This document shows, in pieces, positions 1 to 64,000 of a stretch of 64,000 bases of DNA. The first letter of the stretch is position 1. Every line of letters begins with the position of its first letter. The stretch comes from Bradyrhizobium lupini (GTDB lineage Bacteria > Pseudomonadota > Alphaproteobacteria > Rhizobiales > Xanthobacteraceae), in assembly GCF_040939785.1 (NCBI RefSeq), contig NZ_CP162553.1, forward strand, positions 1,426,001 through 1,490,000, in the 5' to 3' direction. The notes beneath the pieces are model-generated. The model saw only the letters and a list, made by a program, of their open reading frames with translations, was not told the DNA's origin and did not search any database. The translations under genes and the position numbers were made by a program.

Positions 1-132
1 GCAATGGTGTTCGTGCCCTGCAAGGACGGCATCAGCCACAACGAGCTGGAAGACGCCACGCAGCCCGATTGCGCCGCGGGCACCAACGTCCTCATGCACA
101 CGGTGCTGGCGATCGCCGGCGTCGCATCCTGA
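1..132 (+). CDS. M20-family Zn-dependent amidohydrolase, C-terminal end only
   Basis: The first 43 codons of the window are open in frame 1 and end in TGA. The residues FVPCKDGISHNE followed by a Cys-containing stretch and a short hydrophobic end match the C terminus of the M20 subfamily that includes N-carbamoyl-L-amino-acid hydrolase, beta-ureidopropionase and allantoate amidohydrolase, where the GISHNE segment lies near the dimetal site. Only the tail is present, so the substrate cannot be told. The next gene starts 12 bases downstream on the same strand, suggesting one transcript with the two dehydrogenases that follow. Confidence 0.7.
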   Translation, partial: AMVFVPCKDGISHNELEDATQPDCAAGTNVLMHTVLAIAGVAS

Positions 133-144
133 CCGGAGAGAACC

Positions 145-1056
145 ATGCGCGGAGTTTTCGTCGACGCCAATGAAGCTCTCGCCGTAATCATGGAGCGGCT
201 GGAGCAGCCCGGCGATCCCAAGGTGCGGATCCACAGGGATCCCGACATCAAACCCGAACAATATCCTGAAATCCTCGACGGCGCCGAGATCGCGATCGTC
301 GACCACACCGCGCTGCCTACCGACGTCGCAAAGAAGTGCACAGGGTTGAAGCATGTCGTGTTCCTCGGCACCGGCGCGCGCAGCTACATGAACCCGGAGG
401 AGCTCGCTGAGCTCGGCATCTCCGTGCACCTGATCAAGGGCTATGGCGACACGGCGGTCGCGGAATGCGCGATCACGCTGATGTGGGCTTCGGCCCGCGT
501 CATCGCGATGATGGACCGCGAGATGCGCGGCGGAAACTGGCTCCGCGAAGACGGCATGCAGCTCACTGGCAAGACGCTCGGCCTGATCGGCTTCGGCGGT
601 ATTGCCGCGGAGGTCGCGCGCATTGCCTTGGGCAGCGGCATGAAGGTGATCGCCTGGAACCGCTCGCCGAAGAGCTATCCGGGCGTGGAATTCGCCGATC
701 TCGACACGGTGTTGGCGAGAGCAGACGTCGTATCGCTGCATCTGCTGCTCAACGACGAGACGCGCGGCATGATCACCCGCGAGATGATCGCGAAGATGAA
801 GCCGGGCGTCATCCTCATCAACACCGCCCGCGCCGCCGTCGTCGACGAGGCCGCCATGATCGATGCCCTGAAGTCGGGCCACATCCGCCATGCCGGCCTC
901 GACGTGTTCAATATCGAGCCATTGCCCGGCGATCATCCGCTGACAAAACTGCCGAACGTGACGTTGTCGGCGCATTCGGCGTTCCGGACCCCGGAGGCGA
1001 GCGAGAACCTGATTGGCGCGGCATGGGAGCACTGCCGCCGGATCGTGAAGGAATAA
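145..1056 (+). CDS. D-2-hydroxyacid dehydrogenase (NAD-dependent)
   Basis: A 303-residue protein of the D-isomer-specific 2-hydroxyacid dehydrogenase family, which reduces 2-keto acids or oxidises D-2-hydroxy acids with NAD(P). The Rossmann glycine motif GLIGFGGIAAEVA is near residue 150. The catalytic Arg lies in NTARAAVVDE, the Glu in FNIEPLP, and the proton-relay His in SAHSAFRTPEA near the C terminus. Length is normal for the family. GAGAG lies just before the ATG. It is followed after 11 bases by an Ldh2-type dehydrogenase, so the two probably act on related hydroxy acids. The exact substrate (glyoxylate, hydroxypyruvate, phosphoglycerate or other) cannot be read from the sequence. Confidence 0.85.
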   Translation: MRGVFVDANEALAVIMERLEQPGDPKVRIHRDPDIKPEQYPEILDGAEIAIVDHTALPTDVAKKCTGLKHVVFLGTGARSYMNPEELAELGISVHLIKGYGDTAVAECAITLMWASARVIAMMDREMRGGNWLREDGMQLTGKTLGLIGFGGIAAEVARIALGSGMKVIAWNRSPKSYPGVEFADLDTVLARADVVSLHLLLNDETRGMITREMIAKMKPGVILINTARAAVVDEAAMIDALKSGHIRHAGLDVFNIEPLPGDHPLTKLPNVTLSAHSAFRTPEASENLIGAAWEHCRRIVKE

Positions 1057-1067
1057 GAGCAACAACA

Positions 1068-2141
1068 ATGGCCGATTACCGCACCATCAAGGCACAGCCG
1101 CTCATCGAAGCTATCAGCGCCATCGTCAAGGCCGCCGGGTCTACGGACCGCGAGGCCGAGCTCGTGTCCACCAATCTGGTCGAGGCCAACCTCAAGGGAC
1201 ACGATTCGCACGGCGTCGGCATGATCCCGCGCTATGTCCAGAGCGTCACCACGGGCGGCCTCGCCGTGAACCAGCACGTCAAGGTCGTGCTCGACACCGG
1301 TCCGCTTCTCACCCTCGACGGGCTCACCGGCTACGGCCAAGTGATCGGCCATGAAGCGATGGAGCTGGCAGCCGAGCGCGCCAAGCGCAACGGCGTGTGT
1401 CTCGTCGGCCTCTCAAACTCGCACCATATCGGCCGCATCGGCCACTGGGCCGAGCAGTGCATCGACCATGGGCTGGTCTCGATCCACTTCGTCAACGTGA
1501 TCTCGCGTCCCATCGTGGCGCCCTGGGGCGGCAGCGATGCGCGCCACGGCACCAACCCGTTCTGCGTCGGCATCCCGCGCGCGGGCAAGGACCCCATCGT
1601 GCTCGACTTCGCCACCAGCAGGATCGCGCAGGGCAAGACCCGCGTCGCCCACAACAAGGGCGTCGAGCTGGAGCCCGGCACGATCATCGACAATGAGGGC
1701 AAGCCGACCACCAACCCGCGCTACACCGTGATCCCGCCATACGGCGCCATCCTGCCGTTCGGCGAGCACAAGGGTTCAGGGCTCGCGCTGGTTTGCGAAA
1801 TCCTCGGCGGCGCGCTCTCCGGCGGGCAGGTGGTCAAGGGTCCGTCCGATGGCAAGCACAACGTCCTCAACGGCATGCTCTCGATCATCATCGACCCCGG
1901 CAAGCTCGGCACCGCGGAGAATCTCGCGCGCGAAGTCGAGAGCTTCGTCGCCTGGCACACCGGCTCACCTCCGGCCCCAGGCGTCGACAAGGTGAAGATC
2001 GCGGGTGAGCCCGAGCGCGCGACGAAGAAGAAGCGGCTCGCGGAAGGCATCCCTGTCGATCCGACCACCTGGCAGGAGATTCTGGAGGCCGGAAAGAAGT
2101 TCGGGCTGGATCAGGCGGCGATCGAGAAGATCGCGGGGTAG
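1068..2141 (+). CDS. Ldh family oxidoreductase (malate/L-lactate/ureidoglycolate dehydrogenase type)
   Basis: A 357-residue member of the Ldh2 family, NAD(P)-dependent 2-hydroxyacid dehydrogenases unrelated to classical LDH. Visible motifs are HDSHGVGMIPRY near residue 45, the SNSHHIGRIGHW segment near residue 120 and GEHKGSGLALVCEILGG near residue 230, all conserved in the family. The open frame extends far upstream inside the preceding gene, but the ATG at 1068 lies 11 bases after that gene's stop and gives the family's usual N terminus (MADYRTIKAQPL). Members oxidise malate, lactate, ureidoglycolate or 2,3-diketogulonate, and the present substrate is unknown. Probably co-transcribed with the upstream hydroxyacid dehydrogenase. 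Confidence 0.85.
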   Translation: MADYRTIKAQPLIEAISAIVKAAGSTDREAELVSTNLVEANLKGHDSHGVGMIPRYVQSVTTGGLAVNQHVKVVLDTGPLLTLDGLTGYGQVIGHEAMELAAERAKRNGVCLVGLSNSHHIGRIGHWAEQCIDHGLVSIHFVNVISRPIVAPWGGSDARHGTNPFCVGIPRAGKDPIVLDFATSRIAQGKTRVAHNKGVELEPGTIIDNEGKPTTNPRYTVIPPYGAILPFGEHKGSGLALVCEILGGALSGGQVVKGPSDGKHNVLNGMLSIIIDPGKLGTAENLAREVESFVAWHTGSPPAPGVDKVKIAGEPERATKKKRLAEGIPVDPTTWQEILEAGKKFGLDQAAIEKIAG

Positions 2142-2160
2142 TGAGGCGGAGCACGGTGCT

Positions 2161-2326
2161 CTTCCCTTCTCCCCTTGTGGGAGAAGGTGGCGCGAAGCGC
2201 CGGATGAGGGGTTCTGTCCGCGAAGGGAAATGCACAATTGAGAGGTCTGTCTCCGCGGAGACAACCCCTCACCCGTCTTCGATGCTTCGCATCGAAGCCA
2301 CCCTCCCCCACAAGGGGGAGGGAAAG
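2161..2326. repeat. Intergenic long inverted repeat (rhizobial palindromic element)
   Basis: Between the converging Ldh and D-malate dehydrogenase genes lies an imperfect inverted repeat. The left arm reads CTCCCCTTGTGGGAGAAGG then GGATGAGGGG, and the right arm reads CCCCTCACCCG then CCCTCCCCCACAAGGGGGAG. Each arm itself folds into a hairpin. Such elements are scattered between genes in Bradyrhizobium and relatives. It may act as a bidirectional transcription end, but no T-tract is obvious. Confidence 0.75.
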
Positions 2327-2333
2327 CAGCGCT

Positions 2334-3407
2334 CTAATCCACCATATCCGCGACCGCCTTGCCGCAAGCCGTAGTGTCGGCATTGCCGCCGAGATCCTTG
2401 GTGCGGAGCGTGCGCTCTGCCAGCGTGCGCTCGATCGCATCGACGATCGACTTGCCGGCTTCCTTCTCGCCGAGATGCTCGAGCATCATCGCGCCGGACC
2501 AGATTGCTCCGATCGGATTGGCGATGCCTTGCCCCGCGATGTCGGGCGCCGAGCCGTGCACCGGCTCGAACACCGACGGGAAATTGCCCTCGGGGTTGAT
2601 GTTGCCTGACGGCGCGATGCCGATGGTGCCGGTGCAGGCCGGGCCGAGATCCGACAGGATGTCACCGAACAAATTGGAGCCGACGACGACGTCGAACCAA
2701 TCCGGATGCAGCACGAAGTTCGCGGTCAGGATGTCGATGTGATACTTGTCCCACTTCACGCTTGGATACTTCTTCGCCATCGCCTCCACGCGCTCGTCCC
2801 AATAGGGCATGGTGATGGAGATGCCGTTCGACTTGGTGGCCGAGGTCAGGTGCTTCTTCGGCCGCGACTGCGCGAGCTCGAATGCGAACTTCAGGATGCG
2901 ATCGACGCCGATGCGGGTCATCACCGTCTGCTGCGTCACGAATTCACGGTCGGTGTCCGGGAACATGCGGCCGCCGACGGAGGAATATTCGCCTTCGGTG
3001 TTCTCGCGCACCACCCAGAAATCAATGTCGCCGGGCTTGCGGTTGGCCAGCGGCGACGGCACGCCCGGCATCAGCCGCACCGGGCGCAAATTCACGTACT
3101 GATCGAACTCGCGGCGGAATTTGATCAGCGATCCCCAGAGCGAGACGTGATCCGGAATCTTGGCCGGCCAGCCGACCGCGCCGAAATAGATCGCATCGTG
3201 CTTGCCGATCTGATCCTTCCAATCGTCCGGCATCATCTGGCCGTGCTTCTCGTAATAGTCCCACGACGAGAAGTCGAAATGATCGAAATGAAGGGACACG
3301 CCGTGCTTCTTCGCCGCGGTCTCCAGAACGCGCAGGCCCTCGGGCATCACTTCCTTGCCGATTCCGTCGCCGGGAATGACCGCGATCCGGTATTGTTTCT
3401 TGCTCAT
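2334..3407 (-). CDS. Tartrate dehydrogenase / D-malate dehydrogenase (decarboxylating)
   Basis: A 357-residue protein of the isocitrate/isopropylmalate dehydrogenase superfamily, beta-decarboxylating subgroup acting on D-malate and tartrate. It starts with IAVIPGDGIGKEV at residues 8-20. It has VVRENTEGEYSSVGGR in the middle, the lysine in SATKSNG, the metal-binding aspartates in SNLFGDILSDLGP, and the cofactor segment EPVHGSAPDIAGQGIANP. The open frame runs further upstream, but the ATG at 3407 (MSKKQYRIAV) gives the family start. The reaction would yield pyruvate or glycerate and CO2. It is divergent from the SDR gene, with an inverted repeat between them, so a shared regulator is likely. 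It could be ttuC or dmlA; the name is not fixed by sequence alone. Confidence 0.88.
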   Translation of the reverse strand: MSKKQYRIAVIPGDGIGKEVMPEGLRVLETAAKKHGVSLHFDHFDFSSWDYYEKHGQMMPDDWKDQIGKHDAIYFGAVGWPAKIPDHVSLWGSLIKFRREFDQYVNLRPVRLMPGVPSPLANRKPGDIDFWVVRENTEGEYSSVGGRMFPDTDREFVTQQTVMTRIGVDRILKFAFELAQSRPKKHLTSATKSNGISITMPYWDERVEAMAKKYPSVKWDKYHIDILTANFVLHPDWFDVVVGSNLFGDILSDLGPACTGTIGIAPSGNINPEGNFPSVFEPVHGSAPDIAGQGIANPIGAIWSGAMMLEHLGEKEAGKSIVDAIERTLAERTLRTKDLGGNADTTACGKAVADMVD

Positions 3408-3452
3408 CGAGAACGTCCTTGATTGGTCCGGCAGCCGCCGTCTTTTTGACCG

Positions 3453-3500
3453 CACTGCAATGGACCAAACGCGACGGCAGTGCAACGCTGCACTGCAATG
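3453..3500. promoter_or_regulatory. Inverted repeat and direct repeats in divergent promoter region
   Basis: The 157-base gap between the minus-strand D-malate/tartrate dehydrogenase and the plus-strand SDR holds a perfect inverted repeat, GCAGTGCA-ACGC-TGCACTGC, at 3477-3496. The 10-mer CACTGCAATG occurs twice, at 3453-3462 and 3491-3500. The layout fits an operator serving both divergent promoters. No regulator gene lies adjacent, so the binding protein is unknown. Confidence 0.5.
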
Positions 3501-3564
3501 TTGACCATGGCGCGGCCGACCGCCTACTGATTTTATTCCCGTTCCTCTCCTGCGAGTAACTCCC

Positions 3565-4341
3565 ATGGATCTGCACCTGCGTGGCAAGCGCGTCCTGATC
3601 ACGGGCGCGTCCAAGGGTATCGGCGCAGCCGCCGCCGAGGCCTTTGCCGAGGAAGGCTGCCATCTCCTCCTCGCCGCCCGCAATGGCGATCAGCTCAAGG
3701 CTTTGGCCGAGCGCTTGCGCTCGGCGCACCAGATCGATGCCGCCACGAGCATTGTGGATTTGCGCAGGAGCGAGGATTTGACGCGGCTCGCCAAGGAAGC
3801 CGCCGACATCGACGTGCTCGTCAACAATGCCGGCGACATTCCCGGCGGCTCCATTGACAAGATCGACGAGGCCACCTGGCGGCACGCCTGGGAATTGAAA
3901 GTGTTCGGCTACATCAACCTCACGCGCATGATCTATGCGCAGATGAAGGCGAAGGGCGGCGGCGTGATCGTCAACGACATCGGCGCCGCCGGCGAGAAAT
4001 TCGACGCCAACTACATCTGCGGCAGCGCCGGCAATGCCGCGCTGATGGCCTTCACCCGCGCGCTCGGGGGCAAGAGCCTCGCCGACAACATCCGTCTGGT
4101 CGGCATCAATCCCGGCCCGGTTGGCACTGACCGTCACGTCACCCTGCTGAAGACGCGGGCAAACCACCAGTTCGGCGACGAGAGCCGCTACAAGGAATTC
4201 CAGAAGAGCCTGCCGCTCGGCAGGCCTGCGCATGCGCGCGAGATCGGCGATCTCATGGCGTTCCTGGCGTCGGATCGCGCAGGCTATACGTCGGGGGTCA
4301 TCTATACGGTGGATGGCGGAATCAGCGCAGGATGGGGTTAA
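3565..4341 (+). CDS. SDR-family oxidoreductase with altered active site
   Basis: A 258-residue short-chain dehydrogenase/reductase. The cofactor motif is GASKGIG at residues 14-20, and NNAG at 87-90 stabilises the central sheet. The C-terminal SGVIYTVDGGIS ending is typical. The active site is unusual: Tyr150 is present, but the position four residues on is Ser154 instead of Lys, and the usual catalytic Ser near residue 140 falls in the sequence IGAAG. It may therefore be a non-classical SDR, or the tetrad residues may be supplied differently. It is divergent from the D-malate/tartrate dehydrogenase. The substrate is unknown. Confidence 0.8.
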   Translation: MDLHLRGKRVLITGASKGIGAAAAEAFAEEGCHLLLAARNGDQLKALAERLRSAHQIDAATSIVDLRRSEDLTRLAKEAADIDVLVNNAGDIPGGSIDKIDEATWRHAWELKVFGYINLTRMIYAQMKAKGGGVIVNDIGAAGEKFDANYICGSAGNAALMAFTRALGGKSLADNIRLVGINPGPVGTDRHVTLLKTRANHQFGDESRYKEFQKSLPLGRPAHAREIGDLMAFLASDRAGYTSGVIYTVDGGISAGWG

Positions 4342-4350
4342 CTTTATCCT

Positions 4351-4468
4351 CGTCATTGCGAGCGCAGCGACTTGTCCGCCGAAGCTTTAGCGAAGGCGGA
4401 AGCAATCCAGGAATGTATCTGCGGCAAAAGTCTGGATTGTTTCGTCGCTTCGCTCCTCGCAATAACGC
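4351..4468. repeat. Palindromic intergenic repeat (CGTCATTGCGAGCG family)
   Basis: A long inverted repeat starts with CGTCATTGCGAGCGCAGCGA and ends with the near-complement CGCTCCTCGCAATAACG. It contains GCAATCCA and TGGATTG inner arms and a nested hairpin, TCCGCCGAAGCTTTAGCGAAGGCGGA split by its loop at 4375-4400. The same family recurs at 30060-30138. It lies between the SDR and amidase genes and has no coding potential. Confidence 0.8.
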
Positions 4469-4494
4469 CTAAAATAAGCACAGGAGTAGAATAG

Positions 4495-5913
4495 TTGTCT
4501 CAGGACCTGATCCGCGAATCCGCTTGCGCCGTCGTCGACAAGCTGCGCTCCGGCGACGTCTCGCCGCTGGAGCTCTTGGATGTGCTGGAGAAGCGCATCA
4601 CCGAAGTCGATGGCAAGGTCAACGCGCTGCCGACGCTGTGCTTCGATCGCGCGCGGGATAGCGCAAAGGCGCTGATGCGGAAGCCGGCCGGTGCGCGCGG
4701 ATTGCTCGCAGGCCTGCCGGTGCCGATCAAGGATCTGACCGATGTTGCAGGTGTGCTGAACACACAGGGCTCGCCGATCTTCAAGGACAACATCCCGGCG
4801 ACGTCCGACATCCTGGTCGAAAATCTCGAGGCCAACGGCGCGGTCGTCTATGCCAAGTCGAACACGCCGGAATTCGGTGCGGGCGCCAACACCTTCAACG
4901 AGGTGTTCGGTGCAACCCTCAATCCCTGGGATACGTCCAAATCGGCAGCCGGCTCGTCAGGCGGCGCGGCCGTTGCGCTCGCCACCGGCATGGCCTGGCT
5001 CGCGCAAGGCTCCGACATGGGCGGCAGTCTGCGCAGTCCGGCAGCTTTCTGCGGCGTCGTGGGCATGCGGCCGAGCATCGGCCGCGTCGCGCACACGCCG
5101 AAAGCGGCCATCGATCGTAACCTCGGCGTCGTCGGTCCGATGGCACGCAACGTCGAGGATCTCGCGCTGCTGCTCGACGCCATGAGCGGCGACTATGCCG
5201 CCGACCCGCTGTCGCTGCCGACGCCCTTGACGTCGTTTCTCTCGGCGGCGCAGTCAGGCAGCAAACCGAAGCGCATCGCCTATTCGGCGGATCTCGGCAT
5301 CACACCGGTCGATCCCGAAGTCAAAGCGATCACGCGGAAAGCGGCGGAACGCTTTGCCGAAGCCGGCGCCATCGTCGAGGAGGCGCATCCGGATTGGCGC
5401 GATGCGCATGAGTGCTTCCACGTGCTGCGCGCGTTCGACTTCGCGATCAGCAAGGCGCAGCTGCTGCGCACCAAGCGCGACCTGCTCAAGCCCGAGGTGA
5501 TCTGGAACATCGAGGAAGGCCTCAAGCTCACGACCGAGCAGCTCGAACGCGCCGAGGCGCAGCGCGTCGGCATGACAGCGCGTGCGATCGAGTTCTTCAA
5601 GCGCTACGATCTGCTGCTGGTACCGACCACGATCGTGCCGCCCTTCCCGATCGAGCACCGTTATGTCGCCGAATGCGCCGGCAAGAAGTTCGACAATTAC
5701 GTCGAGTGGCTCGGCATCGTCTATGCCATCACGCTCGCCTGCTGTCCCGCGCTGTCGTTGCCGTGCGGCTTCACCGCATCGGGACTTCCGGTCGGCCTGC
5801 AGGTCGTCGGGGCTCCGCGCGCGGATGCGCAGGTGATCGCCGGCGCGAAGACGCTGGAGGATATTTTGGGCGTGCGTGGCACGACGCCGATTGATCCGCG
5901 GGTGAAGAACTAG
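4495..5913 (+). CDS. Amidase (amidase signature family), TTG start
   Basis: A 472-residue amidase signature enzyme, hydrolysing an amide to acid and ammonia. The Ser-cisSer-Lys triad can be placed at Lys79 (PVPIKDLTD), Ser154 in the AGSSGG motif and Ser178 in DMGGSLRSPAAFCG, with the spacing expected for the family. The start is TTG at 4495, supported by AGGAG about 9 bases upstream and by the absence of an in-frame ATG near the expected N terminus. Length is typical. With the amino-acid permeases next to it, a role in using amide or amidated amino acid substrates is likely, but substrate specificity in this family is not predictable. It converges on the permease genes across a palindromic repeat. 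Confidence 0.87.
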   Translation: MSQDLIRESACAVVDKLRSGDVSPLELLDVLEKRITEVDGKVNALPTLCFDRARDSAKALMRKPAGARGLLAGLPVPIKDLTDVAGVLNTQGSPIFKDNIPATSDILVENLEANGAVVYAKSNTPEFGAGANTFNEVFGATLNPWDTSKSAAGSSGGAAVALATGMAWLAQGSDMGGSLRSPAAFCGVVGMRPSIGRVAHTPKAAIDRNLGVVGPMARNVEDLALLLDAMSGDYAADPLSLPTPLTSFLSAAQSGSKPKRIAYSADLGITPVDPEVKAITRKAAERFAEAGAIVEEAHPDWRDAHECFHVLRAFDFAISKAQLLRTKRDLLKPEVIWNIEEGLKLTTEQLERAEAQRVGMTARAIEFFKRYDLLLVPTTIVPPFPIEHRYVAECAGKKFDNYVEWLGIVYAITLACCPALSLPCGFTASGLPVGLQVVGAPRADAQVIAGAKTLEDILGVRGTTPIDPRVKN

Positions 5914-5922
5914 GTTCCCGCT

Positions 5923-6060
5923 CTCGTGCCCCGCACGCGGCGCAGCGCCTCTTCGGCGGTGCGCTGCAGAGCCGGGGCCCAAGTCTCCAGGACTTCCCGT
6001 GTATCTCTGGGTCCCGGCTCTGCGGTGCAGCGCTTTGCGCCGCACCTTGTCCGGAACACG
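5923..6060. repeat. Palindromic intergenic repeat (GTCCCGGCTCTG family)
   Basis: This fills the gap between the converging amidase and permease genes. The arm GCGCTGCAGAGCCGGGGCCCA pairs with TGGGTCCCGGCTCTGCGG further right, and outer arms CGGCGCAGCG and CGCTTTGCGCCGC also pair. It is a third, distinct family of rhizobial palindromic element in this window. Confidence 0.7.
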
Positions 6061-6068
6061 CGCGGCCT

Positions 6069-7175
6069 TCACCTTCCGCTCGTCGCCTCCAGGCTCCGGC
6101 TATACCGCGACATCGCGAAGCAGAAGACAAAATAGATCACGGCGACGAAGATGTAGACTTCGACGGAGAATTGCTGCCACGCCGGATCGATGATCGCGGT
6201 CTTGGCCGTGGTGAGCAGGTCGAAGATACCGATGATCAGAACGAGGCTGGTGTCCTTGAAGAAGGCGATGAAGGTGTTGACCAGCGGCGGGATGACGTGA
6301 CGGATCGCCTGCGGCAGGACGATCAGCCGGTTCTTGCGCCAGTAGGACAGGCCGAGCGCCTCGGCGGCCTCGTATTGCCCGCGGGGCACGGCCTGGAGGC
6401 CGCCGCGGATGACTTCGGCAAGATAGGCACCCGCGAACAGGATGATCGCGACCTGCGCGCGCAAGAGCTTGTCGATGTTGAATCCGTTCGGCATGAACAG
6501 CGGAAACATCACGCTCGCCATGAACAGCAGACTGACCAGCGGCACGCCGCGGATCAGCTCGACATAGAGCACGCTGAGCGAGCGGATCGCCGGCAGTTTT
6601 GAGCGCCGGCCTAGTGCGACGAGGATGCCGAGCGGGAAGCCGAAGGCCAGACCAAAGGTCGCCAGGATCAGCGTCACCGGTAAACCACCCCAACGGTCCT
6701 GCGAGACGAACGACAGACCGAGTATGCCACCCCACATCAGCATACTGATCAGCGCGAGCGCTCCGATCCAGAGATAGGCCAGTTCGCGCCGCCATAAGGC
6801 GCGGCGGCTGGAGAGATAGAACAGGGCGATGAACAGCAGCACCGCCAGTGCCGGCCGCCACTGCTCGTCGAACGGATAGGTGCCAAACAGGATGAAGCGG
6901 TATTTTTCGGGGATGATTGCCCAGCATGCACCGAGGCCGCGTACCGCGCGGCAGGCGCTGGAATCGTTCGCCGGGGTGACCCAGACCGCATTGGCGATAC
7001 CCCATTGCACGAAGCTGAAGAGGCCCTTTGCAAGCACCGCCAGCAACACGACCGAGAGGATGCCGTTCGGGATCGACGAGAACAGATTGGTGCGCAGCCA
7101 GCGCAGCACCGGGTTACCAATCTGCGGGCGGCGGACGGCGCGCGGTGCTTCCGGAATGTCGGCGATCGCCGTCAT
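6069..7175 (-). CDS. aapM: General L-amino acid ABC transporter permease, AapM-like
   Basis: A 368-residue inner-membrane permease of the polar amino acid (HisM/GlnP) type. It has several hydrophobic segments in the first half and the C-terminal core with the ATPase-contact loop EVIRGGLQAVPRGQYEAAEALGLS, followed by IVLPQAIRHVIPPLVN. A long N-terminal extension before the core is characteristic of AapM compared with shorter HisM-type permeases. The ATG at 7175 lies 2 bases after the stop of the AapQ-like gene, so the two are co-transcribed and translated together. No ATPase gene accompanies them. The matching binding protein is probably the gene at 10690. Confidence 0.87.
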   Translation of the reverse strand: MTAIADIPEAPRAVRRPQIGNPVLRWLRTNLFSSIPNGILSVVLLAVLAKGLFSFVQWGIANAVWVTPANDSSACRAVRGLGACWAIIPEKYRFILFGTYPFDEQWRPALAVLLFIALFYLSSRRALWRRELAYLWIGALALISMLMWGGILGLSFVSQDRWGGLPVTLILATFGLAFGFPLGILVALGRRSKLPAIRSLSVLYVELIRGVPLVSLLFMASVMFPLFMPNGFNIDKLLRAQVAIILFAGAYLAEVIRGGLQAVPRGQYEAAEALGLSYWRKNRLIVLPQAIRHVIPPLVNTFIAFFKDTSLVLIIGIFDLLTTAKTAIIDPAWQQFSVEVYIFVAVIYFVFCFAMSRYSRSLEATSGR

Positions 7176-7177
7176 GG

Positions 7178-8365
7178 TCAGCGCTCCACCAGCGCGATGC
7201 GCGAATTGTACCAGTTCATGAAAAAGCTGATGCCGAGGCTGATGGTGAGAAACACCGCCATGATCAAGGCAATGGCCTCGATCGCCTGCCCGGTCTGGTT
7301 CAATGTCGTATTGGCGATCGAGACCACGTCCTGATAGCCGATCGCCACCGCGAGCGAAGAGTTCTTGGTCAGGTTGAGGTACTGGCTCGTCATTGGCGGC
7401 ACGATGACGCGTAGCGCCTGTGGCAGGATGATCTGCCGCAGCATGAAGCTGCGGCGCAGTCCCAGCGCGTTGGCGGCATCCCACTGGCCGCGCGGCACCG
7501 ACTGGATGCCGCTGCGCACAATCTCGGCGATGAAGGCCGAGGTGTAGGTGACGAGCGCGATCACCAGCGCGAAATATTCCGGCGCGAGCGTCAGTCCGCC
7601 GACGAAGTTGAAGCCGCGCAACTCAGGCCATTCGATCGTCCAGGCCACGCCCAGCAGCACGGACACCGCCGCAGGCAGCACAACGAGCAAGCCGAGTGCA
7701 AAAGGCCAGGCCGGCCGCGGCTTGCCGTCGCGCATTTGCTGCGCGATGAGCCGCCGCCGGATCACATAGAACACGACAAGTCCGAGCACTGCGGTGCCGA
7801 GCACCCAAAGCTGCGGCGTCCCGATGGGAATCGCCGGCAGGATCAACCCGCGATTGGACAGGAACACGCCCTCAATCGGCCGCCATGCCGCGCGCGCGGC
7901 CGGGAGCGCCTGCATCAGCACGTACCAGAACAGGAGCTGGAGCAGCAGCGGGATGTCGCGGAGCGTCTCGACATACACCGCGGCGAGCCGCGACAGCAGC
8001 CAATTGGCCGACAGCCGCGAGATGCCGATCACCGTGCCCAGGATCGTTGCAAGCACGATTCCGATCACGGCGACGCGCAGGGTATTGGCGATGCCAACGA
8101 CAAAGGCCCAGAGATATGAGTCCCTCGGATTGTAGGCGAGCAGGCTGTCGGCGATGGGCATGCCGGCCTCACGGCCAAGGAAGGCAAAACCGGTCGTGAT
8201 GCGGCGCACGGAGAGATTGGTGACGGTGTTGGACCAGAGGAACACGATGACCGCGACTACGATCCCCACCACCAGAACCTGCCAGAACAGGCCTTTCAGC
8301 TCGCGCTGCCCGAAGGCGCCGAAGAAGCGACGGCGCGGCGGCGGTCTCGGACCGTCTGACGTCAC
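7178..8365 (-). CDS. aapQ: General L-amino acid ABC transporter permease, AapQ-like
   Basis: About 395 residues with multiple membrane segments. The EAA-type loop EIVRSGIQSVPRGQWDAANALGL followed by ILPQALRVIVPPMTSQYLN places it in the AapQ/GltJ permease group. It would pair with AapM to form the membrane channel. The start is chosen at GTG 8365, which follows AAGGA at a suitable distance. An ATG at 8425 in the same frame would add 20 residues and overlap more of the promoter region shared with the divergent RpiR regulator. The large periplasmic insert between the first TM segments and the core is normal for AapQ. Confidence 0.85.
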   Translation of the reverse strand: MTSDGPRPPPRRRFFGAFGQRELKGLFWQVLVVGIVVAVIVFLWSNTVTNLSVRRITTGFAFLGREAGMPIADSLLAYNPRDSYLWAFVVGIANTLRVAVIGIVLATILGTVIGISRLSANWLLSRLAAVYVETLRDIPLLLQLLFWYVLMQALPAARAAWRPIEGVFLSNRGLILPAIPIGTPQLWVLGTAVLGLVVFYVIRRRLIAQQMRDGKPRPAWPFALGLLVVLPAAVSVLLGVAWTIEWPELRGFNFVGGLTLAPEYFALVIALVTYTSAFIAEIVRSGIQSVPRGQWDAANALGLRRSFMLRQIILPQALRVIVPPMTSQYLNLTKNSSLAVAIGYQDVVSIANTTLNQTGQAIEAIALIMAVFLTISLGISFFMNWYNSRIALVER

Positions 8366-8451
8366 AGCACAAAAATCCTTCTCAAGACGGCGATTTCCGG
8401 CAGCGCACGTCAACTGTTGCACCAAACTCAGCTTCGTGCAACAAATGTTTC

Positions 8452-9324
8452 ATGGCCGAGCCCGCGAAATCCTCGCCACTGAGCGAACTGCGCATTGCAT
8501 TGCCATCGCTTCCGATGCGGTTGCAGGAGGTCGGGCGTTTCGTTGCAGCCAACGATTACGACGCCACCACGCGTTCGATGCGCGATCTCGCAGCGGTTGC
8601 CGGCGCCGATCCCGCCGCGTTCACGCGGCTTGCCAAGGCGATCGGCTATTCGGGTTGGGATGAATTGCGCGCGGCGTTGACGGAGGCGCGGCGGCCCTCG
8701 CAGCTAGCGCCTTTCTCCGGCCGCGCCAAGGGCCGCCGCCACGGCCCGAACGCCGATGTCGCGCTCATCACCGACAAGCTGGAGGCCGAGGCCGCCGGCC
8801 TTCCGCGCATCCCGGCCCGGCCGATCGCGGAGGCGGCGCGCGCACTCCACCACGCCAAGCGGATCTGGATCACCGGCTACCGAAGCTGCCGCAGCGTCGC
8901 GGAATTGCTGAACTACGAGCTCCGGCTGTTTCGTCCCGAACAGGTGCAGCTCGTCGGCGCGTCCGGCCCCGACGATCTCGATATGGGCGCGTTCCGGCCC
9001 GGCGAGGCCGTCATCGTCATCGGCTTCATGCCCTACACCCACGCGAGCGTCCGGGTCGCGCAGGCCGCCTATCGTGCCGGCGCGGCCCTGATCGCGATCG
9101 CCGATAGCCCATCGGCGCCGATGGCTGAAGGTGCCGACCACGTGCTGCTGTTCGAGGCGGCCTCCTCTCCCGGCTTTTTCCCGAGCCTCACCGGCGCCAT
9201 CGCGATCGCGCAATCGCTCGCCGCCGTGACGTTTTCGCTCGGCGGCACGGCCGCGAAAAAGCGCCTGGAGAATACCGAGGCCCGGCTGGCCGCGGCTTCA
9301 ACTTACGTATCAGAGAAAGGTTGA
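8452..9324 (+). CDS. MurR/RpiR-family transcriptional regulator
   Basis: A 290-residue regulator. The N-terminal 80 residues form a helix-turn-helix domain (TRSMRDLAAVAGADPAAFTRLAKAIGYSGW). The rest is an SIS sugar-isomerase-like sensing domain, with ITGYRSCRSVAELLNYELRLF near residue 140 and IAIADSPSAPMAEGADHVLLF near residue 215. It lies divergent to the permease pair and only 3 bases upstream of the aminotransferase, so it most likely controls both the transporter and the downstream catabolic genes. SIS domains bind phosphosugars in classical members; the effector in this amino-acid context is unknown. Confidence 0.85.
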   Translation: MAEPAKSSPLSELRIALPSLPMRLQEVGRFVAANDYDATTRSMRDLAAVAGADPAAFTRLAKAIGYSGWDELRAALTEARRPSQLAPFSGRAKGRRHGPNADVALITDKLEAEAAGLPRIPARPIAEAARALHHAKRIWITGYRSCRSVAELLNYELRLFRPEQVQLVGASGPDDLDMGAFRPGEAVIVIGFMPYTHASVRVAQAAYRAGAALIAIADSPSAPMAEGADHVLLFEAASSPGFFPSLTGAIAIAQSLAAVTFSLGGTAAKKRLENTEARLAAASTYVSEKG

Positions 9325-9327
9325 CCC

Positions 9328-10677
9328 ATGGCCGCCCGCACCAGCCGCGTGCTGCATCGCTCGCTGCGCGAAACGCCGCCCAAGGCAATCGGCGGCGAAG
9401 GCGTCTATCTCTTTGCCGAGGACGGACGCCGCGTGATCGACGCCTCCGGCGGCGCGGCGGTCTCTTGCCTCGGCCACCAGCATCCACGCGTCATCGCGGC
9501 GCTGACGAAGCAGGCCTCGACCCTCGCTTATGCCCACACAGCCTTCTTCTCGTCGGAGCCGGCGGAGGCGCTTGCCGAGACGCTGGTCGGCCACGAGCCC
9601 GGTGGCCTCGCCTACGCCTATTTCGTCAGCGGCGGATCGGAAGCGGTTGAAGCCAGCATCAAGCTCGCGCGGCAATATTTCATCGAGCGCGGCGAGCCGC
9701 AGCGGCAGCACTTCATTGCGCGGCGGCAGAGCTACCACGGCAATACGCTCGGCGCGCTCGCGGCGGGCGGCAATGCCTGGCGCCGCGCGCCCTACGCGCC
9801 GCTGCTCTCCAACGCCTTCAGCCATGTGACCCCGGCCTTCGCTTATCACGAGAAGCACGAAGGTGAATCGGATGCGCAGTTCGTGGCGCGGCTCGCCGCC
9901 GAACTCGAAGCCGAGTTTCAGCGGCTTGGCCCCGACACCGTCGCCGCGTTCCTCGCAGAGCCCGTCGTCGGGGCCACCGCAGGTGCCGTCACGGCGCCGG
10001 ACGGCTACTTCAGGGCGGTGCGCGAGATCTGCGACCGACACGGCGCGCTGCTCATTCTCGACGAGGTCATGAGCGGCATGGGCCGCACCGGCACCACGCA
10101 CGCCTGGGAGCAGGAAGGCGTGGCACCCGACATCCAGGCGATCGCCAAGGGTCTCGGCGGCGGCTACCAGCCGATCGGTGCAATGCTCGCGAGCGGCAGG
10201 ATCATCGACACAATCCGCTCAGGTTCGGGCGCCTTCCTGCACGGCCACACGTATCTGGCGCACCCTCTCGCTTGCGCCGCCGCGCTCGCGGTGCAGGACG
10301 TGATCCGCGAGGACGGCCTGCTCGACCGGGTCAAGGAGCGCGGCAAGCAGCTCGAGCAGCGGCTCACCGAGCGCTTCGGCAATCACCGCCATATCGGCGA
10401 CATCAGGGGCCGCGGCCTGTTCTGGGCGATCGAGCTCGTCGCCGATCGCGCCAGCCGAACCTCGTTTGATCCCGCGCTGAAGCTGAATCAGAAGATCAAG
10501 GCGGAGGCCTTCGCCAACGGCCTCGGCTGCTATCCCGGCGGCGGCACCGCAGACGGCATCCGTGGCGACCACGTGCTGCTGGCGCCGCCCTATATCACCT
10601 CCGCGGAGGAGATCGATCTGATCGTCGACAAGCTCGGCACGGCCGTCGACAGCGTATTGCGTCGTGTCAATCACTGA
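9328..10677 (+). CDS. Class III PLP-dependent aminotransferase
   Basis: A 449-residue fold-type I class III aminotransferase (omega-amino acid/acetylornithine/GABA group). The PLP-binding Lys is K274 in IQAIAKGLGGGY, the PLP-contacting Asp is D245 in LILDEVMSGMGRTG, and the phosphate-binding segment is SGGSEAVEASIKLAR near residue 101. YHGNT near residue 136 is the stacking Tyr-His pair of the class. It starts 3 bases after the RpiR gene and is followed 12 bases later by the amino acid binding protein, giving one operon. Such genes are often annotated as aspartate aminotransferase family; the amino donor is unknown. Confidence 0.88.
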   Translation: MAARTSRVLHRSLRETPPKAIGGEGVYLFAEDGRRVIDASGGAAVSCLGHQHPRVIAALTKQASTLAYAHTAFFSSEPAEALAETLVGHEPGGLAYAYFVSGGSEAVEASIKLARQYFIERGEPQRQHFIARRQSYHGNTLGALAAGGNAWRRAPYAPLLSNAFSHVTPAFAYHEKHEGESDAQFVARLAAELEAEFQRLGPDTVAAFLAEPVVGATAGAVTAPDGYFRAVREICDRHGALLILDEVMSGMGRTGTTHAWEQEGVAPDIQAIAKGLGGGYQPIGAMLASGRIIDTIRSGSGAFLHGHTYLAHPLACAAALAVQDVIREDGLLDRVKERGKQLEQRLTERFGNHRHIGDIRGRGLFWAIELVADRASRTSFDPALKLNQKIKAEAFANGLGCYPGGGTADGIRGDHVLLAPPYITSAEEIDLIVDKLGTAVDSVLRRVNH

Positions 10678-10689
10678 GGGGAGAAAAGC

Positions 10690-11703
10690 ATGATGAGGAA
10701 AGTGGTTATCATAGCCGGCGTGCTCGCGGCGTCGACGGTGGTGGCGTCGGCGGCAACGCTCGACACGGTGAAGAGCCGCGGCACGCTGATATGCGGCGTC
10801 AGCGCCGGTTTCGCCGGCTTCTCCGCACCGGATTCGCAAGGCAACTACAAGGGTCTCGACGTCGATTATTGCCGCGCGCTCGCCGCCGGCGTGCTCGGCG
10901 ATGCCAGCAAGGTGCGTTACGTCTCGCTGACCGCGCAGAACCGCTTCACCGCGCTCCAGTCCGGCGAGATCGACGTGCTCTACCGCAACTCGACGCAGAC
11001 CTATCTGCGCGGTGTCACGCTGGGCCTGCGGCAAGGTCCAATCAACTTCTACGACGGTCAGGGCTTTGTCGTGAAGAAAGACCTCGGCGTGAAGGAGATC
11101 AAGGACCTCAAGGGCGCCACCGTCTGCGTCGCGCAGGGTACCACGCATGAGGTCACGCTCGGCGATTACGGCCGCGCCAACGGCATCGATTGGAAGCCGT
11201 TGGTGTTCGACCGCGTCGACACCATGTACCAGACCTTCTTCGGCGGCCGCTGCGATGCCATGACCCAGGACGCTTCCGCGCTTGCTGGCGCCGTGACGAC
11301 CGCGGCGCCGAACGCGGCCGACTACGTCGTGCTGCCGCAGACCATCAGCAAGGAGCCGCTCGGCCCCTTCACCCGCAATGGCGACGAGGTCTGGAGCGAC
11401 ATCATCACCTGGCTGCACTACGGCTTGATCGAGGCCGAAGAGCTCGGCGTCACACAAGGCAATGTCGATGAGATGGCGAAGTCGCAGACGCCCGCGATCC
11501 AACGCCTGCTCGGTGCCTCCGGCGATCTCGGCTCGCGGCTCGGGCTCGACAACAAATGGCTGGTCACGGCCATCAAGGCCACCGGCAATTACGGCGAGAT
11601 CTACGAGCGCAATGTCGGCAAGGCGAGCCCGCTCAAGCTCGAGCGCGGCCTCAACGGTCTCTGGAGCAAGGGCGGCTTGATGTACGCGGTGCCGTTTAAG
11701 TAA
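10690..11703 (+). CDS. aapJ: Amino acid ABC transporter substrate-binding protein, AapJ-like
   Basis: A 337-residue periplasmic binding protein of family 3. The N terminus is a Sec signal peptide ending in VVASA, with cleavage near residue 22. LDTVKSRGTLICGVSAGFAGF follows, the classical start of AapJ-type proteins, and GDYGRANG and DRVDTMYQTFFGGRCDAMTQD in the second lobe are also typical. It probably feeds the AapQ-AapM permease encoded on the opposite strand 2.3 kb upstream. A GGGGAGAA ribosome site precedes the ATG. The separation of binding protein from permeases by the regulator and aminotransferase is an unusual arrangement. Confidence 0.88.
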   Translation: MMRKVVIIAGVLAASTVVASAATLDTVKSRGTLICGVSAGFAGFSAPDSQGNYKGLDVDYCRALAAGVLGDASKVRYVSLTAQNRFTALQSGEIDVLYRNSTQTYLRGVTLGLRQGPINFYDGQGFVVKKDLGVKEIKDLKGATVCVAQGTTHEVTLGDYGRANGIDWKPLVFDRVDTMYQTFFGGRCDAMTQDASALAGAVTTAAPNAADYVVLPQTISKEPLGPFTRNGDEVWSDIITWLHYGLIEAEELGVTQGNVDEMAKSQTPAIQRLLGASGDLGSRLGLDNKWLVTAIKATGNYGEIYERNVGKASPLKLERGLNGLWSKGGLMYAVPFK

Positions 11704-11716
11704 ACGTTTTGCGTGT

Positions 11717-11737
11717 CCCGGACGCGTTGCGTCCGGG
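11717..11737. terminator. Hairpin after aapJ-like gene
   Basis: CCCGGACGC-GTT-GCGTCCGGG forms a 9-bp stem with a 3-base loop 14 bases after the stop. There is no T-tract, so it may be an mRNA-stabilising hairpin or a fragment of the palindromic repeat family with a GTGTCCCGGACGCG start, not a strong terminator. It lies before the racemase-like gene. Confidence 0.45.
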
Positions 11738-11766
11738 GCTCGCGACCTTCCATCAGGTAACGTTCA

Positions 11767-12417
11767 ATGACGAAGTCTCCTCGCATCGCGCTGATCCACG
11801 CCCTCAAGCATTCCATCGCCCCGATCGAAGCTGCGTTCGCGAAGGTGTGGCCGGAAGCGCGGCTGATGAACCTGCTCGACGACAGCCTGTCGTCGGATCT
11901 GGCGCGTGACGGCAAGCTCAACGATGCCATGACCGAACGCTTTCTTGCGCTCGGCCACTACGCCGCGGCGACAGGCGCGGACGCGATCCTGTTCACCTGC
12001 TCGGCCTTCGGTTCCTGCATCGAGGCGGTTGCGCGCGCACATGCGCCGATGCCGGTGCTCAAGCCGAACGAAGCCATGATCGAGCGCGCGATGACGATGG
12101 GCCGGCGGATCGGCCTGCTCTCGACCTTCCCGCCGACGCTGGCTTCGATGCCGCCGGAATTTCCGGCCTCCGTCCAGATCGTGCCGAAACTCGCCGAAGG
12201 CGCGCTGGCCGCGCTCGACCGTGGCGACCGCGCTACGCATGACCGGCTGATCGTGGAAGCCGCACGCGATTTGCGCGATTGCGACGTCGTCGCGCTCGCG
12301 CAGTTCAGCATCGCGGCAACCGCGCCTCTCGTGGCAGAAGCCACCGGCCGCCCTGTCGTGACCACGCCCGACAGCGCCGTCGAGAAGCTGATGAAGCTGT
12401 TGGCGGCGAGGGCTTAA
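11767..12417 (+). CDS. Asp/Glu/hydantoin racemase superfamily protein
   Basis: A 216-residue protein of the aspartate/glutamate racemase and arylmalonate decarboxylase superfamily. The first active-site region is present as DAILFTCSAFGS with Cys78. The second region, where racemases carry another Cys, reads DVVALAQFSIAATAP and has no Cys at the expected place. A one-cysteine enzyme of this fold would not be expected to carry out ordinary two-base racemisation. It might be an isomerase or decarboxylase, or have lost activity. It follows the aapJ-like gene by 63 bases across a hairpin and is likely part of the same amino acid locus. Confidence 0.72.
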   Translation: MTKSPRIALIHALKHSIAPIEAAFAKVWPEARLMNLLDDSLSSDLARDGKLNDAMTERFLALGHYAAATGADAILFTCSAFGSCIEAVARAHAPMPVLKPNEAMIERAMTMGRRIGLLSTFPPTLASMPPEFPASVQIVPKLAEGALAALDRGDRATHDRLIVEAARDLRDCDVVALAQFSIAATAPLVAEATGRPVVTTPDSAVEKLMKLLAARA

Positions 12418-13061
12418 GCGCCAGCCTGTTTCCGGCGCCGCGCGCCTTTGATCGCCGCCGCAAGCGCGGCCTTGGTTTCACTGACAAAATCCTCGACCAG
12501 GTCTTCGCGCGTGGCATGGGCCGCCTCGCCGGTGAACAGTCCCTGCTCAGCCAGCATCACCACGCCGTGCACCGCCGCCCAGATCTTGAGCGCCTGCCGC
12601 TCGCGCAGATAATCAACGGCCGGGGCTTCCAATGCGTCGACCACGAGCGCAAAGGTTTCGCGGGTCGCTTCGTGCAGCTCGCTGCCTTTCGCCGCACACG
12701 ACACCGTGCGCGAGGCGAACATCAAGCGGTAGATGCCATTGCGGCGTAAGCCGAAATCCAGCGTCGCCTGCGCCAGCAGCGACAGCTTCGACCGCTTCGA
12801 CAGCTTTGCCATCGCCGCCCGCAATATCCCGTTGAGCTGCCGGAACGCCTCCGCCGTCACCGCCGCAAGCAGCGCCTCGCGATCGGCGAAATGCCGGTAG
12901 GGCGCCGGCTGCGAAACACCCAGCTGCTTTGCCAGCGCCTTGATGCTGATCGCCTCCGTCCCGCCCTGCTCGGCTTTGCGCAGCGCGGCCTTGATCAAGG
13001 CGTCGCGGAGATCGCCGTGGTGGTAGGTATTCTCGGGCTTGCGGGCAAGTTGTGAACGCAT
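12414..13061 (-). CDS. TetR/AcrR-family transcriptional regulator
   Basis: A 215-residue repressor-type protein. The N-terminal domain has the TetR helix-turn-helix (ISIKALAKQLGVSQPAPYRHFADREALLAAV), followed by an all-helical ligand-binding domain that resembles the WHG group. Its last 4 bases overlap the end of the racemase-like gene. It is transcribed away from the ferredoxin-P450 operon, and a pair of near-identical 12-mers flanks the promoter in the shared gap, so it most likely represses that operon. The inducer is unknown and is probably the P450 substrate. Confidence 0.85.
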   Translation of the reverse strand: MRSQLARKPENTYHHGDLRDALIKAALRKAEQGGTEAISIKALAKQLGVSQPAPYRHFADREALLAAVTAEAFRQLNGILRAAMAKLSKRSKLSLLAQATLDFGLRRNGIYRLMFASRTVSCAAKGSELHEATRETFALVVDALEAPAVDYLRERQALKIWAAVHGVVMLAEQGLFTGEAAHATREDLVEDFVSETKAALAAAIKGARRRKQAGA

Positions 13062-13070
13062 GTTGCGCAG

Positions 13071-13129
13071 AGCCTATAAGTTTGCGCTTGACAGGGGAAG
13101 CCTGCCGCGAATGTAATAGCCTATAACTT
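13071..13129 (+). promoter_or_regulatory. Candidate promoter of the ferredoxin-P450 operon with flanking operator repeats
   Basis: A consensus -35 TTGACA at 13088-13093 is followed after 18 bases by TGTAAT at 13112-13117. The 12-mers AGCCTATAAGTT (13071-13082) and AGCCTATAACTT (13118-13129) lie just before the -35 and just after the -10. They differ by one base. Their position suits repression by the divergent TetR gene, but binding is inferred. Confidence 0.55.
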
Positions 13130-13196
13130 GAACAAAAACCCAAATGGGAGCGCGCGCCGCCTTCGGGCCGGAGTGCACACCATCGAGGAAGCCGCC

Positions 13197-13406
13197 ATGA
13201 CAGAGCGACTGAGGGTTCACGTTGATCCCGACAAATGCCAGGGGCACGCGCGCTGCAAGGCGCTGGCGCCGGAGCTGTTCGAGCTGGACGAATACGGCAA
13301 CGCCCACGAAGCCGGCGACGGCACGGTCCCGCCCGGCCTCGAAGACAAGGCCTGGCTCGCCAAGTCCAATTGCCCGGAAATCGCGATCGACGTGATCGAG
13401 GAGTAG
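13197..13406 (+). CDS. P450-type ferredoxin, probably [3Fe-4S]
   Basis: A 69-residue ferredoxin. The cluster ligands are Cys14, Cys20 and Cys58 (followed by Pro), with His17 where a fourth Cys would sit, giving the C-x2-H-x2-C...CP pattern. In actinobacterial P450 partners such ferredoxins carry a [3Fe-4S] cluster, and the same is inferred here. The ATG at 13197 follows GAGGAAG at a good distance. The frame is open for 23 codons upstream, but the shorter form has the usual ferredoxin length. It lies 67 bases ahead of a P450 gene and is its likely electron donor. Confidence 0.87.
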   Translation: MTERLRVHVDPDKCQGHARCKALAPELFELDEYGNAHEAGDGTVPPGLEDKAWLAKSNCPEIAIDVIEE

Positions 13407-13473
13407 CGCGCCCGCTTCTGCCCGCGTGCCTTCCGCGACCACGAGCCCCCAAGGGATTTCGAGGGATTTCGAG

Positions 13474-14697
13474 ATGTCCGACATCAGCCAGCCCACCGCC
13501 CATCCGCCCGTGACCGACTGGGTCCATGATTTCGACCACACCGATCCGCAATGGACGGAAGATCCCTTCCCGATTTGGGACGAGCTGCGCGCCGCAAGCC
13601 CGGTCGTGCATACCGAACGCTTCCTCGGCTGCTACATGCCGACGACCTATGAGGCAGTGCGCGAGATCGCCAACGACAGCGAGCATTTCTCCTCACGTCG
13701 CATCATCGTCCGCGACGTTCGCCCGGAGATCACCAGCAGAAACTCCGCCCCGCCGATCACGTCCGATCCGCCGGTGCACAAGCCAGCCAAGCAATTGCTG
13801 CTGCCGCCGTTCACGCCGGACGCGATGAAGAAGCTGGAGCCGCGGGTGCGCGCGATCTGCAACGAGTTGATCGACGGTTTCATCACCGAAGGCCGACTGG
13901 ACGCGGCAGAGCGCTACACCAAGCACATTCCGGTTCGCGCGATCGCACACATGCTCGGCATCCCCGAGACGGACAGCGATCTCTTCATCCGATGGATCCA
14001 CATGATCCTGGAACTTGGCATCAAGGACGAAAACACGTTGCTCCAGGCGGTGCACGAGATGAGCGCCTATTTCAGCGCCCATATCGAAGCGCGCAAGAAC
14101 AAGCCAACCGACGACCTCATCTCCTACCTGATGAATGCCAGGGACAAGGACGGCAATCCGCTCGAGGATCTGCATGTGCTGGGCTCGCTGCGCCTGCTCC
14201 TGATCGCCGGCATCGACACTACCTGGAGCGCGATCGGCTCCTCGCTCTGGCACCTTGCCCGGACGCCCGCCGACCGCGAGCGCCTGGTTGCCGAGCCCGA
14301 GCTGATCCCGACCGCGGTGGAGGAGCTGCTGCGCGCCTATTCGCCGGTGACGATGGCGCGCGAAGTGGTCAAGGAGACCACGATTTCGGGCTGCCCGGTC
14401 AAGGCAGGCAACATGGTGCTGCTGTCCTTCCCGGCCGCCAACCGGGATCCGAAAATGTTTCCGGATGCTGACAAGGTCGTAATTGACCGCCGCGAGAACC
14501 GCCACGCCGCCTTCGGCCTCGGCATCCACCGCTGCGTCGGCTCGAACCTTGCGCGCATGGAGATGCAGGTTGCGCTGGAGGAATGGCTGAAGCGCATTCC
14601 GGGCTTCGCCCTCGATCCGGCAGGCACGGTGACCTGGTCCCAAGGAACCGTCAGAGGCCCCCGCCAGTTGCCATTTTTGCTTGGAAAGGCGATGTAG
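13474..14697 (+). CDS. Cytochrome P450 (class I, bacterial)
   Basis: A 407-residue soluble P450. The heme-ligand Cys354 lies in AFGLGIHRCVGSNLARME. The I-helix oxygen-activation motif is AGIDTT at residues 245-250, and the K-helix ExxR is E284-R287. It lacks a fused reductase and so needs the ferredoxin encoded just upstream plus a ferredoxin reductase found elsewhere. The start at 13474 follows AGGGA and lies downstream of an alternative in-frame ATG at 13426. CYP family cannot be assigned by eye. Neighbouring genes (Mo oxidoreductase, hydrolase-OsmC fusion) suggest oxidative breakdown of an organic, possibly terpenoid or alicyclic, substrate. Confidence 0.93.
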   Translation: MSDISQPTAHPPVTDWVHDFDHTDPQWTEDPFPIWDELRAASPVVHTERFLGCYMPTTYEAVREIANDSEHFSSRRIIVRDVRPEITSRNSAPPITSDPPVHKPAKQLLLPPFTPDAMKKLEPRVRAICNELIDGFITEGRLDAAERYTKHIPVRAIAHMLGIPETDSDLFIRWIHMILELGIKDENTLLQAVHEMSAYFSAHIEARKNKPTDDLISYLMNARDKDGNPLEDLHVLGSLRLLLIAGIDTTWSAIGSSLWHLARTPADRERLVAEPELIPTAVEELLRAYSPVTMAREVVKETTISGCPVKAGNMVLLSFPAANRDPKMFPDADKVVIDRRENRHAAFGLGIHRCVGSNLARMEMQVALEEWLKRIPGFALDPAGTVTWSQGTVRGPRQLPFLLGKAM

Positions 14698-14698
14698 A

Positions 14699-14724
14699 CC
14701 TCTCCAAACAGTGATACGGAGAGG
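14699..14724 (+). other. Intercistronic hairpin between P450 and Mo oxidoreductase genes
   Basis: CCTCTCC and GGAGAGG form a 7-bp stem around a 12-base loop directly after the P450 stop. There is no T-tract. It probably shapes mRNA decay or readthrough within the operon. Confidence 0.35.
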
Positions 14725-14751
14725 CCGGACTTGCACCGCCACGAGTAGCCG

Positions 14752-15414
14752 ATGGCCGAAGACAACGAGCCGCCCGACAGCAAGCTGACGCGCACCAAGG
14801 AAAAATGGGCGCGCGAGGGCCGCTTTTTGACAGGCAAGATCACGCGCCCGGAAGATCAGCGCCTGCCGCCCGGTCAGCATCTGACAAAGGACTGGCCGGT
14901 GCTCGATCTCGGAGTCGTACCGCCGATTTCGCGCGAGCACTGGCGGCTCGACGTCTACGGCGCGATCGAGAACCCCGTGTTCTGGACCTTTGCCGAGTTC
15001 GCCGCCCAGAAGCAGGCGCAGTTCATCTCCGACATCCACTGCGTCACCACCTGGTCGCGCTACGACAATGAGTGGGAGGGGCTCGCCACGCGCGAGCTGC
15101 TCGCGGCCTGCCAGCCGCGCCCGGACGCGCGCTTCGTCGTGTTGCATTCCCATGATGGCTACACCACCAACCTCGCGCTGGACGACTTTGCCGCCGAGGA
15201 CGCATTGCTCGCCCATAGCTGGTCCGGTGAGCCATTGTCGGCCGAACATGGCGGCCCGGTACGGCTGGTCGTGCCGCATCTGTATTTCTGGAAGAGCGCC
15301 AAATGGGTTCAGTCGATCGAATTCCTGACCGAGGACGCGCCGGGCTTCTGGGAAGTCCGTGGCTACCATAACCGCGGCGATCCCTGGGCAGAGCAACGCT
15401 ATTCGGGCGACTAG
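14752..15414 (+). CDS. Sulfite-oxidase-like molybdopterin-dependent oxidoreductase
   Basis: A 220-residue protein with the sulfite oxidase-type Mo-cofactor fold. The likely Mo-coordinating residue is Cys97 in ISDIHCVTTWSRYDNEWEG. The later segments DDGYTTN-like (HDGYTTNLALDDF) and GGPVRLVVPHLYFWKSAKWVQ are conserved in the YedY/sulfite oxidase superfamily. It has no signal peptide or heme domain, so it is the short cytoplasmic type of unknown substrate. It lies between the P450 and the hydrolase-OsmC gene, with short gaps, and is probably in their operon. Confidence 0.87.
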   Translation: MAEDNEPPDSKLTRTKEKWAREGRFLTGKITRPEDQRLPPGQHLTKDWPVLDLGVVPPISREHWRLDVYGAIENPVFWTFAEFAAQKQAQFISDIHCVTTWSRYDNEWEGLATRELLAACQPRPDARFVVLHSHDGYTTNLALDDFAAEDALLAHSWSGEPLSAEHGGPVRLVVPHLYFWKSAKWVQSIEFLTEDAPGFWEVRGYHNRGDPWAEQRYSGD

Positions 15415-15438
15415 GTTCAGCAAGGAACGGGGAAACCC

Positions 15439-16662
15439 ATGCCGACAGAGCGCTTTCAATTCACCGGCGAAGGCGGCCATCAGCTTTCGGCCGCGCTGGA
15501 GCTACCCGACGGCGAGCCCGGGGCCTTCGCGCTGTTCGCGCATTGCTTCACCTGCGGCAAGGACACGCTGGCCGCCAAACGCATCTCGGTCGCGCTGGCC
15601 GCCAAGGGCATCGCGGTGCTGCGCTTCGACTTCACCGGGCTCGGCTCCAGCGAGGGGGATTTTGCCAATTCGACGTTTTCCTCCAACGTTGCCGATCTCG
15701 TGCGCGCCGCCGATCATCTGCGTAGCGTCCGCAAGGCGCCGTCGATTCTGATCGGTCACAGCCTCGGCGGCGCCGCGATCCTTGCGGCAGCAGGACGAAT
15801 CCCGGAAGCCAAGGCGGTTGTGACCATTGCGGCACCATCCGATCCCGCCCACGTCACCGGCCTTTTCAAAGAGCATCTCGGCGACATTCGCACGCAAGGT
15901 GAGGTCGAAGTCTCGCTTGCGGGACGCCCGTTCCGGATCAAGCGCGAATTCCTCGACGACGTCGCCGAGCACGAGCTGATGAAAGACGTCGCCGGCCTGC
16001 ACAAGGCGCTGTTGGTGATGCATTCTCCGGTCGACGATACCGTCGGTATCGACAATGCGACGAAGCTCTTCGTCTCCGCCAGGCATCCCAAGAGCTTCGT
16101 CTCGCTCGACCATGCCGATCATCTCCTGACCAAGCCGGCCGACGCGCTCTATGCAGCCGACGTGATCGCGGCCTGGGCGAGCCGGTACATCGACGCGGCC
16201 AAACCTGCGAAGGCGATGGATCTCCCCGAGGCGCCGCGCCGGGTCGTGGTGCAGGAGACCCGCAAGAGCAAGTTCAACCAGACCATCTCCGTCGGTCCGC
16301 ATCAGCTCGTCGCGGACGAGCCGGTCGCCGCCGGCGGCGAGGATGCCGGCCCTGGTCCTTACGATCTCCTGCTCGCTGGCCTCGGGGCCTGTACCTCGAT
16401 GACCATGCGCCTCTATGCCAACCGCAAGTCGTTGCCGCTCGATCGTGTCACCGTCTCACTGAAGCATTCCAAGATCTATGCAAAAGACTGCGCGGAATGC
16501 GAGACGCGCGATGGCATGCTCGACCAGATCGAGCGCGACATCGCGATGGACGGCGCGCTCGATCCCGAGCAGCGCAAGAAATTGATGGAGATCGCCGACA
16601 AGTGCCCGGTGCACCGGACGCTGACGTCGGAAATCCGCATCGTGACCAAGGCCGTGGATTAG
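15439..16662 (+). CDS. Bifunctional alpha/beta hydrolase - OsmC fusion protein
   Basis: A 407-residue two-domain protein. Residues 1-255 form an alpha/beta hydrolase with nucleophile Ser108 in LIGHSLGGAAI, an acid in MHSPVDDTV and a His in DHADHLL. Residues from about 265 form an OsmC/Ohr domain with Cys in GLGACTSMTMRLYANRK and Cys-Pro in DKCPVHRTL, the pair used to reduce organic hydroperoxides. This fusion is a known family of uncertain function. Its place after an oxygen-activating P450 fits a role in removing peroxide or ester by-products, which is inference. AAGGAACGGGG upstream supplies the ribosome site. Confidence 0.88.
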   Translation: MPTERFQFTGEGGHQLSAALELPDGEPGAFALFAHCFTCGKDTLAAKRISVALAAKGIAVLRFDFTGLGSSEGDFANSTFSSNVADLVRAADHLRSVRKAPSILIGHSLGGAAILAAAGRIPEAKAVVTIAAPSDPAHVTGLFKEHLGDIRTQGEVEVSLAGRPFRIKREFLDDVAEHELMKDVAGLHKALLVMHSPVDDTVGIDNATKLFVSARHPKSFVSLDHADHLLTKPADALYAADVIAAWASRYIDAAKPAKAMDLPEAPRRVVVQETRKSKFNQTISVGPHQLVADEPVAAGGEDAGPGPYDLLLAGLGACTSMTMRLYANRKSLPLDRVTVSLKHSKIYAKDCAECETRDGMLDQIERDIAMDGALDPEQRKKLMEIADKCPVHRTLTSEIRIVTKAVD

Positions 16663-16672
16663 CGCGACTGCG

Positions 16673-18121
16673 CTAGAAGCACGACGCCATTGTTCGCACC
16701 GCCGCGGTGATCTCGCTCTCGCGCCAGGCCGCGAAGCCGAGCAGCAGGCCGTGGTCGCGCGGCCTGCCCAGTGCCAAGCCGGACAGGGCACGCGTTTCAA
16801 CGCCCGCTTCGACCAGCCGCTTGACCGCCACCTGATCAGCGCGACCGCGCTTGAGACGCGCGACGAGCTGAATGCCACCGGGGGGCACTTCGGCAGAGAG
16901 CACATCGCCCAAATGGCGCTCCAATCCCTCCACGAGGTGATCGCGGCGGGCGTGATAGATCCGGCGCACCCGGCGCAGATGCGCCAGGAAATGCCCGTCG
17001 GCAATGAACTCGGCCAGCGCCTCCTGGATGTGGCTCGCGGCGATCAGTCCGATGTGCCGCTGTACGATCTCGAGAGTACCGACCATGGCCCGCGGTATGA
17101 CGAGGTAGCCGAGCCGGATATCCGAGGTCATGACCTTGGAGAACGTGCCGACATAGAACACGCGGCCGTGGGCATCGAGTCCCTGCAGGGCCGGCACCGG
17201 CCGGCTATCATAGTGGAATTCGCCGTCGTAATCGTCCTCCACGATCCAGGTCTTGCCGGGCCTGCTCAGGCCAAGAAACTCCGTGCGGCGCGAGAGCGAC
17301 ATCAGGCGGCCGGTCGGGTGCTGATGCGACGGCGTCATGAAGATCAAGGTCGGGGCCGCCAAGCCACCAATCCGCTGCATGCCCTGCTCGTCCAAACTCA
17401 TCCCGATCACGCGCGCACCGGATGCGCGGAAGGCGGCCGCGGCGCCGGGATAGCCGGGATCCTCGACCCAGACATCGTCGCCGGGGGTGATGACGGCGGC
17501 CGCGATCAAAGTCAGCGCAGCCTGCGCGCTCGGCAGAATCAGGATCTGATCCGCCGTCGCGCGCACGCCCCTGCTGGTCGCAAGATAATGCGCCAGTGCC
17601 TCGCGCAGGCGCGGCCGATTGACCGGTCCGAGCTCGCGCCTCGCCGCGCGCACAGCGCTGCGGCGCAGGCAGCGCGCCCAGACCTCGTTGGGAAACTCCC
17701 TGAAATCGCCATGTCCGGGACGCAAGGGTCTCAGTCGCGCCTGATAAGACATCGGCCAGTCGGTCTGCGTGAGGCTCGACGCCCAGGGCGAAAGCCGCGG
17801 CTTGCCAGGGCGTATGCGAGATGCGACGGCGCCAGCCTCTGTGACGCGCTCGCCGCCGTCGACCGCAACCATCGGACGGCGGCCGTGCGAGGCTTCGAGA
17901 TATCCCTCGGCGGCGAGTTGCTCGAACGCATAGCTGACGGTGTTGCGCGAGACGCCGAGATCGCTCGCAAGCCCACGGCTCGACGGCAGCGTGCGGCCTT
18001 TGACGAGACGCCCGGTCGCGATCAAGCTTCGGAGCTGGCTCGTCAGTTGAGCCACCAGCCCCTCGTCGTCGGCCCGGTTCAGCTCGATCAGGGCGGAGAT
18101 CATGCTGTCCGGAACTGGCAC
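16673..18121 (-). CDS. MocR-type GntR/aminotransferase regulator
   Basis: A 482-residue PLP-dependent transcriptional regulator. The N-terminal 80 residues are a GntR winged helix (LPSSRGLASDLGVSRNTVSYAFEQLAAEGYLEA). The remainder resembles a fold-type I aminotransferase, with a PLP-lysine segment YVGTFSKVMTSDIRLGYLVIP near residue 325 and the WVEDPGYPGAAAAFRASGA segment. MocR regulators use PLP or a PLP-amino acid adduct as effector. It is divergent from an EamA transporter gene, with a perfect inverted repeat between, a classical regulator-transporter pair. It converges on the hydrolase-OsmC gene 10 bases away. Confidence 0.9.
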   Translation of the reverse strand: MPVPDSMISALIELNRADDEGLVAQLTSQLRSLIATGRLVKGRTLPSSRGLASDLGVSRNTVSYAFEQLAAEGYLEASHGRRPMVAVDGGERVTEAGAVASRIRPGKPRLSPWASSLTQTDWPMSYQARLRPLRPGHGDFREFPNEVWARCLRRSAVRAARRELGPVNRPRLREALAHYLATSRGVRATADQILILPSAQAALTLIAAAVITPGDDVWVEDPGYPGAAAAFRASGARVIGMSLDEQGMQRIGGLAAPTLIFMTPSHQHPTGRLMSLSRRTEFLGLSRPGKTWIVEDDYDGEFHYDSRPVPALQGLDAHGRVFYVGTFSKVMTSDIRLGYLVIPRAMVGTLEIVQRHIGLIAASHIQEALAEFIADGHFLAHLRRVRRIYHARRDHLVEGLERHLGDVLSAEVPPGGIQLVARLKRGRADQVAVKRLVEAGVETRALSGLALGRPRDHGLLLGFAAWRESEITAAVRTMASCF

Positions 18122-18136
18122 CCTATTCCTTTCCGA

Positions 18137-18160
18137 TCTGGCACTGTTTCAGGTGCCAGA
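18137..18160. promoter_or_regulatory. Inverted repeat, candidate MocR operator
   Basis: TCTGGCAC-TGTTTCAG-GTGCCAGA is a perfect inverted repeat of 8-base arms and an 8-base spacer in the 83-base gap between the divergent MocR and EamA genes. A direct repeat GGACTGGACT lies closer to the transporter. Position and symmetry suggest the binding site of the MocR protein. Confidence 0.6.
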
Positions 18161-18204
18161 CGAGATGCTATCCGCTGGACTGGACTGCTTCAAGGACCTC
18201 CGAA

Positions 18205-19119
18205 ATGAACTCCCTATCCCCCCGCGCAGCCGTTGGCCTGTTTCTCATCGTCGTGCTGGCTTGGGGCATAAACTGGTCGGTGACGAAGCAACTTGTCCAA
18301 TTCCTTCCACCACTGTGGGCTTCAGCGATCCGGAGTTGGATCGCGCTGGCTGGATTGTTCGTGATTCTCGGGCTCAGCAACAATCTGATGATTCCGGAGC
18401 GTCGCGACATCCCGGTGGTCCTGAGCGTTGCACTGCTGCACATGACCGTGTTCTCGGTCCTGGTTGCGGCCGGTGTGCGCTTCCTACCCGCGAGCAAGGC
18501 CGTTGTGCTCGGCTACACCACGCCACTCTGGGTCGCGATCGCCGCGCCGCTGCTCGGGAAGGACACTTTGACGGCGCCGAAGCTCGCCGGCGCGCTGCTG
18601 GGCCTGATCGGCCTGATCGTCATCCTGAACCCGGCCTCGATCGACTGGACCAACACCAATGTCGTGCTCGGCGCCGGCATGGTGATCCTGGCCGCGATCT
18701 CATGGGCCGCGAACATTATCTATATCCGCGCCCATCGCTGGATTGCCTCGCCGCTCCAGCTTCTGATCTGGCAAGTGCTCGTGGCAACCATCGTGCTATC
18801 GGTGAGCGCGACCATCGCGGATGGCCTGCCGCATGTGGAGTGGTCGTGGAGACTCGTTTTGCTGTTCCTGTATTCCGGGCTGATCGGGACGGTGCTCGCC
18901 TATTGGGCGATGTCGATGGTGAATAAGAGCATCTCGGCCCTGACGACCTCGCTCGGCACCACCGCAACGCCGCTCGTCGGCATCGCCAGCGCCGCGATCC
19001 TGCTGGGCGAGCCGATCGACATGAGTCTGGTGATAGCGGCCGCGCTGATCATCACCGGCATCGGTCTCGCATCGCTCGGCGATCGCCTGCTGCGTGGTCA
19101 GGCTACCGCGAAGGGCTGA
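18205..19119 (+). CDS. DMT-superfamily transporter (two EamA domains)
   Basis: A 304-residue inner-membrane protein with about ten hydrophobic segments forming two EamA repeats. The first starts at residue 8 (VGLFLIVVLAWGINWSVTK) and the second near residue 155 (AAISWAANIIYIRAHRW). The family exports amino acids, metabolites or drugs. Pairing with a divergent MocR regulator suggests export of a compound related to PLP or amino acid metabolism. An AAGGACCTCCGAA segment lies just before the ATG. The last 22 bases overlap the end of the converging YeeE/YedE gene. Confidence 0.88.
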   Translation: MNSLSPRAAVGLFLIVVLAWGINWSVTKQLVQFLPPLWASAIRSWIALAGLFVILGLSNNLMIPERRDIPVVLSVALLHMTVFSVLVAAGVRFLPASKAVVLGYTTPLWVAIAAPLLGKDTLTAPKLAGALLGLIGLIVILNPASIDWTNTNVVLGAGMVILAAISWAANIIYIRAHRWIASPLQLLIWQVLVATIVLSVSATIADGLPHVEWSWRLVLLFLYSGLIGTVLAYWAMSMVNKSISALTTSLGTTATPLVGIASAAILLGEPIDMSLVIAAALIITGIGLASLGDRLLRGQATAKG

Positions 19120-20156
19120 ACGCGCAGTATCCCGCGCAAGCCCGCCGTCGTGCCGAGCAGGATGCCGGTGACAGCGACGAATGAGCCGAGCGCGAGCGTC
19201 GACACGCCGGTGAGCCCTTGGCCGATCGAACAGCCGAACGCCATCACGCCGCCGATGCCCATCAGCGCGGCGCCAGCCGCCGATCGCAGCATATGGCGTG
19301 GCGAGGAATAGCCTTCGAGATGGAAACGGCCCGTCGCAAGCGCGGTGACCAGACTGCCGGCGAAGACACCGGCAACCGTCGCGATGCCGAAATTCAGCGT
19401 CAGGCCCGTCGAGAGCATGGCATATTGCAGGCTGTCCGCGATCGGCGCGACGAAGGTAAGCGAGGTCACGGGGACGGGGTTGAAATCATCCGCGCCGAGA
19501 TAGCCGGTGACGAACCAGCCGCCGGCGACGAGGAGACCCACGACGACACCGGCTGCAATCTGGCCGGGCGAACGCCGGAACGCTGGGTGCGCGAAAGCAA
19601 AAAGGATCAGCGTGACGACAACGACAGCAGCAGCCATTGCGCGCGAAAGCGCTTCAGCCGGACCGAACATGGCGAACAATGACGGCAGCGAATTCACGTT
19701 GACCGTGGTTTGCGAGGCCTGGACCACGGCGATGCGCGCCGGCGCGATCAGGCCCTTGAGCGTCATCTGCGCGGCGATGGCGAGCACGACCACCACGACG
19801 AAGGAGCGGAGATTGCCACGACCGAGCAGCACCAGCGCGCGCGAACCGCAGCCGTTGGACAGTACCATGCCGTATCCGAACAGAAGTCCGCCGAGAAACA
19901 GCACCGGCATCGAGAAGGACTGTTGCAGGTAAATCGACTTGCCGAGATTGACCATGCCGGTGCCGGCGAGGAACTGGCTCGCTGTGGTCGCAACCGCGAT
20001 CGCCAGCGCATAGGTTCGGACCAACCGCCCATCCCCCTCCGACAACCAGCCGCGCATGCTGCTCATCAGGCAGAAGCCGCTGAGCAGGCCGACAGCGCCG
20101 TAGACCAGGCCGACGACGAGGCCGGCGAGGATGATGAGTTGGGGAGACGAATCCAT
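19098..20156 (-). CDS. YeeE/YedE (TsuA-type) sulfur-compound transporter
   Basis: About 352 residues with nine or more hydrophobic segments. Conserved Cys-containing motifs occur in SNGCGSRALVLLGRGNLRSF and MAFGCSIGQGLTGVSTLALGS, which in TsuA-type proteins line the path for thiosulfate. It is therefore a putative uptake protein for thiosulfate or another sulfur species. The ATG at 20156 is preferred to a TTG at 20162 that overlaps the stop of the upstream oxidoreductase gene. The genes are adjacent enough to be co-transcribed. No TusA-like partner is visible nearby. Confidence 0.83.
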   Translation of the reverse strand: MDSSPQLIILAGLVVGLVYGAVGLLSGFCLMSSMRGWLSEGDGRLVRTYALAIAVATTASQFLAGTGMVNLGKSIYLQQSFSMPVLFLGGLLFGYGMVLSNGCGSRALVLLGRGNLRSFVVVVVLAIAAQMTLKGLIAPARIAVVQASQTTVNVNSLPSLFAMFGPAEALSRAMAAAVVVVTLILFAFAHPAFRRSPGQIAAGVVVGLLVAGGWFVTGYLGADDFNPVPVTSLTFVAPIADSLQYAMLSTGLTLNFGIATVAGVFAGSLVTALATGRFHLEGYSSPRHMLRSAAGAALMGIGGVMAFGCSIGQGLTGVSTLALGSFVAVTGILLGTTAGLRGILRVQPFAVA

Positions 20157-20158
20157 GA

Positions 20159-21163
20159 TCAAGGTTTCAGGATCACGCGATCCCGCGAGGAGCCTGCAAC
20201 GGCGACATAGGCCTCCTTCGCGCGTTCGAGCGGATAGACGGCGTTCGCCTTGATCGGAAACGGTTTCAGGTGCCCGCTCGCGAAGCCCGGGCCGAGGTCA
20301 CGCAGCACAGCGCCTGTCGCGATCGACGACAGGCCGAGCGTGTCGATGCCGACATAGGTGTGTTGCCCGCGGTAGAATTCGAGAATGTTGAACTGCACGA
20401 TGCGGTCGATGGCGGCGATCAGGATCTGGCGGCCGCGAAGCGCGAGCGACTTGTGCGCCGCCTGGAAATAGGGATCGCCGACCGTGTTGAAGACGATGTC
20501 GGCGCCTTTGCCATCGGTCACCTCGCGCAGGCGTGTGGCGACGTCGGTCGCGGAAGCGTCGATCACCTCGATGGATGCATTGGTGTGGCCCTCATAAGGT
20601 TCCGCCTTGCGCACCACGCCGATGACACGCGCGCCCTGCCAGGTCGCGATCTGCACCGCCGCTTGACCAACCTTGCCGTTGGCGCCGAACACCAGCACCG
20701 TTTCCCCGGGCTTTGGAATGCCGGCGCGGCGAAAACCCTCCATGGCGGTGACAAAGGGCACGCCGATGCCGGCGGCCTCCTCCCAAGACACGGTCTTCGG
20801 CTTCTCCACCACCGCGTCGGATTCAACGACGAGATGGCTGGCGTGAGTGCCGTCGCGGCGGATGCCGAGATCGCCGGAGGAGCCGAACACCTCGCGGCCC
20901 ATCGTACCGGCGGGCCCGTCGATCACCACGCCGGCGTAATCGCGCCCCGGCGTGCGCGGGAAGATGGCATAGGCCATTAGCCCAGTCGCGGCCTTGACGT
21001 CGGACGGATTGACGGCGGCGGCCTTGACCTCGATCAGGAGATCGTTCGGACCGCGCGCGAGCGTATGAGGCTCGACGCGAGGTGCAATCCCAGCGGCGTT
21101 CTCGGCCTTGGCATTGAGGCGGACGCAGCGCGCCTCGACGGCTTTGGGATCGGCTGACGACAT
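20159..21163 (-). CDS. Zinc-type alcohol dehydrogenase-like protein / quinone oxidoreductase
   Basis: A medium-chain dehydrogenase/reductase. The GroES-like part carries AAVNPSDVKAATG, and the Rossmann nucleotide motif VFGANGKVGQAAVQIATWQGARVIG lies in the middle. No structural zinc Cys cluster is visible, placing it with quinone oxidoreductases (NADPH:quinone or enoyl reductases). The ATG at 21163 (MSSADPKAVEAR) is chosen; an in-frame TTG at 21214 inside a tandem repeat would add 17 residues. The gene ends 3 bases before the YeeE/YedE start, so both are likely co-transcribed. The physiological substrate is unknown. Confidence 0.8.
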   Translation of the reverse strand: MSSADPKAVEARCVRLNAKAENAAGIAPRVEPHTLARGPNDLLIEVKAAAVNPSDVKAATGLMAYAIFPRTPGRDYAGVVIDGPAGTMGREVFGSSGDLGIRRDGTHASHLVVESDAVVEKPKTVSWEEAAGIGVPFVTAMEGFRRAGIPKPGETVLVFGANGKVGQAAVQIATWQGARVIGVVRKAEPYEGHTNASIEVIDASATDVATRLREVTDGKGADIVFNTVGDPYFQAAHKSLALRGRQILIAAIDRIVQFNILEFYRGQHTYVGIDTLGLSSIATGAVLRDLGPGFASGHLKPFPIKANAVYPLERAKEAYVAVAGSSRDRVILKP

Positions 21164-21209
21164 GGAAAAGATCCGCGATTTCTCGCGGGCCTTGTCGCCT
21201 TTGGGGGCG

Positions 21210-21249
21210 GTCAAGTCAATCCGTCAAGTCAATCCCATCAACTCAATCC
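21210..21249. repeat. 13-bp tandem repeat, about three copies
   Basis: GTCAAGTCAATCC occurs twice in exact tandem (21210-21222 and 21223-21235). It is followed by a diverged third copy, ATCAACTCAATCC, that runs into the 3' end of paaK. It lies between paaK and the quinone oxidoreductase gene. Such repeats can vary in copy number, and here they could alter the spacing of the two genes. Confidence 0.75.
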
Positions 21250-22574
21250 TTCGGCCGCTTGTCGTAGAGCCGCTTCGCCTTGCCGAGCGAGCGTTCCAGC
21301 GTCGCAGGCGCAACCACCCGCACGTTGGAGCTGATCCCGATCGTGTTCTTGATATGGGTTGAGATCCGATCGGCATGGTCGAGGAGACCCCGGCCATCCC
21401 AACTCTCCGGCCGCGCCTCGGCAATGATGGTCAACTCGTCCATGCGTCCTTCCCGAGTCAATTCCAGAATGAAATGCCCGCCGCACCAGTCGGTGGCGAG
21501 CAGAACCTCCTCGATCTGGGTCGGGAACAGGTTGACGCCGCGCAGGATGATCATGTCGTCCGAGCGCCCCGTGACCTTCTCCATCCGCCGCATGCCGGGC
21601 CGCGCCGTGCCCGGCAGAAGCCGCGTCAGGTCGCGGGTGCGATAGCGGATCACCGGAAAGGCTTCCTTGGTGAGCGATGTAAACACCAGTTCGCCCTTCT
21701 CCCCGTCGGGCAGCACCGCACCGGTGTCGGGATCGATCACTTCGGGATAGAAATGATCCTCCCAGATATGCAGGCCGTCCTTGGTCTCGATGCATTCCTG
21801 CGCAACGCCGGGCCCGATCACCTCGGAGAGGCCGTAGATGTCGGTGGCATCCATGTCGAAGGCATCTTCGATCTCGCCGCGCATGGCATTGGTCCAGGGC
21901 TCCGCGCCGAAGATGCCGACCTTGAGCGAGCACTGGCGCGGATCGAGCTTCTGACGCTTGAACTCGTCGAGGATCGCCAGCATGTAGCTCGGCGTCACCG
22001 TGATGATATCGGGCCGGAAATCGTTGATGAGCTGCACCTGCCGCTCGGTCATGCCCCCGGAGATCGGCACCACAGTGCAGCCGAGTTTTTCGGCGCCGTA
22101 GTGCACGCCAAGCCCGCCCGTGAAAAGACCGTAGCCATAAGCATTGTGGATGATCATGCCGGTGCGGCCGCCCGCGGCGCGGATCGAGCGTGCCATCACG
22201 TCCGACCAGGTGTCGATGTCGCGTTGCGTATAGCCCACCACGATCGGCTTGCCCGTCGTGCCGGAGGACGCATGCACGCGCACCAGTTTCTCACGGGGCA
22301 CGGCAAACATGTTGAAGGGATAGTTGTCGCGCAGGTCCGTTTTTACGGTGAACGGAAATTTCGCAAGATCCGAGAGTTCGCGAAAGTCGGACGGGCGCAC
22401 GCCGGCCGCGTCGAAAGCCTTGCGATAGTGCGCCACGTTGTCGTAGGCGTGCTTCAGCGACCAGGCCAGCCGCTGCACCTGCAGCGCCATGATCTCGTCG
22501 CGCGATGCACGCTCGTGCGCATCCAGCTCGGCCTTATACGTGTTGCCACCTTCCTTGAGCCTCGTCAGAGCCAT
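21243..22574 (-). CDS. paaK: Phenylacetate-CoA ligase
   Basis: A 443-residue adenylate-forming enzyme activating phenylacetate to phenylacetyl-CoA with ATP, the entry step of the paa pathway. The P-loop-like motif is ASSGTTGKPIVVGYT near residue 96, followed by NAYGYGLFTGG, the A5-type motif ATDIYGLSEVIGPG near residue 245, and the C-terminal domain with LGKAKRLYDKRP. Length is normal for PaaK. It is the last recognised paa gene on the minus strand, 28 bases after paaI, and belongs to the same transcript. Confidence 0.94.
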   Translation of the reverse strand: MALTRLKEGGNTYKAELDAHERASRDEIMALQVQRLAWSLKHAYDNVAHYRKAFDAAGVRPSDFRELSDLAKFPFTVKTDLRDNYPFNMFAVPREKLVRVHASSGTTGKPIVVGYTQRDIDTWSDVMARSIRAAGGRTGMIIHNAYGYGLFTGGLGVHYGAEKLGCTVVPISGGMTERQVQLINDFRPDIITVTPSYMLAILDEFKRQKLDPRQCSLKVGIFGAEPWTNAMRGEIEDAFDMDATDIYGLSEVIGPGVAQECIETKDGLHIWEDHFYPEVIDPDTGAVLPDGEKGELVFTSLTKEAFPVIRYRTRDLTRLLPGTARPGMRRMEKVTGRSDDMIILRGVNLFPTQIEEVLLATDWCGGHFILELTREGRMDELTIIAEARPESWDGRGLLDHADRISTHIKNTIGISSNVRVVAPATLERSLGKAKRLYDKRPKD

Positions 22575-22602
22575 CCTCGTTTCCCCGTATCATTGCTTTT
22601 CT

Positions 22603-23052
22603 TTATTGATCCTGCGCCGGCAGCCAATTTCCGGGAATCGCCCGCGAATGCCCGCGAAATTCGGCGATGACTGTATCGCCGGCGGTGACGCGCACGTCAT
22701 AGATGCCGGAGCGGCCGCCACGCGTGACCTCGCGGGCCTTTGCGACGAGGCGATCGCCGAGCTTGCCTGGCTTGATGAAGGTGATCTGGCCCTGCGCCGC
22801 CACGACGCGGTCGTTGTGCGAGTTGCACGCGAAAGCGAAGGCGGAATCGGCCAGCGTGAAGATGAAGCCGCCATGGGTGATGCGCTGGCCGTTGACCATA
22901 TCCGGCCGCACATTCATCGCCAGCGTCGCGAACCCCGGGCCGATCTCGACGATCTCCATGCCGAGTCCTTTGGAGGCATCGTCCTCCGCCCACATCGCAT
23001 CGGCGCAGGCGCGGGCAATATCCTCGGGCGACAAGGCGGCTTTGACGTTCAC
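22603..23052 (-). CDS. paaI: Hotdog thioesterase PaaI
   Basis: A 149-residue hotdog-fold acyl-CoA thioesterase. The family signature NGQRITHGGFIFTLADSAFAFACN spans residues 60-82, including the catalytic Asp in LADSAF. In the paa pathway it hydrolyses dead-end phenylacetyl-type CoA esters and frees CoA. It lies between paaE and paaK with short gaps, so it is part of the operon. Confidence 0.92.
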   Translation of the reverse strand: MNVKAALSPEDIARACADAMWAEDDASKGLGMEIVEIGPGFATLAMNVRPDMVNGQRITHGGFIFTLADSAFAFACNSHNDRVVAAQGQITFIKPGKLGDRLVAKAREVTRGGRSGIYDVRVTAGDTVIAEFRGHSRAIPGNWLPAQDQ

Positions 23053-23107
23053 GCGCTTCTCCCGTCCGATTGTTTGGACACGATGTTCTGCTGCCTGGCT
23101 AAAACTG

Positions 23108-24190
23108 TCAAACGTGGTCGTAGTCGACCACGACCCGCTCCGACGATGGCTTGGCCTGACAGGTCAGGACAAAGCCGGCCTTCAGCTCCCAGGGTTCCAG
23201 CGAGTAGTTGATGTCCATCGGCGCCTCGCCCTCCACCAGTTTGGCACGGCAGGTCGAGCACATGCCGCCCTTACAGGCGAAGGGCAGATCGACACCGGCG
23301 CGTAGCGCGGCATCGAGGATCGCCTCGTCCTCTGCCACCGGCACGTCGCGGCGCTTGCCGTCGATGATCAGCGACGCGATCGCTTTCGGCGGCGCGTCCG
23401 GCGCAACGATCTTCTTCGGCCGCGGCTTGCCACCGAACTCCGAGACAAACCGCTCGACATGGATACGCTCCTCCGCGATGCCGAGATCGCGACAGGTCGC
23501 CTCGATGTCCTCGCTCATGCCGGACGGACCGCAGATGAAGACGTGATCGACGCTTTCCGCCGGTACCAGCGAGCGCAGCAGCACCCTCACCTTGTCGCCG
23601 TCGAGCCGGCCGTGCAGGATCGGAATGTCCTGTTCCTCGCCCGAGATGACGTGGAAGATCGAGAGGCGGTCGATGAAGCGATCCTTGAGCTCTTCGAGCG
23701 CCTCGAGGAACATGATGTTATCGGTCGTGCGATTGCCATAGAACAGGAAGAAGCGGCTGTCGGCTTCGCGCGCGAGGACGCCCTTGACGATCGACAGGAT
23801 CGGCGTGATGCCGGACCCAGCGGCAAAGCCGACATGGATGCGGCCGCCGCCGGCTGGCGGGATCACGCCGAAGCGTCCCGTGGGCGTCATCACGTCCAGC
23901 GCGTCGCCACACTTCAAATCGTCCGCTGCCCAGCTCGAAAACGCGCCTCCATCAACCTTCTTGACGGCGATCCGTATCTCGCCGTCGTCGGGGCCGGAGC
24001 AGATCGAATAGGAGCGGCGCACTTCCTCGCCATCCAGCATGGTGCGGAGTGTGAGGTATTGGCCGGGCGTGAAAGCGTAGTCGGTCGCAAGCTCCGTCGG
24101 GATGGCGAATGTCAGCGATATGGCGTCCGACGCCTCGCGGCGGAGGTCGTTGACGGCCAGGCGATGAAAGCGTGGTGCGACTGCTGACAT
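23108..24190 (-). CDS. paaE: 1,2-phenylacetyl-CoA epoxidase reductase subunit PaaE
   Basis: A 360-residue ferredoxin-NADP-reductase-type protein that passes electrons to the PaaABC(D) monooxygenase. The FAD domain has RSYSICSGPDDGEIRIAVKK, the NAD domain has GFAAGSGITPILSI and FICGPSGM, and the C-terminal plant-type [2Fe-2S] domain has Cys ligands in CKGGMCSTCRAKLVEG and FVLTCQAKP. The ATG at 24190 gives the usual start; the open frame upstream overlaps paaD and is not used. The gap to paaD is 2 bases. Confidence 0.94.
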   Translation of the reverse strand: MSAVAPRFHRLAVNDLRREASDAISLTFAIPTELATDYAFTPGQYLTLRTMLDGEEVRRSYSICSGPDDGEIRIAVKKVDGGAFSSWAADDLKCGDALDVMTPTGRFGVIPPAGGGRIHVGFAAGSGITPILSIVKGVLAREADSRFFLFYGNRTTDNIMFLEALEELKDRFIDRLSIFHVISGEEQDIPILHGRLDGDKVRVLLRSLVPAESVDHVFICGPSGMSEDIEATCRDLGIAEERIHVERFVSEFGGKPRPKKIVAPDAPPKAIASLIIDGKRRDVPVAEDEAILDAALRAGVDLPFACKGGMCSTCRAKLVEGEAPMDINYSLEPWELKAGFVLTCQAKPSSERVVVDYDHV

Positions 24191-24192
24191 GG

Positions 24193-24696
24193 TCAATGAC
24201 ACTTGAAATAATCGAAGGGTTCGCGGCACGCCCTGCAGCGCCAGAGTGCCTTGCAGGAGGTGGAGCCGAATTCGGACAGCAGCTCGGTATTCGCCGAGCC
24301 GCATTGCGGGCACACAACGGCTTGCTCGCCGAACAGCGCGCGGCGTGAATTCGAGGCCTGCGGCGGTGCGATGCCGTAGGCATGAAGCTTCCGGCGGCCC
24401 TCTTCGCTCATCCAGTCGGTGGTCCAGGCCGGCGACAGCACGGTGCGGACCTTTGGACTGCGGAAACCGGCGCGCTCCAGCGCGACCTCGATTTCCAGCG
24501 CGATCATGTTCATGGCCGGACAGCCCGAATAGGTCGGGGTGATCGCGACCTCGACCTGATCGCCGTCGAGGACGACATCACGGAGCACGCCGAGATCGGC
24601 GATGGTCAAAACCGGGATTTCGGGATCGACCACGCTCGCCGCGGCATCCCAGGCCCGTCGGCGCAGGTCGCTATGGGGCTCCAGCACCGTCACCAT
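24193..24696 (-). CDS. paaD: Phenylacetyl-CoA epoxidase accessory subunit PaaD
   Basis: A 167-residue protein with an N-terminal MIP18/DUF59 domain (SVVDPEIPVLTIADLGVLRDV) and a C-terminal zinc-ribbon-like Cys set (CPQCGS, CKALWRCRAC, FKCH). PaaD is needed for maturation or assembly of the epoxidase iron centres. The ATG at 24696 overlaps the last 7 bases of paaC, showing translational coupling. Confidence 0.93.
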   Translation of the reverse strand: MVTVLEPHSDLRRRAWDAAASVVDPEIPVLTIADLGVLRDVVLDGDQVEVAITPTYSGCPAMNMIALEIEVALERAGFRSPKVRTVLSPAWTTDWMSEEGRRKLHAYGIAPPQASNSRRALFGEQAVVCPQCGSANTELLSEFGSTSCKALWRCRACREPFDYFKCH

Positions 24697-25460
24697 GTCT
24701 GCCCCGGGAAGGTACGCTGTATCGATTGCAGCTCTGAGAGGAGATGGCCGAGATGCTCGCTGTGCCGGCCCACGCGGCCGCCCTGCTGCATCCAGTCGTT
24801 CTGCGGCAGCTTGAGCGTTGCTTCGCCGATCACATCCGAAAGTGTCGTCAGCCAACGACCCCGCAAGGTGCCTGGGTCTACGGCGATACCGGCATGGATC
24901 AAGGCGTGCTCGCCGTCGTCGACGGCAAACATCTCGCCGGTGAACGCCCAGAGATGATCGATCGCAGCCTGCGCGCGGGCATGGCTCTCGTCGGTGCCGT
25001 CGCCGAGCCGGATCATCCACTCCGAGGAATGCCGCAAGTGATAGGCACTCTCCTTCTCCGACTTCGCGGCAATCGCAGCGAGCGTCGTATCGCGCGAGGT
25101 CATCATGGCGCGCCAGTAGAGATCGGCGAAGGCGGAATAGAAGAACTGCCGCACCAGCGTCTGGGCAAAGTCGCCGTTCGGCTGCTCGAGGAGCAGCAGA
25201 TTGCGATACTGCCTGACATCGCGAAGGTAGGCGAGCTTGTCTTCGTCGTTGTCCTTGCCTTCGGCTTTGGCTGCGTAGGTGTAGAGCTCGCGGGCCTGGC
25301 CGATGAGGTCGAGCGCGATGTTGGAGAGCGCCATGTCCTCTTCCATCATCGGCGCATGCCCGCACCATTCCGACAGGCGGTGGCCGAGGATCAGCGCGTC
25401 GTCGGCGCGGCGTAATGCGTAGAGCACCAGCGGTGTTTCGGAGACCTCGATGTTCGCCAT
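24690..25460 (-). CDS. paaC: Phenylacetyl-CoA epoxidase structural subunit PaaC
   Basis: A 256-residue ferritin-like helical protein. It has ALRRADDALILGHRLSEWCGHAPMMEEDMALSNIALDLIGQAREL near the start, typical of PaaC, which forms a heterodimer with catalytic PaaA. The ATG at 25460 overlaps the stop of paaB in an ATGA arrangement. A GTG one codon earlier is a weaker alternative. Confidence 0.93.
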   Translation of the reverse strand: MANIEVSETPLVLYALRRADDALILGHRLSEWCGHAPMMEEDMALSNIALDLIGQARELYTYAAKAEGKDNDEDKLAYLRDVRQYRNLLLLEQPNGDFAQTLVRQFFYSAFADLYWRAMMTSRDTTLAAIAAKSEKESAYHLRHSSEWMIRLGDGTDESHARAQAAIDHLWAFTGEMFAVDDGEHALIHAGIAVDPGTLRGRWLTTLSDVIGEATLKLPQNDWMQQGGRVGRHSEHLGHLLSELQSIQRTFPGQTW

Positions 25461-25747
25461 CACATGTGTCCTACTTCCTCAGGCACCTCGTAAAACGTCG
25501 GGTGGCGGTAGATCTTTGATTCCGCCGGCTCGAACATCATGCCCTTCTCGGCGGGATCGCTTGCGGTGATCGCCGTCGACGGCACCACCCAGATCGAAAG
25601 GCCCTCACCGCGACGCGTGTAGATATCGCGGGCGGCTTGCAAGGCCATCGTGGCGTCGCTCGCATGCAGCGAGCCGACATGCTTGTGCGCGAGCCCGTTG
25701 CGGCTGCGAATGAAGACTTCCCACAGCGGCGTGTTCGGCGTGGCCAT
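25460..25747 (-). CDS. paaB: Phenylacetyl-CoA epoxidase subunit PaaB
   Basis: A 95-residue protein starting MATPNTPLWEVFIRSRNG, the standard PaaB N terminus, with VGSLHASDATMALQAARDIYTRRGEGLSIWVV following. PaaB bridges PaaAC units in the complex. The start at 25747 is 10 bases downstream of the paaA stop, and upstream in-frame codons belong to the paaA region. Confidence 0.93.
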   Translation of the reverse strand: MATPNTPLWEVFIRSRNGLAHKHVGSLHASDATMALQAARDIYTRRGEGLSIWVVPSTAITASDPAEKGMMFEPAESKIYRHPTFYEVPEEVGHM

Positions 25748-25757
25748 CGCGATCTCC

Positions 25758-26750
25758 CTACTCTGCCGCTTGTGCAGTTCGACGCTGCGTGCGCTTTGCG
25801 GCATAGCTAGCTGCCGCCTCGCGCACCCAGGCGCCCTCATCGTGCGCCTTGCGGCGTGCCGCGATGCGATCCCGGTTGCAAGGACCGTTGCCGGCGAGCA
25901 CCTGCTTGAACTCGGTCCAGTCGATCTCGCTGTAGCGCCAGTGCCCGTCGGCGTCCTGAATCATGCCGGGATCGGGAATGGTGAGGCCGAGATATTGCGC
26001 CTGCGGCACGGTGGCGTCGACGAACTTCTGCCGCAGCTCGTCATTGGAGAAGCGCTTGATCTTCCATTTCGTCGAGGTGTCGCTGTGCTGGCTGGTGGCA
26101 TCGGGCGGGCCGAACATCATTAGCACCGGCCACCACCACCTATTCAAGGCATCCTGCGCCATCTCCTTCTGCTCCTCGGAGCCACGGCACAGCGTCAGCA
26201 TGATCTCATAGCCCTGGCGCTGATGGAACGACTCCTCCTTGCAGACGCGGATCATCGCGCGCGCGTAAGGACCATAGGAGCAGCGACACAGCGGAATCTG
26301 GTTCATGATCGCGGCGCCGTCGACCAGCCAGCCGATGGTGCCGATGTCGGCCCAGGTGAGGGTCGGGTAGTTGAAGATCGAGGAATATTTGGCCTTGCCC
26401 GCGAGCATGGCGTCGACCAGCTCTTCGCGCGAAGTGCCGAGCGTCTCGGCCGCGGCATAGAGATAGAGCCCGTGGCCGCACTCGTCCTGCACCTTGGCGA
26501 GCAGCGCGGCCTTGCGGCGCAAGGACGGCGCGCGGGTGATCCAGTTGCCTTCGGGCAGCATGCCGACGATTTCGGAATGAGCGTGCTGGGAGATCTGGCG
26601 GGTCAGCGTCTTGCGATAAGCCGCCGGCATCCAGTCGTTCGGCTCGATGCGCTCCTCGGCATCGATGCGCGTCTGGAACTGCGCAGCCTTGGCCGCATCC
26701 TCGAGGCCGCGATCATCGGTCTCGGCCGTGTTCAGCGCCTGGGTATACAT
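25758..26750 (-). CDS. paaA: 1,2-phenylacetyl-CoA epoxidase catalytic subunit PaaA
   Basis: About 330 residues, the catalytic diiron subunit that epoxidises the ring of phenylacetyl-CoA. Visible family segments include [24 protein letters not shown] near residue 38, [24 protein letters not shown] near residue 80, and [18 protein letters not shown] carboxylate/His ligands ([16 protein letters not shown]) near residue 173. The ATG at 26750 is preferred because GGGAGG lies 7 bases upstream; another ATG two codons earlier sits too close to that site. First gene of the paa catabolic operon. Confidence 0.95.
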
Positions 26751-26774
26751 GCGCATCCTCCCATTTTATTGAGC

Positions 26775-26802
26775 AATATATAACAAGAATCAGATCACGC
26801 AA
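26775..26802 (-). promoter_or_regulatory. Candidate promoter of the paa operon
   Basis: On the minus strand TTGCGT (26802-26797) and TATATT (26780-26775) are separated by 16 bases, about 25 bases before the paaA start. The 73-base gap is strikingly AT-rich for this genome. The adjacent paaX gene suggests repression here in the absence of phenylacetyl-CoA. Confidence 0.45.
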
Positions 26803-26823
26803 GATATTTCTGTAACATAACAA

Positions 26824-27691
26824 TCAAGTCTCGAATCTCCTCTCCAGGAGTTTCCGCGCCAGCGGCAATGGCCCCTTTTCATTGGTCCCACGACCATCAA
26901 GCCATTGTTCCGATGGGACAAGCAGCGCGCGATAGATGTCGCCGCACAACGCACGGGCGGCCTTGCCTGGCCAGTTCGCCGGAAGCAGGCTTTCGGGCAG
27001 CAGCGGATCGCGCAGCACGACTCGGCGATAATGGTGGATCAGGAGGATGCGCGCCGTGAAGGCGTCGGCCTCGGACAAGTCGCTGCCGCGCGCGATCGCG
27101 GCGCGCAGCGGCTCGAACGTCTTCATGAACTTGAGATAGGCGTCCGCGGTGCGATCCAGTGGCCAGCTCGCACTGAGCAGCCGGCGACCACTGTCATCCT
27201 CGGCCGAGACCTCCAGACGGATGGCGCCCGCGGCCCTCGCCGGGCACTGGCACGCCTGACGGGGCGACCCACACGCCCGGCAGCGGGCTGCCGAAGCCGG
27301 CATTGCGGAGCGCCTCGCGCGAGGCATCGCGATCCTCGCCATTGCCGATCAGAAGCAGCTCGAAGCGCCCGGTCCAGTCGGATGGCGGCGGATCGTAGAT
27401 ATGGCGTGTCGCGGCCTCGAAGATCTGGCGGCCCTTGTCGGCCAAGCGGTAAAAACTATTGCGGCCGACCTTTTCGCGCGTCAGCCAGCCATCGGCAGCA
27501 AGCCGCGACATCGCGGTACGCACCACGCCGCTGTCGATGTCCAGGGTCTCGAAGAATTCCAGCAGCGTGCCGAGCCATACCGAACCGCCACGCGGCACGA
27601 TGGCATCACCGAATACCGTGATGACGATAGAGCCGGTGCGCGACGGCTCGCGCTTGAGCTGATCGATGATGCGGGACAACGGATGCGCCAT
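26824..27691 (-). pseudogene. paaX: PaaX-type phenylacetic acid degradation repressor, frameshifted
   Basis: Two overlapping frames together encode a normal PaaX of about 288 residues. The first runs from ATG 27691 (MAHPLSRIIDQLKREPSRTGS) through the winged-helix domain (GVVRTAMSRLAADGWLTREKVGR) to GVWVAPSGVPVPGE. The second resumes with AAGAIRLEVSAEDD and continues to the stop at 26824, through the conserved helical C-terminal part (LIHHYRRVVLRDPLLPESLLPANWPG). The break falls at the CCC run 27234-27236, where removing one base (GAGGGCC to GAGGCC on the coding strand) restores one frame. PaaX binds paa promoters and is released by phenylacetyl-CoA. The shift is either a sequencing error or a real loss that would derepress the paa operon. 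Confidence 0.85.
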
Positions 27692-27783
27692 GCGCGAGGC
27701 ATAGCGCGTTTGGTGCGGGCACGACAATGGACGGGTGCGACGCTCTTCTCCCTTGCCCCGTTCTTACGGAGAGAGGCAAAGAA

Positions 27784-28554
27784 TTACCGATGCGGATCGG
27801 GATAGACCACGCTGCGCCAGCCGCTGCGGTCGAAGGGCCGCCAGCTGCCTTCCTTCTGCGCAAGGCGATCAGCCACCGCGAAGACAGCGGCGGGATGATG
27901 GCCCATGCCGCAATGGCTGCTCTCGATCTCGATGCTCTCGGTCTGCGCGCCCGTCTTCTCCATGCAGCCCTGCCAGGCGCAGACGCCGTCGGTGCGGCTG
28001 AAGATCGCCGTGGTCGGCACCGGCGGCGGAACGGCGAGATCGCCGCCGAACTGCGGGTCGACCTCGTTGGACTTCCGGCCGCTCGCCCATTCATAGACTC
28101 GCCAGGCATTGGTCGAATGCGGATCGCCGGCAAAGGGGCTGCCGAGCGTGATCACCTGGCGTACGCGGTCGGGCATCATCTTGGCGAGCTGGCGCGCATA
28201 GAGACCGCCGAGGCTCCAGCCGACCAGGCTGATCTTGCGGCCGTGCCTGTCGCTGAGCTCCTGAACCAGATCCACCATCGCGTGCTGCACGCCCTCGCGC
28301 AGGCCATAGTTGCGGCCTTGGCGCCAGCCGCTCACCGCATAGCCCTTGCCGGACAGAAAGGTGCGCAGTGCACGCGTGGACCCGTCGGAGGCCACGAGGC
28401 CCGGCAGAACCAGCACCGGATGCCTATCGCCGCGCGGCGCGAGGCTGAGCAGCGGCAGCGCGCCGAGGAAGGCGCCGAACTCGTGGATCGCTCGCCCTTC
28501 CAGGAACATCAGGGTGCGAGACGGCGGGCTCAGCGTCTGGGCAGTAGCGGTCAT
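27784..28554 (-). CDS. Alpha/beta hydrolase, lipase-like
   Basis: A 256-residue alpha/beta hydrolase with the nucleophile motif SLVGWSLGGLYARQLAKMMPD near residue 115 (GWSLGG). An acid appears in FSRTDGVCAWQGC and a His in SSHCGMGHHPAAV near the C terminus. No signal peptide is seen. The ATG at 28554 is preceded by AGGGGA, and the open frame upstream is not used. The protein is closely similar to the gene at 41232-42032, sharing the segments VSLVGWSLGG, YAR and ITLGSPFA, so the two are paralogues. A lipid or polyester substrate is plausible given the PHA genes nearby. Confidence 0.82.
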   Translation of the reverse strand: MTATAQTLSPPSRTLMFLEGRAIHEFGAFLGALPLLSLAPRGDRHPVLVLPGLVASDGSTRALRTFLSGKGYAVSGWRQGRNYGLREGVQHAMVDLVQELSDRHGRKISLVGWSLGGLYARQLAKMMPDRVRQVITLGSPFAGDPHSTNAWRVYEWASGRKSNEVDPQFGGDLAVPPPVPTTAIFSRTDGVCAWQGCMEKTGAQTESIEIESSHCGMGHHPAAVFAVADRLAQKEGSWRPFDRSGWRSVVYPDPHR

Positions 28555-28755
28555 CAATGGTCCCCTTGGGAAAATTGCTGAAAAGGCCACCGGTTGTTTG
28601 CCGGCAGATGGGTATGGGATTCCAACACGCCGGCTTCTGGATCGTTCCGCAACGCAACATGAATCAGCTAGGCAGCGGGTTCCCGACATTCAAGCGGGAG
28701 ACACCCCGGGCCACAATAGGCCCGCGCGTTAATGCTGACGTCCGTGACGCAAAAG

Positions 28756-30042
28756 TCACAACAATCGAAGCAGGAATTCTACGGAGTAAAGCGCAAGACC
28801 CGCGAGCCCCCCGATCAGCGAGCCGTTGAAGCGGATGTATTGCAGGTCGCGGCCAATGTTGATTTCGATCAGCGAAATCAGCTGCGCCATGTCCCACGAC
28901 TTGACCTGGTCGGAGATGAAGGTCGAGACGCCGCTCTTCTGGTCCGCGACGAAACTGCGCAGCACCGCGACCAGCCCCTTGTTGATCTCGCCGCGCAGCT
29001 CGGCATCGCCCGCAAGCGCTTCGCCCGCCGCGACACACATTCCCGCGAGATGATGCTGCAGCACCTGCGTCTCGCCGCTTGCACTACGTTCGATGAAGGA
29101 CCGCGTATTGGCCCAGACGGTGCGGGCGAGATCGGCAAGCTCGGGACGCGCGAGCAGATCGCGCTTCAAGCCGTCGATGCGGTCGATATAGGCCTGGTCG
29201 GTGCCGAGCCGGTCGACGAAGCTCAGCACCATGCGATCGAACTCGCCGCGAAAAGGATGTTTGGGATCGCTGCGCACTTCATTGAAGAACGCGGTGGCGG
29301 AGGCCACGATCTTGTTCACCAGAAACTTGTCGGCGCGATAGAGCCTGAGCAAGGTCGGCAATTCCGCGCGCACCTTCTCGCGGATGATCGCCATCGTCTC
29401 GGTCTGGTTCAGCGTCTCGTGCATCACGCGCAGAAGATCGTCGAACAGGATCTGGTGCCGCCCTTCCGCGACGAAGCCGCGCAACGTGCCGGCCGCGAGC
29501 GGCGCCAGATCGACGGCCTGGAGCTGCGAGGACATGCGGCGGATGATGAAGGTCATCAGACCGGAGCTCTCGGTCGCGGAGACAGCCTCCGGCAGCAGGC
29601 GCAGCGCAAAGCGCGCGAGGTCATCGCTGCGCTTGCGATCGCGCAGCCAGTCGGCGACGAAGGAGCCGAAATCGATCTCCTTCAGCTTGGCCTCGACGGG
29701 AGCGGCCTCGAGGAAATGCACCTGGATGAACTCGCCGAGCTTGTCGGCGATACGGGCCTGGTTGCTCTGGATGATCGCGGTGTGTGGGATCGGCAGGCCG
29801 AGTGGACGCTTGAACAGCGCGACCACCGCATACCAGTCGGCGAGCCCGCCGATGGTCGCGGCTTCGGCGAAGGCCGCGATGAATCCGAACACGGGATGTA
29901 CGGGCAGCAGCCATTTCGCAACGACGAACAGGACAAGCGTCGAGCCCAGCACCAGCGTCGCCAGCGCTTTCACGCGGCGCAATTCGGCTGCGCGTTCGGC
30001 GTCGCCGGGAGTGTCGAAAGAGAAGGCGCCTGATGGAGTCAT
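28756..30042 (-). CDS. DUF445 family membrane protein
   Basis: A 428-residue protein with a hydrophobic start (VKALATLVLGSTLVLFVVAKWLLPVHPVFGFIAAFAEAATIGGLADWYAVVALFKRPLG), characteristic of DUF445 (YjiN) proteins. A long helical central region and a short C-terminal hydrophobic end (SLIGGLAGLALYSVEFLLRL) follow. GGLADWYAVVALFKRPLGLPIPHTAII is the most conserved block. The function is unknown in any species. The start is the ATG at 30042; a GTG one codon earlier is possible. Confidence 0.86.
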   Translation of the reverse strand: MTPSGAFSFDTPGDAERAAELRRVKALATLVLGSTLVLFVVAKWLLPVHPVFGFIAAFAEAATIGGLADWYAVVALFKRPLGLPIPHTAIIQSNQARIADKLGEFIQVHFLEAAPVEAKLKEIDFGSFVADWLRDRKRSDDLARFALRLLPEAVSATESSGLMTFIIRRMSSQLQAVDLAPLAAGTLRGFVAEGRHQILFDDLLRVMHETLNQTETMAIIREKVRAELPTLLRLYRADKFLVNKIVASATAFFNEVRSDPKHPFRGEFDRMVLSFVDRLGTDQAYIDRIDGLKRDLLARPELADLARTVWANTRSFIERSASGETQVLQHHLAGMCVAAGEALAGDAELRGEINKGLVAVLRSFVADQKSGVSTFISDQVKSWDMAQLISLIEINIGRDLQYIRFNGSLIGGLAGLALYSVEFLLRLL

Positions 30043-30059
30043 CACAGCATCACCCTATC

Positions 30060-30138
30060 CGTCATTGCGAACGAAGCGAAGCAATCCAGAGTCTTTCAAG
30101 GAGGCAGACTGGATTGCTTCGCTTCGCTCGCAATGACG
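30060..30138. repeat. Palindromic intergenic repeat (CGTCATTGCGAACG family)
   Basis: Left arm CGTCATTGCGAACGAAGCGA then GCAATCCAGA, and right arm TGGATTGCTTCGCTTCGC then TCGCAATGACG, form a near-perfect inverted repeat of about 79 bases. It is the same family as 4351-4468. It lies between the DUF445 start and the phasin terminator. Confidence 0.85.
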
Positions 30139-30154
30139 GCTACGGCGGAATAAC

Positions 30155-30177
30155 AAAAGGCCCGCCGAAGCGGGCCT
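30155..30177 (-). terminator. Rho-independent terminator of the phasin gene
   Basis: On the minus strand AGGCCCGC-TTCG-GCGGGCCT is followed by TTTTGTTA, a strong GC stem with tetraloop and T-tract. It starts about 30 bases after the phasin stop at 30207 and ends that transcript. Confidence 0.88.
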
Positions 30178-30206
30178 CAAATTCAGTTTTTACTCAGGGG
30201 GCCGTA

Positions 30207-30662
30207 TCAGGCGGTCTTGTTGTAGACCTTGGCAAAATTGTCCTGAGCGGACTTCGCACCGTTAGCGGCGAGCTTGCCGAAATAGTCGGTGGTCGCCTTG
30301 GCGCGCGAGACGAACGCTTCGCCGCGGGCGCGGAGCAGGCCGGACTGGATCTCGACAGCTTCGCTGAACGACTTGGCGGACGCGAGCTTGTCGATGCCTG
30401 CGAAGAATGCCTCGGCGTCCTCGTAGATCGCCTGCTGGATGTTGCGGCTGATCTTGCCGGCTTCGGTGACGGTCTCGGTCACCGCGTTTTCGACGGCGGC
30501 GGTCACGCGCTCAGAGCCAGCGAACACCTCGGCAGCACGGTCCTTGGCAGTGTTGGCGGACTTCTTGACGAACTCGCGGGCGGCCTCGGGAACTTCCAGG
30601 TTCTGGATGTTCTTGAACGCGTCCTTGAAGCCTTCGAAAGCGGTGTTGGTTTCGGTGGTCAT
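30207..30662 (-). CDS. phaP: Phasin (PHA granule-associated protein)
   Basis: A 151-residue small helical protein of the Phasin_2 type. It has GFKDAFKNIQNLEVPEAAREFVKKSANTAKDRAAEVFAGSERVTAAVENA in the first half and SAKSFSEAVEIQSGLLRARGEAFVSRAKATTDYFGKLA in the second. Phasins coat PHA granules and control their size. The ATG at 30662 is preceded by GGAGAGA; earlier in-frame codons are in the leader. A clear terminator follows, so it is a monocistronic gene. The upstream gap holds a palindrome that may be the site of a PHA regulator. The class III-type PHA synthase genes lie 0.8-2.2 kb away, making a PHA gene group. Confidence 0.88.
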   Translation of the reverse strand: MTTETNTAFEGFKDAFKNIQNLEVPEAAREFVKKSANTAKDRAAEVFAGSERVTAAVENAVTETVTEAGKISRNIQQAIYEDAEAFFAGIDKLASAKSFSEAVEIQSGLLRARGEAFVSRAKATTDYFGKLAANGAKSAQDNFAKVYNKTA

Positions 30663-30756
30663 TGGGGGTCTCTCCATCCTCATTGGTTGAGCTATGGGCT
30701 CACCCCGTCCGGTTTTGGCCCGGGGCACGGCTTATATGCCATAGTTAATTGTGCGA

Positions 30757-30774
30757 TGCAATATCCATATTGCA
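30757..30774. promoter_or_regulatory. Perfect palindrome upstream of phasin
   Basis: TGCAATAT-CC-ATATTGCA is a perfect inverted repeat 95 bases before the phasin ATG. TGC-containing symmetric sites are known for the PHA regulator PhaR in alphaproteobacteria, which represses phasin genes. This palindrome is a good candidate for that site, but no experiment or regulator gene in the window proves it. Confidence 0.5.
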
Positions 30775-30864
30775 GTGCGATATCACGAAACCGTGAATAG
30801 CCATGTTGAGAGGCATCTGGCGCCTCCCTGACCATCCGGGTTCCCGAACACCGTCCAGCGGTTC

Positions 30865-31457
30865 TCAATGCTGGACGGCGCCAAGCAGCCCATAGGCCTC
30901 CATCTGGGCCTGGACCTGCGCGATGTTGTGCCCGAGCACCACGATATCGTGGGTCTTGCCGTCGACGTCGCGAACATGGTCGCGCAGCAGTGCCTCGGCC
31001 TTGAAGCCAAGGCTCTCGAACAGCGTGATCGCCGCCTGCTGATCGACCGTCATTTGGACCGAGAGCTTCTCGAGGCCGGCCCCGAGCGCTAGGGCGAAGG
31101 TCTCCTGCGACAGCGTCCTTCCCACCCCTTCCCGCGCACGTCGAGCGAAACCACCATTCGGATCTCGCCGACATGAGGCGACCAGGAGTGCGGATCGCGC
31201 ACCAGCGTGCCGCAGCCGACGACCGTGCCGTCCCTGACCGCGAGCAGGCTCGTGATCGCGCCGCGCGCGATCTCCTTGACCCAGGCGGAGAGCACCTTCG
31301 GCTCACTGATGTTGCGCGGCAGGAACAACAGGTCGTGGGTCGGCAGGCCCTTGCCGAAGGCGAGCACCGCGGCTTCGTCCGCCGGGGACATCAGGCGGAT
31401 CTCGATATCGCCCGCGTCCGTCTTCACATGGCGCGGATAGGAACGCTGCTCACTCAT
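30865..31457 (-). pseudogene. GNAT-family N-acetyltransferase, frameshifted
   Basis: Two frames together encode one GNAT protein of about 197 residues. The first (ATG 31457, MSEQRSYPRHVKTD) runs to HVGEIRMVVSLDVRGKG. The second continues with GRTLSQETFALALGAGLEKL and ends in TLFESLGFKAEALLRDHVRDVDGKTHD, the usual C-terminal half with the acetyl-CoA-binding and ESLGF-type motifs. The break is at the CCCC run 31125-31128; adding one base would rejoin the frames. The ATG overlaps the phaC stop (ATGA), so this acetyltransferase is translationally coupled to the PHA synthase. Its substrate and its role in PHA metabolism are unknown. Confidence 0.8.
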
Positions 31458-32536
31458 GTCGATCTCTTCCCCAGCCAGGAATCCAGTTTCGGCCACAGCC
31501 GCTTCACCGCATTGGCGCCGGCGACCAGCGAGACGTGACCGCCCTTCAGCATCACCTCCTCCTTGTCCTCCGATCCGATCTTGGCGATCAGGTGCTTTGC
31601 CGCCTCATACGGCACGATGTGGTCATGCTCGGCGACCGCATGCAGGAACGGCACCTTGATGTCCTCGAGCTTCGCCGCACGGCCGCCGACCGACATGGTG
31701 TCGTTGAACAGCTTGTTGTCCCACATCAGGTCCTTGGTGATGGTGCGGAAATATTCGCCGGCCAGCGGCAGCGTGTCGGTCGCCCAGCGGTCGAACATCC
31801 GGTAGGATTTGACGAACTCGTCGTTCCAGATGTTTTCCCAGAGCTGGATCTGGCTGACGGTGCGGGAGGCCGGGCGCAGCATCTCGAACGACGACAGGAT
31901 CATCTCGGGCGGCACGTTGCCGACGCTGTCGACGAGGCGATCGACGTCGAAATAGCGACGGTCGGAGAAGTTCGAGAACAGCTTCATCTCGCGAAAGTCG
32001 ATCGGCGTGGTGAAGCAGATCAAATTCTTCATCGGCCCATCCTTGTGGATCGAGCCGTAGAGCAGCGACAGCACGCCGCCGAAGCAATAGCCGATGACGG
32101 AGACGTCCTGTTCGCCGGAATCCTGCTGCACGCGGCGGATGCAGTCCGGGATGAAGTCGAGGACATAATCCTCCATGCGGAGGCTCTTCTCCTCCGGCCG
32201 TGGCGCGCTCCAGTCGAGCATGTAGACGTCGTAGCCGCGCTTCAACAGGAACTCGATGAAACTCTGGCCGGGCACGAGGTCGAGAATGTAACCGCGATTG
32301 GTGGTCGCCATCACGATCAAAATCGGAATTCGATAGATCTCGTCGGACATCGGTCGATAGTGGTAGAGGCTCATCGTGCCGCGTGAATGCAGCACGTCCT
32401 TCGGCGTCGACCCGAGCGTGGGGCCGGACGTCGAGAAATATTCGACGCCCTTGATGCTTCTCTGGATGGCGCGTTGCACCTCGGACTGGATGCGCTCCGG
32501 GATCCCTGCGAAGTCTAATCCGGCGGGTGCATTCAT
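31454..32536 (-). CDS. phaC: Class III-type poly(3-hydroxyalkanoate) synthase subunit PhaC
   Basis: A 360-residue synthase. The lipase-like box is GYCFGG with nucleophile Cys151, and the acid and His lie in AEHDHIVPYEAAKHLI and KGGHVSLVAGANAVK near the end, the Cys-Asp-His set of PHA synthases. Length is typical of the small class III/IV PhaC, which needs a partner subunit, whereas class I synthases are about 590 residues. The partner gene directly upstream overlaps the phaC start by 4 bases. The enzyme polymerises 3-hydroxyacyl-CoA into polyester. Rhizobia usually also have a class I synthase, so this is probably an additional one. Confidence 0.9.
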   Translation of the reverse strand: MNAPAGLDFAGIPERIQSEVQRAIQRSIKGVEYFSTSGPTLGSTPKDVLHSRGTMSLYHYRPMSDEIYRIPILIVMATTNRGYILDLVPGQSFIEFLLKRGYDVYMLDWSAPRPEEKSLRMEDYVLDFIPDCIRRVQQDSGEQDVSVIGYCFGGVLSLLYGSIHKDGPMKNLICFTTPIDFREMKLFSNFSDRRYFDVDRLVDSVGNVPPEMILSSFEMLRPASRTVSQIQLWENIWNDEFVKSYRMFDRWATDTLPLAGEYFRTITKDLMWDNKLFNDTMSVGGRAAKLEDIKVPFLHAVAEHDHIVPYEAAKHLIAKIGSEDKEEVMLKGGHVSLVAGANAVKRLWPKLDSWLGKRST

Positions 32537-32916
32537 GTCTTCTCTCCGCCTTCAGACGGCGGGCGCTTGGTGCGCGGCGGGCGCAATGCAGTATCGGAGC
32601 CCTGAGAAATTCCGGAACTTGCCGCCATCTGGCTCAGCATCGACTTGATCTCACCGATCTGTCCTTCGATGGACTGTAGCCGTTCCGCAAGGCCGGTGAC
32701 CTGGTCCCGGCTCGGCAGATTCATGGAGACCAGATATTTCTCCATGAGGTCGCCGAGCTGCTTCTGAGCACCTGCAGCAACGCCGCCGGCCCGGTTCACG
32801 GCTTGCGAAAACTCGGGCGACGACATGGCCTGATTGGCGAAGGAGTTGAACCCCTTCTCCATCTCGCCAACCATCTTCTGCCACATGGCAATGGGGTCGT
32901 TGCTTTTGTCGGTCAT
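32533..32916 (-). CDS. phaE: PhaE-like PHA synthase partner subunit
   Basis: A 127-residue protein, MTDKSNDPIAMWQKMVGEMEKGFNSFANQAMSS then helical stretches with LPSRDQVTGLAERLQSIEGQIGEIKSML and a polar C terminus. The LPSRDQVTGLAERL segment and the DPIAMWQKMVGEMEKGFNSF start recall the conserved core of PhaE/PhaR-type subunits and phasin-like regulators that accompany class III/IV synthases. It is much shorter than the 40-kDa PhaE of Allochromatium, so the family link is inferred. The ATG at 32916 follows AGGAGG, and its stop overlaps the phaC start (ATGA). Confidence 0.75.
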   Translation of the reverse strand: MTDKSNDPIAMWQKMVGEMEKGFNSFANQAMSSPEFSQAVNRAGGVAAGAQKQLGDLMEKYLVSMNLPSRDQVTGLAERLQSIEGQIGEIKSMLSQMAASSGISQGSDTALRPPRTKRPPSEGGEKT

Positions 32917-33086
32917 CGGCGTCCTCCTGAAAGCGAGAGCTTCGATGCCCTTCCTTTTTCGCCATACCACACCGTTGCGCGGTGCCGGTCAACCGGCAAG
33001 CAGCGGGTCCGGTGTCGCGGACGCGGCTTCATTGCGAGGGGAAACCGTGCGATACAGCATTAATCAAAAGCCGAGGGAACGCACCC

Positions 33087-34001
33087 GTGAACGCCTATCA
33101 TCCGCCGCAAACCGTCCACGCCAACGGCATCGACATCTGTTACGAGACTTTCGGCAACGACAGTGCCGAGCCGCTGCTTCTGATCATGGGGTTAGGCGCC
33201 CAGATGATCCACTGGGACGATGCGTTCTGTGAGCAGCTCGCCGCGCACGGCTTTCGCGTCATCCGGTTCGACAATCGCGACATCGGCAAGTCGAGCCATC
33301 TCACAGGCGGCAAGCGTCTGACGCCGCTCGAGCTGTTGAAGCTCCGGTTTCTCAGGATTCCTGTGGCCGCAACCTACAAGCTGATCGACATGGCAAAAGA
33401 CACTGTCGGGCTGATGGATGCGCTCGGCGTCAAGTCGGCGCACCTGGTCGGGGCGTCCATGGGCGGCATGATTGCGCAGGAAGTGACGTTGTCGTTTCCC
33501 GAGCGGGTGCGCTCGCTCACCTCGATCATGTCGACGACCGGCAATCCGCGCCTGCCGCCCCCGACACGCGAGGCCGCCGCGATGCTGATGGCGCCGCCGC
33601 CGCGCAGCAAGGAGGAGTTCATCGTCCGCTACGGCCAGACCTGGAACGTGTTGCGGGCCGGGTCCTTCCCGGAGGAAGAGGCGCTCGATCCCGGTCGTGC
33701 CGAGCGCGTGTTCGCGCGCGGGCTCAATCCGGCCGGTGTCGGCCGGCAGCTCCGCGCGGTGCTCGCCTCGGGTAGCCGCAAGGAGCGGCTGCATGGCGTC
33801 AAGACGCCGACACTCGTCATCCACGGCACCGTCGATCCGCTGGTCCGCCCCGAGGGCGGCAGGGACACGGCAGAGTCAATTCCGGGGGCCAAGCTGCTGA
33901 TGATCGACGGCATGGGCCACGCGCTGCCGATGCGGTTCTGGCCGGACATCATCGACGCCATCGCCAAGCACGCCCATGGCGCGGAGGTGCAGGCGGCGTA
34001 G
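33087..34001 (+). CDS. Alpha/beta hydrolase, GTG start
   Basis: A 304-residue alpha/beta hydrolase. The oxyanion-hole region is LLLIMGLGAQMIHWDD, the nucleophile box GASMGGM near residue 122 (HLVGASMGGMIAQEV), the acid in IHGTVDPLVRPEGG and the His in IDGMGHALPMRFWPD. The GTG start follows GAGGGA; a longer open frame upstream has no supporting ribosome site. It is divergent from the PHA synthase operon. The substrate is unknown; the family includes aromatic polyketide esterases and lactonases. Confidence 0.86.
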   Translation: MNAYHPPQTVHANGIDICYETFGNDSAEPLLLIMGLGAQMIHWDDAFCEQLAAHGFRVIRFDNRDIGKSSHLTGGKRLTPLELLKLRFLRIPVAATYKLIDMAKDTVGLMDALGVKSAHLVGASMGGMIAQEVTLSFPERVRSLTSIMSTTGNPRLPPPTREAAAMLMAPPPRSKEEFIVRYGQTWNVLRAGSFPEEEALDPGRAERVFARGLNPAGVGRQLRAVLASGSRKERLHGVKTPTLVIHGTVDPLVRPEGGRDTAESIPGAKLLMIDGMGHALPMRFWPDIIDAIAKHAHGAEVQAA

Positions 34002-34124
34002 ATTGACCGACGCAGACAGTCTCCTCACGGTGACCATGTGAGCTGCCGGTTACTCTCTTAACGCGTGCCGGTGCGAAAGCTATACAGGCCTCCTTCAATC
34101 GCTGAGAACCTCAATCGCCAACAA

Positions 34125-34140
34125 AGAGGCCGCGGCCTCT
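34125..34140. promoter_or_regulatory. 16-bp perfect palindrome in a 5' leader
   Basis: AGAGGCCG-CGGCCTCT is a perfect palindrome ending 10 bases before the ATG of the NTF2-like gene and next to its GGAG ribosome site. It could be an operator or a small mRNA hairpin affecting translation. Confidence 0.35.
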
Positions 34141-34150
34141 CGGAGTTCAC

Positions 34151-34615
34151 ATGCATCTCATCGTCCGGTCGGCCGCAATCGTCGCTGCTTCAGTCCTCAC
34201 GCTGTCCCTCGCCAGCGGCGCCGCGATGGCGGGTGGCGCGCAAGAAGAAGCCAATCGCAAAACTGTCCTTGCGTTCTACGAGAAGGGGCTCAACCAAAAG
34301 GACGCCGATGCAGCCCTCGCCTATGTCGGCGACCGCTACGTCCAGCACAATCCAAACGCGGCCGATGGTCCGGACGGATTCCGAAAGTTCATTGGCTTCC
34401 TGCGCGAGAAATTCCCGAACTCGCACAGCGAGATCAAGCGCAGCTTCGTGGATGGCGACTACGTCATCCTGCACGTTCACGCGGTTCGCGAGCCCGGCAG
34501 CAGGGGCAATGCGATCGTCGACATCTTCAAGCTGGAGAACGGCAAGGTTGTCGAACACTGGGACGTCGTGCAACCGATCCCGGAAAATCCGGCGAACAAC
34601 AACACGATGTTCTGA
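34151..34615 (+). CDS. Exported SnoaL/NTF2-like protein
   Basis: A 154-residue protein. Residues 1-28 are a signal peptide (SAAIVAASVLTLSLASGAAMAGG). The mature part is a SnoaL-like NTF2-fold domain, with LAFYEKGLNQKDADAALAYVGDRYVQHNPNAADGPDGFRKFIGFLREKFPN and a C-terminal NAIVDIFKLENGKVVEHWDVVQPIPENPANNNTMF. The VEHWDVVQ stretch is the usual family end. Function is unknown; relatives bind small hydrophobic molecules, some as cyclases or isomerases. It converges with the spermidine-synthase-like gene. Confidence 0.82.
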   Translation: MHLIVRSAAIVAASVLTLSLASGAAMAGGAQEEANRKTVLAFYEKGLNQKDADAALAYVGDRYVQHNPNAADGPDGFRKFIGFLREKFPNSHSEIKRSFVDGDYVILHVHAVREPGSRGNAIVDIFKLENGKVVEHWDVVQPIPENPANNNTMF

Positions 34616-34644
34616 CGGATCGAACCGGTTGCTGGGCAGGCGGC

Positions 34645-35319
34645 CTAGCTCTTCCTCGCCAGCCAGATCACGTGACGTGCGCCACCGCCTCTTCCGGTGG
34701 CGCGGATATTGACTTCGTTGACTTCGAATCCGGCGCTCCCGAGCCGCTTGGTGAAGGCCGGGTTGGGCCCCGAGGACCAGACCGCGAGCACGCCGCCCGT
34801 CCGCAGCGCCGTCTTCGCCGCCTTCAACCCACTCGCATTGTAGAGCGCATCATTGCCCTTCCGGGTCAGCCCTTCCGGCCCGTTATCGACGTCGAGGAGG
34901 ATGGCATCGAATGCCGACCGCTGCGCCCGGATGATTTCGCCAACGTCGGTTTCCCGGATGCTCACCCTGACGTCATCGAGACTGTCACCGAACACCTGCG
35001 CCATCGGACCCCGCGCCCAGGCGACCACCGCCGGCACGAGCTCGGAGACAACGATCTTCGCCTTGCTTCCGAGCACGGTCAGCGCCGCACGCAGCGTAAA
35101 ACCCATGCCCAGGCCCCCGATGAGGACGACAGGTTTTGCGACCGTCTCGATCTGCTTCGCCGCGAGCGTGGCGAGCGCGGCCTCCGAGCCCGACAGGCGG
35201 TTGTTCATCAGCTCGTTGGTGCCGAGCTTGATTGAGAACTCCTTGCCTCGCCGCATCAGGCGAAGCTCTTCATCGGAGCCGGGGATTTTGGCGGTATCGA
35301 TCTTTTCCCAGGGAATCAT
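34645..35319 (-). CDS. Spermidine synthase-like methyltransferase-fold protein
   Basis: A 224-residue protein with the polyamine synthase/SAM-binding fold. The nucleotide motif is VVLIGGLGMGFTLRAALTVLG near residue 64, with acidic VVSELVPAVVAWARG and DAILLDVDNGPEGLTRKGNDALYN further on. It lacks the N-terminal beta hairpin of true spermidine synthases and so belongs to the group of spermidine-synthase-like proteins of unknown acceptor. It starts 30 bases after the CYP102 gene, the last member of the lipid operon that begins at 42288, and might modify a product of that pathway or be a passenger. Confidence 0.8.
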   Translation of the reverse strand: MIPWEKIDTAKIPGSDEELRLMRRGKEFSIKLGTNELMNNRLSGSEAALATLAAKQIETVAKPVVLIGGLGMGFTLRAALTVLGSKAKIVVSELVPAVVAWARGPMAQVFGDSLDDVRVSIRETDVGEIIRAQRSAFDAILLDVDNGPEGLTRKGNDALYNASGLKAAKTALRTGGVLAVWSSGPNPAFTKRLGSAGFEVNEVNIRATGRGGGARHVIWLARKS

Positions 35320-35349
35320 GCGAGAGCTTTAGCACGTCCGGCTGCCGGG

Positions 35350-38300
35350 TTATCCACCCGCCCATACGTCCAGAACATACCGGTTCTTTGCACCCATCTC
35401 CTCGATCCAGCGGGCAGCCGTGGCGGCATCGCTGCCGCTCTTCTCGCGATGGATCGCGACCAGCGCCGCCTTCACGTCGGGCTCCATCTTGCTGCCGTCG
35501 CCACAGACATAGACGATCGCGCCCTGCTCGATCAGCGGCCAGATCTTGTCCTTCTGCGCAGCGAGGACGTGCTGCACATAGGTCTTTGGCCCCTCCGCGC
35601 GCGAGAACGCCGTGAACAGCTCGGTGATGCCGCTCGCCGCCAGCGCCTTCAGCTCGTCCGCGTAGAGAAAATCCTGATCGGGATGACGGCAGCCGAAAAA
35701 CAGCATGGCCGGACCGAGCGCGGCGCCCTTGACCTTGCGCGCGGCGCGCTCCTGGAGGAAGCCGCGGAACGGCGCCAGTCCCGTGCCCGGGCCGATCATG
35801 ACGATCGGCACGGATGGATCGTCCGGGAGCCGGAAGCCGGCCTTGGTCTCACGCACGATTGCATGGATAACGTCGCCCGCGCGTCGATTGGCGAGATAGT
35901 TCGAGCAGATACCCTTGTACGTGCCGCGGCCGGAGGCGGCCGGTCCTTCAACCACGCCGACCGTGACGCTGCAACGAACCGGGTCGACCGACGGCGAAGA
36001 CGAGATCGAGTAATAGCGCGGCGCCAGCAGGGAGAGCATTTCCAGATAGACGTGGAACGGCAATTCACAGGCCGGATATTCGAGCAGCAGATCGAACACC
36101 GATTTTCGCCTCGCCAGAATCTCGGTGCGATAACGCTCGAGTGTTTCAGCCTCCTCGCCAACGAAGGCCAGCAGTTTTGGTTTCGTGACCGGACAACGCG
36201 TATGCTCGGTAATGATCTGAATCTGCTTCCGTGTCGCCACTTGCTGGAGCTCGACGAACTCGCTGAGCAGGCGGCCCACTGACACGGCATCGCCGACCGG
36301 CAATTGCGCGCGGCGGCCTTCGGCGACCTGAAGCCTGATCTGGTCGGCCGGCAGGAAGCCGAAGCGACGGGCAACCGAATCCACCAGCGTCGGATCGTTG
36401 CGCGGGACCACACTCAGATGATCGCCGACGCGGTACGTGATGTTGGACGGCAGCTGCACCTCGATGTGGCGCGTCGAGCGCTCCGACGGATTGGAACCGG
36501 CCTTGTTCTGAAGCTCGTCATTGACCAGCACCTTCATGGCCACCGCGCCGCCCTGGGCGACGATGGTGTTGACGGCGGTCACCGCGACCGGCTCGATCGC
36601 GTAGAGCGGATCATCCTCCGCGGTACGGGTGAAATTCCAGTCGATGCCGAATTCCTTGGTCGCGACCTGGGCGGCCGCCGGGAACCATTTCTGAAACTGG
36701 CCGTCGAGATCGCTGCGCGCATCGCCTTCGCCACGCGGATAGACCGCGCGCGCACCATGCGCCGATAATTGTTCATCGATGAAGCGCGGTACCGATTGAT
36801 AGGTCGCGGCCCAGTCGCTGTTGCCGCAGCCGAACACGGCGTAGCGCACATCGGCAAACGCATCCTTCGGCAGCTCGTCGCCGAGCCATTTGACAAATTG
36901 TGTCGCATTGTCCGGCGGCGCGCCGTTATAGGAGGCGCAGATGATCAGGACGCCGCCCTCCCGCGGCAGCTTGCCGACGTAATCGTCGAGCGGCCCCAAA
37001 TGCACGGCAAAGCCGTTGATCTCGGCAAGGTCGGCCATCCGCGTCGCCAGCTCTTCGGCGGTGCCGAGATTGGAGCCGTAAAGTACGAGCATCGGCGTGT
37101 TGTGGCCGGGGCGCGCGGTGGGCTGGCGCGGTGCCTTCGGCGCCGACGACACCGCTACAGGTCCACCATAGGCGCCGCGCTCGCGATCGGCGCGCGGACG
37201 GACCTTGATCTTGAAGCCTTCCGGCTTCATCGTGAGCGTTTCCTTCAGATGCATCTGGTAGCGCTGGTGGTCGACCAGCTTGAAGCGCTGGAGGATCATG
37301 CCGAGCGCGAGCGCGGCCTCGTGCATGGCGAAGCCGCGGCCGATGCAGGCGCGCTGGCCGTTGCCGAACGGCTTCCAGGCATTGATCGGCCGTTTGGCTT
37401 CCGCCTCCCGGCTGAAATTCTCCGGATCGAACGCATCCGGGTTGGGACCCCAGACAGAGGGATCGCGATGCAGCGCGGTCACCAGGATGGTGGTGAACGT
37501 GCCCTTCCTGAGCTTGTACTTGCCGCCGCCGATAGCCTCGTCGTTCAGTGGGGAGATGCCATAGGCCGGCGCCGGCGGCCATAGCCGCAGCGCCTCCTTG
37601 AGGATCTGCGTGATGTAAGTGAGCTGCGTGACCTGTTGATAGGTCGGACGCACGTCGACATTGGGACCGAGGACGCGGTCGACCTCGTCATAGGCTTTTT
37701 TGAGAATGTCGGGGTGCTTGAGCAACGCATAGAGCGCGCAGGACAACAGGCCGCTGGTGGTCTCGTGGCCTGCGATCAGGAACGTGTTGATCTGGTAGCG
37801 GATGTTGACGTCGTCGAGCTGCTCGCCGGTCGAGCGATCGACGCCCGTCATCATCGCCGCAAGCATATCCTTCTTGTCGTCGGTCGCCTCGCCTCCCTTG
37901 CGGCGCTCCGCAATGATCTCGTCGACCATCCTGTTCATGAAGTCGACATCTTCAGCCATGGTCTTGCGGCGCTTCTGCATCCAGAGCTGCTCGAACGGCA
38001 GGCCGCGCGTCATCATGATGGTTTCGAGCGAGCGCACCAGCGACTCGACGAAGGGGTGGTAATCGCGCCGGTAGAACGAATTGAAGCGGTAGTCGAAGCC
38101 GCACAGGCCGATCGTATCCAGCGTCAGCGCCGTCATGTCGTGGACGACGTCGATCTCGTCGTCGGCGTTGAGCCGTTCCCATTTGCCCACGAGCTGCTCC
38201 GCGATGTCGACCATGCTCGGGTGATAGGACTGCATGGCGCGGTTGCCGAAAGGCTGGAGCAGGATGTTGTGCGCCTTGCTCCAGTTCGGCTCCCTGGTAT

Positions 38301-38583
38301 CGGCCGTGAACAAGCCGTCGCCGCCGACCGCGCGCACCCGCCGCAGGGCACCGCGCACCGTCTTGTCGAAACGCTTCTCGTCGGAGAGCTCGTCGACGAG
38401 ATCGTGGCCGGAGACGACCACGATCGGCGAGCCCATCATGTCGAGCCAGAAGATCGGCCCCAGCTCCTTGGCAAGCCGGGTCAGATGCTGCACCGGTGCG
38501 GCCGAATCCAGCGACAGCATGTTGCCGACCACCGGCTTGGTCGGCGGCTGCGGGATCGGGTCCAGACGGTTCTTCGATGACAT
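35350..38583 (-). CDS. Self-sufficient cytochrome P450 / NADPH-P450 reductase (CYP102 type)
   Basis: A 1077-residue fusion like P450 BM3. Residues 1-470 form the P450 domain. F92 aligns with the BM3 Phe87 over the heme, the I-helix is AGHETT at 271-276, ExxR is E330-R333, and heme Cys413 lies in FGNGQRACIGRGF. A linker leads to an FMN domain (LVLYGSNLGTAEELATRMAD). FAD and NADPH domains follow (RYYSISSSP, GVVEGPAASGRGTYKGICSNYL, MIGPGTGLAPFRGFLQERA, YVCGDGSKMEPDV). Members hydroxylate medium- and long-chain fatty acids near the omega end. The ATG at 38583 is preferred to an upstream in-frame TTG. It follows an epoxide hydrolase and a wax ester synthase in one operon. Confidence 0.95.
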   Translation of the reverse strand: MSSKNRLDPIPQPPTKPVVGNMLSLDSAAPVQHLTRLAKELGPIFWLDMMGSPIVVVSGHDLVDELSDEKRFDKTVRGALRRVRAVGGDGLFTADTREPNWSKAHNILLQPFGNRAMQSYHPSMVDIAEQLVGKWERLNADDEIDVVHDMTALTLDTIGLCGFDYRFNSFYRRDYHPFVESLVRSLETIMMTRGLPFEQLWMQKRRKTMAEDVDFMNRMVDEIIAERRKGGEATDDKKDMLAAMMTGVDRSTGEQLDDVNIRYQINTFLIAGHETTSGLLSCALYALLKHPDILKKAYDEVDRVLGPNVDVRPTYQQVTQLTYITQILKEALRLWPPAPAYGISPLNDEAIGGGKYKLRKGTFTTILVTALHRDPSVWGPNPDAFDPENFSREAEAKRPINAWKPFGNGQRACIGRGFAMHEAALALGMILQRFKLVDHQRYQMHLKETLTMKPEGFKIKVRPRADRERGAYGGPVAVSSAPKAPRQPTARPGHNTPMLVLYGSNLGTAEELATRMADLAEINGFAVHLGPLDDYVGKLPREGGVLIICASYNGAPPDNATQFVKWLGDELPKDAFADVRYAVFGCGNSDWAATYQSVPRFIDEQLSAHGARAVYPRGEGDARSDLDGQFQKWFPAAAQVATKEFGIDWNFTRTAEDDPLYAIEPVAVTAVNTIVAQGGAVAMKVLVNDELQNKAGSNPSERSTRHIEVQLPSNITYRVGDHLSVVPRNDPTLVDSVARRFGFLPADQIRLQVAEGRRAQLPVGDAVSVGRLLSEFVELQQVATRKQIQIITEHTRCPVTKPKLLAFVGEEAETLERYRTEILARRKSVFDLLLEYPACELPFHVYLEMLSLLAPRYYSISSSPSVDPVRCSVTVGVVEGPAASGRGTYKGICSNYLANRRAGDVIHAIVRETKAGFRLPDDPSVPIVMIGPGTGLAPFRGFLQERAARKVKGAALGPAMLFFGCRHPDQDFLYADELKALAASGITELFTAFSRAEGPKTYVQHVLAAQKDKIWPLIEQGAIVYVCGDGSKMEPDVKAALVAIHREKSGSDAATAARWIEEMGAKNRYVLDVWAGG

Positions 38584-38628
38584 TAAAAGTGCTTCCCCTG
38601 CCTCGGTATTCAACGCCGTCGTTGCGAG

Positions 38629-39624
38629 CTAACCAAACCGCCTTCTACGCCATTCGATCAGCTTGGCGCTGACTTCCTCCGGCTTCTCCTGCTGCGTCCA
38701 ATGGCCGCTGTCGCGGACCAGATATTTTTCCAGATCGGGGATCAGCTTGTCCATGCCATCGGCGGAAGACGGCGGCAACACCGCGTCGTTCTCGGCCATG
38801 ATCATCAGCGACGGCACGCGCACCGTATGATCGAGCCCTTCGGCGCGCATCCAGTTGCGGGACATATTGCGGTACCAGTTGATGCCGCCGGTGAAGCCCG
38901 TCCTGGTGAAATTGTCCACGAACACCTTTTTCTCTTCGGGCGACAGGATCGGCGTGCGAGGATCGTGCTTCGCATCGTAGCCCGCGATCATCTGCGGAAA
39001 TGCCAGGTTCAGTCGCGGGGAGGCACCGACACCCGCGACGACTTCCTCCGCCGGAGCATCTGCCGGGCGCGCTACGGGCTGGCGCATGAAGGCATCGAAG
39101 GTCTGCTCGACGCGACTGCCAAAGATCTTGTCGGGCTCACGCGCGGGATCCTGGAACTGCACGATATACATCTTTTCGCCGAAGCGCGCGCGCAGGAGTT
39201 CGATCGGATCGGCCCAGGCGCGGTTGGTATGAGGCGTATTGATGCCGACCACGCCGGCGACCCGGTCGATGTGCCGGAGTGGCATCTGCCAGACGATAAA
39301 ACCGCCCCAGTCATGGCCGACGAAGATCGCCTTGTCGATCTGAAGATGGTCGAGCAGGCCGATCAGATCGCCGGTCAGGTGCTCGATGTCGTAGTCCTCG
39401 ACCGGCTCTGGCCGGTCGGTCGCGCCGTAGCCGCGCTGGTCCGGCGCGATCACGCGGATGCCGGCCTCGCTCAGCGCCTTGATCTGGTGGCGCCAGGAAA
39501 ATGCGAGTTCGGGCCAGCCATGGCACAGCACCATCGGCGGCTTGTCTGTGACCGGGCCCGCCTCGTAATAGCCCATGCGGATTCCGTTCGTCTGTACGAA
39601 CTTGAGCGGTGGCATTTCAATCAT
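38629..39624 (-). CDS. Epoxide hydrolase-like alpha/beta hydrolase
   Basis: A 331-residue alpha/beta hydrolase of the epoxide hydrolase group. The HGWP motif of the oxyanion hole is near residue 35 (VLCHGWPELAFSW), the nucleophile is Asp105 in VGHDWGGFIVW, and the His lies in RDSGHWTQQEKPEEV near residue 310. Such enzymes open epoxides to diols, and P450-made fatty acid epoxides would be a suitable substrate. The gene sits between the CYP102 fusion (45-base gap) and the wax ester synthase (10-base gap), which fits a shared pathway, though the actual substrate is inferred. Confidence 0.88.
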   Translation of the reverse strand: MIEMPPLKFVQTNGIRMGYYEAGPVTDKPPMVLCHGWPELAFSWRHQIKALSEAGIRVIAPDQRGYGATDRPEPVEDYDIEHLTGDLIGLLDHLQIDKAIFVGHDWGGFIVWQMPLRHIDRVAGVVGINTPHTNRAWADPIELLRARFGEKMYIVQFQDPAREPDKIFGSRVEQTFDAFMRQPVARPADAPAEEVVAGVGASPRLNLAFPQMIAGYDAKHDPRTPILSPEEKKVFVDNFTRTGFTGGINWYRNMSRNWMRAEGLDHTVRVPSLMIMAENDAVLPPSSADGMDKLIPDLEKYLVRDSGHWTQQEKPEEVSAKLIEWRRRRFG

Positions 39625-39634
39625 CGGAACATTC

Positions 39635-41185
39635 CTACTCAGCGGCGCCCTTTATGTCCGCCGCGGGCGAAGCATAGGCAGCCTCGAGCGCGGCGAATTC
39701 TTCCGGCAGCATGTCGCACATCACCTGCACGTGCGGAATGATGTTGGCGCCGACGATGAAGCCGAAATCGAGCTGGTCGCGATAGCTCTGCACGGTGATG
39801 TTGAGCGCCTGTCCGTGCGTCGAGATCGATACCGGGAAGATGTGCAACAGCTCCGCGCCCGCGGCGTAGAGCGTCTGCCGCGGCCCCGGCACGTTGGACA
39901 CCGTAATGTTCGCAGCCGGCGGCAACACATTCGACAAGTCGGAGCGGCTGTAGAGCAGCGCCATGATCTGCACGACAATCGGCGCGCCCAGCATCGAGAT
40001 ATTGGAGATCTGCGGCATCAGAGCCCGCAGTGGATGCGACATCTCCTTGGACTTGGTCGATTGCGCGATAATGGCTTCCAGGCGTGCCTTGGGATCGTCG
40101 ATGTTGGTTGCGATAGAGCAGATCATGCCGAACACCTGGTTGTTGGCGTCGGTGTTGCCCTCCTCGCGCAGCGAGATCGGTACGGCAGCGGTCAAGGACT
40201 TCGCCGGCAGCGTTCCATGTTGCTGCAGGTAGCGCCGGACCACCCCGGAAGCGAGCGCCAGCACGACGTCGTTGAGTTTGCCGCCGGCCTGCTTGGCCAG
40301 CGCCTTGGATCGCGACAGCGAAATCGAGACACCGGCGAAGCTGCGCTCGGACGAGATCGATTTGTTGAGCATGGTCGGCGGCGAGACCATGCTGGCGAGG
40401 CTCTCGCGCGATTTTGGATCGGATATCTTGCCGAGCACGTCCGAGACGCTCTTGACCATGGTTGGGATGTTGCCGGCAAAGCGCACCGCACTCTCGATCT
40501 GGTACATCGCATTGTCGAACAGGATCGAACCGATATCGCTCTTGCCGGTGCGTGGCAGCTGCAGATTCTTCGCGGCCGCCGATGGATCGAGCGGCTGGGT
40601 GAAAAGCTGCTGGTAGGAATCGACCAGGTTCGCTGCGATGTCGCGCGGCTCCTGCCCGGGCTTCGCTCCCGCGGTCGGCGGATCGACCTTCCGCGGGATC
40701 GGCGAGATGTCGTAGATCATGTTGGTCAGCGCCGCACCGGCGCCGCCGTCGATGGCGGCATGATGCATCTTGGAATAGAGCCCGACCTCGTTGTCCTTCA
40801 TGCCCTCGAACACGTAGAACTCCCAGAGCGGGCGGGCACGGTTCAAGAGCTTGGCGTGCATCCAGCCCACGATGCGTTCGAGCGTAGCGCGGTCGCGCGG
40901 CTGCGGCAGGCTGGCGCGGAAGATGTGACGGTCAATGTCGAACTGATCGTCCTCGATCCAGGAGGGATGATCGATATCGAGCGGCGCCTTCTCCAGCCGC
41001 GCTTTGAGGATCGGCGCGATGTGCAGGCGCGAGACGATCATCGCCTTGAAATCTTCGAAGAAGTCGCCCTTGTAGTCGTCCGGCAGACGAAAGATCGCCA
41101 TGCTCCCGACATGCATCGGCATTTCCGGCGTTTCCAGATAGAGAAACGACGCGTCCAGCGACGACAGCTTCTTACCGTCAGCCAT
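39635..41185 (-). CDS. Wax ester synthase / diacylglycerol O-acyltransferase (WS/DGAT)
   Basis: A 516-residue acyltransferase. The catalytic HHxxxDG motif is HHAAIDG at residues 141-147. LSSLDASFLYLETPEMPMHVGSMAIF at the N terminus and NVPGPRQTLYAAGAELLHIFPVSISTHGQALNITVQSYRDQLDFG near the C terminus are the conserved WS/DGAT blocks. It joins acyl-CoA to fatty alcohol or diacylglycerol, making neutral lipid. The ATG at 41185 follows GGGAGGG; the upstream open frame is not used. In an alphaproteobacterium that stores PHA the presence of this enzyme next to a fatty acid hydroxylase is notable. Confidence 0.92.
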   Translation of the reverse strand: MADGKKLSSLDASFLYLETPEMPMHVGSMAIFRLPDDYKGDFFEDFKAMIVSRLHIAPILKARLEKAPLDIDHPSWIEDDQFDIDRHIFRASLPQPRDRATLERIVGWMHAKLLNRARPLWEFYVFEGMKDNEVGLYSKMHHAAIDGGAGAALTNMIYDISPIPRKVDPPTAGAKPGQEPRDIAANLVDSYQQLFTQPLDPSAAAKNLQLPRTGKSDIGSILFDNAMYQIESAVRFAGNIPTMVKSVSDVLGKISDPKSRESLASMVSPPTMLNKSISSERSFAGVSISLSRSKALAKQAGGKLNDVVLALASGVVRRYLQQHGTLPAKSLTAAVPISLREEGNTDANNQVFGMICSIATNIDDPKARLEAIIAQSTKSKEMSHPLRALMPQISNISMLGAPIVVQIMALLYSRSDLSNVLPPAANITVSNVPGPRQTLYAAGAELLHIFPVSISTHGQALNITVQSYRDQLDFGFIVGANIIPHVQVMCDMLPEEFAALEAAYASPAADIKGAAE

Positions 41186-41231
41186 AGTTCCCTCCCGAGT
41201 ATTTGACGGGCGCCTTAGGCGGCGCTTCTCG

Positions 41232-42032
41232 TCAGGCCGATACTGCCTGTTCCGGCGGGGCATATGCAATGGCAAACGGCCCTGCCCTGTCAAATGGCCA
41301 GAACTCTCCCTCCGGTTGCGCAAGGCGGTCCGCCACGGCCCACAGCGCCGCGGGATTCACCCCAAGCCCGATATGGCTCGCCAGGTGCACCTCGATGTTC
41401 TCGGCACGGTCGGAGGGACGCAGCAGGCAGGTCCGCCAGTTCACAATCCCGTCGGCGCGCGAATAGATCGACGTCGCCGGCACCGGAAGATCGCCGGCGA
41501 TCGCCACGCGCAGCTCGGCGAAATCCTCGACACGCTCGCCGGACATCATCTCGTAGAGCCGCGTCGCATTGGTCGCCCGTATGTCATTGGCAAAAGGGCT
41601 GCCGAGCGTGATGGCATTGCGGACCATGTCGGGCGCCTGGAGCGCGAGATCGCGCGCATAGACGCCGCCGAGACTCCATCCGACCAGGCTGACCTTGCGG
41701 CCGCTCGCAGCATGGATTTCGGCTAGACGGGCGCGCAACGAATCCCGCATCCGTCCGAACCCGCCGAAATTTCGGCCCATCCGCCAGGCATGTGCCTCAT
41801 AGCCAAGCTCGCTGAGATAGCGCCGCATCGGCGCCATCGAGAGATCGCTGGCGAGGAAGCCAGGCAGCGCCAGCACCGGATGGCCGTCGCCTTTTGGCGC
41901 CCGCATCAGGACCGGCGACAGCAGCAGGCTGGCGTTGAGTTCGAGCAACCCACGGGCTTCGGCGAGCAGCAAAGCAAGGCCCGGCGGACGAAGCCGGCCT
42001 GAGGTCTGCGGCCCGTCCGGACCGGGCGGCAT
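41232..42032 (-). CDS. Alpha/beta hydrolase, lipase-like (paralogue of 27784-28554)
   Basis: A 266-residue alpha/beta hydrolase with VSLVGWSLGGVYARDLALQ as the nucleophile segment, ITLGSPFANDIRATNATRLYEMM following, and a His in LASHIGLGVNPAALWAV. It closely resembles the hydrolase at 27784-28554 in motif and length, so they are likely paralogues, each next to storage-lipid genes. The ATG overlaps the stop of the DUF6489-like gene by one base (TAATG), showing translational coupling in the operon with the wax ester synthase. Confidence 0.83.
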   Translation of the reverse strand: MPPGPDGPQTSGRLRPPGLALLLAEARGLLELNASLLLSPVLMRAPKGDGHPVLALPGFLASDLSMAPMRRYLSELGYEAHAWRMGRNFGGFGRMRDSLRARLAEIHAASGRKVSLVGWSLGGVYARDLALQAPDMVRNAITLGSPFANDIRATNATRLYEMMSGERVEDFAELRVAIAGDLPVPATSIYSRADGIVNWRTCLLRPSDRAENIEVHLASHIGLGVNPAALWAVADRLAQPEGEFWPFDRAGPFAIAYAPPEQAVSA

Positions 42033-42288
42033 TATTTCTTCTTATCGCCGCTGCGCGTGCCGCCGAGGCCGGCCATGGTGACGAACATGTCCTGAAATCG
42101 CTCGGCAAGCTTTGGATCGAAGGTGAACCAGCTCTGGATCAGCGATTCCGGCGAGACCTTGTCGATGTTGCTCAGAACCTGCTGCTGCAGCTTGTCCATG
42201 ACCGCCGTCTGCATTGGTGCCAGGTCGGGCAATCCGATGAACTGACGGGCTTCGAGGGGGTACAGTCGATTTCGATGTTAACTTTCAT
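42032..42288 (-). pseudogene. DUF6489-like small protein, frameshifted
   Basis: Starting at ATG 42288, after a GGAGG site, the sequence reads MKVNIEIDCTP and then goes out of frame. A shift by one base at the GGGGG run 42256-42260 gives LEARQFIGLPDLAPMQTAVMDKL and continues to the stop at 42032, for a product of about 85 residues ending in LAERFQDMFVTMAGLGGTRSGDKKK. This is a conserved small rhizobial family of unknown function, which I recall as DUF6489. The run would need one more base, so a sequencing error is likely. It heads the lipid operon. Confidence 0.75.
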
Positions 42289-42475
42289 GTCCCCTCCAGA
42301 TGAGATTCGAGCGGCCTACTGCAGTATCGCCGCGAGGCGGTGTACAACGCAAGCGACCTGAAGCCGGTGGCGGCGCTCCGGCTTCCCCGATCGGCGGATA
42401 TGGTCAATCAAAATCGGCCGCGGCCGCGCCCGTCCTCCCGTCATGCCGGTCAGCATTGCTGCACAGCGGTGCAAC

Positions 42476-42492
42476 TTGGCGCGTTCCTTGCT
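42476..42492 (+). promoter_or_regulatory. Candidate sigma-54 promoter upstream of dppA1
   Basis: TTGGCGCG-TTCC-TTGCT matches the sigma-54 consensus TTGGCACG-N4-TTGCT at 16 of 17 counted positions. The invariant GG and GC doublets are 10 bases apart. It lies about 100 bases before the dppA1 ATG, in the only gap longer than 300 bases in the window (42289-42592); the rest of that gap holds nothing else I can recognise. No enhancer-binding protein gene is adjacent. Confidence 0.45.
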
Positions 42493-42592
42493 GGAATGGC
42501 GCTTGCACGGGTCGAGAACTCTGGGCAACATGGTTCGATCAGCCCCGCCGAACAATCAAAAATGACGGTGCGGGCGAGTGGAGAGGTCAAGA

Positions 42593-44188
42593 ATGTCAGT
42601 CGGACGAAGTCTGTTTGCGGCGACGCTCGCCAGTATGCTTGCGTTGGCGGTCTCGCCGGCGTCGAGCCAGACGCTGCGCTACGCCAACCAGGGCGATCTC
42701 AAGTCGCTTGATCCGTATTCGCTGAACGAGTCCACCACGCACGCTCATCTCGGTCACGTCTATCAAGGCCTCACCGCGCGCGACAAGGACCTGAAGATCA
42801 TCCCGGCGCTGGCTGAGAGCTGGGAGACACCGGAGCCGACCCGCTGGCGCTTCCATTTGCGCAAGGGCGTCAAATTTCATAACGGCGACCCCTTCACCGC
42901 CGACGACGTGCTGTTCTCCGCCGATCGCGTCCGCAACAAGAACTCGAACATGCAGACCCGGCTGGCGCCCAACGTCAAGGTCGTCAAGGTCGACGACTAC
43001 ACAGTCGATTTCGTCCTGCCCTCGCCCAATCCCATCCTAAATTCGTCGTGGGATGTCTGGTACATCATGGACAAGAAATGGGCTGAGGAGAACAAAGCGG
43101 TCGAGCCGACGCCGGTGTCCGCGACCTCTCCGAGCTATGCCTCGCTTCACGAGAACGGCACCGGTCCCTTCATCATCGAAAGCCATCAGCCCGGTGTGAA
43201 GACCGTGTTCAAGGCCAATCCCAACTACTGGGGCAAGATGGAAGGTAACCTGAAGGAGATTATCTTCACCCCGATCTCGTCCGATGCCACCCGCGTCGCC
43301 GCGCTGCTCTCGGGTGAAGTGGACGTGATCGAGCCGGTGCCGATCCAGGACATCTCCCGCGTCGATGCGAGCCCGAATGCCCAGGTGCTGAAGGCCCCTG
43401 AGTTGCGCACCATCTTCATCGGATTCGATCAGACGCGTGACGAGCTGCTCTACTCCAACATCAAGGGCAAGAACCCGTTCAAGGATGTCAAGGTCCGCGA
43501 AGCCTTCTACAAAGCCATCGACATCGAGCTGATCAAGACGCGGGTGATGCGCGGGCTGTCCACGCCCTCGGCGCTGATGATCGCTCCGGAATTGTTCGTG
43601 CTGTCCAAGGAGTTCACCCGGCCGAAGTTCGATCCAGATGGTGCCAAGAAGCTCCTGGCCGAGGCCGGGTACCCCGAAGGCTTCGAGGTCACCATGGATT
43701 GCCCGAACGATCGGTACGTCAACGACGCGGCGATCTGCCAGGCCGTCGTGGGCATGCTTGCCCGCATCGGCGTCAAGATCAATCTGCTGGCGCAGCCCAA
43801 GGCGCAATACTTCGCCAAGGTGTTGAAGCAGGGCGGCTATCAGACCTCGTTCTACATGCTGGGCTGGACGCCGAGCACGATGGACTCCCATAACGTGCTC
43901 TACGACATTATGGGCTGTCGCGACGATGCGAAATCATCGCGCGGCGAGGCCAATCTCGGCGGCTATTGCAACAAGGAATTCGACGCCATCACCGACAAGG
44001 TGCTGGTCGAAACCGACACCACAAAGCGCAACCAGCTGATCAAGCAAGCGTATGAGATCAGCATCAAGGACTGGGCTTATATTCCGCTGCACCAGCAGGC
44101 GCTGGCCTGGGGCGTATCGAAAAAGGTCAACCTGCCGCAGCGCGCCGACAATCTGGTCATGTTCCACTGGGCGACCAAGAAGGAATAG
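42593..44188 (+). CDS. Peptide ABC transporter substrate-binding protein 1 (DppA-like, SBP family 5)
   Basis: A 531-residue family 5 (dipeptide/oligopeptide/nickel/glutathione) solute-binding protein. The signal peptide ends near SPASSQ, and the mature protein starts TLRYANQGDLKSLDPYSLNESTT. WRFHLRKGVKFHNGDPFTADDV near residue 85 is the family signature. The ATG at 42593 follows GAGAGG; an in-frame GTG at 42578 is a weaker start. It heads a plus-strand array of five transporter genes. A hairpin with a T-rich tail follows and would give more binding protein than permease. The substrate is probably a peptide or gamma-glutamyl compound, from the GGT gene downstream. Confidence 0.88.
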   Translation: MSVGRSLFAATLASMLALAVSPASSQTLRYANQGDLKSLDPYSLNESTTHAHLGHVYQGLTARDKDLKIIPALAESWETPEPTRWRFHLRKGVKFHNGDPFTADDVLFSADRVRNKNSNMQTRLAPNVKVVKVDDYTVDFVLPSPNPILNSSWDVWYIMDKKWAEENKAVEPTPVSATSPSYASLHENGTGPFIIESHQPGVKTVFKANPNYWGKMEGNLKEIIFTPISSDATRVAALLSGEVDVIEPVPIQDISRVDASPNAQVLKAPELRTIFIGFDQTRDELLYSNIKGKNPFKDVKVREAFYKAIDIELIKTRVMRGLSTPSALMIAPELFVLSKEFTRPKFDPDGAKKLLAEAGYPEGFEVTMDCPNDRYVNDAAICQAVVGMLARIGVKINLLAQPKAQYFAKVLKQGGYQTSFYMLGWTPSTMDSHNVLYDIMGCRDDAKSSRGEANLGGYCNKEFDAITDKVLVETDTTKRNQLIKQAYEISIKDWAYIPLHQQALAWGVSKKVNLPQRADNLVMFHWATKKE

Positions 44189-44202
44189 CGTCAGTTGAAC
44201 AC

Positions 44203-44243
44203 AAGGTCCCGGCAGCGTCAGGCTACCGGGACCTTTCCTTTTC
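44203..44243 (+). terminator. Attenuator-like hairpin between dppA1 and dppB1
   Basis: AAGGTCCCGG (44203-44212) pairs with CCGGGACCTT (44226-44235), a perfect 10-bp stem around a 13-base loop, followed by TCCTTTTC. It would cause partial termination, a known way to express the binding protein more than the permeases. Confidence 0.65.
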
Positions 44244-44291
44244 GGCTGACAAAGACGTCGGCCAGACGCACACTCAAGGAAAGTGGAAGGC

Positions 44292-45272
44292 ATGCTCGCT
44301 TTCACTCTTCGCCGGGCCGTTCAGGCCATCGGCGTCATGTTCGCCGTCGGCATCATCGCGTTCTCGATGTTCCGCTTCGCCGGCGACCCCATCAACCAGA
44401 TCGTCTCGCTTGATACGCCGGCGGCCGAACGCGCCGCCGTGCGCAAGTCGCTGGGCCTCGATGATCCCGTGCCGGTGCAGTTCGTGCGCTATTTCGCCGA
44501 TGCGGCGCAATTCAAGTTCGGCGTCTCCTATCAGTTCCGCCAGCCGGTCTCGACGCTGTTGATGGAGCGTATGCCGGCAACGCTGGAACTTGCGATCTGC
44601 GCGACCGTATTTGCAATGGTCTCCGGCATCCTGATGGGCGTCTATTCGGCGCTCAGGCGCGACACCCTGCTCGCCAAATTATTCCAGGCGGTTTCGCTGA
44701 TTGGCATCTCGCTGCCGACTTTCCTGATCGGCATCCTTCTGATCTACCTGTTCGCAGTGACGTTGGGCTGGTTGCCCTCGTTCGGCCGGGGCGAAGTCGT
44801 CAAGCTGGGTTGGTGGACCACGGGCCTGCTCACATTGTCGGGCCTGAAGGCGCTGATCATGCCCTCGATCACGCTCGGCCTGTTCCAGATGACCCTGATC
44901 ATGCGGCTGGTGCGCGCGGAGATGCTGGAAGTGCTTCGGACAGATTATATCCGCTTTGCCCGCGCCCGCGGGCTGACAACCCGTGCCATTCATTTCGGCC
45001 ACGCGCTGAAGAACACGCTGATTCCGGTGATCACGGTAGCCGGCCTGCAGTTTGGCTCGGTTATTGCATTTTCGATCATCACCGAAACCGTGTTCCAATG
45101 GCCCGGCATGGGACTTCTGTTCGTACAGGCCGTGCAAAACGTCGATATCCCGATTATGGCCGCCTACTTGCTGATGGTCTCACTGATTTTCGTCACCATC
45201 AATCTGGTGGTCGACATCCTCTACACCGTCGTCGATCCGCGCCTGCGCGCGACCGTCGGCCGCGCCACATAA
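44292..45272 (+). CDS. Peptide ABC transporter permease 1a (DppB-like)
   Basis: A 326-residue inner-membrane permease of the DppB/OppB type, with an N-terminal TM (LRRAVQAIGVMFAVGIIAFSMFRF) and five further segments. The ATPase-contact loop RTDYIRFARARGLTTRAIHFGHALKNTLIPVIT is near residue 215, and the C terminus VDILYTVVDPRLRA is the family end. The ATG at 44292 is preferred to a GTG three codons earlier. It pairs with the DppC-like gene 10 bases downstream. Confidence 0.9.
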   Translation: MLAFTLRRAVQAIGVMFAVGIIAFSMFRFAGDPINQIVSLDTPAAERAAVRKSLGLDDPVPVQFVRYFADAAQFKFGVSYQFRQPVSTLLMERMPATLELAICATVFAMVSGILMGVYSALRRDTLLAKLFQAVSLIGISLPTFLIGILLIYLFAVTLGWLPSFGRGEVVKLGWWTTGLLTLSGLKALIMPSITLGLFQMTLIMRLVRAEMLEVLRTDYIRFARARGLTTRAIHFGHALKNTLIPVITVAGLQFGSVIAFSIITETVFQWPGMGLLFVQAVQNVDIPIMAAYLLMVSLIFVTINLVVDILYTVVDPRLRATVGRAT

Positions 45273-45282
45273 GGCAGCCTGT

Positions 45283-46254
45283 ATGTCCGAAGTGGTCGCC
45301 TCTCATCCCGACAAGCCGAGCACGCTGCCGACGCATGCCGCCCGCAGCTGGTTCAGTCGCGCACTCAACAGCGACATCTTCTATTCGTTTCGCCGATCCA
45401 AGCTGACCATGGTGGCGGCAGTCATTACCGTGCTGTTCTTCCTGCTCGCGATCTTTGCCTCCGCGCTCGCGGTGCAGGACCCGTTCGATCCGGCACAGCT
45501 CCAATTGATGAATTCCCGGATCTCACCGCTCTGGACCGCCGAGGGGCAGAGCCCGTTCCTGCTCGGCACCGACGAGCAGGGCCGCGACGTGTTCTCCGCC
45601 ATTCTCTACGGGCTGCGCATCTCGCTCGCCGTCGGCGTGGCCGGCGTGATCTTCGCCGGCGCGCTCGGCATCGCGCTTGGCCTGGTCGCCGGCTATTTCG
45701 GGGGCGCGGTGGACGGCGTGATCATGCGGATCGCCGACGTGCAACTCACTTTTCCCGCCATCCTGATCGCGCTGCTGGTCAACGGCATCGCCAAATCGAT
45801 CCTCGGCAACCGGCTGGATGCAACCAGCATGCTGGTGGTGCTGGTGATCTCGATTGGCCTGAGTTTCTGGGTCGGGTATGCCCGCACGGTGCGCGGTTCC
45901 GTGATGGTCGAGAAGAACAAGGATTACGTGGCGGCCGCGCAATTGATCGGCCTTCCCGCACCAAAGATCATGTTCCGCCATGTGCTGCCAAACACGATGG
46001 GTCCGATCCTGGTCATCGCCACGATCAACCTTGCGCTCGCCATCATCACCGAGGCAACGCTGTCCTTCCTTGGCGTCGGCCTGCCCGACACAATGCCCTC
46101 GCTCGGCACGTTGATCCGCATCGGCAACAACTACCTGTTCGCGGGCGAATGGTGGATTGTGGCCTTCCCTGGTATCGCGCTCGCTGCCCTGATCCTGTCG
46201 ATCAACCTGCTCGGCGACTGGCTGCGCGACGCGCTCAACCCGAAGCTCCGATGA
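45283..46254 (+). CDS. Peptide ABC transporter permease 1b (DppC-like)
   Basis: A 323-residue permease with the DppC N-terminal segment (KLTMVAAVITVLFFLLAIFASALAVQDPFDP), GTDEQGRDVFSAILYGLRISLAVG near residue 88 and the loop KNKDYVAAAQLIGLPAPKIMFRHVLPNTMGPILV near residue 210. The end LLGDWLRDALNPKLR is typical. Its stop overlaps, in an ATGA, the start of a repeat-encoded micro-ORF that leads into the first ATPase gene. Confidence 0.9.
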   Translation: MSEVVASHPDKPSTLPTHAARSWFSRALNSDIFYSFRRSKLTMVAAVITVLFFLLAIFASALAVQDPFDPAQLQLMNSRISPLWTAEGQSPFLLGTDEQGRDVFSAILYGLRISLAVGVAGVIFAGALGIALGLVAGYFGGAVDGVIMRIADVQLTFPAILIALLVNGIAKSILGNRLDATSMLVVLVISIGLSFWVGYARTVRGSVMVEKNKDYVAAAQLIGLPAPKIMFRHVLPNTMGPILVIATINLALAIITEATLSFLGVGLPDTMPSLGTLIRIGNNYLFAGEWWIVAFPGIALAALILSINLLGDWLRDALNPKLR

Positions 46255-46325
46255 ACAACATTTCGATGAGCAAGACTCGGATGAGCGAGACTTGGATGAG
46301 CATGATCTGGATGAGCAAAACCTGG
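46251..46325. repeat. 15-bp tandem repeat, five units
   Basis: Units of 15 bases start at 46251, 46266, 46281, 46296 and 46311. The last four share ATGAGC...TGG or CGG with few changes (for example ATGAGCGAGACTTGG and ATGAGCAAAACCTGG); the first is more diverged. Length 15 keeps any reading frame. They lie exactly between the dppC1 stop and the dppD1 start. Confidence 0.85.
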
Positions 46326-46346
46326 ATGAGAGCGTCTCGCTCATGA
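46251..46346 (+). CDS. 31-residue micro-ORF made of pentapeptide repeats
   Basis: An ATG at 46251 overlapping the dppC1 stop (ATGA) opens a 31-codon frame ending in TGA at 46344-46346, which in turn overlaps the ATG of the dppD1 gene (ATGA). The frame is built from 15-bp units, reading MSKTR, MSETW, MSMIW, MSKTW after a diverged MNNIS. No database identity is claimed. The double overlap is what a translated coupling peptide would need, but a nonfunctional expansion is also possible. Confidence 0.4.
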   Translation: MNNISMSKTRMSETWMSMIWMSKTWMRASRS

Positions 46347-47329
46347 CCGACCCCATCCTCTCCGTGCGTAATCTTCAGGTCGAGTTCGCCTCCCGCCGCG
46401 GCACGCTACGCGCCATCGATGGCGTCTCCTTCGACATCGCCAAGGGCGAGGTACTCGGCGTGGTCGGCGAATCCGGCGCCGGCAAGTCCGTCACAGGCTT
46501 GGCTGTGATCGGCCTGATCGATCCGCCGGGCCGCATCGCCGGCGGCGAGATTCGCCTTGCGGGCCTGCGCATCGACAATTTGCCGGCGGAGGAGCTGCGC
46601 CGTATCCGGGGAAAGCGGATCGGCATGATCTTCCAGGACCCCCTCACCTCGCTCAATCCGCTCTACCGCGTCGGCGACCAGCTCATCGAGACGATCAGAA
46701 CGCATCTGAACCTGTCCGAGACCGCCGCCCGCCGCCGAGCCATCGACCTGCTCGCCGAAGTTGGAATCCCGGCTCCGGAAAAGCGCATCGACGGCTATCC
46801 GCACGAATTCTCCGGTGGCATGCGCCAGCGCGTGGTGATTGCGCTCGCGATCTGCGCCGAACCGGAGCTGATCATCGCCGACGAGCCGACCACCGCGCTC
46901 GACGTTTCCGTGCAGGCGCAGATCATCTCGCTGATCAAGCGTCTCGGCCGCGATCACGGCACTGCGGTGATGCTGGTGACCCACGACATGGGCGTGATCG
47001 CCGAGACCTCCGACCGGGTCGCGGTGATGTATGCCGGCCGCGTCGCCGAGATCGGTCCGGTGCAGGACGTGGTCAGGAACCCGCTGCACCCCTACGCCAA
47101 GGGCCTGATGGGCGCGATCCCGACGCTTGCCGGCGACGACAAGCGTCTGGTGCAGATCCCCGGCTCCATGCCGCGCCTGTCGGCGATCCCGCGCGGCTGT
47201 TCGTTCAATCCGCGCTGCGCATTCGCATTCGACCGATGCCGCGTGGAGAGGCCGGAGCCGCTGCCGCGCGGCACGCAAGCCGTCGCCTGCCATCTCTATG
47301 ACGGCGTGCCGGCGGAGAGCGCGGCATGA
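46343..47329 (+). CDS. Peptide ABC transporter ATPase 1a (DppD-like)
   Basis: A 328-residue ATP-binding subunit. Walker A is [11 protein letters not shown] near residue 40, the signature [14 protein letters not shown] near residue 158 and Walker [20 protein letters not shown] next to it. [25 protein letters not shown] near the end is the Cys-rich oligopeptide-transporter C-terminal domain. The ATG at 46343 starts [15 protein letters not shown]; the frame is open through the repeats upstream (a TTG at 46292 would add 17 residues of LDE-type repeats), but the family start is here. Confidence 0.88.
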
Positions 47330-48315
47330 GCGCTCCCTTCATCCAGGCCACGAATCTGCGCCGCGTCTTCGACGTCTCGAAACCCTGGCTCAACCGCATG
47401 CTCGAAGGCGGGCAGCTCGAATATCTCAAGGCCGTCGATGGCGTCACCTTCGACATCAGGAAGGGCGAGACCTTTGCACTGGTCGGCGAATCCGGCTCGG
47501 GCAAGACCACGGTGGCGCGGATGGTCGTCGGCTTGCTGCCGCCAAGCTCCGGCAACGTCTTGATCGACGGCATCTCAATGACCGATCCGCGGCAGGCCCA
47601 GGCGCGGCGGAAACTGCGCCGCCGCATCCAGATGATCTTTCAGGATCCCTATGCGAGCCTGAACCCACGCTTCCGAGTCGACGCCATCATCTCCGAGCCA
47701 ATCCGCGCGTTCGACCTGATCGAGGGCGAGCGCGACATCCAGGCGCGGGTCGGAGAGCTTCTCACCCTCGTCGGCCTGCATCCCGACGACAGGTTGAAAT
47801 TTCCGCACGAATTCTCGGGCGGCCAGCGTCAGCGCATCGCGATCGCGCGCGCGCTCGCCTCCGACGCGGAGTTTATCGTCTGCGACGAGCCGACCTCCGC
47901 GCTTGACGTCTCCGTGCAGGCGCAGATCCTGAACCTGATGCGCGACCTCCAGGACAAGTTCGGCTTGACCTACATGTTCATCAGCCACAACCTCGCCGTC
48001 GTCCGCCACATGGCGAGCCGCGTCGGTGTGATGTATCTCGGCCGCATCGTCGAGATCGCGGAAGGGCGCGAGCTGTTTGCCCATCCGCGCATGCCCTATA
48101 CCAAGATGCTGCTTGGCGCCGTGCCTGATCTTGCCATGAGCGGCCGCCAGCGCATCCCCGTGAAGGGCGAGATCCCGAACCCGATCAACCCGCCGTCCGG
48201 GTGCGCCTTTAATCCGCGCTGCCCGCTGGCGTTCGATCTCTGCCGTAGGGAAGCACCTGAATTGATCGACGGCGTCGCCTGCCACGCGGTCAACACCGCG
48301 CCGGTACCGGCGTGA
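47326..48315 (+). CDS. Peptide ABC transporter ATPase 1b (DppF-like)
   Basis: A 329-residue ATPase with Walker A GESGSGKTTVARMVVGL near residue 50, DPYASLNPRFRV of the Q-loop region, signature FSGGQRQRIAIARAL and Walker [21 protein letters not shown]. The C-terminal domain has NPPSGCAFNPRCPLAFDLCRREAPELI. The start overlaps the preceding stop by 4 bases. With the genes at 42593-47329 it completes one five-component peptide importer. Confidence 0.92.
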   Translation: MSAPFIQATNLRRVFDVSKPWLNRMLEGGQLEYLKAVDGVTFDIRKGETFALVGESGSGKTTVARMVVGLLPPSSGNVLIDGISMTDPRQAQARRKLRRRIQMIFQDPYASLNPRFRVDAIISEPIRAFDLIEGERDIQARVGELLTLVGLHPDDRLKFPHEFSGGQRQRIAIARALASDAEFIVCDEPTSALDVSVQAQILNLMRDLQDKFGLTYMFISHNLAVVRHMASRVGVMYLGRIVEIAEGRELFAHPRMPYTKMLLGAVPDLAMSGRQRIPVKGEIPNPINPPSGCAFNPRCPLAFDLCRREAPELIDGVACHAVNTAPVPA

Positions 48316-48396
48316 CGCGCGCGTGCCATGCAGCCTGCGCATTTGGCGGCGGCCTGGCCCTGTGATCAATTGCGCGCGCCGCAAATGAGGTAGTCC

Positions 48397-50203
48397 ATGG
48401 CCAGCATCGTCAATCCCGATCCCTTCACGACACGCCCCGAGATCGAAGGCACCTTCGGGGTCGTTGCGACCACGCACTGGATCGCGACCGCTATCGGGAT
48501 GGCCCTTCTGGAAAAGGGCGGCAATGCCTTTGACGCCGGCGTCGCCACCGCTTTCACGCTCCAGGTGGTCGAGCCGCATCTGAACGGCCCCGGCGGCGAC
48601 GTTCCGATCATCGTGCACGACGTGAAGCGCGGCCGCACCGAGGTGATCTGCGGCCAGGGCCCGGCACCGGCCCGCGCCACCATCGCGCATTACAAGAGCG
48701 AAGGCCTCGACATGGTGCCCGGCACCGGCCTGCTCGCGGCCTGCGTCCCCGGCACCTTCGAATCCTGGATGATGCTGCTCCGTGACTACGGCACGATGCG
48801 CGTGCGCGATGTGCTGGAGCCCGCGATCTCCTATGCGCGCGACGGCTATCCGCTGGTCGAGCGCGCCTGCGCCACGATCCAGACCGTCGAGCAATTATTC
48901 CGCACGCACTGGCCGACATCGGCCGCCGTCTATCTCCCGAACGGCGAAGTGCCAAAGCCCGGCACGCTCTTCACCAACAAGACACTTGCGGCGACCTATG
49001 CGCGAATCCTGAGCGAGGCCGAAAGCGGCGGCGGCGGCCGCGATGCCGAGATCGAGCGCGCACGCAAGGCTTGGTCGCAGGGCTTCGTCGCGGAAGCCAT
49101 CGACAAATTCTGCCGGACGCAGGACGTGATGGACGTCAGCGGCTCGCCGCATCGCGGTGTGCTGTCGGCCGACGACATGGCGCGCTGGCAGCCGACGGTC
49201 GAGGCTCCGCTCACCTACGATTATGGCCGCTACACGGTCTGCAAGGCCGGGGTCTGGAGCCAGGGTCCCGTGACGCTGCAGCAACTCGCGCTGCTGAAGG
49301 GCTTTGCCCTCGATGGGCTCGATCCGACCGGACCGGAGTTCATCCATCTCCAGATCGAATGCGCAAAACTCGCCTTTGCCGATCGCGAAAAATTCTACGG
49401 CGACCCCAAGTTCAGCGAAATCCCGATCGCAACGCTGCTGTCAGATGCCTATAACGACGAACGTCGTAAGTTGGTTACCGAGAAAGCTTCGCTCGATCTC
49501 CGGCCCGGCACGGTCGAGGGCCTTGGCGGCGTGGTCAAGCTGCGCCGAGCTGAGGGCCAGCGCGAGGCCGTCGGCGCGCTCGGCGCCGGCGAGCCAACCG
49601 TGGGGCGCTTCGGCGAGGTGCGCGGCGACACCGTGCATTTCGACATCATTGACAAGGTCGGCAACATGGTGTCCTCGACGCCGTCGGGAGGCTGGCTGCA
49701 ATCCTCGCCTGTCATTCCCGAGCTGGGTTTCTGCCCTCGGCAGCCGCGCACAAATGTTCGATTTGGAGGAGAACCAACCGAGCTCGCTCGCGCCGGGCAA
49801 ACGGCCCCGCACCACGCTGTCGCCGACCATGGCACTGCGCGACGGCGAGCCTTATCTCGCCTGGGGCTCGCCCGGCGGCGACCAGCAGGACCAGTGGATC
49901 ACGCAGTTTTTCCTCCGACACGTCCACTGCAATCTCAATCTCCAGGAGTCGATCGACGCGCCGGCCTGGCATTCCGAGCATTTCCCGATCTCGTTCTGGC
50001 CCCGCACCGCGCGCCCCGGCGTGCTCGTGATCGAGAACCGCGTGCCGAAGGCGACGATCGAGAACCTGCGTGAGCGCGGACATATCGTCGAGGTCGGTCC
50101 GGACTGGTCCGAAGGCCGCCTCACCGCGGCCTCGCGCGTCGGTCCGCGCCGCCGCGCCGCCGCCAATCCGCGCGGCATGCAGGGCTACGCCGCAGGACGC
50201 TAA
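48397..50203 (+). pseudogene. ggt: Gamma-glutamyltransferase, frameshifted
   Basis: The reading frame from ATG 48397 encodes the large subunit of a gamma-glutamyltransferase and runs through the autoprocessing site with Thr412 (GDTVHFDIIDKVGNMVSSTPSGGWLQSS). It then breaks. The small subunit continues in another frame with LGSRAQMFDLEENQPSSLAPGKRPRTTLSPTMAL and ends at 50203. Deleting one base from the CCC run 49734-49736 joins them into a protein of about 600 residues. No signal peptide is seen, as in some cytoplasmic family members. GGT cleaves gamma-glutamyl bonds such as those in glutathione. Its place between two peptide importers suggests use of imported gamma-glutamyl compounds. Confidence 0.88.
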
Positions 50204-50212
50204 AGGCAGCAC

Positions 50213-50923
50213 ATGACCTGGTCGATCATCGCGCGCGATTCTGCTACCGGCCAGTTTGGCATCGCCGTTGCCACGCGCTTCTTCGCCGTCGGCGCGCGTG
50301 TCCCCTACATCGCGGCGGGCCTTGGCGCCATCGCGACGCAGGCTTTCGTCAATCCTTATTACGGTATCGACGGCGTCAAGCTGCTGCGTGAGGGCCTCAA
50401 CGCGCACGACGTGCTGGCCGCCCTGCTCGCGACCGACGACGGCCGCGAGAGCCGCCAGATTCACATCATGGACGCCAGCGGCGCGATTGCCGCGCATACC
50501 GGGCGCGACTGCGTGGATTGGTGCGGGCACATTGCGGGCAGCGGCTTCTCGATCGCCGGCAACATGCTCGCGGGCGCCGACGTGCTCGACGAGACCGCAA
50601 AAACCTATATCGCCAATGACAGCCTGCCCTTCCCGCGCCGCCTGCTTGCCGCGCTGCGCGCGGGCGAGGCCGCTGGCGGCGACAAGCGCGGCAAGCAGTC
50701 CGCCGCGCTCCTGATCCACGGCGAGGAGGAATGGCCGGCGCTGGACCTGCGCGCCGACGATCATCCCGATCCGCTCGGCGAGCTCGAGCGGCTCGAGCGC
50801 GTCAGCCACGAACTCTGGGTCCACTTCCGCGTTTCCATGCCAACCCGGCAGAACCCTGCCGGCAACACCGATCGCAGCGTCATCGACGCCAGCATCGCCG
50901 CAGCGCGCGCAATACGCTCATGA
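50213..50923 (+). CDS. DUF1028 family protein (Ntn-hydrolase fold)
   Basis: A 236-residue DUF1028 protein. [55 protein letters not shown] is the conserved N terminus, and the fold is reported as Ntn-hydrolase-like. Members are often encoded near peptidases, GGT and peptide transporters and are thought to hydrolyse an amide bond of a small compound. It starts 10 bases after the GGT stop and overlaps the next ATPase start by 4 bases, firmly in the operon. Confidence 0.86.
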
Positions 50924-51910
50924 ACCCGAGCCCCCTCATCGAGATCAGCGATCTGCGCATTCGTTTTCACGGCGACGACGGCCGCGTCACCCATGCGGTC
51001 GACAGCGTCGATCTCAGCGTCGCCAATGGCGCGACGCTCGGCCTCGTCGGCGAATCCGGCTGCGGCAAGAGCGTGACGTCGCTGGCGATCATGGGCCTGC
51101 TGCCGAAGCAGAGCGCGGAGATCTCCGGCGCGATCCGCTTCGACGGTTTCGACCTGCTTAAGACGTCGGACCAGACGCTGCGGGACCTCCGCGGCAACCG
51201 GCTCGCGATGATCTTTCAGGAGCCGATGACCTCGCTCAATCCGAGCTTCACCATCGGCGACCAGATCATCGAGACGATTTTGCGCCACCGCGGCGGTTCG
51301 CGCAGGAGTGCGCGCGAGCGGGCGATCGATCTGCTGCGTCGCGTCCACATCCCCTCGCCCGAGCGGCGGATCGACGAATATCCGCACAAGCTCTCCGGCG
51401 GCATGCGCCAGCGCGTCATGATCGCGATGGCGCTCGCCTGCGACCCGCGGCTGCTGATCGCGGACGAGCCGACCACCGCGCTCGATGTCACGCTGCAGGC
51501 GCAGATCCTGGAGCTGATGCGCGAATTGAAGGCGGCGAGCGGCGCTGCCATCATCCTGATCACCCACGATCTCGGCGTCGTCGCCGAAGTCTGCGACGAG
51601 GTCGCGGTGATGTATGCCGGCGAGATCGTCGAGCGCGCGCCGGTGGACGAGCTGTTCTCAGCGCCGCAGCATCCCCTACACCGTCGGCCTGCTCGGCTCG
51701 ATCCCGCGGCTTGACCATCGCGCCGACCAGCTCGCCACGATCGAGGGCATGGTCCCGAACATGATGCAGCCGCCCGCGGGATGCCGCTTCGCCGCACGCT
51801 GCCCCTTCGTGCTGGACGCCTGCACCAAGGCGCCGCCCCCGCTGCTCGAAGTCAGCCCCGGCCACCTCTCGCGCTGCCTGCGCGCTCCGCTCGAACGTCT
51901 GGTGTCGTGA
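50920..51910 (+). pseudogene. Peptide ABC transporter ATPase 2a (DppD-like), frameshifted
   Basis: An ATPase of about 329 residues if joined. The frame from ATG 50920 (overlapping the DUF1028 stop) has Walker [19 protein letters not shown], signature [15 protein letters not shown], Walker [20 protein letters not shown], and runs to [11 protein letters not shown]. The Cys-rich end resumes in another frame with [13 protein letters not shown] and ends in CRFAARCPFVLDACTKAPPP at 51910. Removing one base from the CCCC run 51673-51676 restores it. Everything needed for ATP hydrolysis lies before the break. Confidence 0.87.
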
Positions 51911-53010
51911 TGGCTCTGCTCGAGGTTCAGGGTCTGCTCAAGCATTTCGTCGCCGAGCGTTCGCTGTTCGGCCGGGCGCTGGCGCATGTCAAAGCGGTCG
52001 ATGGCGTTTCCTTCTCGCTCGATGCCGGCAAGACGCTAGCGCTGGTCGGTGAATCCGGCTGCGGCAAATCCACCGTTAGCCGCCTGGTGCTGCGGCTGAT
52101 CGAGCCGGATGCAGGCACGATCCGTTTCGAAGGCCGCGATCTGCTCTCGCTCGACGCCGGCGCACTGCGCGCCTTTCGCCGCGAGGCGCAGATCATCTTC
52201 CAGGACCCCTACGCCTCGCTCAATCCGCGCATGACCGTCGGCCAGATCCTGACCGAGCCGCTGGCGCTGCACAATCTGGTGCCGCCCGCCCGGCGGCGCG
52301 AACGCGTCGAGGAGATCCTGCGGCTGGTCGGGCTGGAGCCGCGGCTGGCGCGTCGTTACCCGCACGAGTTTTCCGGCGGCCAGCGCCAGCGTATCGCCAT
52401 CGCCCGCGCGCTCGCGGTCGAGCCGAAACTGATCATCTGCGATGAGCCGGTCTCGGCGCTCGACGTCTCGATCCGCTCGCAGATCCTCAATCTGCTGCGC
52501 GAGCTGCAGGACCGGCTCGGGCTGGCCTACATTTTCGTCTCGCACGACCTCGCGGTGGTCAAGCACATCGCCGACCACGTGGCGGTGATGAATCTCGGCC
52601 AGATCGTCGAGACGGCGGCGGCGGACGCGCTGTTTGCCGCACCGCGTCATCCCTACAGCCGGGCTCTATTGTCCGCGATTCCCGTGCCTAAACCGCGGGC
52701 AAAGCGCAGCCGCATTGTGCTGCAGGGCGAAATCCCCAGCGCGCTCAATCCGCCGCCGGGATGCCGCTTCCACACCCGCTGCCCCTACGTGGTCGACCGT
52801 TGCCGCAACGAAATGCCTCAGCTCGTGCAGGATGGCATCGGACATGCAACGGCATGCCACCGAACGTCGGGACTGCCGTCGTCCGAGGCGATCGTCCCAA
52901 CGGACGGCGGCTTCTCCCCGGTTCTCGAAAAATTGGTCGCCGCCTTCAGCGGCGGCCCGGAAGCAGTCCGCGGCAGCGGGGTTAGTTCATTGGGGACGAA
53001 CCCGGCATAG
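51910..53010 (+). CDS. Peptide ABC transporter ATPase 2b (DppF-like)
   Basis: A 366-residue ATPase with Walker [18 protein letters not shown], signature FSGGQRQRIAIARAL and Walker B LIICDEPVSALDVSIRSQIL, plus the Cys-rich GCRFHTRCPYVVDRCRNEMPQL domain. The tail beyond residue 330 (about 40 residues ending GTNPA) is longer than usual. The ATG overlaps the preceding stop by one base (TGATG). It pairs with the DppD-like gene as the second importer's ATPase set. Confidence 0.91.
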   Translation: MALLEVQGLLKHFVAERSLFGRALAHVKAVDGVSFSLDAGKTLALVGESGCGKSTVSRLVLRLIEPDAGTIRFEGRDLLSLDAGALRAFRREAQIIFQDPYASLNPRMTVGQILTEPLALHNLVPPARRRERVEEILRLVGLEPRLARRYPHEFSGGQRQRIAIARALAVEPKLIICDEPVSALDVSIRSQILNLLRELQDRLGLAYIFVSHDLAVVKHIADHVAVMNLGQIVETAAADALFAAPRHPYSRALLSAIPVPKPRAKRSRIVLQGEIPSALNPPPGCRFHTRCPYVVDRCRNEMPQLVQDGIGHATACHRTSGLPSSEAIVPTDGGFSPVLEKLVAAFSGGPEAVRGSGVSSLGTNPA

Positions 53011-53033
53011 CCGTAAAACAGAGGTTGAGAGCG

Positions 53034-54545
53034 ATGAGTCCTATGCGTTTGGCACTCCTGGCGTCGGCATTGCTGACGTCGCTCGTAGGCGCGGCCCAAG
53101 CCCAGACCACACTTCGCATCGGCATCGCCGAGGATCCTGACATCCTCGATCCCAGCATCGGCCGCACCTATGTCGGCCGCATCGTGTTCTCCGCCTTCTG
53201 CGACAAGCTGTTCGACATCGACGAGAAGCTCAACATCGTGCCGCAGCTCGCGCTGTCGCATGAGACCTCGCCCGACGGCAAGGAGATGACGATCAAGCTC
53301 CGGCCCAACGTGAAATTCCACGACGGCGAGCCGCTCGACGCGGAAGCCGCAAAGTTCTCGATCGAGCGTCACATGACGCTGCCGACCTCGTTCCGCAAGT
53401 CCGAGCTCGCCAGCGTCGACCATGTCGAAATCGTAGACCCTCTGACCATCAAGCTGGTGCTTAAGACACCTTACTCCCCGCTGATCGCCCAGCTGACCGA
53501 CCGCTCCGGCATGATGGTGTCGCCGAAGGCTGCCAAGGAGGCCGGCGACAAGTTCGGCCTGCATCCGGTCTGCGCCGGTCCCTACAAGTTCGTCGAGCGC
53601 GTGCAGCAGGACCGCATGGTCTTCGAAAAATTCGCCGACTATTGGAACAAGGACAACATCCATATCGACCGGGTGGTCTTCCTGCCGATCGTTGACGCCA
53701 CGGTGCGCCTTGCCAACCTGAAGTCCGGCGGACTCGATCTGATCGAGCGCGTGCTCGCCACCGACATCAAGGACGTGCGTGCGGATTCGCGGCTCGTGCT
53801 GTCGACGGCACCGGAGCTCGGCTATTACGGCCTGACCGTCAATATCCGCAACGACAAAGCAAAGGGGCCGCTCAGCCAGTCGGCGAAAGTACGCCAAGCG
53901 CTCGATCTGTCGATCGATCGCGAAGCTCTCAACCAAGTTGTCTTTAACGGCGAGTTCACCCCAGGCAATCAATGGGTCAGCCCGACACATCCCTATTACC
54001 AGAAGGCGTTCCCGGTCCACGGCCGCGACGTCGCGAAGGCCAAGGCGCTGCTGAAGGAAGCGGGCATCACCTCGCCGGTGACCGTCGACTACATGATCCC
54101 CAAGGGCGCGGAGAACGAAGCGGTTGCCCAGGTGATCCAGTCGATGGCGGCGGAAGCGGGCTTCGACATCAAGATCCGCGCGGTCGAATTCGCGACCACC
54201 TTCAAGCAGGCCCAGGCCGGCGAGTTCCAGATCTTCCAGATCAACTGGAGCGGCCGCATCGATCCCGACGGCAACTCCTACATCTTCATGCGCAGCAAGG
54301 CACCGCAGAACGATGGCGTCTATTCGAACCCGGAAGCCGACAAGCTGATGGAAGACGGCCGGCTGACCGCCAAATTCGATGAGCGCAAGGCGATCTACGA
54401 AAAGCTGACCGGGATCGTGCTCAACGATTTGCCGATCATCTACATCTACCACCGCACGCTTCTGATTGCGCACACGACCAAGCTCCAGGGTTATAAGCAG
54501 ATGCCAGATGGCCTCGTGCGCGTGGTCGGGCTGAAGTTCAAGTGA
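53034..54545 (+). CDS. Peptide ABC transporter substrate-binding protein 2 (DppA-like, SBP family 5)
   Basis: A 503-residue family 5 binding protein. The signal peptide (MRLALLASALLTSLVGAAQAQ) precedes a mature start TTLRIGIAEDPDILDPSIGRTYVG. TIKLRPNVKFHDGEPLDAEAAKFSIERH is the family signature. The ATG at 53034 follows GAGG; a TTG at 53025 is the in-frame upper limit. It differs clearly in sequence from the first binding protein, so the two importers probably have different ligands. Confidence 0.9.
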   Translation: MSPMRLALLASALLTSLVGAAQAQTTLRIGIAEDPDILDPSIGRTYVGRIVFSAFCDKLFDIDEKLNIVPQLALSHETSPDGKEMTIKLRPNVKFHDGEPLDAEAAKFSIERHMTLPTSFRKSELASVDHVEIVDPLTIKLVLKTPYSPLIAQLTDRSGMMVSPKAAKEAGDKFGLHPVCAGPYKFVERVQQDRMVFEKFADYWNKDNIHIDRVVFLPIVDATVRLANLKSGGLDLIERVLATDIKDVRADSRLVLSTAPELGYYGLTVNIRNDKAKGPLSQSAKVRQALDLSIDREALNQVVFNGEFTPGNQWVSPTHPYYQKAFPVHGRDVAKAKALLKEAGITSPVTVDYMIPKGAENEAVAQVIQSMAAEAGFDIKIRAVEFATTFKQAQAGEFQIFQINWSGRIDPDGNSYIFMRSKAPQNDGVYSNPEADKLMEDGRLTAKFDERKAIYEKLTGIVLNDLPIIYIYHRTLLIAHTTKLQGYKQMPDGLVRVVGLKFK

Positions 54546-54576
54546 GCGTGGCCTCGCCTGACACGCGGCCGGCGCC

Positions 54577-55566
54577 ATGCTGAACTTCCTCGCCCGCCGC
54601 ATCGCGCAGATCGTGCCGACACTGTTCTTCGTGTCGGTGCTGATCTTCTCGCTCCAGCAATTGTTGCCAGGTGATCCAGCGCTGGTGATGGCCGGTGAGG
54701 AGCGCGATCCCGCCGTGATCGAGCAGATCCGCCAGCAATACCGGCTCAATCAGCCGATCCCCGTGCAGTACGTTTATTGGCTCAAGGGCGTTCTATCAGG
54801 CAATTTCGGTGAATCGCTGCGCAACAAGATGCCGGTGCGCGAGCTGATCGCGCAGAAGCTGCCGGTGACGCTCCAGCTCGGCTCGATGGCAATGTTGATC
54901 GCGCTCTTGATCGGCATTCCCGCCGGCATCGTCTCCGCCGTGAAAAGGGGCACCGTCTGGGATTATGGTGCCAATTTGTTCGCGCTGTGGGGCATCTCGA
55001 CGCCGAATTTCTGGCTCGGCATCATGCTGATCTTCCTGTTCTCGATCGAACTCGGCTGGCTGCCGGCGTCCGGCTACGTGCCGTTGACTGAGAACTGGCG
55101 CGCGAGCCTCGCCGCCACCATCATGCCGGCCTTCGTGCTCGGCAACGCAATTTCCGCGGTCCTAATGCGGCACACCCGGAGCGCCATGCTGCAGGTGCTG
55201 GAAAGCGACTATGTCCGCACCGCGCGCGCCAAGGGATTGTCCGAACGCTCGGTCATCCTCAAGCACGCCATGCGCAACGCACTCACGCCAATCATTACGC
55301 TCGGCGCGCTCGAGCTCGGCACGCTCTTGTCGGGCGCGGTTCTGACTGAGCAAATCTTCTCCATTCCGGGCTTCGGCAAACTGATCGTGGACGCCGTGTT
55401 CAACCGCGACTACGCGGTGGTACAGGGCGTCGTGCTGGTGACGGCGACGGTCTACATCACACTGAACCTGGTTGCCGATGTCGCCTACATCCTCGTCAAT
55501 CCGCGGCTACGGGGCTGGACTCATGACCGATGCCGCCCTGCCCGCTGCTCCCATCGCGCAAGCTGA
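54577..55566 (+). CDS. Peptide ABC transporter permease 2a (DppB-like)
   Basis: A 329-residue permease with N-terminal ARRIAQIVPTLFFVSVLIFSLQQLLPGDPALVMAGEE, six hydrophobic segments, and the loop ESDYVRTARAKGLSERSVILKHAMRNALTPIIT. The expected end is near VADVAYILVNPRLRG. The frame runs on for 15 residues with a poor match (WTHDRCRPARCSHRAS), overlapping the next gene by 44 bases. One added base in the GGGG run 55511-55514 would give a stop at 55524-55526, overlapping the next ATG as ATGA, so a small frameshift is suspected here. Confidence 0.87.
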   Translation: MLNFLARRIAQIVPTLFFVSVLIFSLQQLLPGDPALVMAGEERDPAVIEQIRQQYRLNQPIPVQYVYWLKGVLSGNFGESLRNKMPVRELIAQKLPVTLQLGSMAMLIALLIGIPAGIVSAVKRGTVWDYGANLFALWGISTPNFWLGIMLIFLFSIELGWLPASGYVPLTENWRASLAATIMPAFVLGNAISAVLMRHTRSAMLQVLESDYVRTARAKGLSERSVILKHAMRNALTPIITLGALELGTLLSGAVLTEQIFSIPGFGKLIVDAVFNRDYAVVQGVVLVTATVYITLNLVADVAYILVNPRLRGWTHDRCRPARCSHRAS

Positions 55567-56410
55567 CGAGCTGGACAGCCCGGCGCGTCGCGCCCGGCGG
55601 CGCCTGTTCAAACGCAAGGCCGCAGTGTTCGGACTTGTCATGATCAGTTTGTTCGTCGGCTTCGCGGCTCTCGCGCCGCTCGTCGTTCCCTACGATCCCA
55701 TCGCGACGAGCTGGAGCCTGGTTCGCAAGCCGCCCACGACGGCGCACTGGTTCGGCACCGACGAGCTCGGTCGCGACATCCTGAGCCGCGTCGTCTACGG
55801 CGCCCGCGCCTCGCTGCTCGCCGGCCTCACCTCGGTGGCGATCGCTCTGGGCGTCGGCGTTCCGCTCGGCCTGCTTGCCGGCTATCGCGGCGGCTTCGTC
55901 GATGCACTGATCAGCCGGATGACTGACGCGATGCTGGCCTGCCCATTCCTGATCCTGGCGATCGCACTCGCCGCATTCCTCGGTCCGAGCCTTGGCAACG
56001 CCATGATCGCGATCGGCATCTCGGCAACCCCGATTTTCATCCGCCTGACCCGCGGCCAGGTGCTGGTTGTCAAGGCTGAGGACTATGTCGAGGCGGCGCG
56101 CGCGCTCGGCAATCCGCCGTGGCGGATCGCGTTCTCGCACATCCTGCCGAACATCCTGCCGGCGCTGCTAGTGCAGGCGACGCTGTCGATTGCGGCCGCC
56201 ATTATCGCCGAAGCCGCGCTGTCCTTCCTTGGCCTCGGCCAGCAGCCGCCGGCGCCATCCTGGGGCAGCATGCTCAACGCAGCGCAGCGCTTCCTGACCC
56301 AGGCGCCGTGGATGGCGATCTGGCCGGGGCTTGCGATCTTCCTCGTGGTGCTGTCGCTGAACCTGCTCGGCGACGGCCTGCGCGACGCGCTCGATCCACG
56401 CCAGCGCTAG
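55523..56410 (+). CDS. Peptide ABC transporter permease 2b (DppC-like)
   Basis: A 295-residue permease starting MTDAALPAAPIAQADELDSPARRARRRLFKRKAAVFG. It has GTDELGRDILSRVVYGARASLLAG, the loop AEDYVEAARALGNPPWRIAFSHILPNILPALLV and the end LLGDGLRDALDPRQR. It completes the second importer. The gene converges on the uncharacterised gene at 56407-57153 with a 4-base overlap of their ends. Confidence 0.9.
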   Translation: MTDAALPAAPIAQADELDSPARRARRRLFKRKAAVFGLVMISLFVGFAALAPLVVPYDPIATSWSLVRKPPTTAHWFGTDELGRDILSRVVYGARASLLAGLTSVAIALGVGVPLGLLAGYRGGFVDALISRMTDAMLACPFLILAIALAAFLGPSLGNAMIAIGISATPIFIRLTRGQVLVVKAEDYVEAARALGNPPWRIAFSHILPNILPALLVQATLSIAAAIIAEAALSFLGLGQQPPAPSWGSMLNAAQRFLTQAPWMAIWPGLAIFLVVLSLNLLGDGLRDALDPRQR

Positions 56411-57153
56411 ATCACGACCTCGCGCATCACGCGGCGGCAATCCATCTCGTATTCGAGATCGACCACCGGCGGCCGGGCATAGTGCCAGGTCAGGCCGGAC
56501 CGCAACGCCCCGCGGCGGACGAGTTCGTCGACCAGCGCGTGGTGGAAGTCGTGCACGGAATAGGCCTGCACGCCGGTCGTGTCCTTCCAGCCGAAGCCGA
56601 AGGCCGTCATCCTGTTCTCCATCTGGGACGTCGTCGTGAAGCGCACCTTCTCGCGAAGGCCTTCCGGGCTGAGGTCGCGGTAGCGCACGGTGCGCTCGAC
56701 ATAGGTCCCGCCGCCCTCGCGCGCCTCGGCGCCGCCGGAAATCACGAAGCTCGGCGTCTTCGAGCTTGTCGGCCGCGTGAAGGAGAACGCGTAGAACGAC
56801 GGCTCGGCCGGTGGATCGATCTCTGGACAGACATTGCTGCGCGCCACCGGATTGGTGGTGCCGTCGAAGATGCCCCATTCGGACAACGTCTTCACATAGT
56901 GCAGGTTGAACGCGCGAAAACCTTCTTCGCTGAACGCCGCGGGCGAGCGCAGTTCGCAAGCGCAGAAGGCCGTCAGTTGCCGCCCCGCCTCCTGGATATG
57001 CTTCGCGGCAAGCGCAAAGCCTTCGGCGAGCGGCACCAGCCGGTCGAAGCGGACGCGCTCGATCTCATAGCCATCGTCTGCGGCCGCACCGGCCGAATAC
57101 TGGAATACGGACGGAATGAAACGGTAGTTGCCGGCGGAGAATTCACCAATCAT
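56407..57153 (-). CDS. Uncharacterised protein, possibly Rid/2-aminomuconate deaminase-like
   Basis: A 248-residue protein that I do not firmly recognise. The first half has VRFDRLVPLAEGFALAAKHIQEAGRQLTAFCACELRSPAAFSEEGFRAFNLHYVKTLSEWG, which recalls RidA-like proteins in its spacing (helix, beta strand, FN..Y). The second half has FTTTSQMENRMTAFGFGWKDTTGVQAYSVHDFHHALVDELVRRGALRSGLTWHYARPPVVDLEYEMDCRRV. A match to 2-aminomuconate deaminase-type proteins is a guess. No signal peptide or membrane segment is visible. It lies 56 bases after the signalling operon on the same strand. Confidence 0.55.
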   Translation of the reverse strand: MIGEFSAGNYRFIPSVFQYSAGAAADDGYEIERVRFDRLVPLAEGFALAAKHIQEAGRQLTAFCACELRSPAAFSEEGFRAFNLHYVKTLSEWGIFDGTTNPVARSNVCPEIDPPAEPSFYAFSFTRPTSSKTPSFVISGGAEAREGGGTYVERTVRYRDLSPEGLREKVRFTTTSQMENRMTAFGFGWKDTTGVQAYSVHDFHHALVDELVRRGALRSGLTWHYARPPVVDLEYEMDCRRVMREVVI

Positions 57154-57209
57154 GTCGGACTCCTATTCCAGTTGCATGCGAATGCCCTTGTCGCCGTTAA
57201 GCAGGCGCT

Positions 57210-58412
57210 TCAGGTGAAAGCCGGCCAGGAATCGCCGGCATGCATGCCGACCAGCGCCGCGAAAGCCGGCATGGCGGCGGCATCACCGGCTTCCATCTTG
57301 GCAAAAGCTTCGGAATACAGCGCCGTTTCCGGCGCAGCGAATTGGGCCGGCGTCAGCGGCTCGAACGCGCGCAACGCTTCGCTGCGTCCGCGCAGCATCA
57401 GCTCCCCGACGGGACGACCTCGAAAATTCTCAGCCGCCTCGGCGATGCCGGCACTGACGCAAATCCGCGTGCCCAGATGCTTGTTCGCGGCTTCCAGTCG
57501 CGCCGCGATGTTGATGGAGTCGCCATACGCGGTGTAGTCGAAAAACCGGTTGCCGCCGAAATTTCCGACCAGTGCCGGCCCGGCGTGAATGCCGATGCGA
57601 GTGGTGCCGAAATTCACCCCTCTCGGCTTCCAGCGCGCGGAAAAATCCTCCGCCCAGGCGTCGAGCTCGTGCGCGCAGGCAACCGCACGCGTCGTATAAT
57701 CGGGCTGATCTCCGGGCGCATTGAAGAGCACCTGGATTGCATCGCCGATGATCTTGGCAACCGTCCCCTCATGCGTGAAGACGATTTCGGTCATGCCGCC
57801 GACATATTCGTTGAGAAGGGCGCCCAGCGTCTCCGGCGGCGCACTCTCGACCAGCGAGGTGAAGCCCGTTATATCCGTGAAGATGGTCGCGATATCGCGC
57901 CACTGCACTTCGATTCCCTCGCTCTCACCGCCGGCCGCCAGACGCTTGGCGAGCTCGGGCGAGAAATGACGCGAGAGCGCGGCGTGAGCGCGCTCGGCTT
58001 CCGTCTGGCGGCGCCGCACCTCCCGCAGCATCTCGATATGGCGGATGGTCTTCTCGATCGTCATCTCCAGGTCGGCGAAATCGATCGGTTTGGTCAGAAA
58101 GTCGAACGCGCCGCGGTTCATCGCAGTGCGAATGTTGCTCATATCGCCATAGGCCGACAAGATGATGGTGGACTTCTTGTCGTCCGCTTCCTGGAGCTTC
58201 GCCAGCAGTGACAACCCATCCATCCTTGGCATGTTGATGTCGGAGACCACCATGTCGACATGCGGATTCTGCTCGAGCGATTGCAACGCCTCGACGCCGT
58301 CTCGCGCGAACATGATGGTCACCGACCCATCGCAGATCTGCTTGCGGAATTTTTGCAGGACCAACGCCTCGAGATCCGGCTCGTCGTCGACGAAGAGGAT
58401 GGTCGCGGTCAT
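57210..58412 (-). CDS. Response regulator with class III adenylate/guanylate cyclase domain
   Basis: A 400-residue protein. Residues 1-125 are a receiver domain with acidic pocket FVDDEPD, phosphoacceptor Asp in VVSDINMPRMDG, and Lys in LTKPID. From about 165 follows a class III cyclase homology domain: the metal aspartates are in IFTDITGFTSLVES and KIIGDAIQVLF, and the ribose/transition-state segment is DYTAYGDSINIAARLEAANK. These residues suggest an active enzyme, most likely adenylate cyclase. Phosphorylation by the nearby kinase would control cAMP. Its start overlaps the response regulator gene stop by 4 bases. Confidence 0.92.
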   Translation of the reverse strand: MTATILFVDDEPDLEALVLQKFRKQICDGSVTIMFARDGVEALQSLEQNPHVDMVVSDINMPRMDGLSLLAKLQEADDKKSTIILSAYGDMSNIRTAMNRGAFDFLTKPIDFADLEMTIEKTIRHIEMLREVRRRQTEAERAHAALSRHFSPELAKRLAAGGESEGIEVQWRDIATIFTDITGFTSLVESAPPETLGALLNEYVGGMTEIVFTHEGTVAKIIGDAIQVLFNAPGDQPDYTTRAVACAHELDAWAEDFSARWKPRGVNFGTTRIGIHAGPALVGNFGGNRFFDYTAYGDSINIAARLEAANKHLGTRICVSAGIAEAAENFRGRPVGELMLRGRSEALRAFEPLTPAQFAAPETALYSEAFAKMEAGDAAAMPAFAALVGMHAGDSWPAFT

Positions 58413-58798
58413 GCGGCTTTCTCGAGCCTTGTGTCGATTTCCTGCCGCAGCAGCGCGAAATCGATCGGCTTGGTGAGGAGTGCGACCGCGCCGCGCTCGA
58501 TCGCCTTCCGGCGCGTCTCGGCGTCGCCATAGGCGGTGATCATGATGACGGGAACGTCCGGATGCGCAAGACGCACCTTCGGCAGCATGTCGAGCCCGCT
58601 CATGCCGGGCATGTTGATGTCGGACAAAATCAGGATCAACGAGGGATCGCGCACCTCGGCGGCGAGCTTCAGCGCATCGGGTGCCGACGACGCGAATTCC
58701 ATCTGGAAGCGGCCGGCGCGCAAATCGCGCCGAAACTGCTGCCGGAACAGCGCCTCGACGTCGGGCTCGTCATCGACGACCAGGATGTAAACGTTCAA
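58409..58798 (-). CDS. Single-domain response regulator
   Basis: A 129-residue receiver domain: [13 protein letters not shown] at the start, phosphoacceptor Asp in [17 protein letters not shown], Thr in MITAYGD, and Lys in LLTKPID. There is no output domain, so it acts as a shuttle or phosphate sink, or signals by binding. Its start overlaps the kinase stop, and its stop overlaps the cyclase start, each by 4 bases. It is closely similar to the receiver domain of that cyclase, as by duplication. Confidence 0.92.
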
Positions 58799-61392
58799 GT
58801 CTTGCCTCCGGAAGTGCCGTCCGCCGCCATTACGCGCGGCAGGGTGATGATGAATTCGGTGAATACGCCTGGTGCGGTGTTCACGTCGATCGTGCCGCCG
58901 TGCTGTTTCACCACGATGTCATGGCTCATGGAAAGGCCGAGCCCGGTGCCCTCGCCGGCCGGCTTGGTGGTGAAGAAGGGATTGAACATCTTCTCCTTCA
59001 CCTCGGACGGGATCCCGGTGCCGTTGTCGCGAATGCGGATTTCGACCCTGTCGCCGAGCGTTCTGGTTGCTGCGCGCAGGGTGGGCTCGAAGGCGTCTGC
59101 GGCGCTCTCCTTGCGCTGGGCAGTGGCGTAGAAGCCATTCGAGATCAGATTGAGGACGACTCGCGTAATTTCCTGCGGATAGATATCGACCATGCCTGCG
59201 GCGGGGTCGAAGCCGCGCTCTATCGTGACGTTGAAGCCAGGCTTCTCGGCTCGCGCGCCGTAATAGGCGAGGTTGAGGCTTTCCTCGACGATGGCATTGA
59301 TGTCCGCCGGACGGCGCTCTCCGGAGCCCTCGCGCGAATGCAGGAGCATGTTCCTGACGATGGAATCGGCGCGCTTGCCGTGCTGCACCACCTTTTCGAG
59401 GTTGCTCCTGAGCATGCCAGTCAGCTCGTCGACCTCCGCCTTCGTCTTGCCGTCGAGCGAGGCCGCCTGCAGCGCCTCGTTGAGCTCGTCGATCAACTCG
59501 GTCGACACCGCCGAGAAATTGTTAACGAAATTGAGTGGGTTCTTGATCTCGTGCGCGATTCCCGCCGTGAGCTGGCCGAGCGACGCGAGCTTCTCGGTCT
59601 GGACCAGGCGGTCCTGCGCGGTGCGAAGATCGTCGAGGGATTGCGACAGCTCCGTCGTGCGCTTGCGCAATTCGTTCAGCAGTCGCGTATTCTCGATGGC
59701 GATGACGGCTTGCTTCGTGAAGTTCTCAACCAACGCGATTTGCTTGTCGGTGAACGGCCGGACCTCCTTGCGATAAACCGCGACGGTTCCGATCAGCTCG
59801 CTTTCCCTCATCATGGGCACGATTACGATCGTACGGGCGCCGGCGACGTCTGAGATTCCACGAATGGTCGGACCTCCGGCAAGATAGGCCGGAGTTTGTT
59901 GCACATCGTGAACGTGGACGACTTGACGTGTTCCGACGACCACGGCAAGCGCGCTCTCCGGATGGGGACGGATCGCCATATCTTTCCGCGAAGCCGCGAA
60001 CGCAGGCGGCACATTGTAGTCCGCAGCAATTGTGAAATTCTCTCCATCCCACAAATTCATGACGCCGAAACTCGCGCCACAGACTCGTGTGGCATTCTCG
60101 AGCATCTTGTGGAACACCGGTGCGAGTTCGCCCGGAGACGAACTGATGACCTGCAACACTTCCGACGTCGCCGTCTGCTGCTCGAGCGACTCGGTCAACT
60201 CGGCGGTTCTCACCTCGACCTTCTTCTCCAGGTCCGCATAGGATTCCTGCAGGCGCTCGCCCATGTCATTGAACTGGTCCGCGAGCCCCTCCAGTTCGTC
60301 TCCGGTTCGGATCGAGATGCGCTGGGAGAAATCGCCACTGCCGATGCGCTCGGCACCGCTGCGCAGCGCCTGGATCGGCCCGACCATGCGGCGCGCGAGG
60401 AATATCCCGGCAAGCACCGCGAAGATCGACGCCGCGAGCAGCACGAATGCAAGCCGTTCCAACGCGGCATAGAGCGTCGCATAGGCCTCCTCGACCGGGA
60501 GCTCGACGAACATGGTCCAGTGCAGCGGCGCGATCGGGGCCGACGCGGTCAGCACCGTCTGTCCCTGGAGATTGCGCGCTTCGGAAAGCGGGTCGAACGC
60601 GGCGCTGCCTCCGGCAAGCGCGGCGCGCACCTGGGTGAGACCAGACATGTCGGTGTTGCGCAGGACCAGGCTGATATCGGGGTGCGCGATCAGGCGTCCC
60701 TCCGGACCCACCACGTAGGCGTGTCCGTGCTCGCCGACCTTGATCTGGGAGACGACGTCCCAGATCAGCTTGAGATTGACCTCCGCGATACTGACGCCGG
60801 CATCCTTGCGCGACCCAGCCTGCGCCAGGGTCATATACGGCTCGGACTCCCTGCGGAAATAGACCGGACCGTAATAGACCTTGTGCGCGACCGCCTCGGT
60901 AAACTTCGGATCCTCCGACAGGTCGATCCCGCTGTCGGTCGCGTCCATGGCAAGCCGCGAGACCCGGAGCCGCTCCTTGCCGGTCGCATCGACCTGCGCG
61001 AGCTCGGTGACCGCAGGGACTTGGCGCAGCAGCCGCAGCGCATCCAAGCGGCGCTGCTCGAGCGAGCCCGCCGACCAGGGCAGCTGCGTGGTCCAGCCGA
61101 GCTGGCTCTCGATCTCCTTGACGAACTGACCGATCTTGGCAGCGGCCGCCTCGGCTTGTTCATGCTGAACCCGGATCAGCGCGGCCTTGTGCTCGCGATA
61201 ATAGAAGAGGACCTCGAACAGGCCGTTGGCCAGCAGCGCGATCGCGACGACGGCCACGAACAACGCGACATATTTGGTGAACAGCCGCGTCCTGATCCCC
61301 TGCCCCGGCATCGTACCGGACGCGACGCCATCCCGCGCGGCGCTCGGCAGCGTCCGTGCTTGCGGGGTGTCGGGATGGAGGGGAAGGCTCAT
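58795..61392 (-). CDS. Hybrid-free sensor histidine kinase (Cache, HAMP, GAF, HisKA, HATPase)
   Basis: An 865-residue membrane kinase. TM1 spans about residues 41-65 ([23 protein letters not shown]). A periplasmic dCache-like sensor with [18 protein letters not shown] follows, then TM2 near residue 330, a HAMP, a GAF domain ([27 protein letters not shown]), and a coiled coil. The H-box [16 protein letters not shown] and HATPase motifs ([27 protein letters not shown]) follow. The frame is continuous upstream with the RND pump gene, but a terminator-like hairpin (61471-61510) and the ATG at 61392 separate them. It is the first gene of an operon with two response regulators. The signal is unknown. 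Confidence 0.9.
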
Positions 61393-61470
61393 CCCGCTGA
61401 ACCTAGCAAGAAGACCGGACCTTGTCTCTCGCGAGCGCGGGAAAGCCTGATGGCAGCCGGGCCCCGAGGC

Positions 61471-61510
61471 AAATAGAAAAGGGCGGCAGCGGATTGGCCG
61501 CTGCCGCCCT
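61471..61510 (-). terminator. Rho-independent terminator after the RND pump gene
   Basis: On the minus strand AGGGCGGCAGCGG-CCAAT-CCGCTGCCGCCCT forms a perfect 13-bp stem and 5-base loop, followed by TTTCTATTT. It falls inside the open frame that joins the RND pump and kinase, which is strong evidence that these are separate genes. Confidence 0.88.
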
Positions 61511-61520
61511 CGGGTTCGCT

Positions 61521-64000
61521 TTATCGGTGGCCTCCAGGTCGGCCGCAGCGCCTTGGCGTTGAGGTCGAGGTCGTTGACCTGCTTGTTCCGCTCGGAATCG
61601 GCCGCCGCGCGATGGTCGGTCGCCAGCACCACGTAGACCGCCGGCAACACGAACAGCGTGAACAACGTGCCGATCGACATGCCGGCCACGACCACCAGAC
61701 CGATCGAGAAGCGGCTGGCGGCCCCTGCGCCGGTCGCGGTCAGGAGCGGGATCAGGCCCGTCACCATCGCGGCCGTGGTCATGAGGATCGGCCGCAGACG
61801 AATACGGGCCGACATTTCGATGGCGGAGCGGCGATCGAGCCGCTCGTTGATCTGGAGCTCGTTGGCGAACTCCACCATCAGGATGCCGTGCTTGGTGATC
61901 AGGCCCACCAAGGTCAGCAGGCCGACCTGGGTGTAGATGTTCATGGTCGCCACGCCGAAGAACAGCGGGATCAGTGCGCCAACGATCGCCATTGGCACCG
62001 AGATCATGATGACCAGCGGATCGCGCAAGCTCTCGAACTGCGCCGCCAGCACCAGGAAGATGATGATCAGCGCGAAGCCGAAGGTGATCGCGAGCTGGTT
62101 GCCTTCCTGCACATACTGTCTGCTGTCAGCCAGATAAGCATGGCTGAAGCCTTGCGGCAGGTTTTTGGCCTCGCTCTCGAGGAAGTCGACCGCCGCACCG
62201 ACGGTCACGCCGGGCATCGGCACGGCCGAGAAGGTCGCTGAATTGAGCTGATTGTAATGTGTCAGCGAATTCGGCTCGGTCTTGGTCTCGATCGACACAA
62301 CCGTCGAGAGCGGAAGCTGCTGGCCGGTATTGGTGGTCACGTAGTAGCCGGCGAGCGATTCCGGCGAGAGCCGCTGGCCGCGCGGCACCTGCGGGATAAC
62401 TTGATAGGAACGGCCCTCGAGGTTGAAGCGGTTGATGTAGTTGCCGCCGAGCAGCACCGCGAGCGTGCTGCCGAGGTTCTGCATGTTGACGCCGAGATCC
62501 TGCGCCTTGGTGCGGTTGATCGTCACCTTCACGTTCGGCTGGTTGTAGGCAAGATCACTGTCGGAGACGATGAACATTCCGCTCTTGCGGGCGGCGGCCT
62601 TCAACTTCTCCATCTGTTCGTAGACAGTCTGGAAGCTGGCGGTGGAGTTGATCACCATCTGCACCGGGAGGCCGCCCGGACCGCCCGGCAGCGGCGGCAG
62701 GTTGAAAGCGAACGCCTGCACGCCCTCGATCTTGGAAAGCTCGGCCTGCACCAGCGACTTCAGCTGGATCGACGAGCGCTTGCGCTCCTCCCAGGGCTTG
62801 AGCAGCATGCCGGCGATACCGCCCTGCGGGCCGTTGATGCCGTTCAGCACGAAGCGCAGATCGGTCTCGGGGAATTTCTGGAATTCCTTGTCGAGCTTCT
62901 CGCCGTAAAAATCGACATAGTCGATATTGGCGTATTTCGGCGCCTTGGTCACCGCGAACACGATACCCTGGTCTTCCTCAGGCGCCAGCTCCTTCGACGT
63001 GTGCATGTAAAGGAAGCCGACGAGCCCGAGGATGGTCACCGCAAACAGGCCGGTGATGGCCTTGTAGTCGAGCGAGCGGTCGAGCCTGCGCCCGTACCAC
63101 CGCGTCAGCGCGCCAAACACCTTGTTGACGAACTTGGCGAAGCGCCCCTCTTCCGTGTTCTTCAGCAGCACCGAGCACATCATCGGCGAGAGCGTCAGCG
63201 CGATCACGCCGGACACGATCACCGAGCCCGCAAGTGTGAAGGCGAATTCGCGGAACAGCGAGCCGGTCAGACCGCCGAGGAAACCGATCGGAGCGTACAC
63301 GGCTGCGAGCGTGATGGTCATCGAGACGACGGGACCCACGATTTCGCGCGCGCCTTCCAGCGACGCCTGGACCGGCGTTTTCCCTTCCTCCAGATGTCGA
63401 TGGATGTTTTCCACCACGACGATGGCGTCGTCGACCACGAGTCCGATCGCGAGCACCATCGCGAGCAGGGTCAACAGATTGAAGCTGAAGCCCAGTGCCA
63501 GCATCAGCGTGCAGACGCCGATCATCGACAGCGGGATGGTGACGACGGGAATGATGACCGAACGGAACGACGCCAGGAACAGGAAGATCACCACGATCAC
63601 GATGATCACGGCTTCACCCAGTGTCTTCTCGACCTCGTCGATCGAGGATTGGATGAACTTGGTCGAATCGTAGGCGACCTTCATCTTCATCGACGGTGGC
63701 AGATTGCGCTCCAGCTCGGGGAACAGCGCCCGCACGCCCTTGACCAGCGTCAGCGGGTTGCCCTGCGGCGTTGCCTGCACACCGATGAAGATGGCGTGCT
63801 CGCCGTTGAAGGCGACGCTCGCGTCCGTGCTTTGGGCCGCAAGTTCGACGGTGGCGATGTCCTCCATCCGCACGAAGCCGCCGTCCTTGGCCTTGACGAT
63901 CATCTTCTTGAACTGGTTGACGTCGGTCAGGCCCGTATTCGTCGATACGTTCGAAACGATGAGATAACCCTTGGTCTGCCCCGCCGCTGACTGGAAGTTG
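61521..64000 (-). CDS. RND efflux transporter permease subunit, C-terminal part
   Basis: Only the 3' part is inside the window; the frame is open to base 64000. It shows TM bundles and the conserved segment [24 protein letters not shown] with the double Asp used in proton relay, the periplasmic porter segments ([16 protein letters not shown]), and [17 protein letters not shown] in the second TM half. It is an HAE-1-type (AcrB/MexB-like) inner-membrane pump. The native stop is unclear: the frame reads through into the kinase gene. A one-base shift after AKALRP gives a stop at 61521-61523 just ahead of the terminator, which I take as the likely end. Confidence 0.85.

Follow-up and report, generated by a model that had tools for sequence, protein, structure and literature searches.

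A conserved CYP102, epoxide hydrolase and WS/DGAT gene block beside PHA granule genes in Bradyrhizobium suggests an undescribed storage lipid of oxidised fatty acids

Introduction

Mutants in phaC genes of Bradyrhizobium diazoefficiens have been reported, and phaC4 (blr2885) and phaP5 (blr2887) are treated as PHB genes in the consulted portions of the PHA and PhaR literature on this species. One paper calls PhaC4 truncated and not active in PHB metabolism (PMC5996035, in part), and another describes it as poorly expressed (PMC10888616, in part). A CYP102 operon beside these two genes is not mentioned in those portions, and blr2880-2883 do not appear in the main text of two PhaR papers. In other Alphaproteobacteria (Ahrensia and Sulfitobacter), the consulted part of PMC10351704 places WS/DGAT (wax ester synthase / diacylglycerol acyltransferase) beside PHA metabolism genes in its cluster II, as in the locus described here; the terms 'cytochrome P450' and 'epoxide' were absent from its main text, which we searched. 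The proximity of WS/DGAT to PHA genes is therefore already known, whereas we found no paper in the open-licence literature tying CYP102 or an epoxide hydrolase to WS/DGAT-PHA loci. Other relatives of the enzymes considered here include CYP102A proteins of the P450 BM3 type (PMC9281120, in the part consulted, mentions CYP102A6 of B. diazoefficiens), soluble epoxide hydrolase and mycobacterial EphA, and the class III/IV PHA synthases, in which PhaC is paired with a PhaE or PhaR subunit.

Results

Gene content of the locus

We analyzed a 64,000-nt window of Bradyrhizobium lupini (GCF_040939785.1, contig NZ_CP162553.1, positions 1,426,001-1,490,000); all coordinates below are window positions. Six genes lie on the minus strand between 34645 and 42288, in the order DUF6489, lipase-like, WS/DGAT, epoxide hydrolase, CYP102 and SpeE-like, with successive gaps of -1 (TAATG), 46, 10, 45 (15 with the TTG start of CYP102) and 30 bases. 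A first-pass annotation had proposed six packed minus-strand genes with spacing from a 1-base overlap to 46 bases, and both order and gaps were reproduced. The gene names it gave fitted overall, except that those for SpeE and the lipase proved weaker than stated and the DUF6489 frame is broken. The six genes and the leader site before them are as follows:

42340..42351, minus strand: PhaR-like site in the first-operon leader, 63 bases upstream of the ATG of DUF6489, with 2 mismatches to the published consensus and thus degenerate
42032..42288, minus strand: DUF6489 gene, ATG at 42288 and stop ending at 42032; frame interrupted close to its start in the present assembly
41232..42032, minus strand: lipase-like alpha/beta hydrolase with a GWSLG box
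39635..41185, minus strand: WS/DGAT, first ATG after GGGAGGGAAC; HHxxxDG motif; sole copy in the genome
38629..39624, minus strand: epoxide hydrolase of the alpha/beta type, with Gln156 in place of one lid Tyr
35350..38583, minus strand: CYP102-type P450-reductase fusion, ATG start (38613 if the TTG start is used)
34645..35319, minus strand: distant spermidine-synthase-like (SpeE-like) protein with a GGLGMG stretch; outside the conserved core

The minus strand runs on past these genes with a divergent two-part PHA synthase, an acetyltransferase, a phasin, a DUF445 protein and a second lipase; two plus-strand genes lie between both halves:

34151..34615, plus strand: SnoaL-like protein between both halves; not core, in 40/80 named loci (best 80 of 219)
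32982..34001, plus strand: convergent alpha/beta hydrolase between both halves, kept in 73/80 named loci (best 80 of 219)
32533..32970, minus strand: small PhaE/PhaR(synthase)-like subunit, below cut-off on both TIGR02132 (28.5; cut-off 148.4) and PF09712 (18.5; cut-off 25.7)
31454..32536, minus strand: PhaC4, a divergent PHA synthase orthologous to USDA110 blr2885, with a GYCFGG box and a 4-base overlap with each neighbour
30865..31457, minus strand: GNAT acetyltransferase, split across two frames in this assembly
30749..30760, minus strand: PhaR-binding site (sequence match) before the phasin gene, 12/12 identical to the published phaP5 site
30207..30728, minus strand: phasin PhaP5, assigned as the ortholog of USDA110 blr2887 from gene order and the identical PhaR site
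28756..30045, minus strand: DUF445 membrane-type protein
27784..28689, minus strand: second lipase-like alpha/beta hydrolase, sharing 48% identity with the other lipase

Enzymes of the first half

A profile search placed the P450, flavodoxin, FAD and NAD domains of CYP102 within one chain, which matched a solved CYP102 at about 1029 bits over the full length of the heme and reductase domains. The Cys ligand, the Glu and Arg of ExxR and the I-helix Thr were kept in 112/112 aligned rows, and AGHETT and Phe102 were conserved in the alignment, so that the protein shares the full-length match, Cys, ExxR, AGHETT and Phe102 with CYP102A. It differs from BM3 in sitting in a lipid-granule locus and in its putative substrate-binding region: Arg47 and Tyr51, which we take to be the fatty-acid carboxylate-binding residues of BM3, were not found in the locus CYP102, where the region placed by hand reads MMGSPIVVV with Ser62 and Val66. 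Since these residues are missing, the substrate may be something other than free fatty acid.

The best solved relatives of the epoxide hydrolase were EphA and mammalian soluble epoxide hydrolase, with which it shares the fold, the nucleophile Asp105, the acid Asp280, the base His308 and the lid Tyr251; HGxP is also present. In contrast with both relatives, the second lid tyrosine position was occupied by Gln156 in 103/103 rows, so the enzyme lacks the usual pair of lid tyrosines.

WS/DGAT scored 408.7 bits on TIGR02946 (cut-off 309.95) and kept its HHxxxDG motif in 105/105 rows. A genome search for fatty acyl-CoA reductase with PF07993 gave a best score of 53.3 bits, but this model matched 14/14 controls and was too loose; a possible absence of such a reductase was therefore set aside as support for hydroxy-acid acceptors.

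The remaining members of the block were less clearly assigned. The first lipase, an alpha/beta hydrolase with its GWSLG box, matched no family above cut-off, and the best 120 of its 7972 homologous matches were all at least 80% identical and were uninformative on function. Its predicted structure was a modest model (mean pLDDT 70.4), on which no conclusion was built. DUF6489 scored 18.3 bits on PF20099, under the cut-off of 23.6, with only the open rear portion scored; at the break near its start, a C run has one base fewer than in the relatives compared. Among the best 80 of 219 loci, the start motif was present in 79/80 and a script called the frame intact in 76/80, with 1 flagged and 3 not located. 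The SpeE-like protein fell under every curated cut-off (Pfam, 22.3 vs 22.9 bits; NCBIfam, 32.1 vs 472 at best), and a role as a polyamine enzyme was set aside on these scores and because the gene is not core.

PHA granule genes of the second half

Both published USDA110 phaC4 (blr2885) primers matched the synthase gene exactly; together with the exact PhaR site before the phasin, this links the locus to phaC4, phaP5 and the PhaR regulon of B. diazoefficiens. The two-gene arrangement, the Cys-Asp-His residues and the best model, TIGR01836 (class III synthase), are shared with class III/IV PHA synthases, whereas both locus subunits fell under the curated cut-offs (PhaC4, 320 bits against 365.3). 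The catalytic Cys of PhaC4 was found in 88/88 rows, Asp in 58 aligned rows and His in 50/50 aligned rows. The phasin scored above the cut-offs of TIGR01985 (122.3 bits; 99.7) and PF09361 (Phasin_2; 45.5; 24.9).

Conservation in Bradyrhizobium and its family

We counted a gene as present at a tblastn match above 45% identity in 80 named loci (the best 80 of 219), which are nearly all Bradyrhizobium and thus not independent. On this basis DUF6489, lipase, WS/DGAT and epoxide hydrolase each occurred in 80/80 loci, CYP102 in 78/80 and the SpeE-like gene in 69/80. The last was found in just 1/19 fetched regions from other genera of the family, and some of these genera are without DUF6489 and lipase. 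A full-length WS/DGAT ortholog was present in 24/149 family genomes; all 24 also had a CYP102 ortholog, and in 23 of them the two genes lay 1.0-3.1 kb apart on one contig. CYP102 was kept without WS/DGAT in 4/28 family genomes. The epoxide hydrolase adjoined CYP102 in 21/22 fetched family regions with a close CYP102 ortholog, and in two relatives (L150 and L153) a FadD-like long-chain acyl-CoA synthetase lay between them. Since the order recurs in the 80 named loci (best 80 of 219) and across the family, it is not due to chance or confined to one strain.

Other families and PhaR-type sites

Cluster-type CYP102 proteins formed one supported group in a quick, midpoint-rooted tree from which G426 and G088 were left out. 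Same-clade CYP102 in other alphaproteobacterial families was likewise linked to WS/DGAT, lipase and phasins: WS/DGAT lay within about 20 kb in 6/9 of these genomes, where phasin, lipase and DUF445 also occurred, and no WS/DGAT was found within about 7.5-9 kb of CYP102 in the other 3/9. CYP102 has no adjoining epoxide hydrolase beyond the main family clade. The linkage in other families is an independent arrangement. Paralogous loci (L157, L170, L176 and L182) carry WS/DGAT, lipase, phasin and acyl-CoA synthetase but no CYP102.

Of the first-operon leaders, 53/80 carried a PhaR-type site differing from the consensus by no more than 1 base, 21 of them exact (best 80 of 219 loci; shuffles, 19/400), and a site lay at -63/-64 in 71/80 (again best 80 of 219). 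The phasin site was present with at most 1 mismatch in 12/12 other fetched regions carrying the phasin. Outside the genus, no exact PhaR site was found within 350 bases upstream of the first gene of the operon. For this upstream comparison and for the fetched family regions, gene starts in relatives were taken as tblastn match starts. PhaR-type sites were far above chance in the other-family loci (17 observed vs 1.56 expected from second-order Markov chain shuffles) and 0 against 2.13 expected in 9 distant CYP102 control loci; the loci were grouped after sites had already been seen in some, a bias against which the control groups guard partly. PhaR control of the CYP102/WS-DGAT operon, as judged from these motifs, is only partly supported.

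Discussion

In this study, gene content, order and conservation, catalytic residues, the identity of phaC4 and phaP5, and PhaR-type sites were established for the locus. A conserved block beside granule genes suggests a storage lipid of oxidised fatty acids that has not been described. We consider it an evenly balanced proposition that a larger one-strand storage-granule locus begins with these six genes and turns oxidised acyl chains into esters. CYP102 would add oxygen to acyl chains by hydroxylation, or by epoxidation at a double bond, and the epoxide hydrolase would open the epoxides to diols. WS/DGAT could then use the new hydroxyls as acyl acceptors, which would make a fatty alcohol unnecessary, and hydroxy-acids, after CoA activation, may also feed PhaC4 with its small subunit. 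Granules coated by PhaP5 would hold the ester or polyester, which the lipases would mobilise. In favour of this scheme are the conserved order, the co-occurrence of CYP102 with WS/DGAT, the phaC4 primer and phaP5 site matches, the other-family arrangement with its PhaR-type sites, the single group of cluster-type CYP102 proteins and the FadD-like synthetase of L150 and L153, which could supply the CoA esters. Against it stand the reported inactivity and poor expression of PhaC4, the degenerate first-operon site in this strain and the lack of exact sites within 350 bases upstream outside the genus, the silence of the two PhaR papers on blr2880-2883, the genomes in which CYP102 has no WS/DGAT or no epoxide hydrolase nearby, and the missing BM3 carboxylate-binding residues. 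We infer the substrates, the product and the joint action of both halves in one pathway; the product might be estolide-like. Esters of oxidised fatty acids had been anticipated by the first-pass annotation and fit the present data. Secretion, which it also entertained, is less favoured: the block is half of a longer PHA locus, whose synthase pair, phasin and PhaR-type sites favour granule storage.

A more specific form of this proposal is a storage polyester distinct from PHB, wax esters and triacylglycerol, in which CYP102 and the epoxide hydrolase would yield hydroxy- and dihydroxy-C16/C18 chains, WS/DGAT and PhaC4 would join them, within granules coated by PhaP5, into estolides or a long-chain polyester, and PhaC4 would have seemed inactive because it was assayed for PHB. 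We regard this form as unlikely.

The best surviving alternative, although rather unlikely, is a clearance role: the operon would take up unsaturated fatty acids and oxylipins derived from plant or own membranes, as in nodules undergoing senescence, oxidise these compounds and open the toxic epoxides, and WS/DGAT would deposit what results as neutral lipid, storage being a sink and not the purpose. The close association of epoxide hydrolase with CYP102 in the family agrees with such clearance, and in B. diazoefficiens blr2881 (the epoxide hydrolase) and blr2882 (CYP102) are listed in the gene expression set of the post-symbiotic stage, at nodule senescence, in the consulted part of PMC6321122; against it, phasin, PHA synthase and PhaR-type sites are stably linked to the locus even where no epoxide hydrolase is nearby. 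It is also unlikely, if slightly more so, that WS/DGAT forms ordinary triacylglycerol or wax ester in addition to PHB, with CYP102 and the epoxide hydrolase as neighbours that have a separate task and are kept by shared locus ancestry. The paralogous loci without CYP102 and the published alphaproteobacterial WS/DGAT near PHA genes, with no P450 mentioned (PMC10351704, in part), would be expected under ordinary storage, whereas the invariable co-occurrence of WS/DGAT with CYP102 in the family and the renewed linkage of CYP102 in the other-family arrangement would not. Finally, Bradyrhizobium lipid A has hydroxylated very-long chains with further ester-linked groups, which would suit enzymes that make or esterify hydroxylated outer-membrane acyl chains and not storage lipid, but such envelope tailoring appeared very improbable and was set aside, as none of the locus genes profiled was a lipid A gene or a very-long-chain acyl gene, and phasin and PHA synthase point inward.

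If the storage-granule reading is true, it would provide a natural role for the alphaproteobacterial relatives of the much-used P450 BM3, account for phaC4 and phaP5, both orphan PHA genes in the soybean symbiont, and indicate a bacterial storage ester made from oxidised fatty acids.

Gene organization of the locus

The six minus-strand genes listed by the first-pass annotation were found in the host genome (Bradyrhizobium-type, 7.8 Mb, a single contig) at the proposed place and in the proposed order:

34645-42288, minus strand: DUF6489, lipase-like alpha/beta hydrolase, WS/DGAT, epoxide hydrolase, CYP102-type P450-reductase fusion and distant spermidine-synthase-like (SpeE-like) protein

The intergenic gaps (-1, 46, 10, 45 (15 if a TTG start is used) and 30 bases) also agreed with that annotation. 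No second WS/DGAT match was detected in this genome at E 0.001, nor a second full-length CYP102 match (runner-up 129 bits vs 2512). The reading frame of DUF6489 was broken close to its start; among 80 relatives it was intact in 76, flagged in one and not located in three. Because the acetyltransferase gene at 30865-31496 also spans two frames, an assembly error is likely to be behind the broken frames. A PaaX-like gene (26824-27727) was split in the same way, and the three cases together suggest single-base errors in this assembly.

Downstream on the same strand, beyond a convergent hydrolase, we found genes for a small protein resembling PhaE/PhaR and for a PHA-synthase-like protein bearing a GYCFGG box, followed by those for an acetyltransferase, a phasin, DUF445 and a second lipase. 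The synthase gene overlapped both its small partner and the acetyltransferase gene by 4 bases, and both the synthase and the small subunit fell short of the curated class III/IV synthase cut-offs. The synthase gene matched exactly both published RT-PCR primers for USDA110 blr2885 (phbC1 or phaC4), and none of the eight primers for four other synthase paralogs matched it; one of these eight hit another place in the window with three mismatches. The second lipase was followed on the same strand by a phenylacetate degradation (paa)-like operon (24193-27727), recognised by eye.

Conservation of the operon

Of 60 genomes sampled from the genus, the own genome counted, 57 contained the WS/DGAT ortholog. 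In the best 80 of 219 matches from one scan, DUF6489, lipase, WS/DGAT and epoxide hydrolase were each found at all 80 loci, CYP102 at 78, the convergent hydrolase at 73, the PHA synthase together with its small partner at 71, the SpeE-like gene at 69 and SnoaL at 40. Both CYP102 absences, as well as several others, fell at ends of a contig or stretch. One of the matching contigs (L046), from a record titled Frankia sp. RB7, holds this Bradyrhizobium locus at 96% identity and is probably mislabelled or contaminated.

When 149 genomes of the family were searched with each protein, full-length orthologs (at least 74% identity) of WS/DGAT and CYP102 were detected in 24 and 28 genomes, respectively, and all 24 fell within the 28; one further genome, G088, held WS/DGAT as a fragment at a contig end. 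The two genes lay 1.0-3.1 kb apart on one contig in 23 of the 24 genomes, the remaining pair being split over contigs. The four genomes with CYP102 and no WS/DGAT all retained DUF6489 as well; two of them also had the epoxide hydrolase, one the lipase and the hydrolase, and one the lipase. Epoxide hydrolase adjoined CYP102 in 21 of 22 fetched family regions with a close CYP102 ortholog. At the order level, any WS/DGAT at E 1e-20 was found in 13 of 249 genomes and CYP102 relatives at E 1e-120 in 28 of 397; at the class level, CYP102 relatives occurred in 4 of 385 genomes. Separately, a Bradyrhizobium locus (L157:8166-14891, genome G025) carried another two WS/DGAT genes, 54% and 38% identical, on either side of genes for lipase, phasin and acyl-CoA synthetase, in a stretch without CYP102.

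Catalytic residues were conserved: HHxxxDG of WS/DGAT in 105/105 rows, the Cys, ExxR and AGHETT of CYP102 in 112/112, GWSLG of the lipase in 103/103 and the PHA synthase Cys in 88/88. In the epoxide hydrolase (38629-39624), one lid tyrosine was replaced by Gln156 in 103/103 rows, and the CYP102 stretch that we take, by hand placement, to correspond to the BM3 carboxylate clamp had other residues. Both departures are hints that the substrate is not a free fatty acid or that the mechanism is altered.

CYP102 loci in other lineages

Nine genomes showed a second arrangement: one from the same family (G085) and others from the order-level families f20 and f24 and the class-level f118. Their CYP102 proteins showed about 58-63% identity, and an acetyltransferase adjoined in eight of the nine. 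Phasins, DUF445, lipase and WS/DGAT (about 38-40% identity) were near CYP102 in six; some loci added acyl-CoA synthetase and PHA synthase, and arrangements differed. WS/DGAT lay within about 20 kb of CYP102 in G085, G407, G270, G872, G801 and G426 (in G426 as a partial match at about 18 kb), and was not found within about 7.5-9 kb in G841, G843 and G446. The G407 synthase was class II-like, below the class II cut-off. At two loci in relatives (L150 and L153), an acyl-CoA synthetase with 67-69% identity to that of f20 was situated between epoxide hydrolase and CYP102, and its presence inside the operon ties the two arrangements together. In a tree built from 46 CYP102 proteins, the window's type and the second group together (36 rows) formed one supported group, outside which lay the ten distant proteins. 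No WS/DGAT or phasin matches were found in nine distant CYP102 loci (phasin was queried in five of them).

PhaR-type sites

A 12-base stretch upstream of the phasin gene has exactly the sequence of the PhaR site given for phaP5 (blr2887); loss of phaR was reported to raise the phaP5 transcript 129-fold, and PhaR binds the phaP5 promoter (PMC6201568). Chance alone would give about one consensus match in each window; the weight of this site lies in its sequence identity and position. Six loci with CYP102, WS/DGAT and phasin (114.7 kb) contained 17 sites of the published consensus vs 1.56 expected, and three same-clade CYP102 loci without WS/DGAT nearby contained 7 vs 1.14; neither count was reached in 200 simulations. 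Nine distant CYP102 loci had 0 consensus sites vs 2.13 expected, five WS/DGAT loci in stretches without CYP102 had 3 vs 1.75, and the window cluster plus locus L197 had 2 vs 0.67 (reached in 35/200 simulations). Among the 24 sites of the first two groups, 22 lay 64-166 bases upstream of a gene for acetyltransferase, phasin, DUF445 or synthetase; of the other two, one fell just within a phasin match and one had no scored gene nearby. Given this placement, the sites flank CYP102 and are not upstream of CYP102 itself. Twelve of 23 fetched main-clade regions included the phasin, and in all 12 a site with one mismatch or none lay no more than 180 bases upstream of it, exact in 10.

The case for such a site at the first operon is weaker. 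Its leaders had a site with no more than one mismatch in 53 of 80 loci (exact in 21) vs 19 of 400 shuffles, with the best site at -63/-64 in 71 of 80; the window copy has two mismatches. Sites also preceded CYP102 in 11/77, SBP in 4/79 and epoxide hydrolase in 2/79, and none was found upstream of the convergent hydrolase (0/70), WS/DGAT (0/79) or SpeE (0/69). Outside the genus, the lipase was preceded by one-mismatch sites only, in four regions, and three regions had exact sites between phasin and a divergent WS/DGAT, closer to phasin. The stretch 42440-42510 was nearly invariant across ten aligned leaders; on the plus strand it resembles a sigma-54 promoter, facing the divergent gene for a peptide-type binding protein at 42578.

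Relation to published work and implications

WS/DGAT adjoining PHA genes in Alphaproteobacteria has already been described (PMC10351704), in a report whose main text does not contain "cytochrome P450" or "epoxide". For mannitol-grown cells, PhaC4 was reported from a membrane-enriched fraction and described as truncated, with no activity in PHB metabolism (PMC5996035); it was also among genes poorly expressed or absent in microaerobic conditions (PMC10888616). A nodule post-symbiotic set includes both blr2881 (in Table 4) and blr2882 (in the legend of Figure 8) (PMC6321122), and CYP102A6 of B. diazoefficiens is named in PMC9281120. Judging from gene order and single copy, blr2882 would be this CYP102. 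Among the open-licence papers searched, we found none connecting CYP102, epoxide hydrolase and PHA genes.

The initial gene list stands, and the genomic context is richer than was first described. The proposal that the pathway oxidises fatty acids and stores or secretes esters of the products was a reasonable one. Linkage gives good support to placing the six genes in a storage-granule locus, with an ester of oxidised acyl chains as the putative product.
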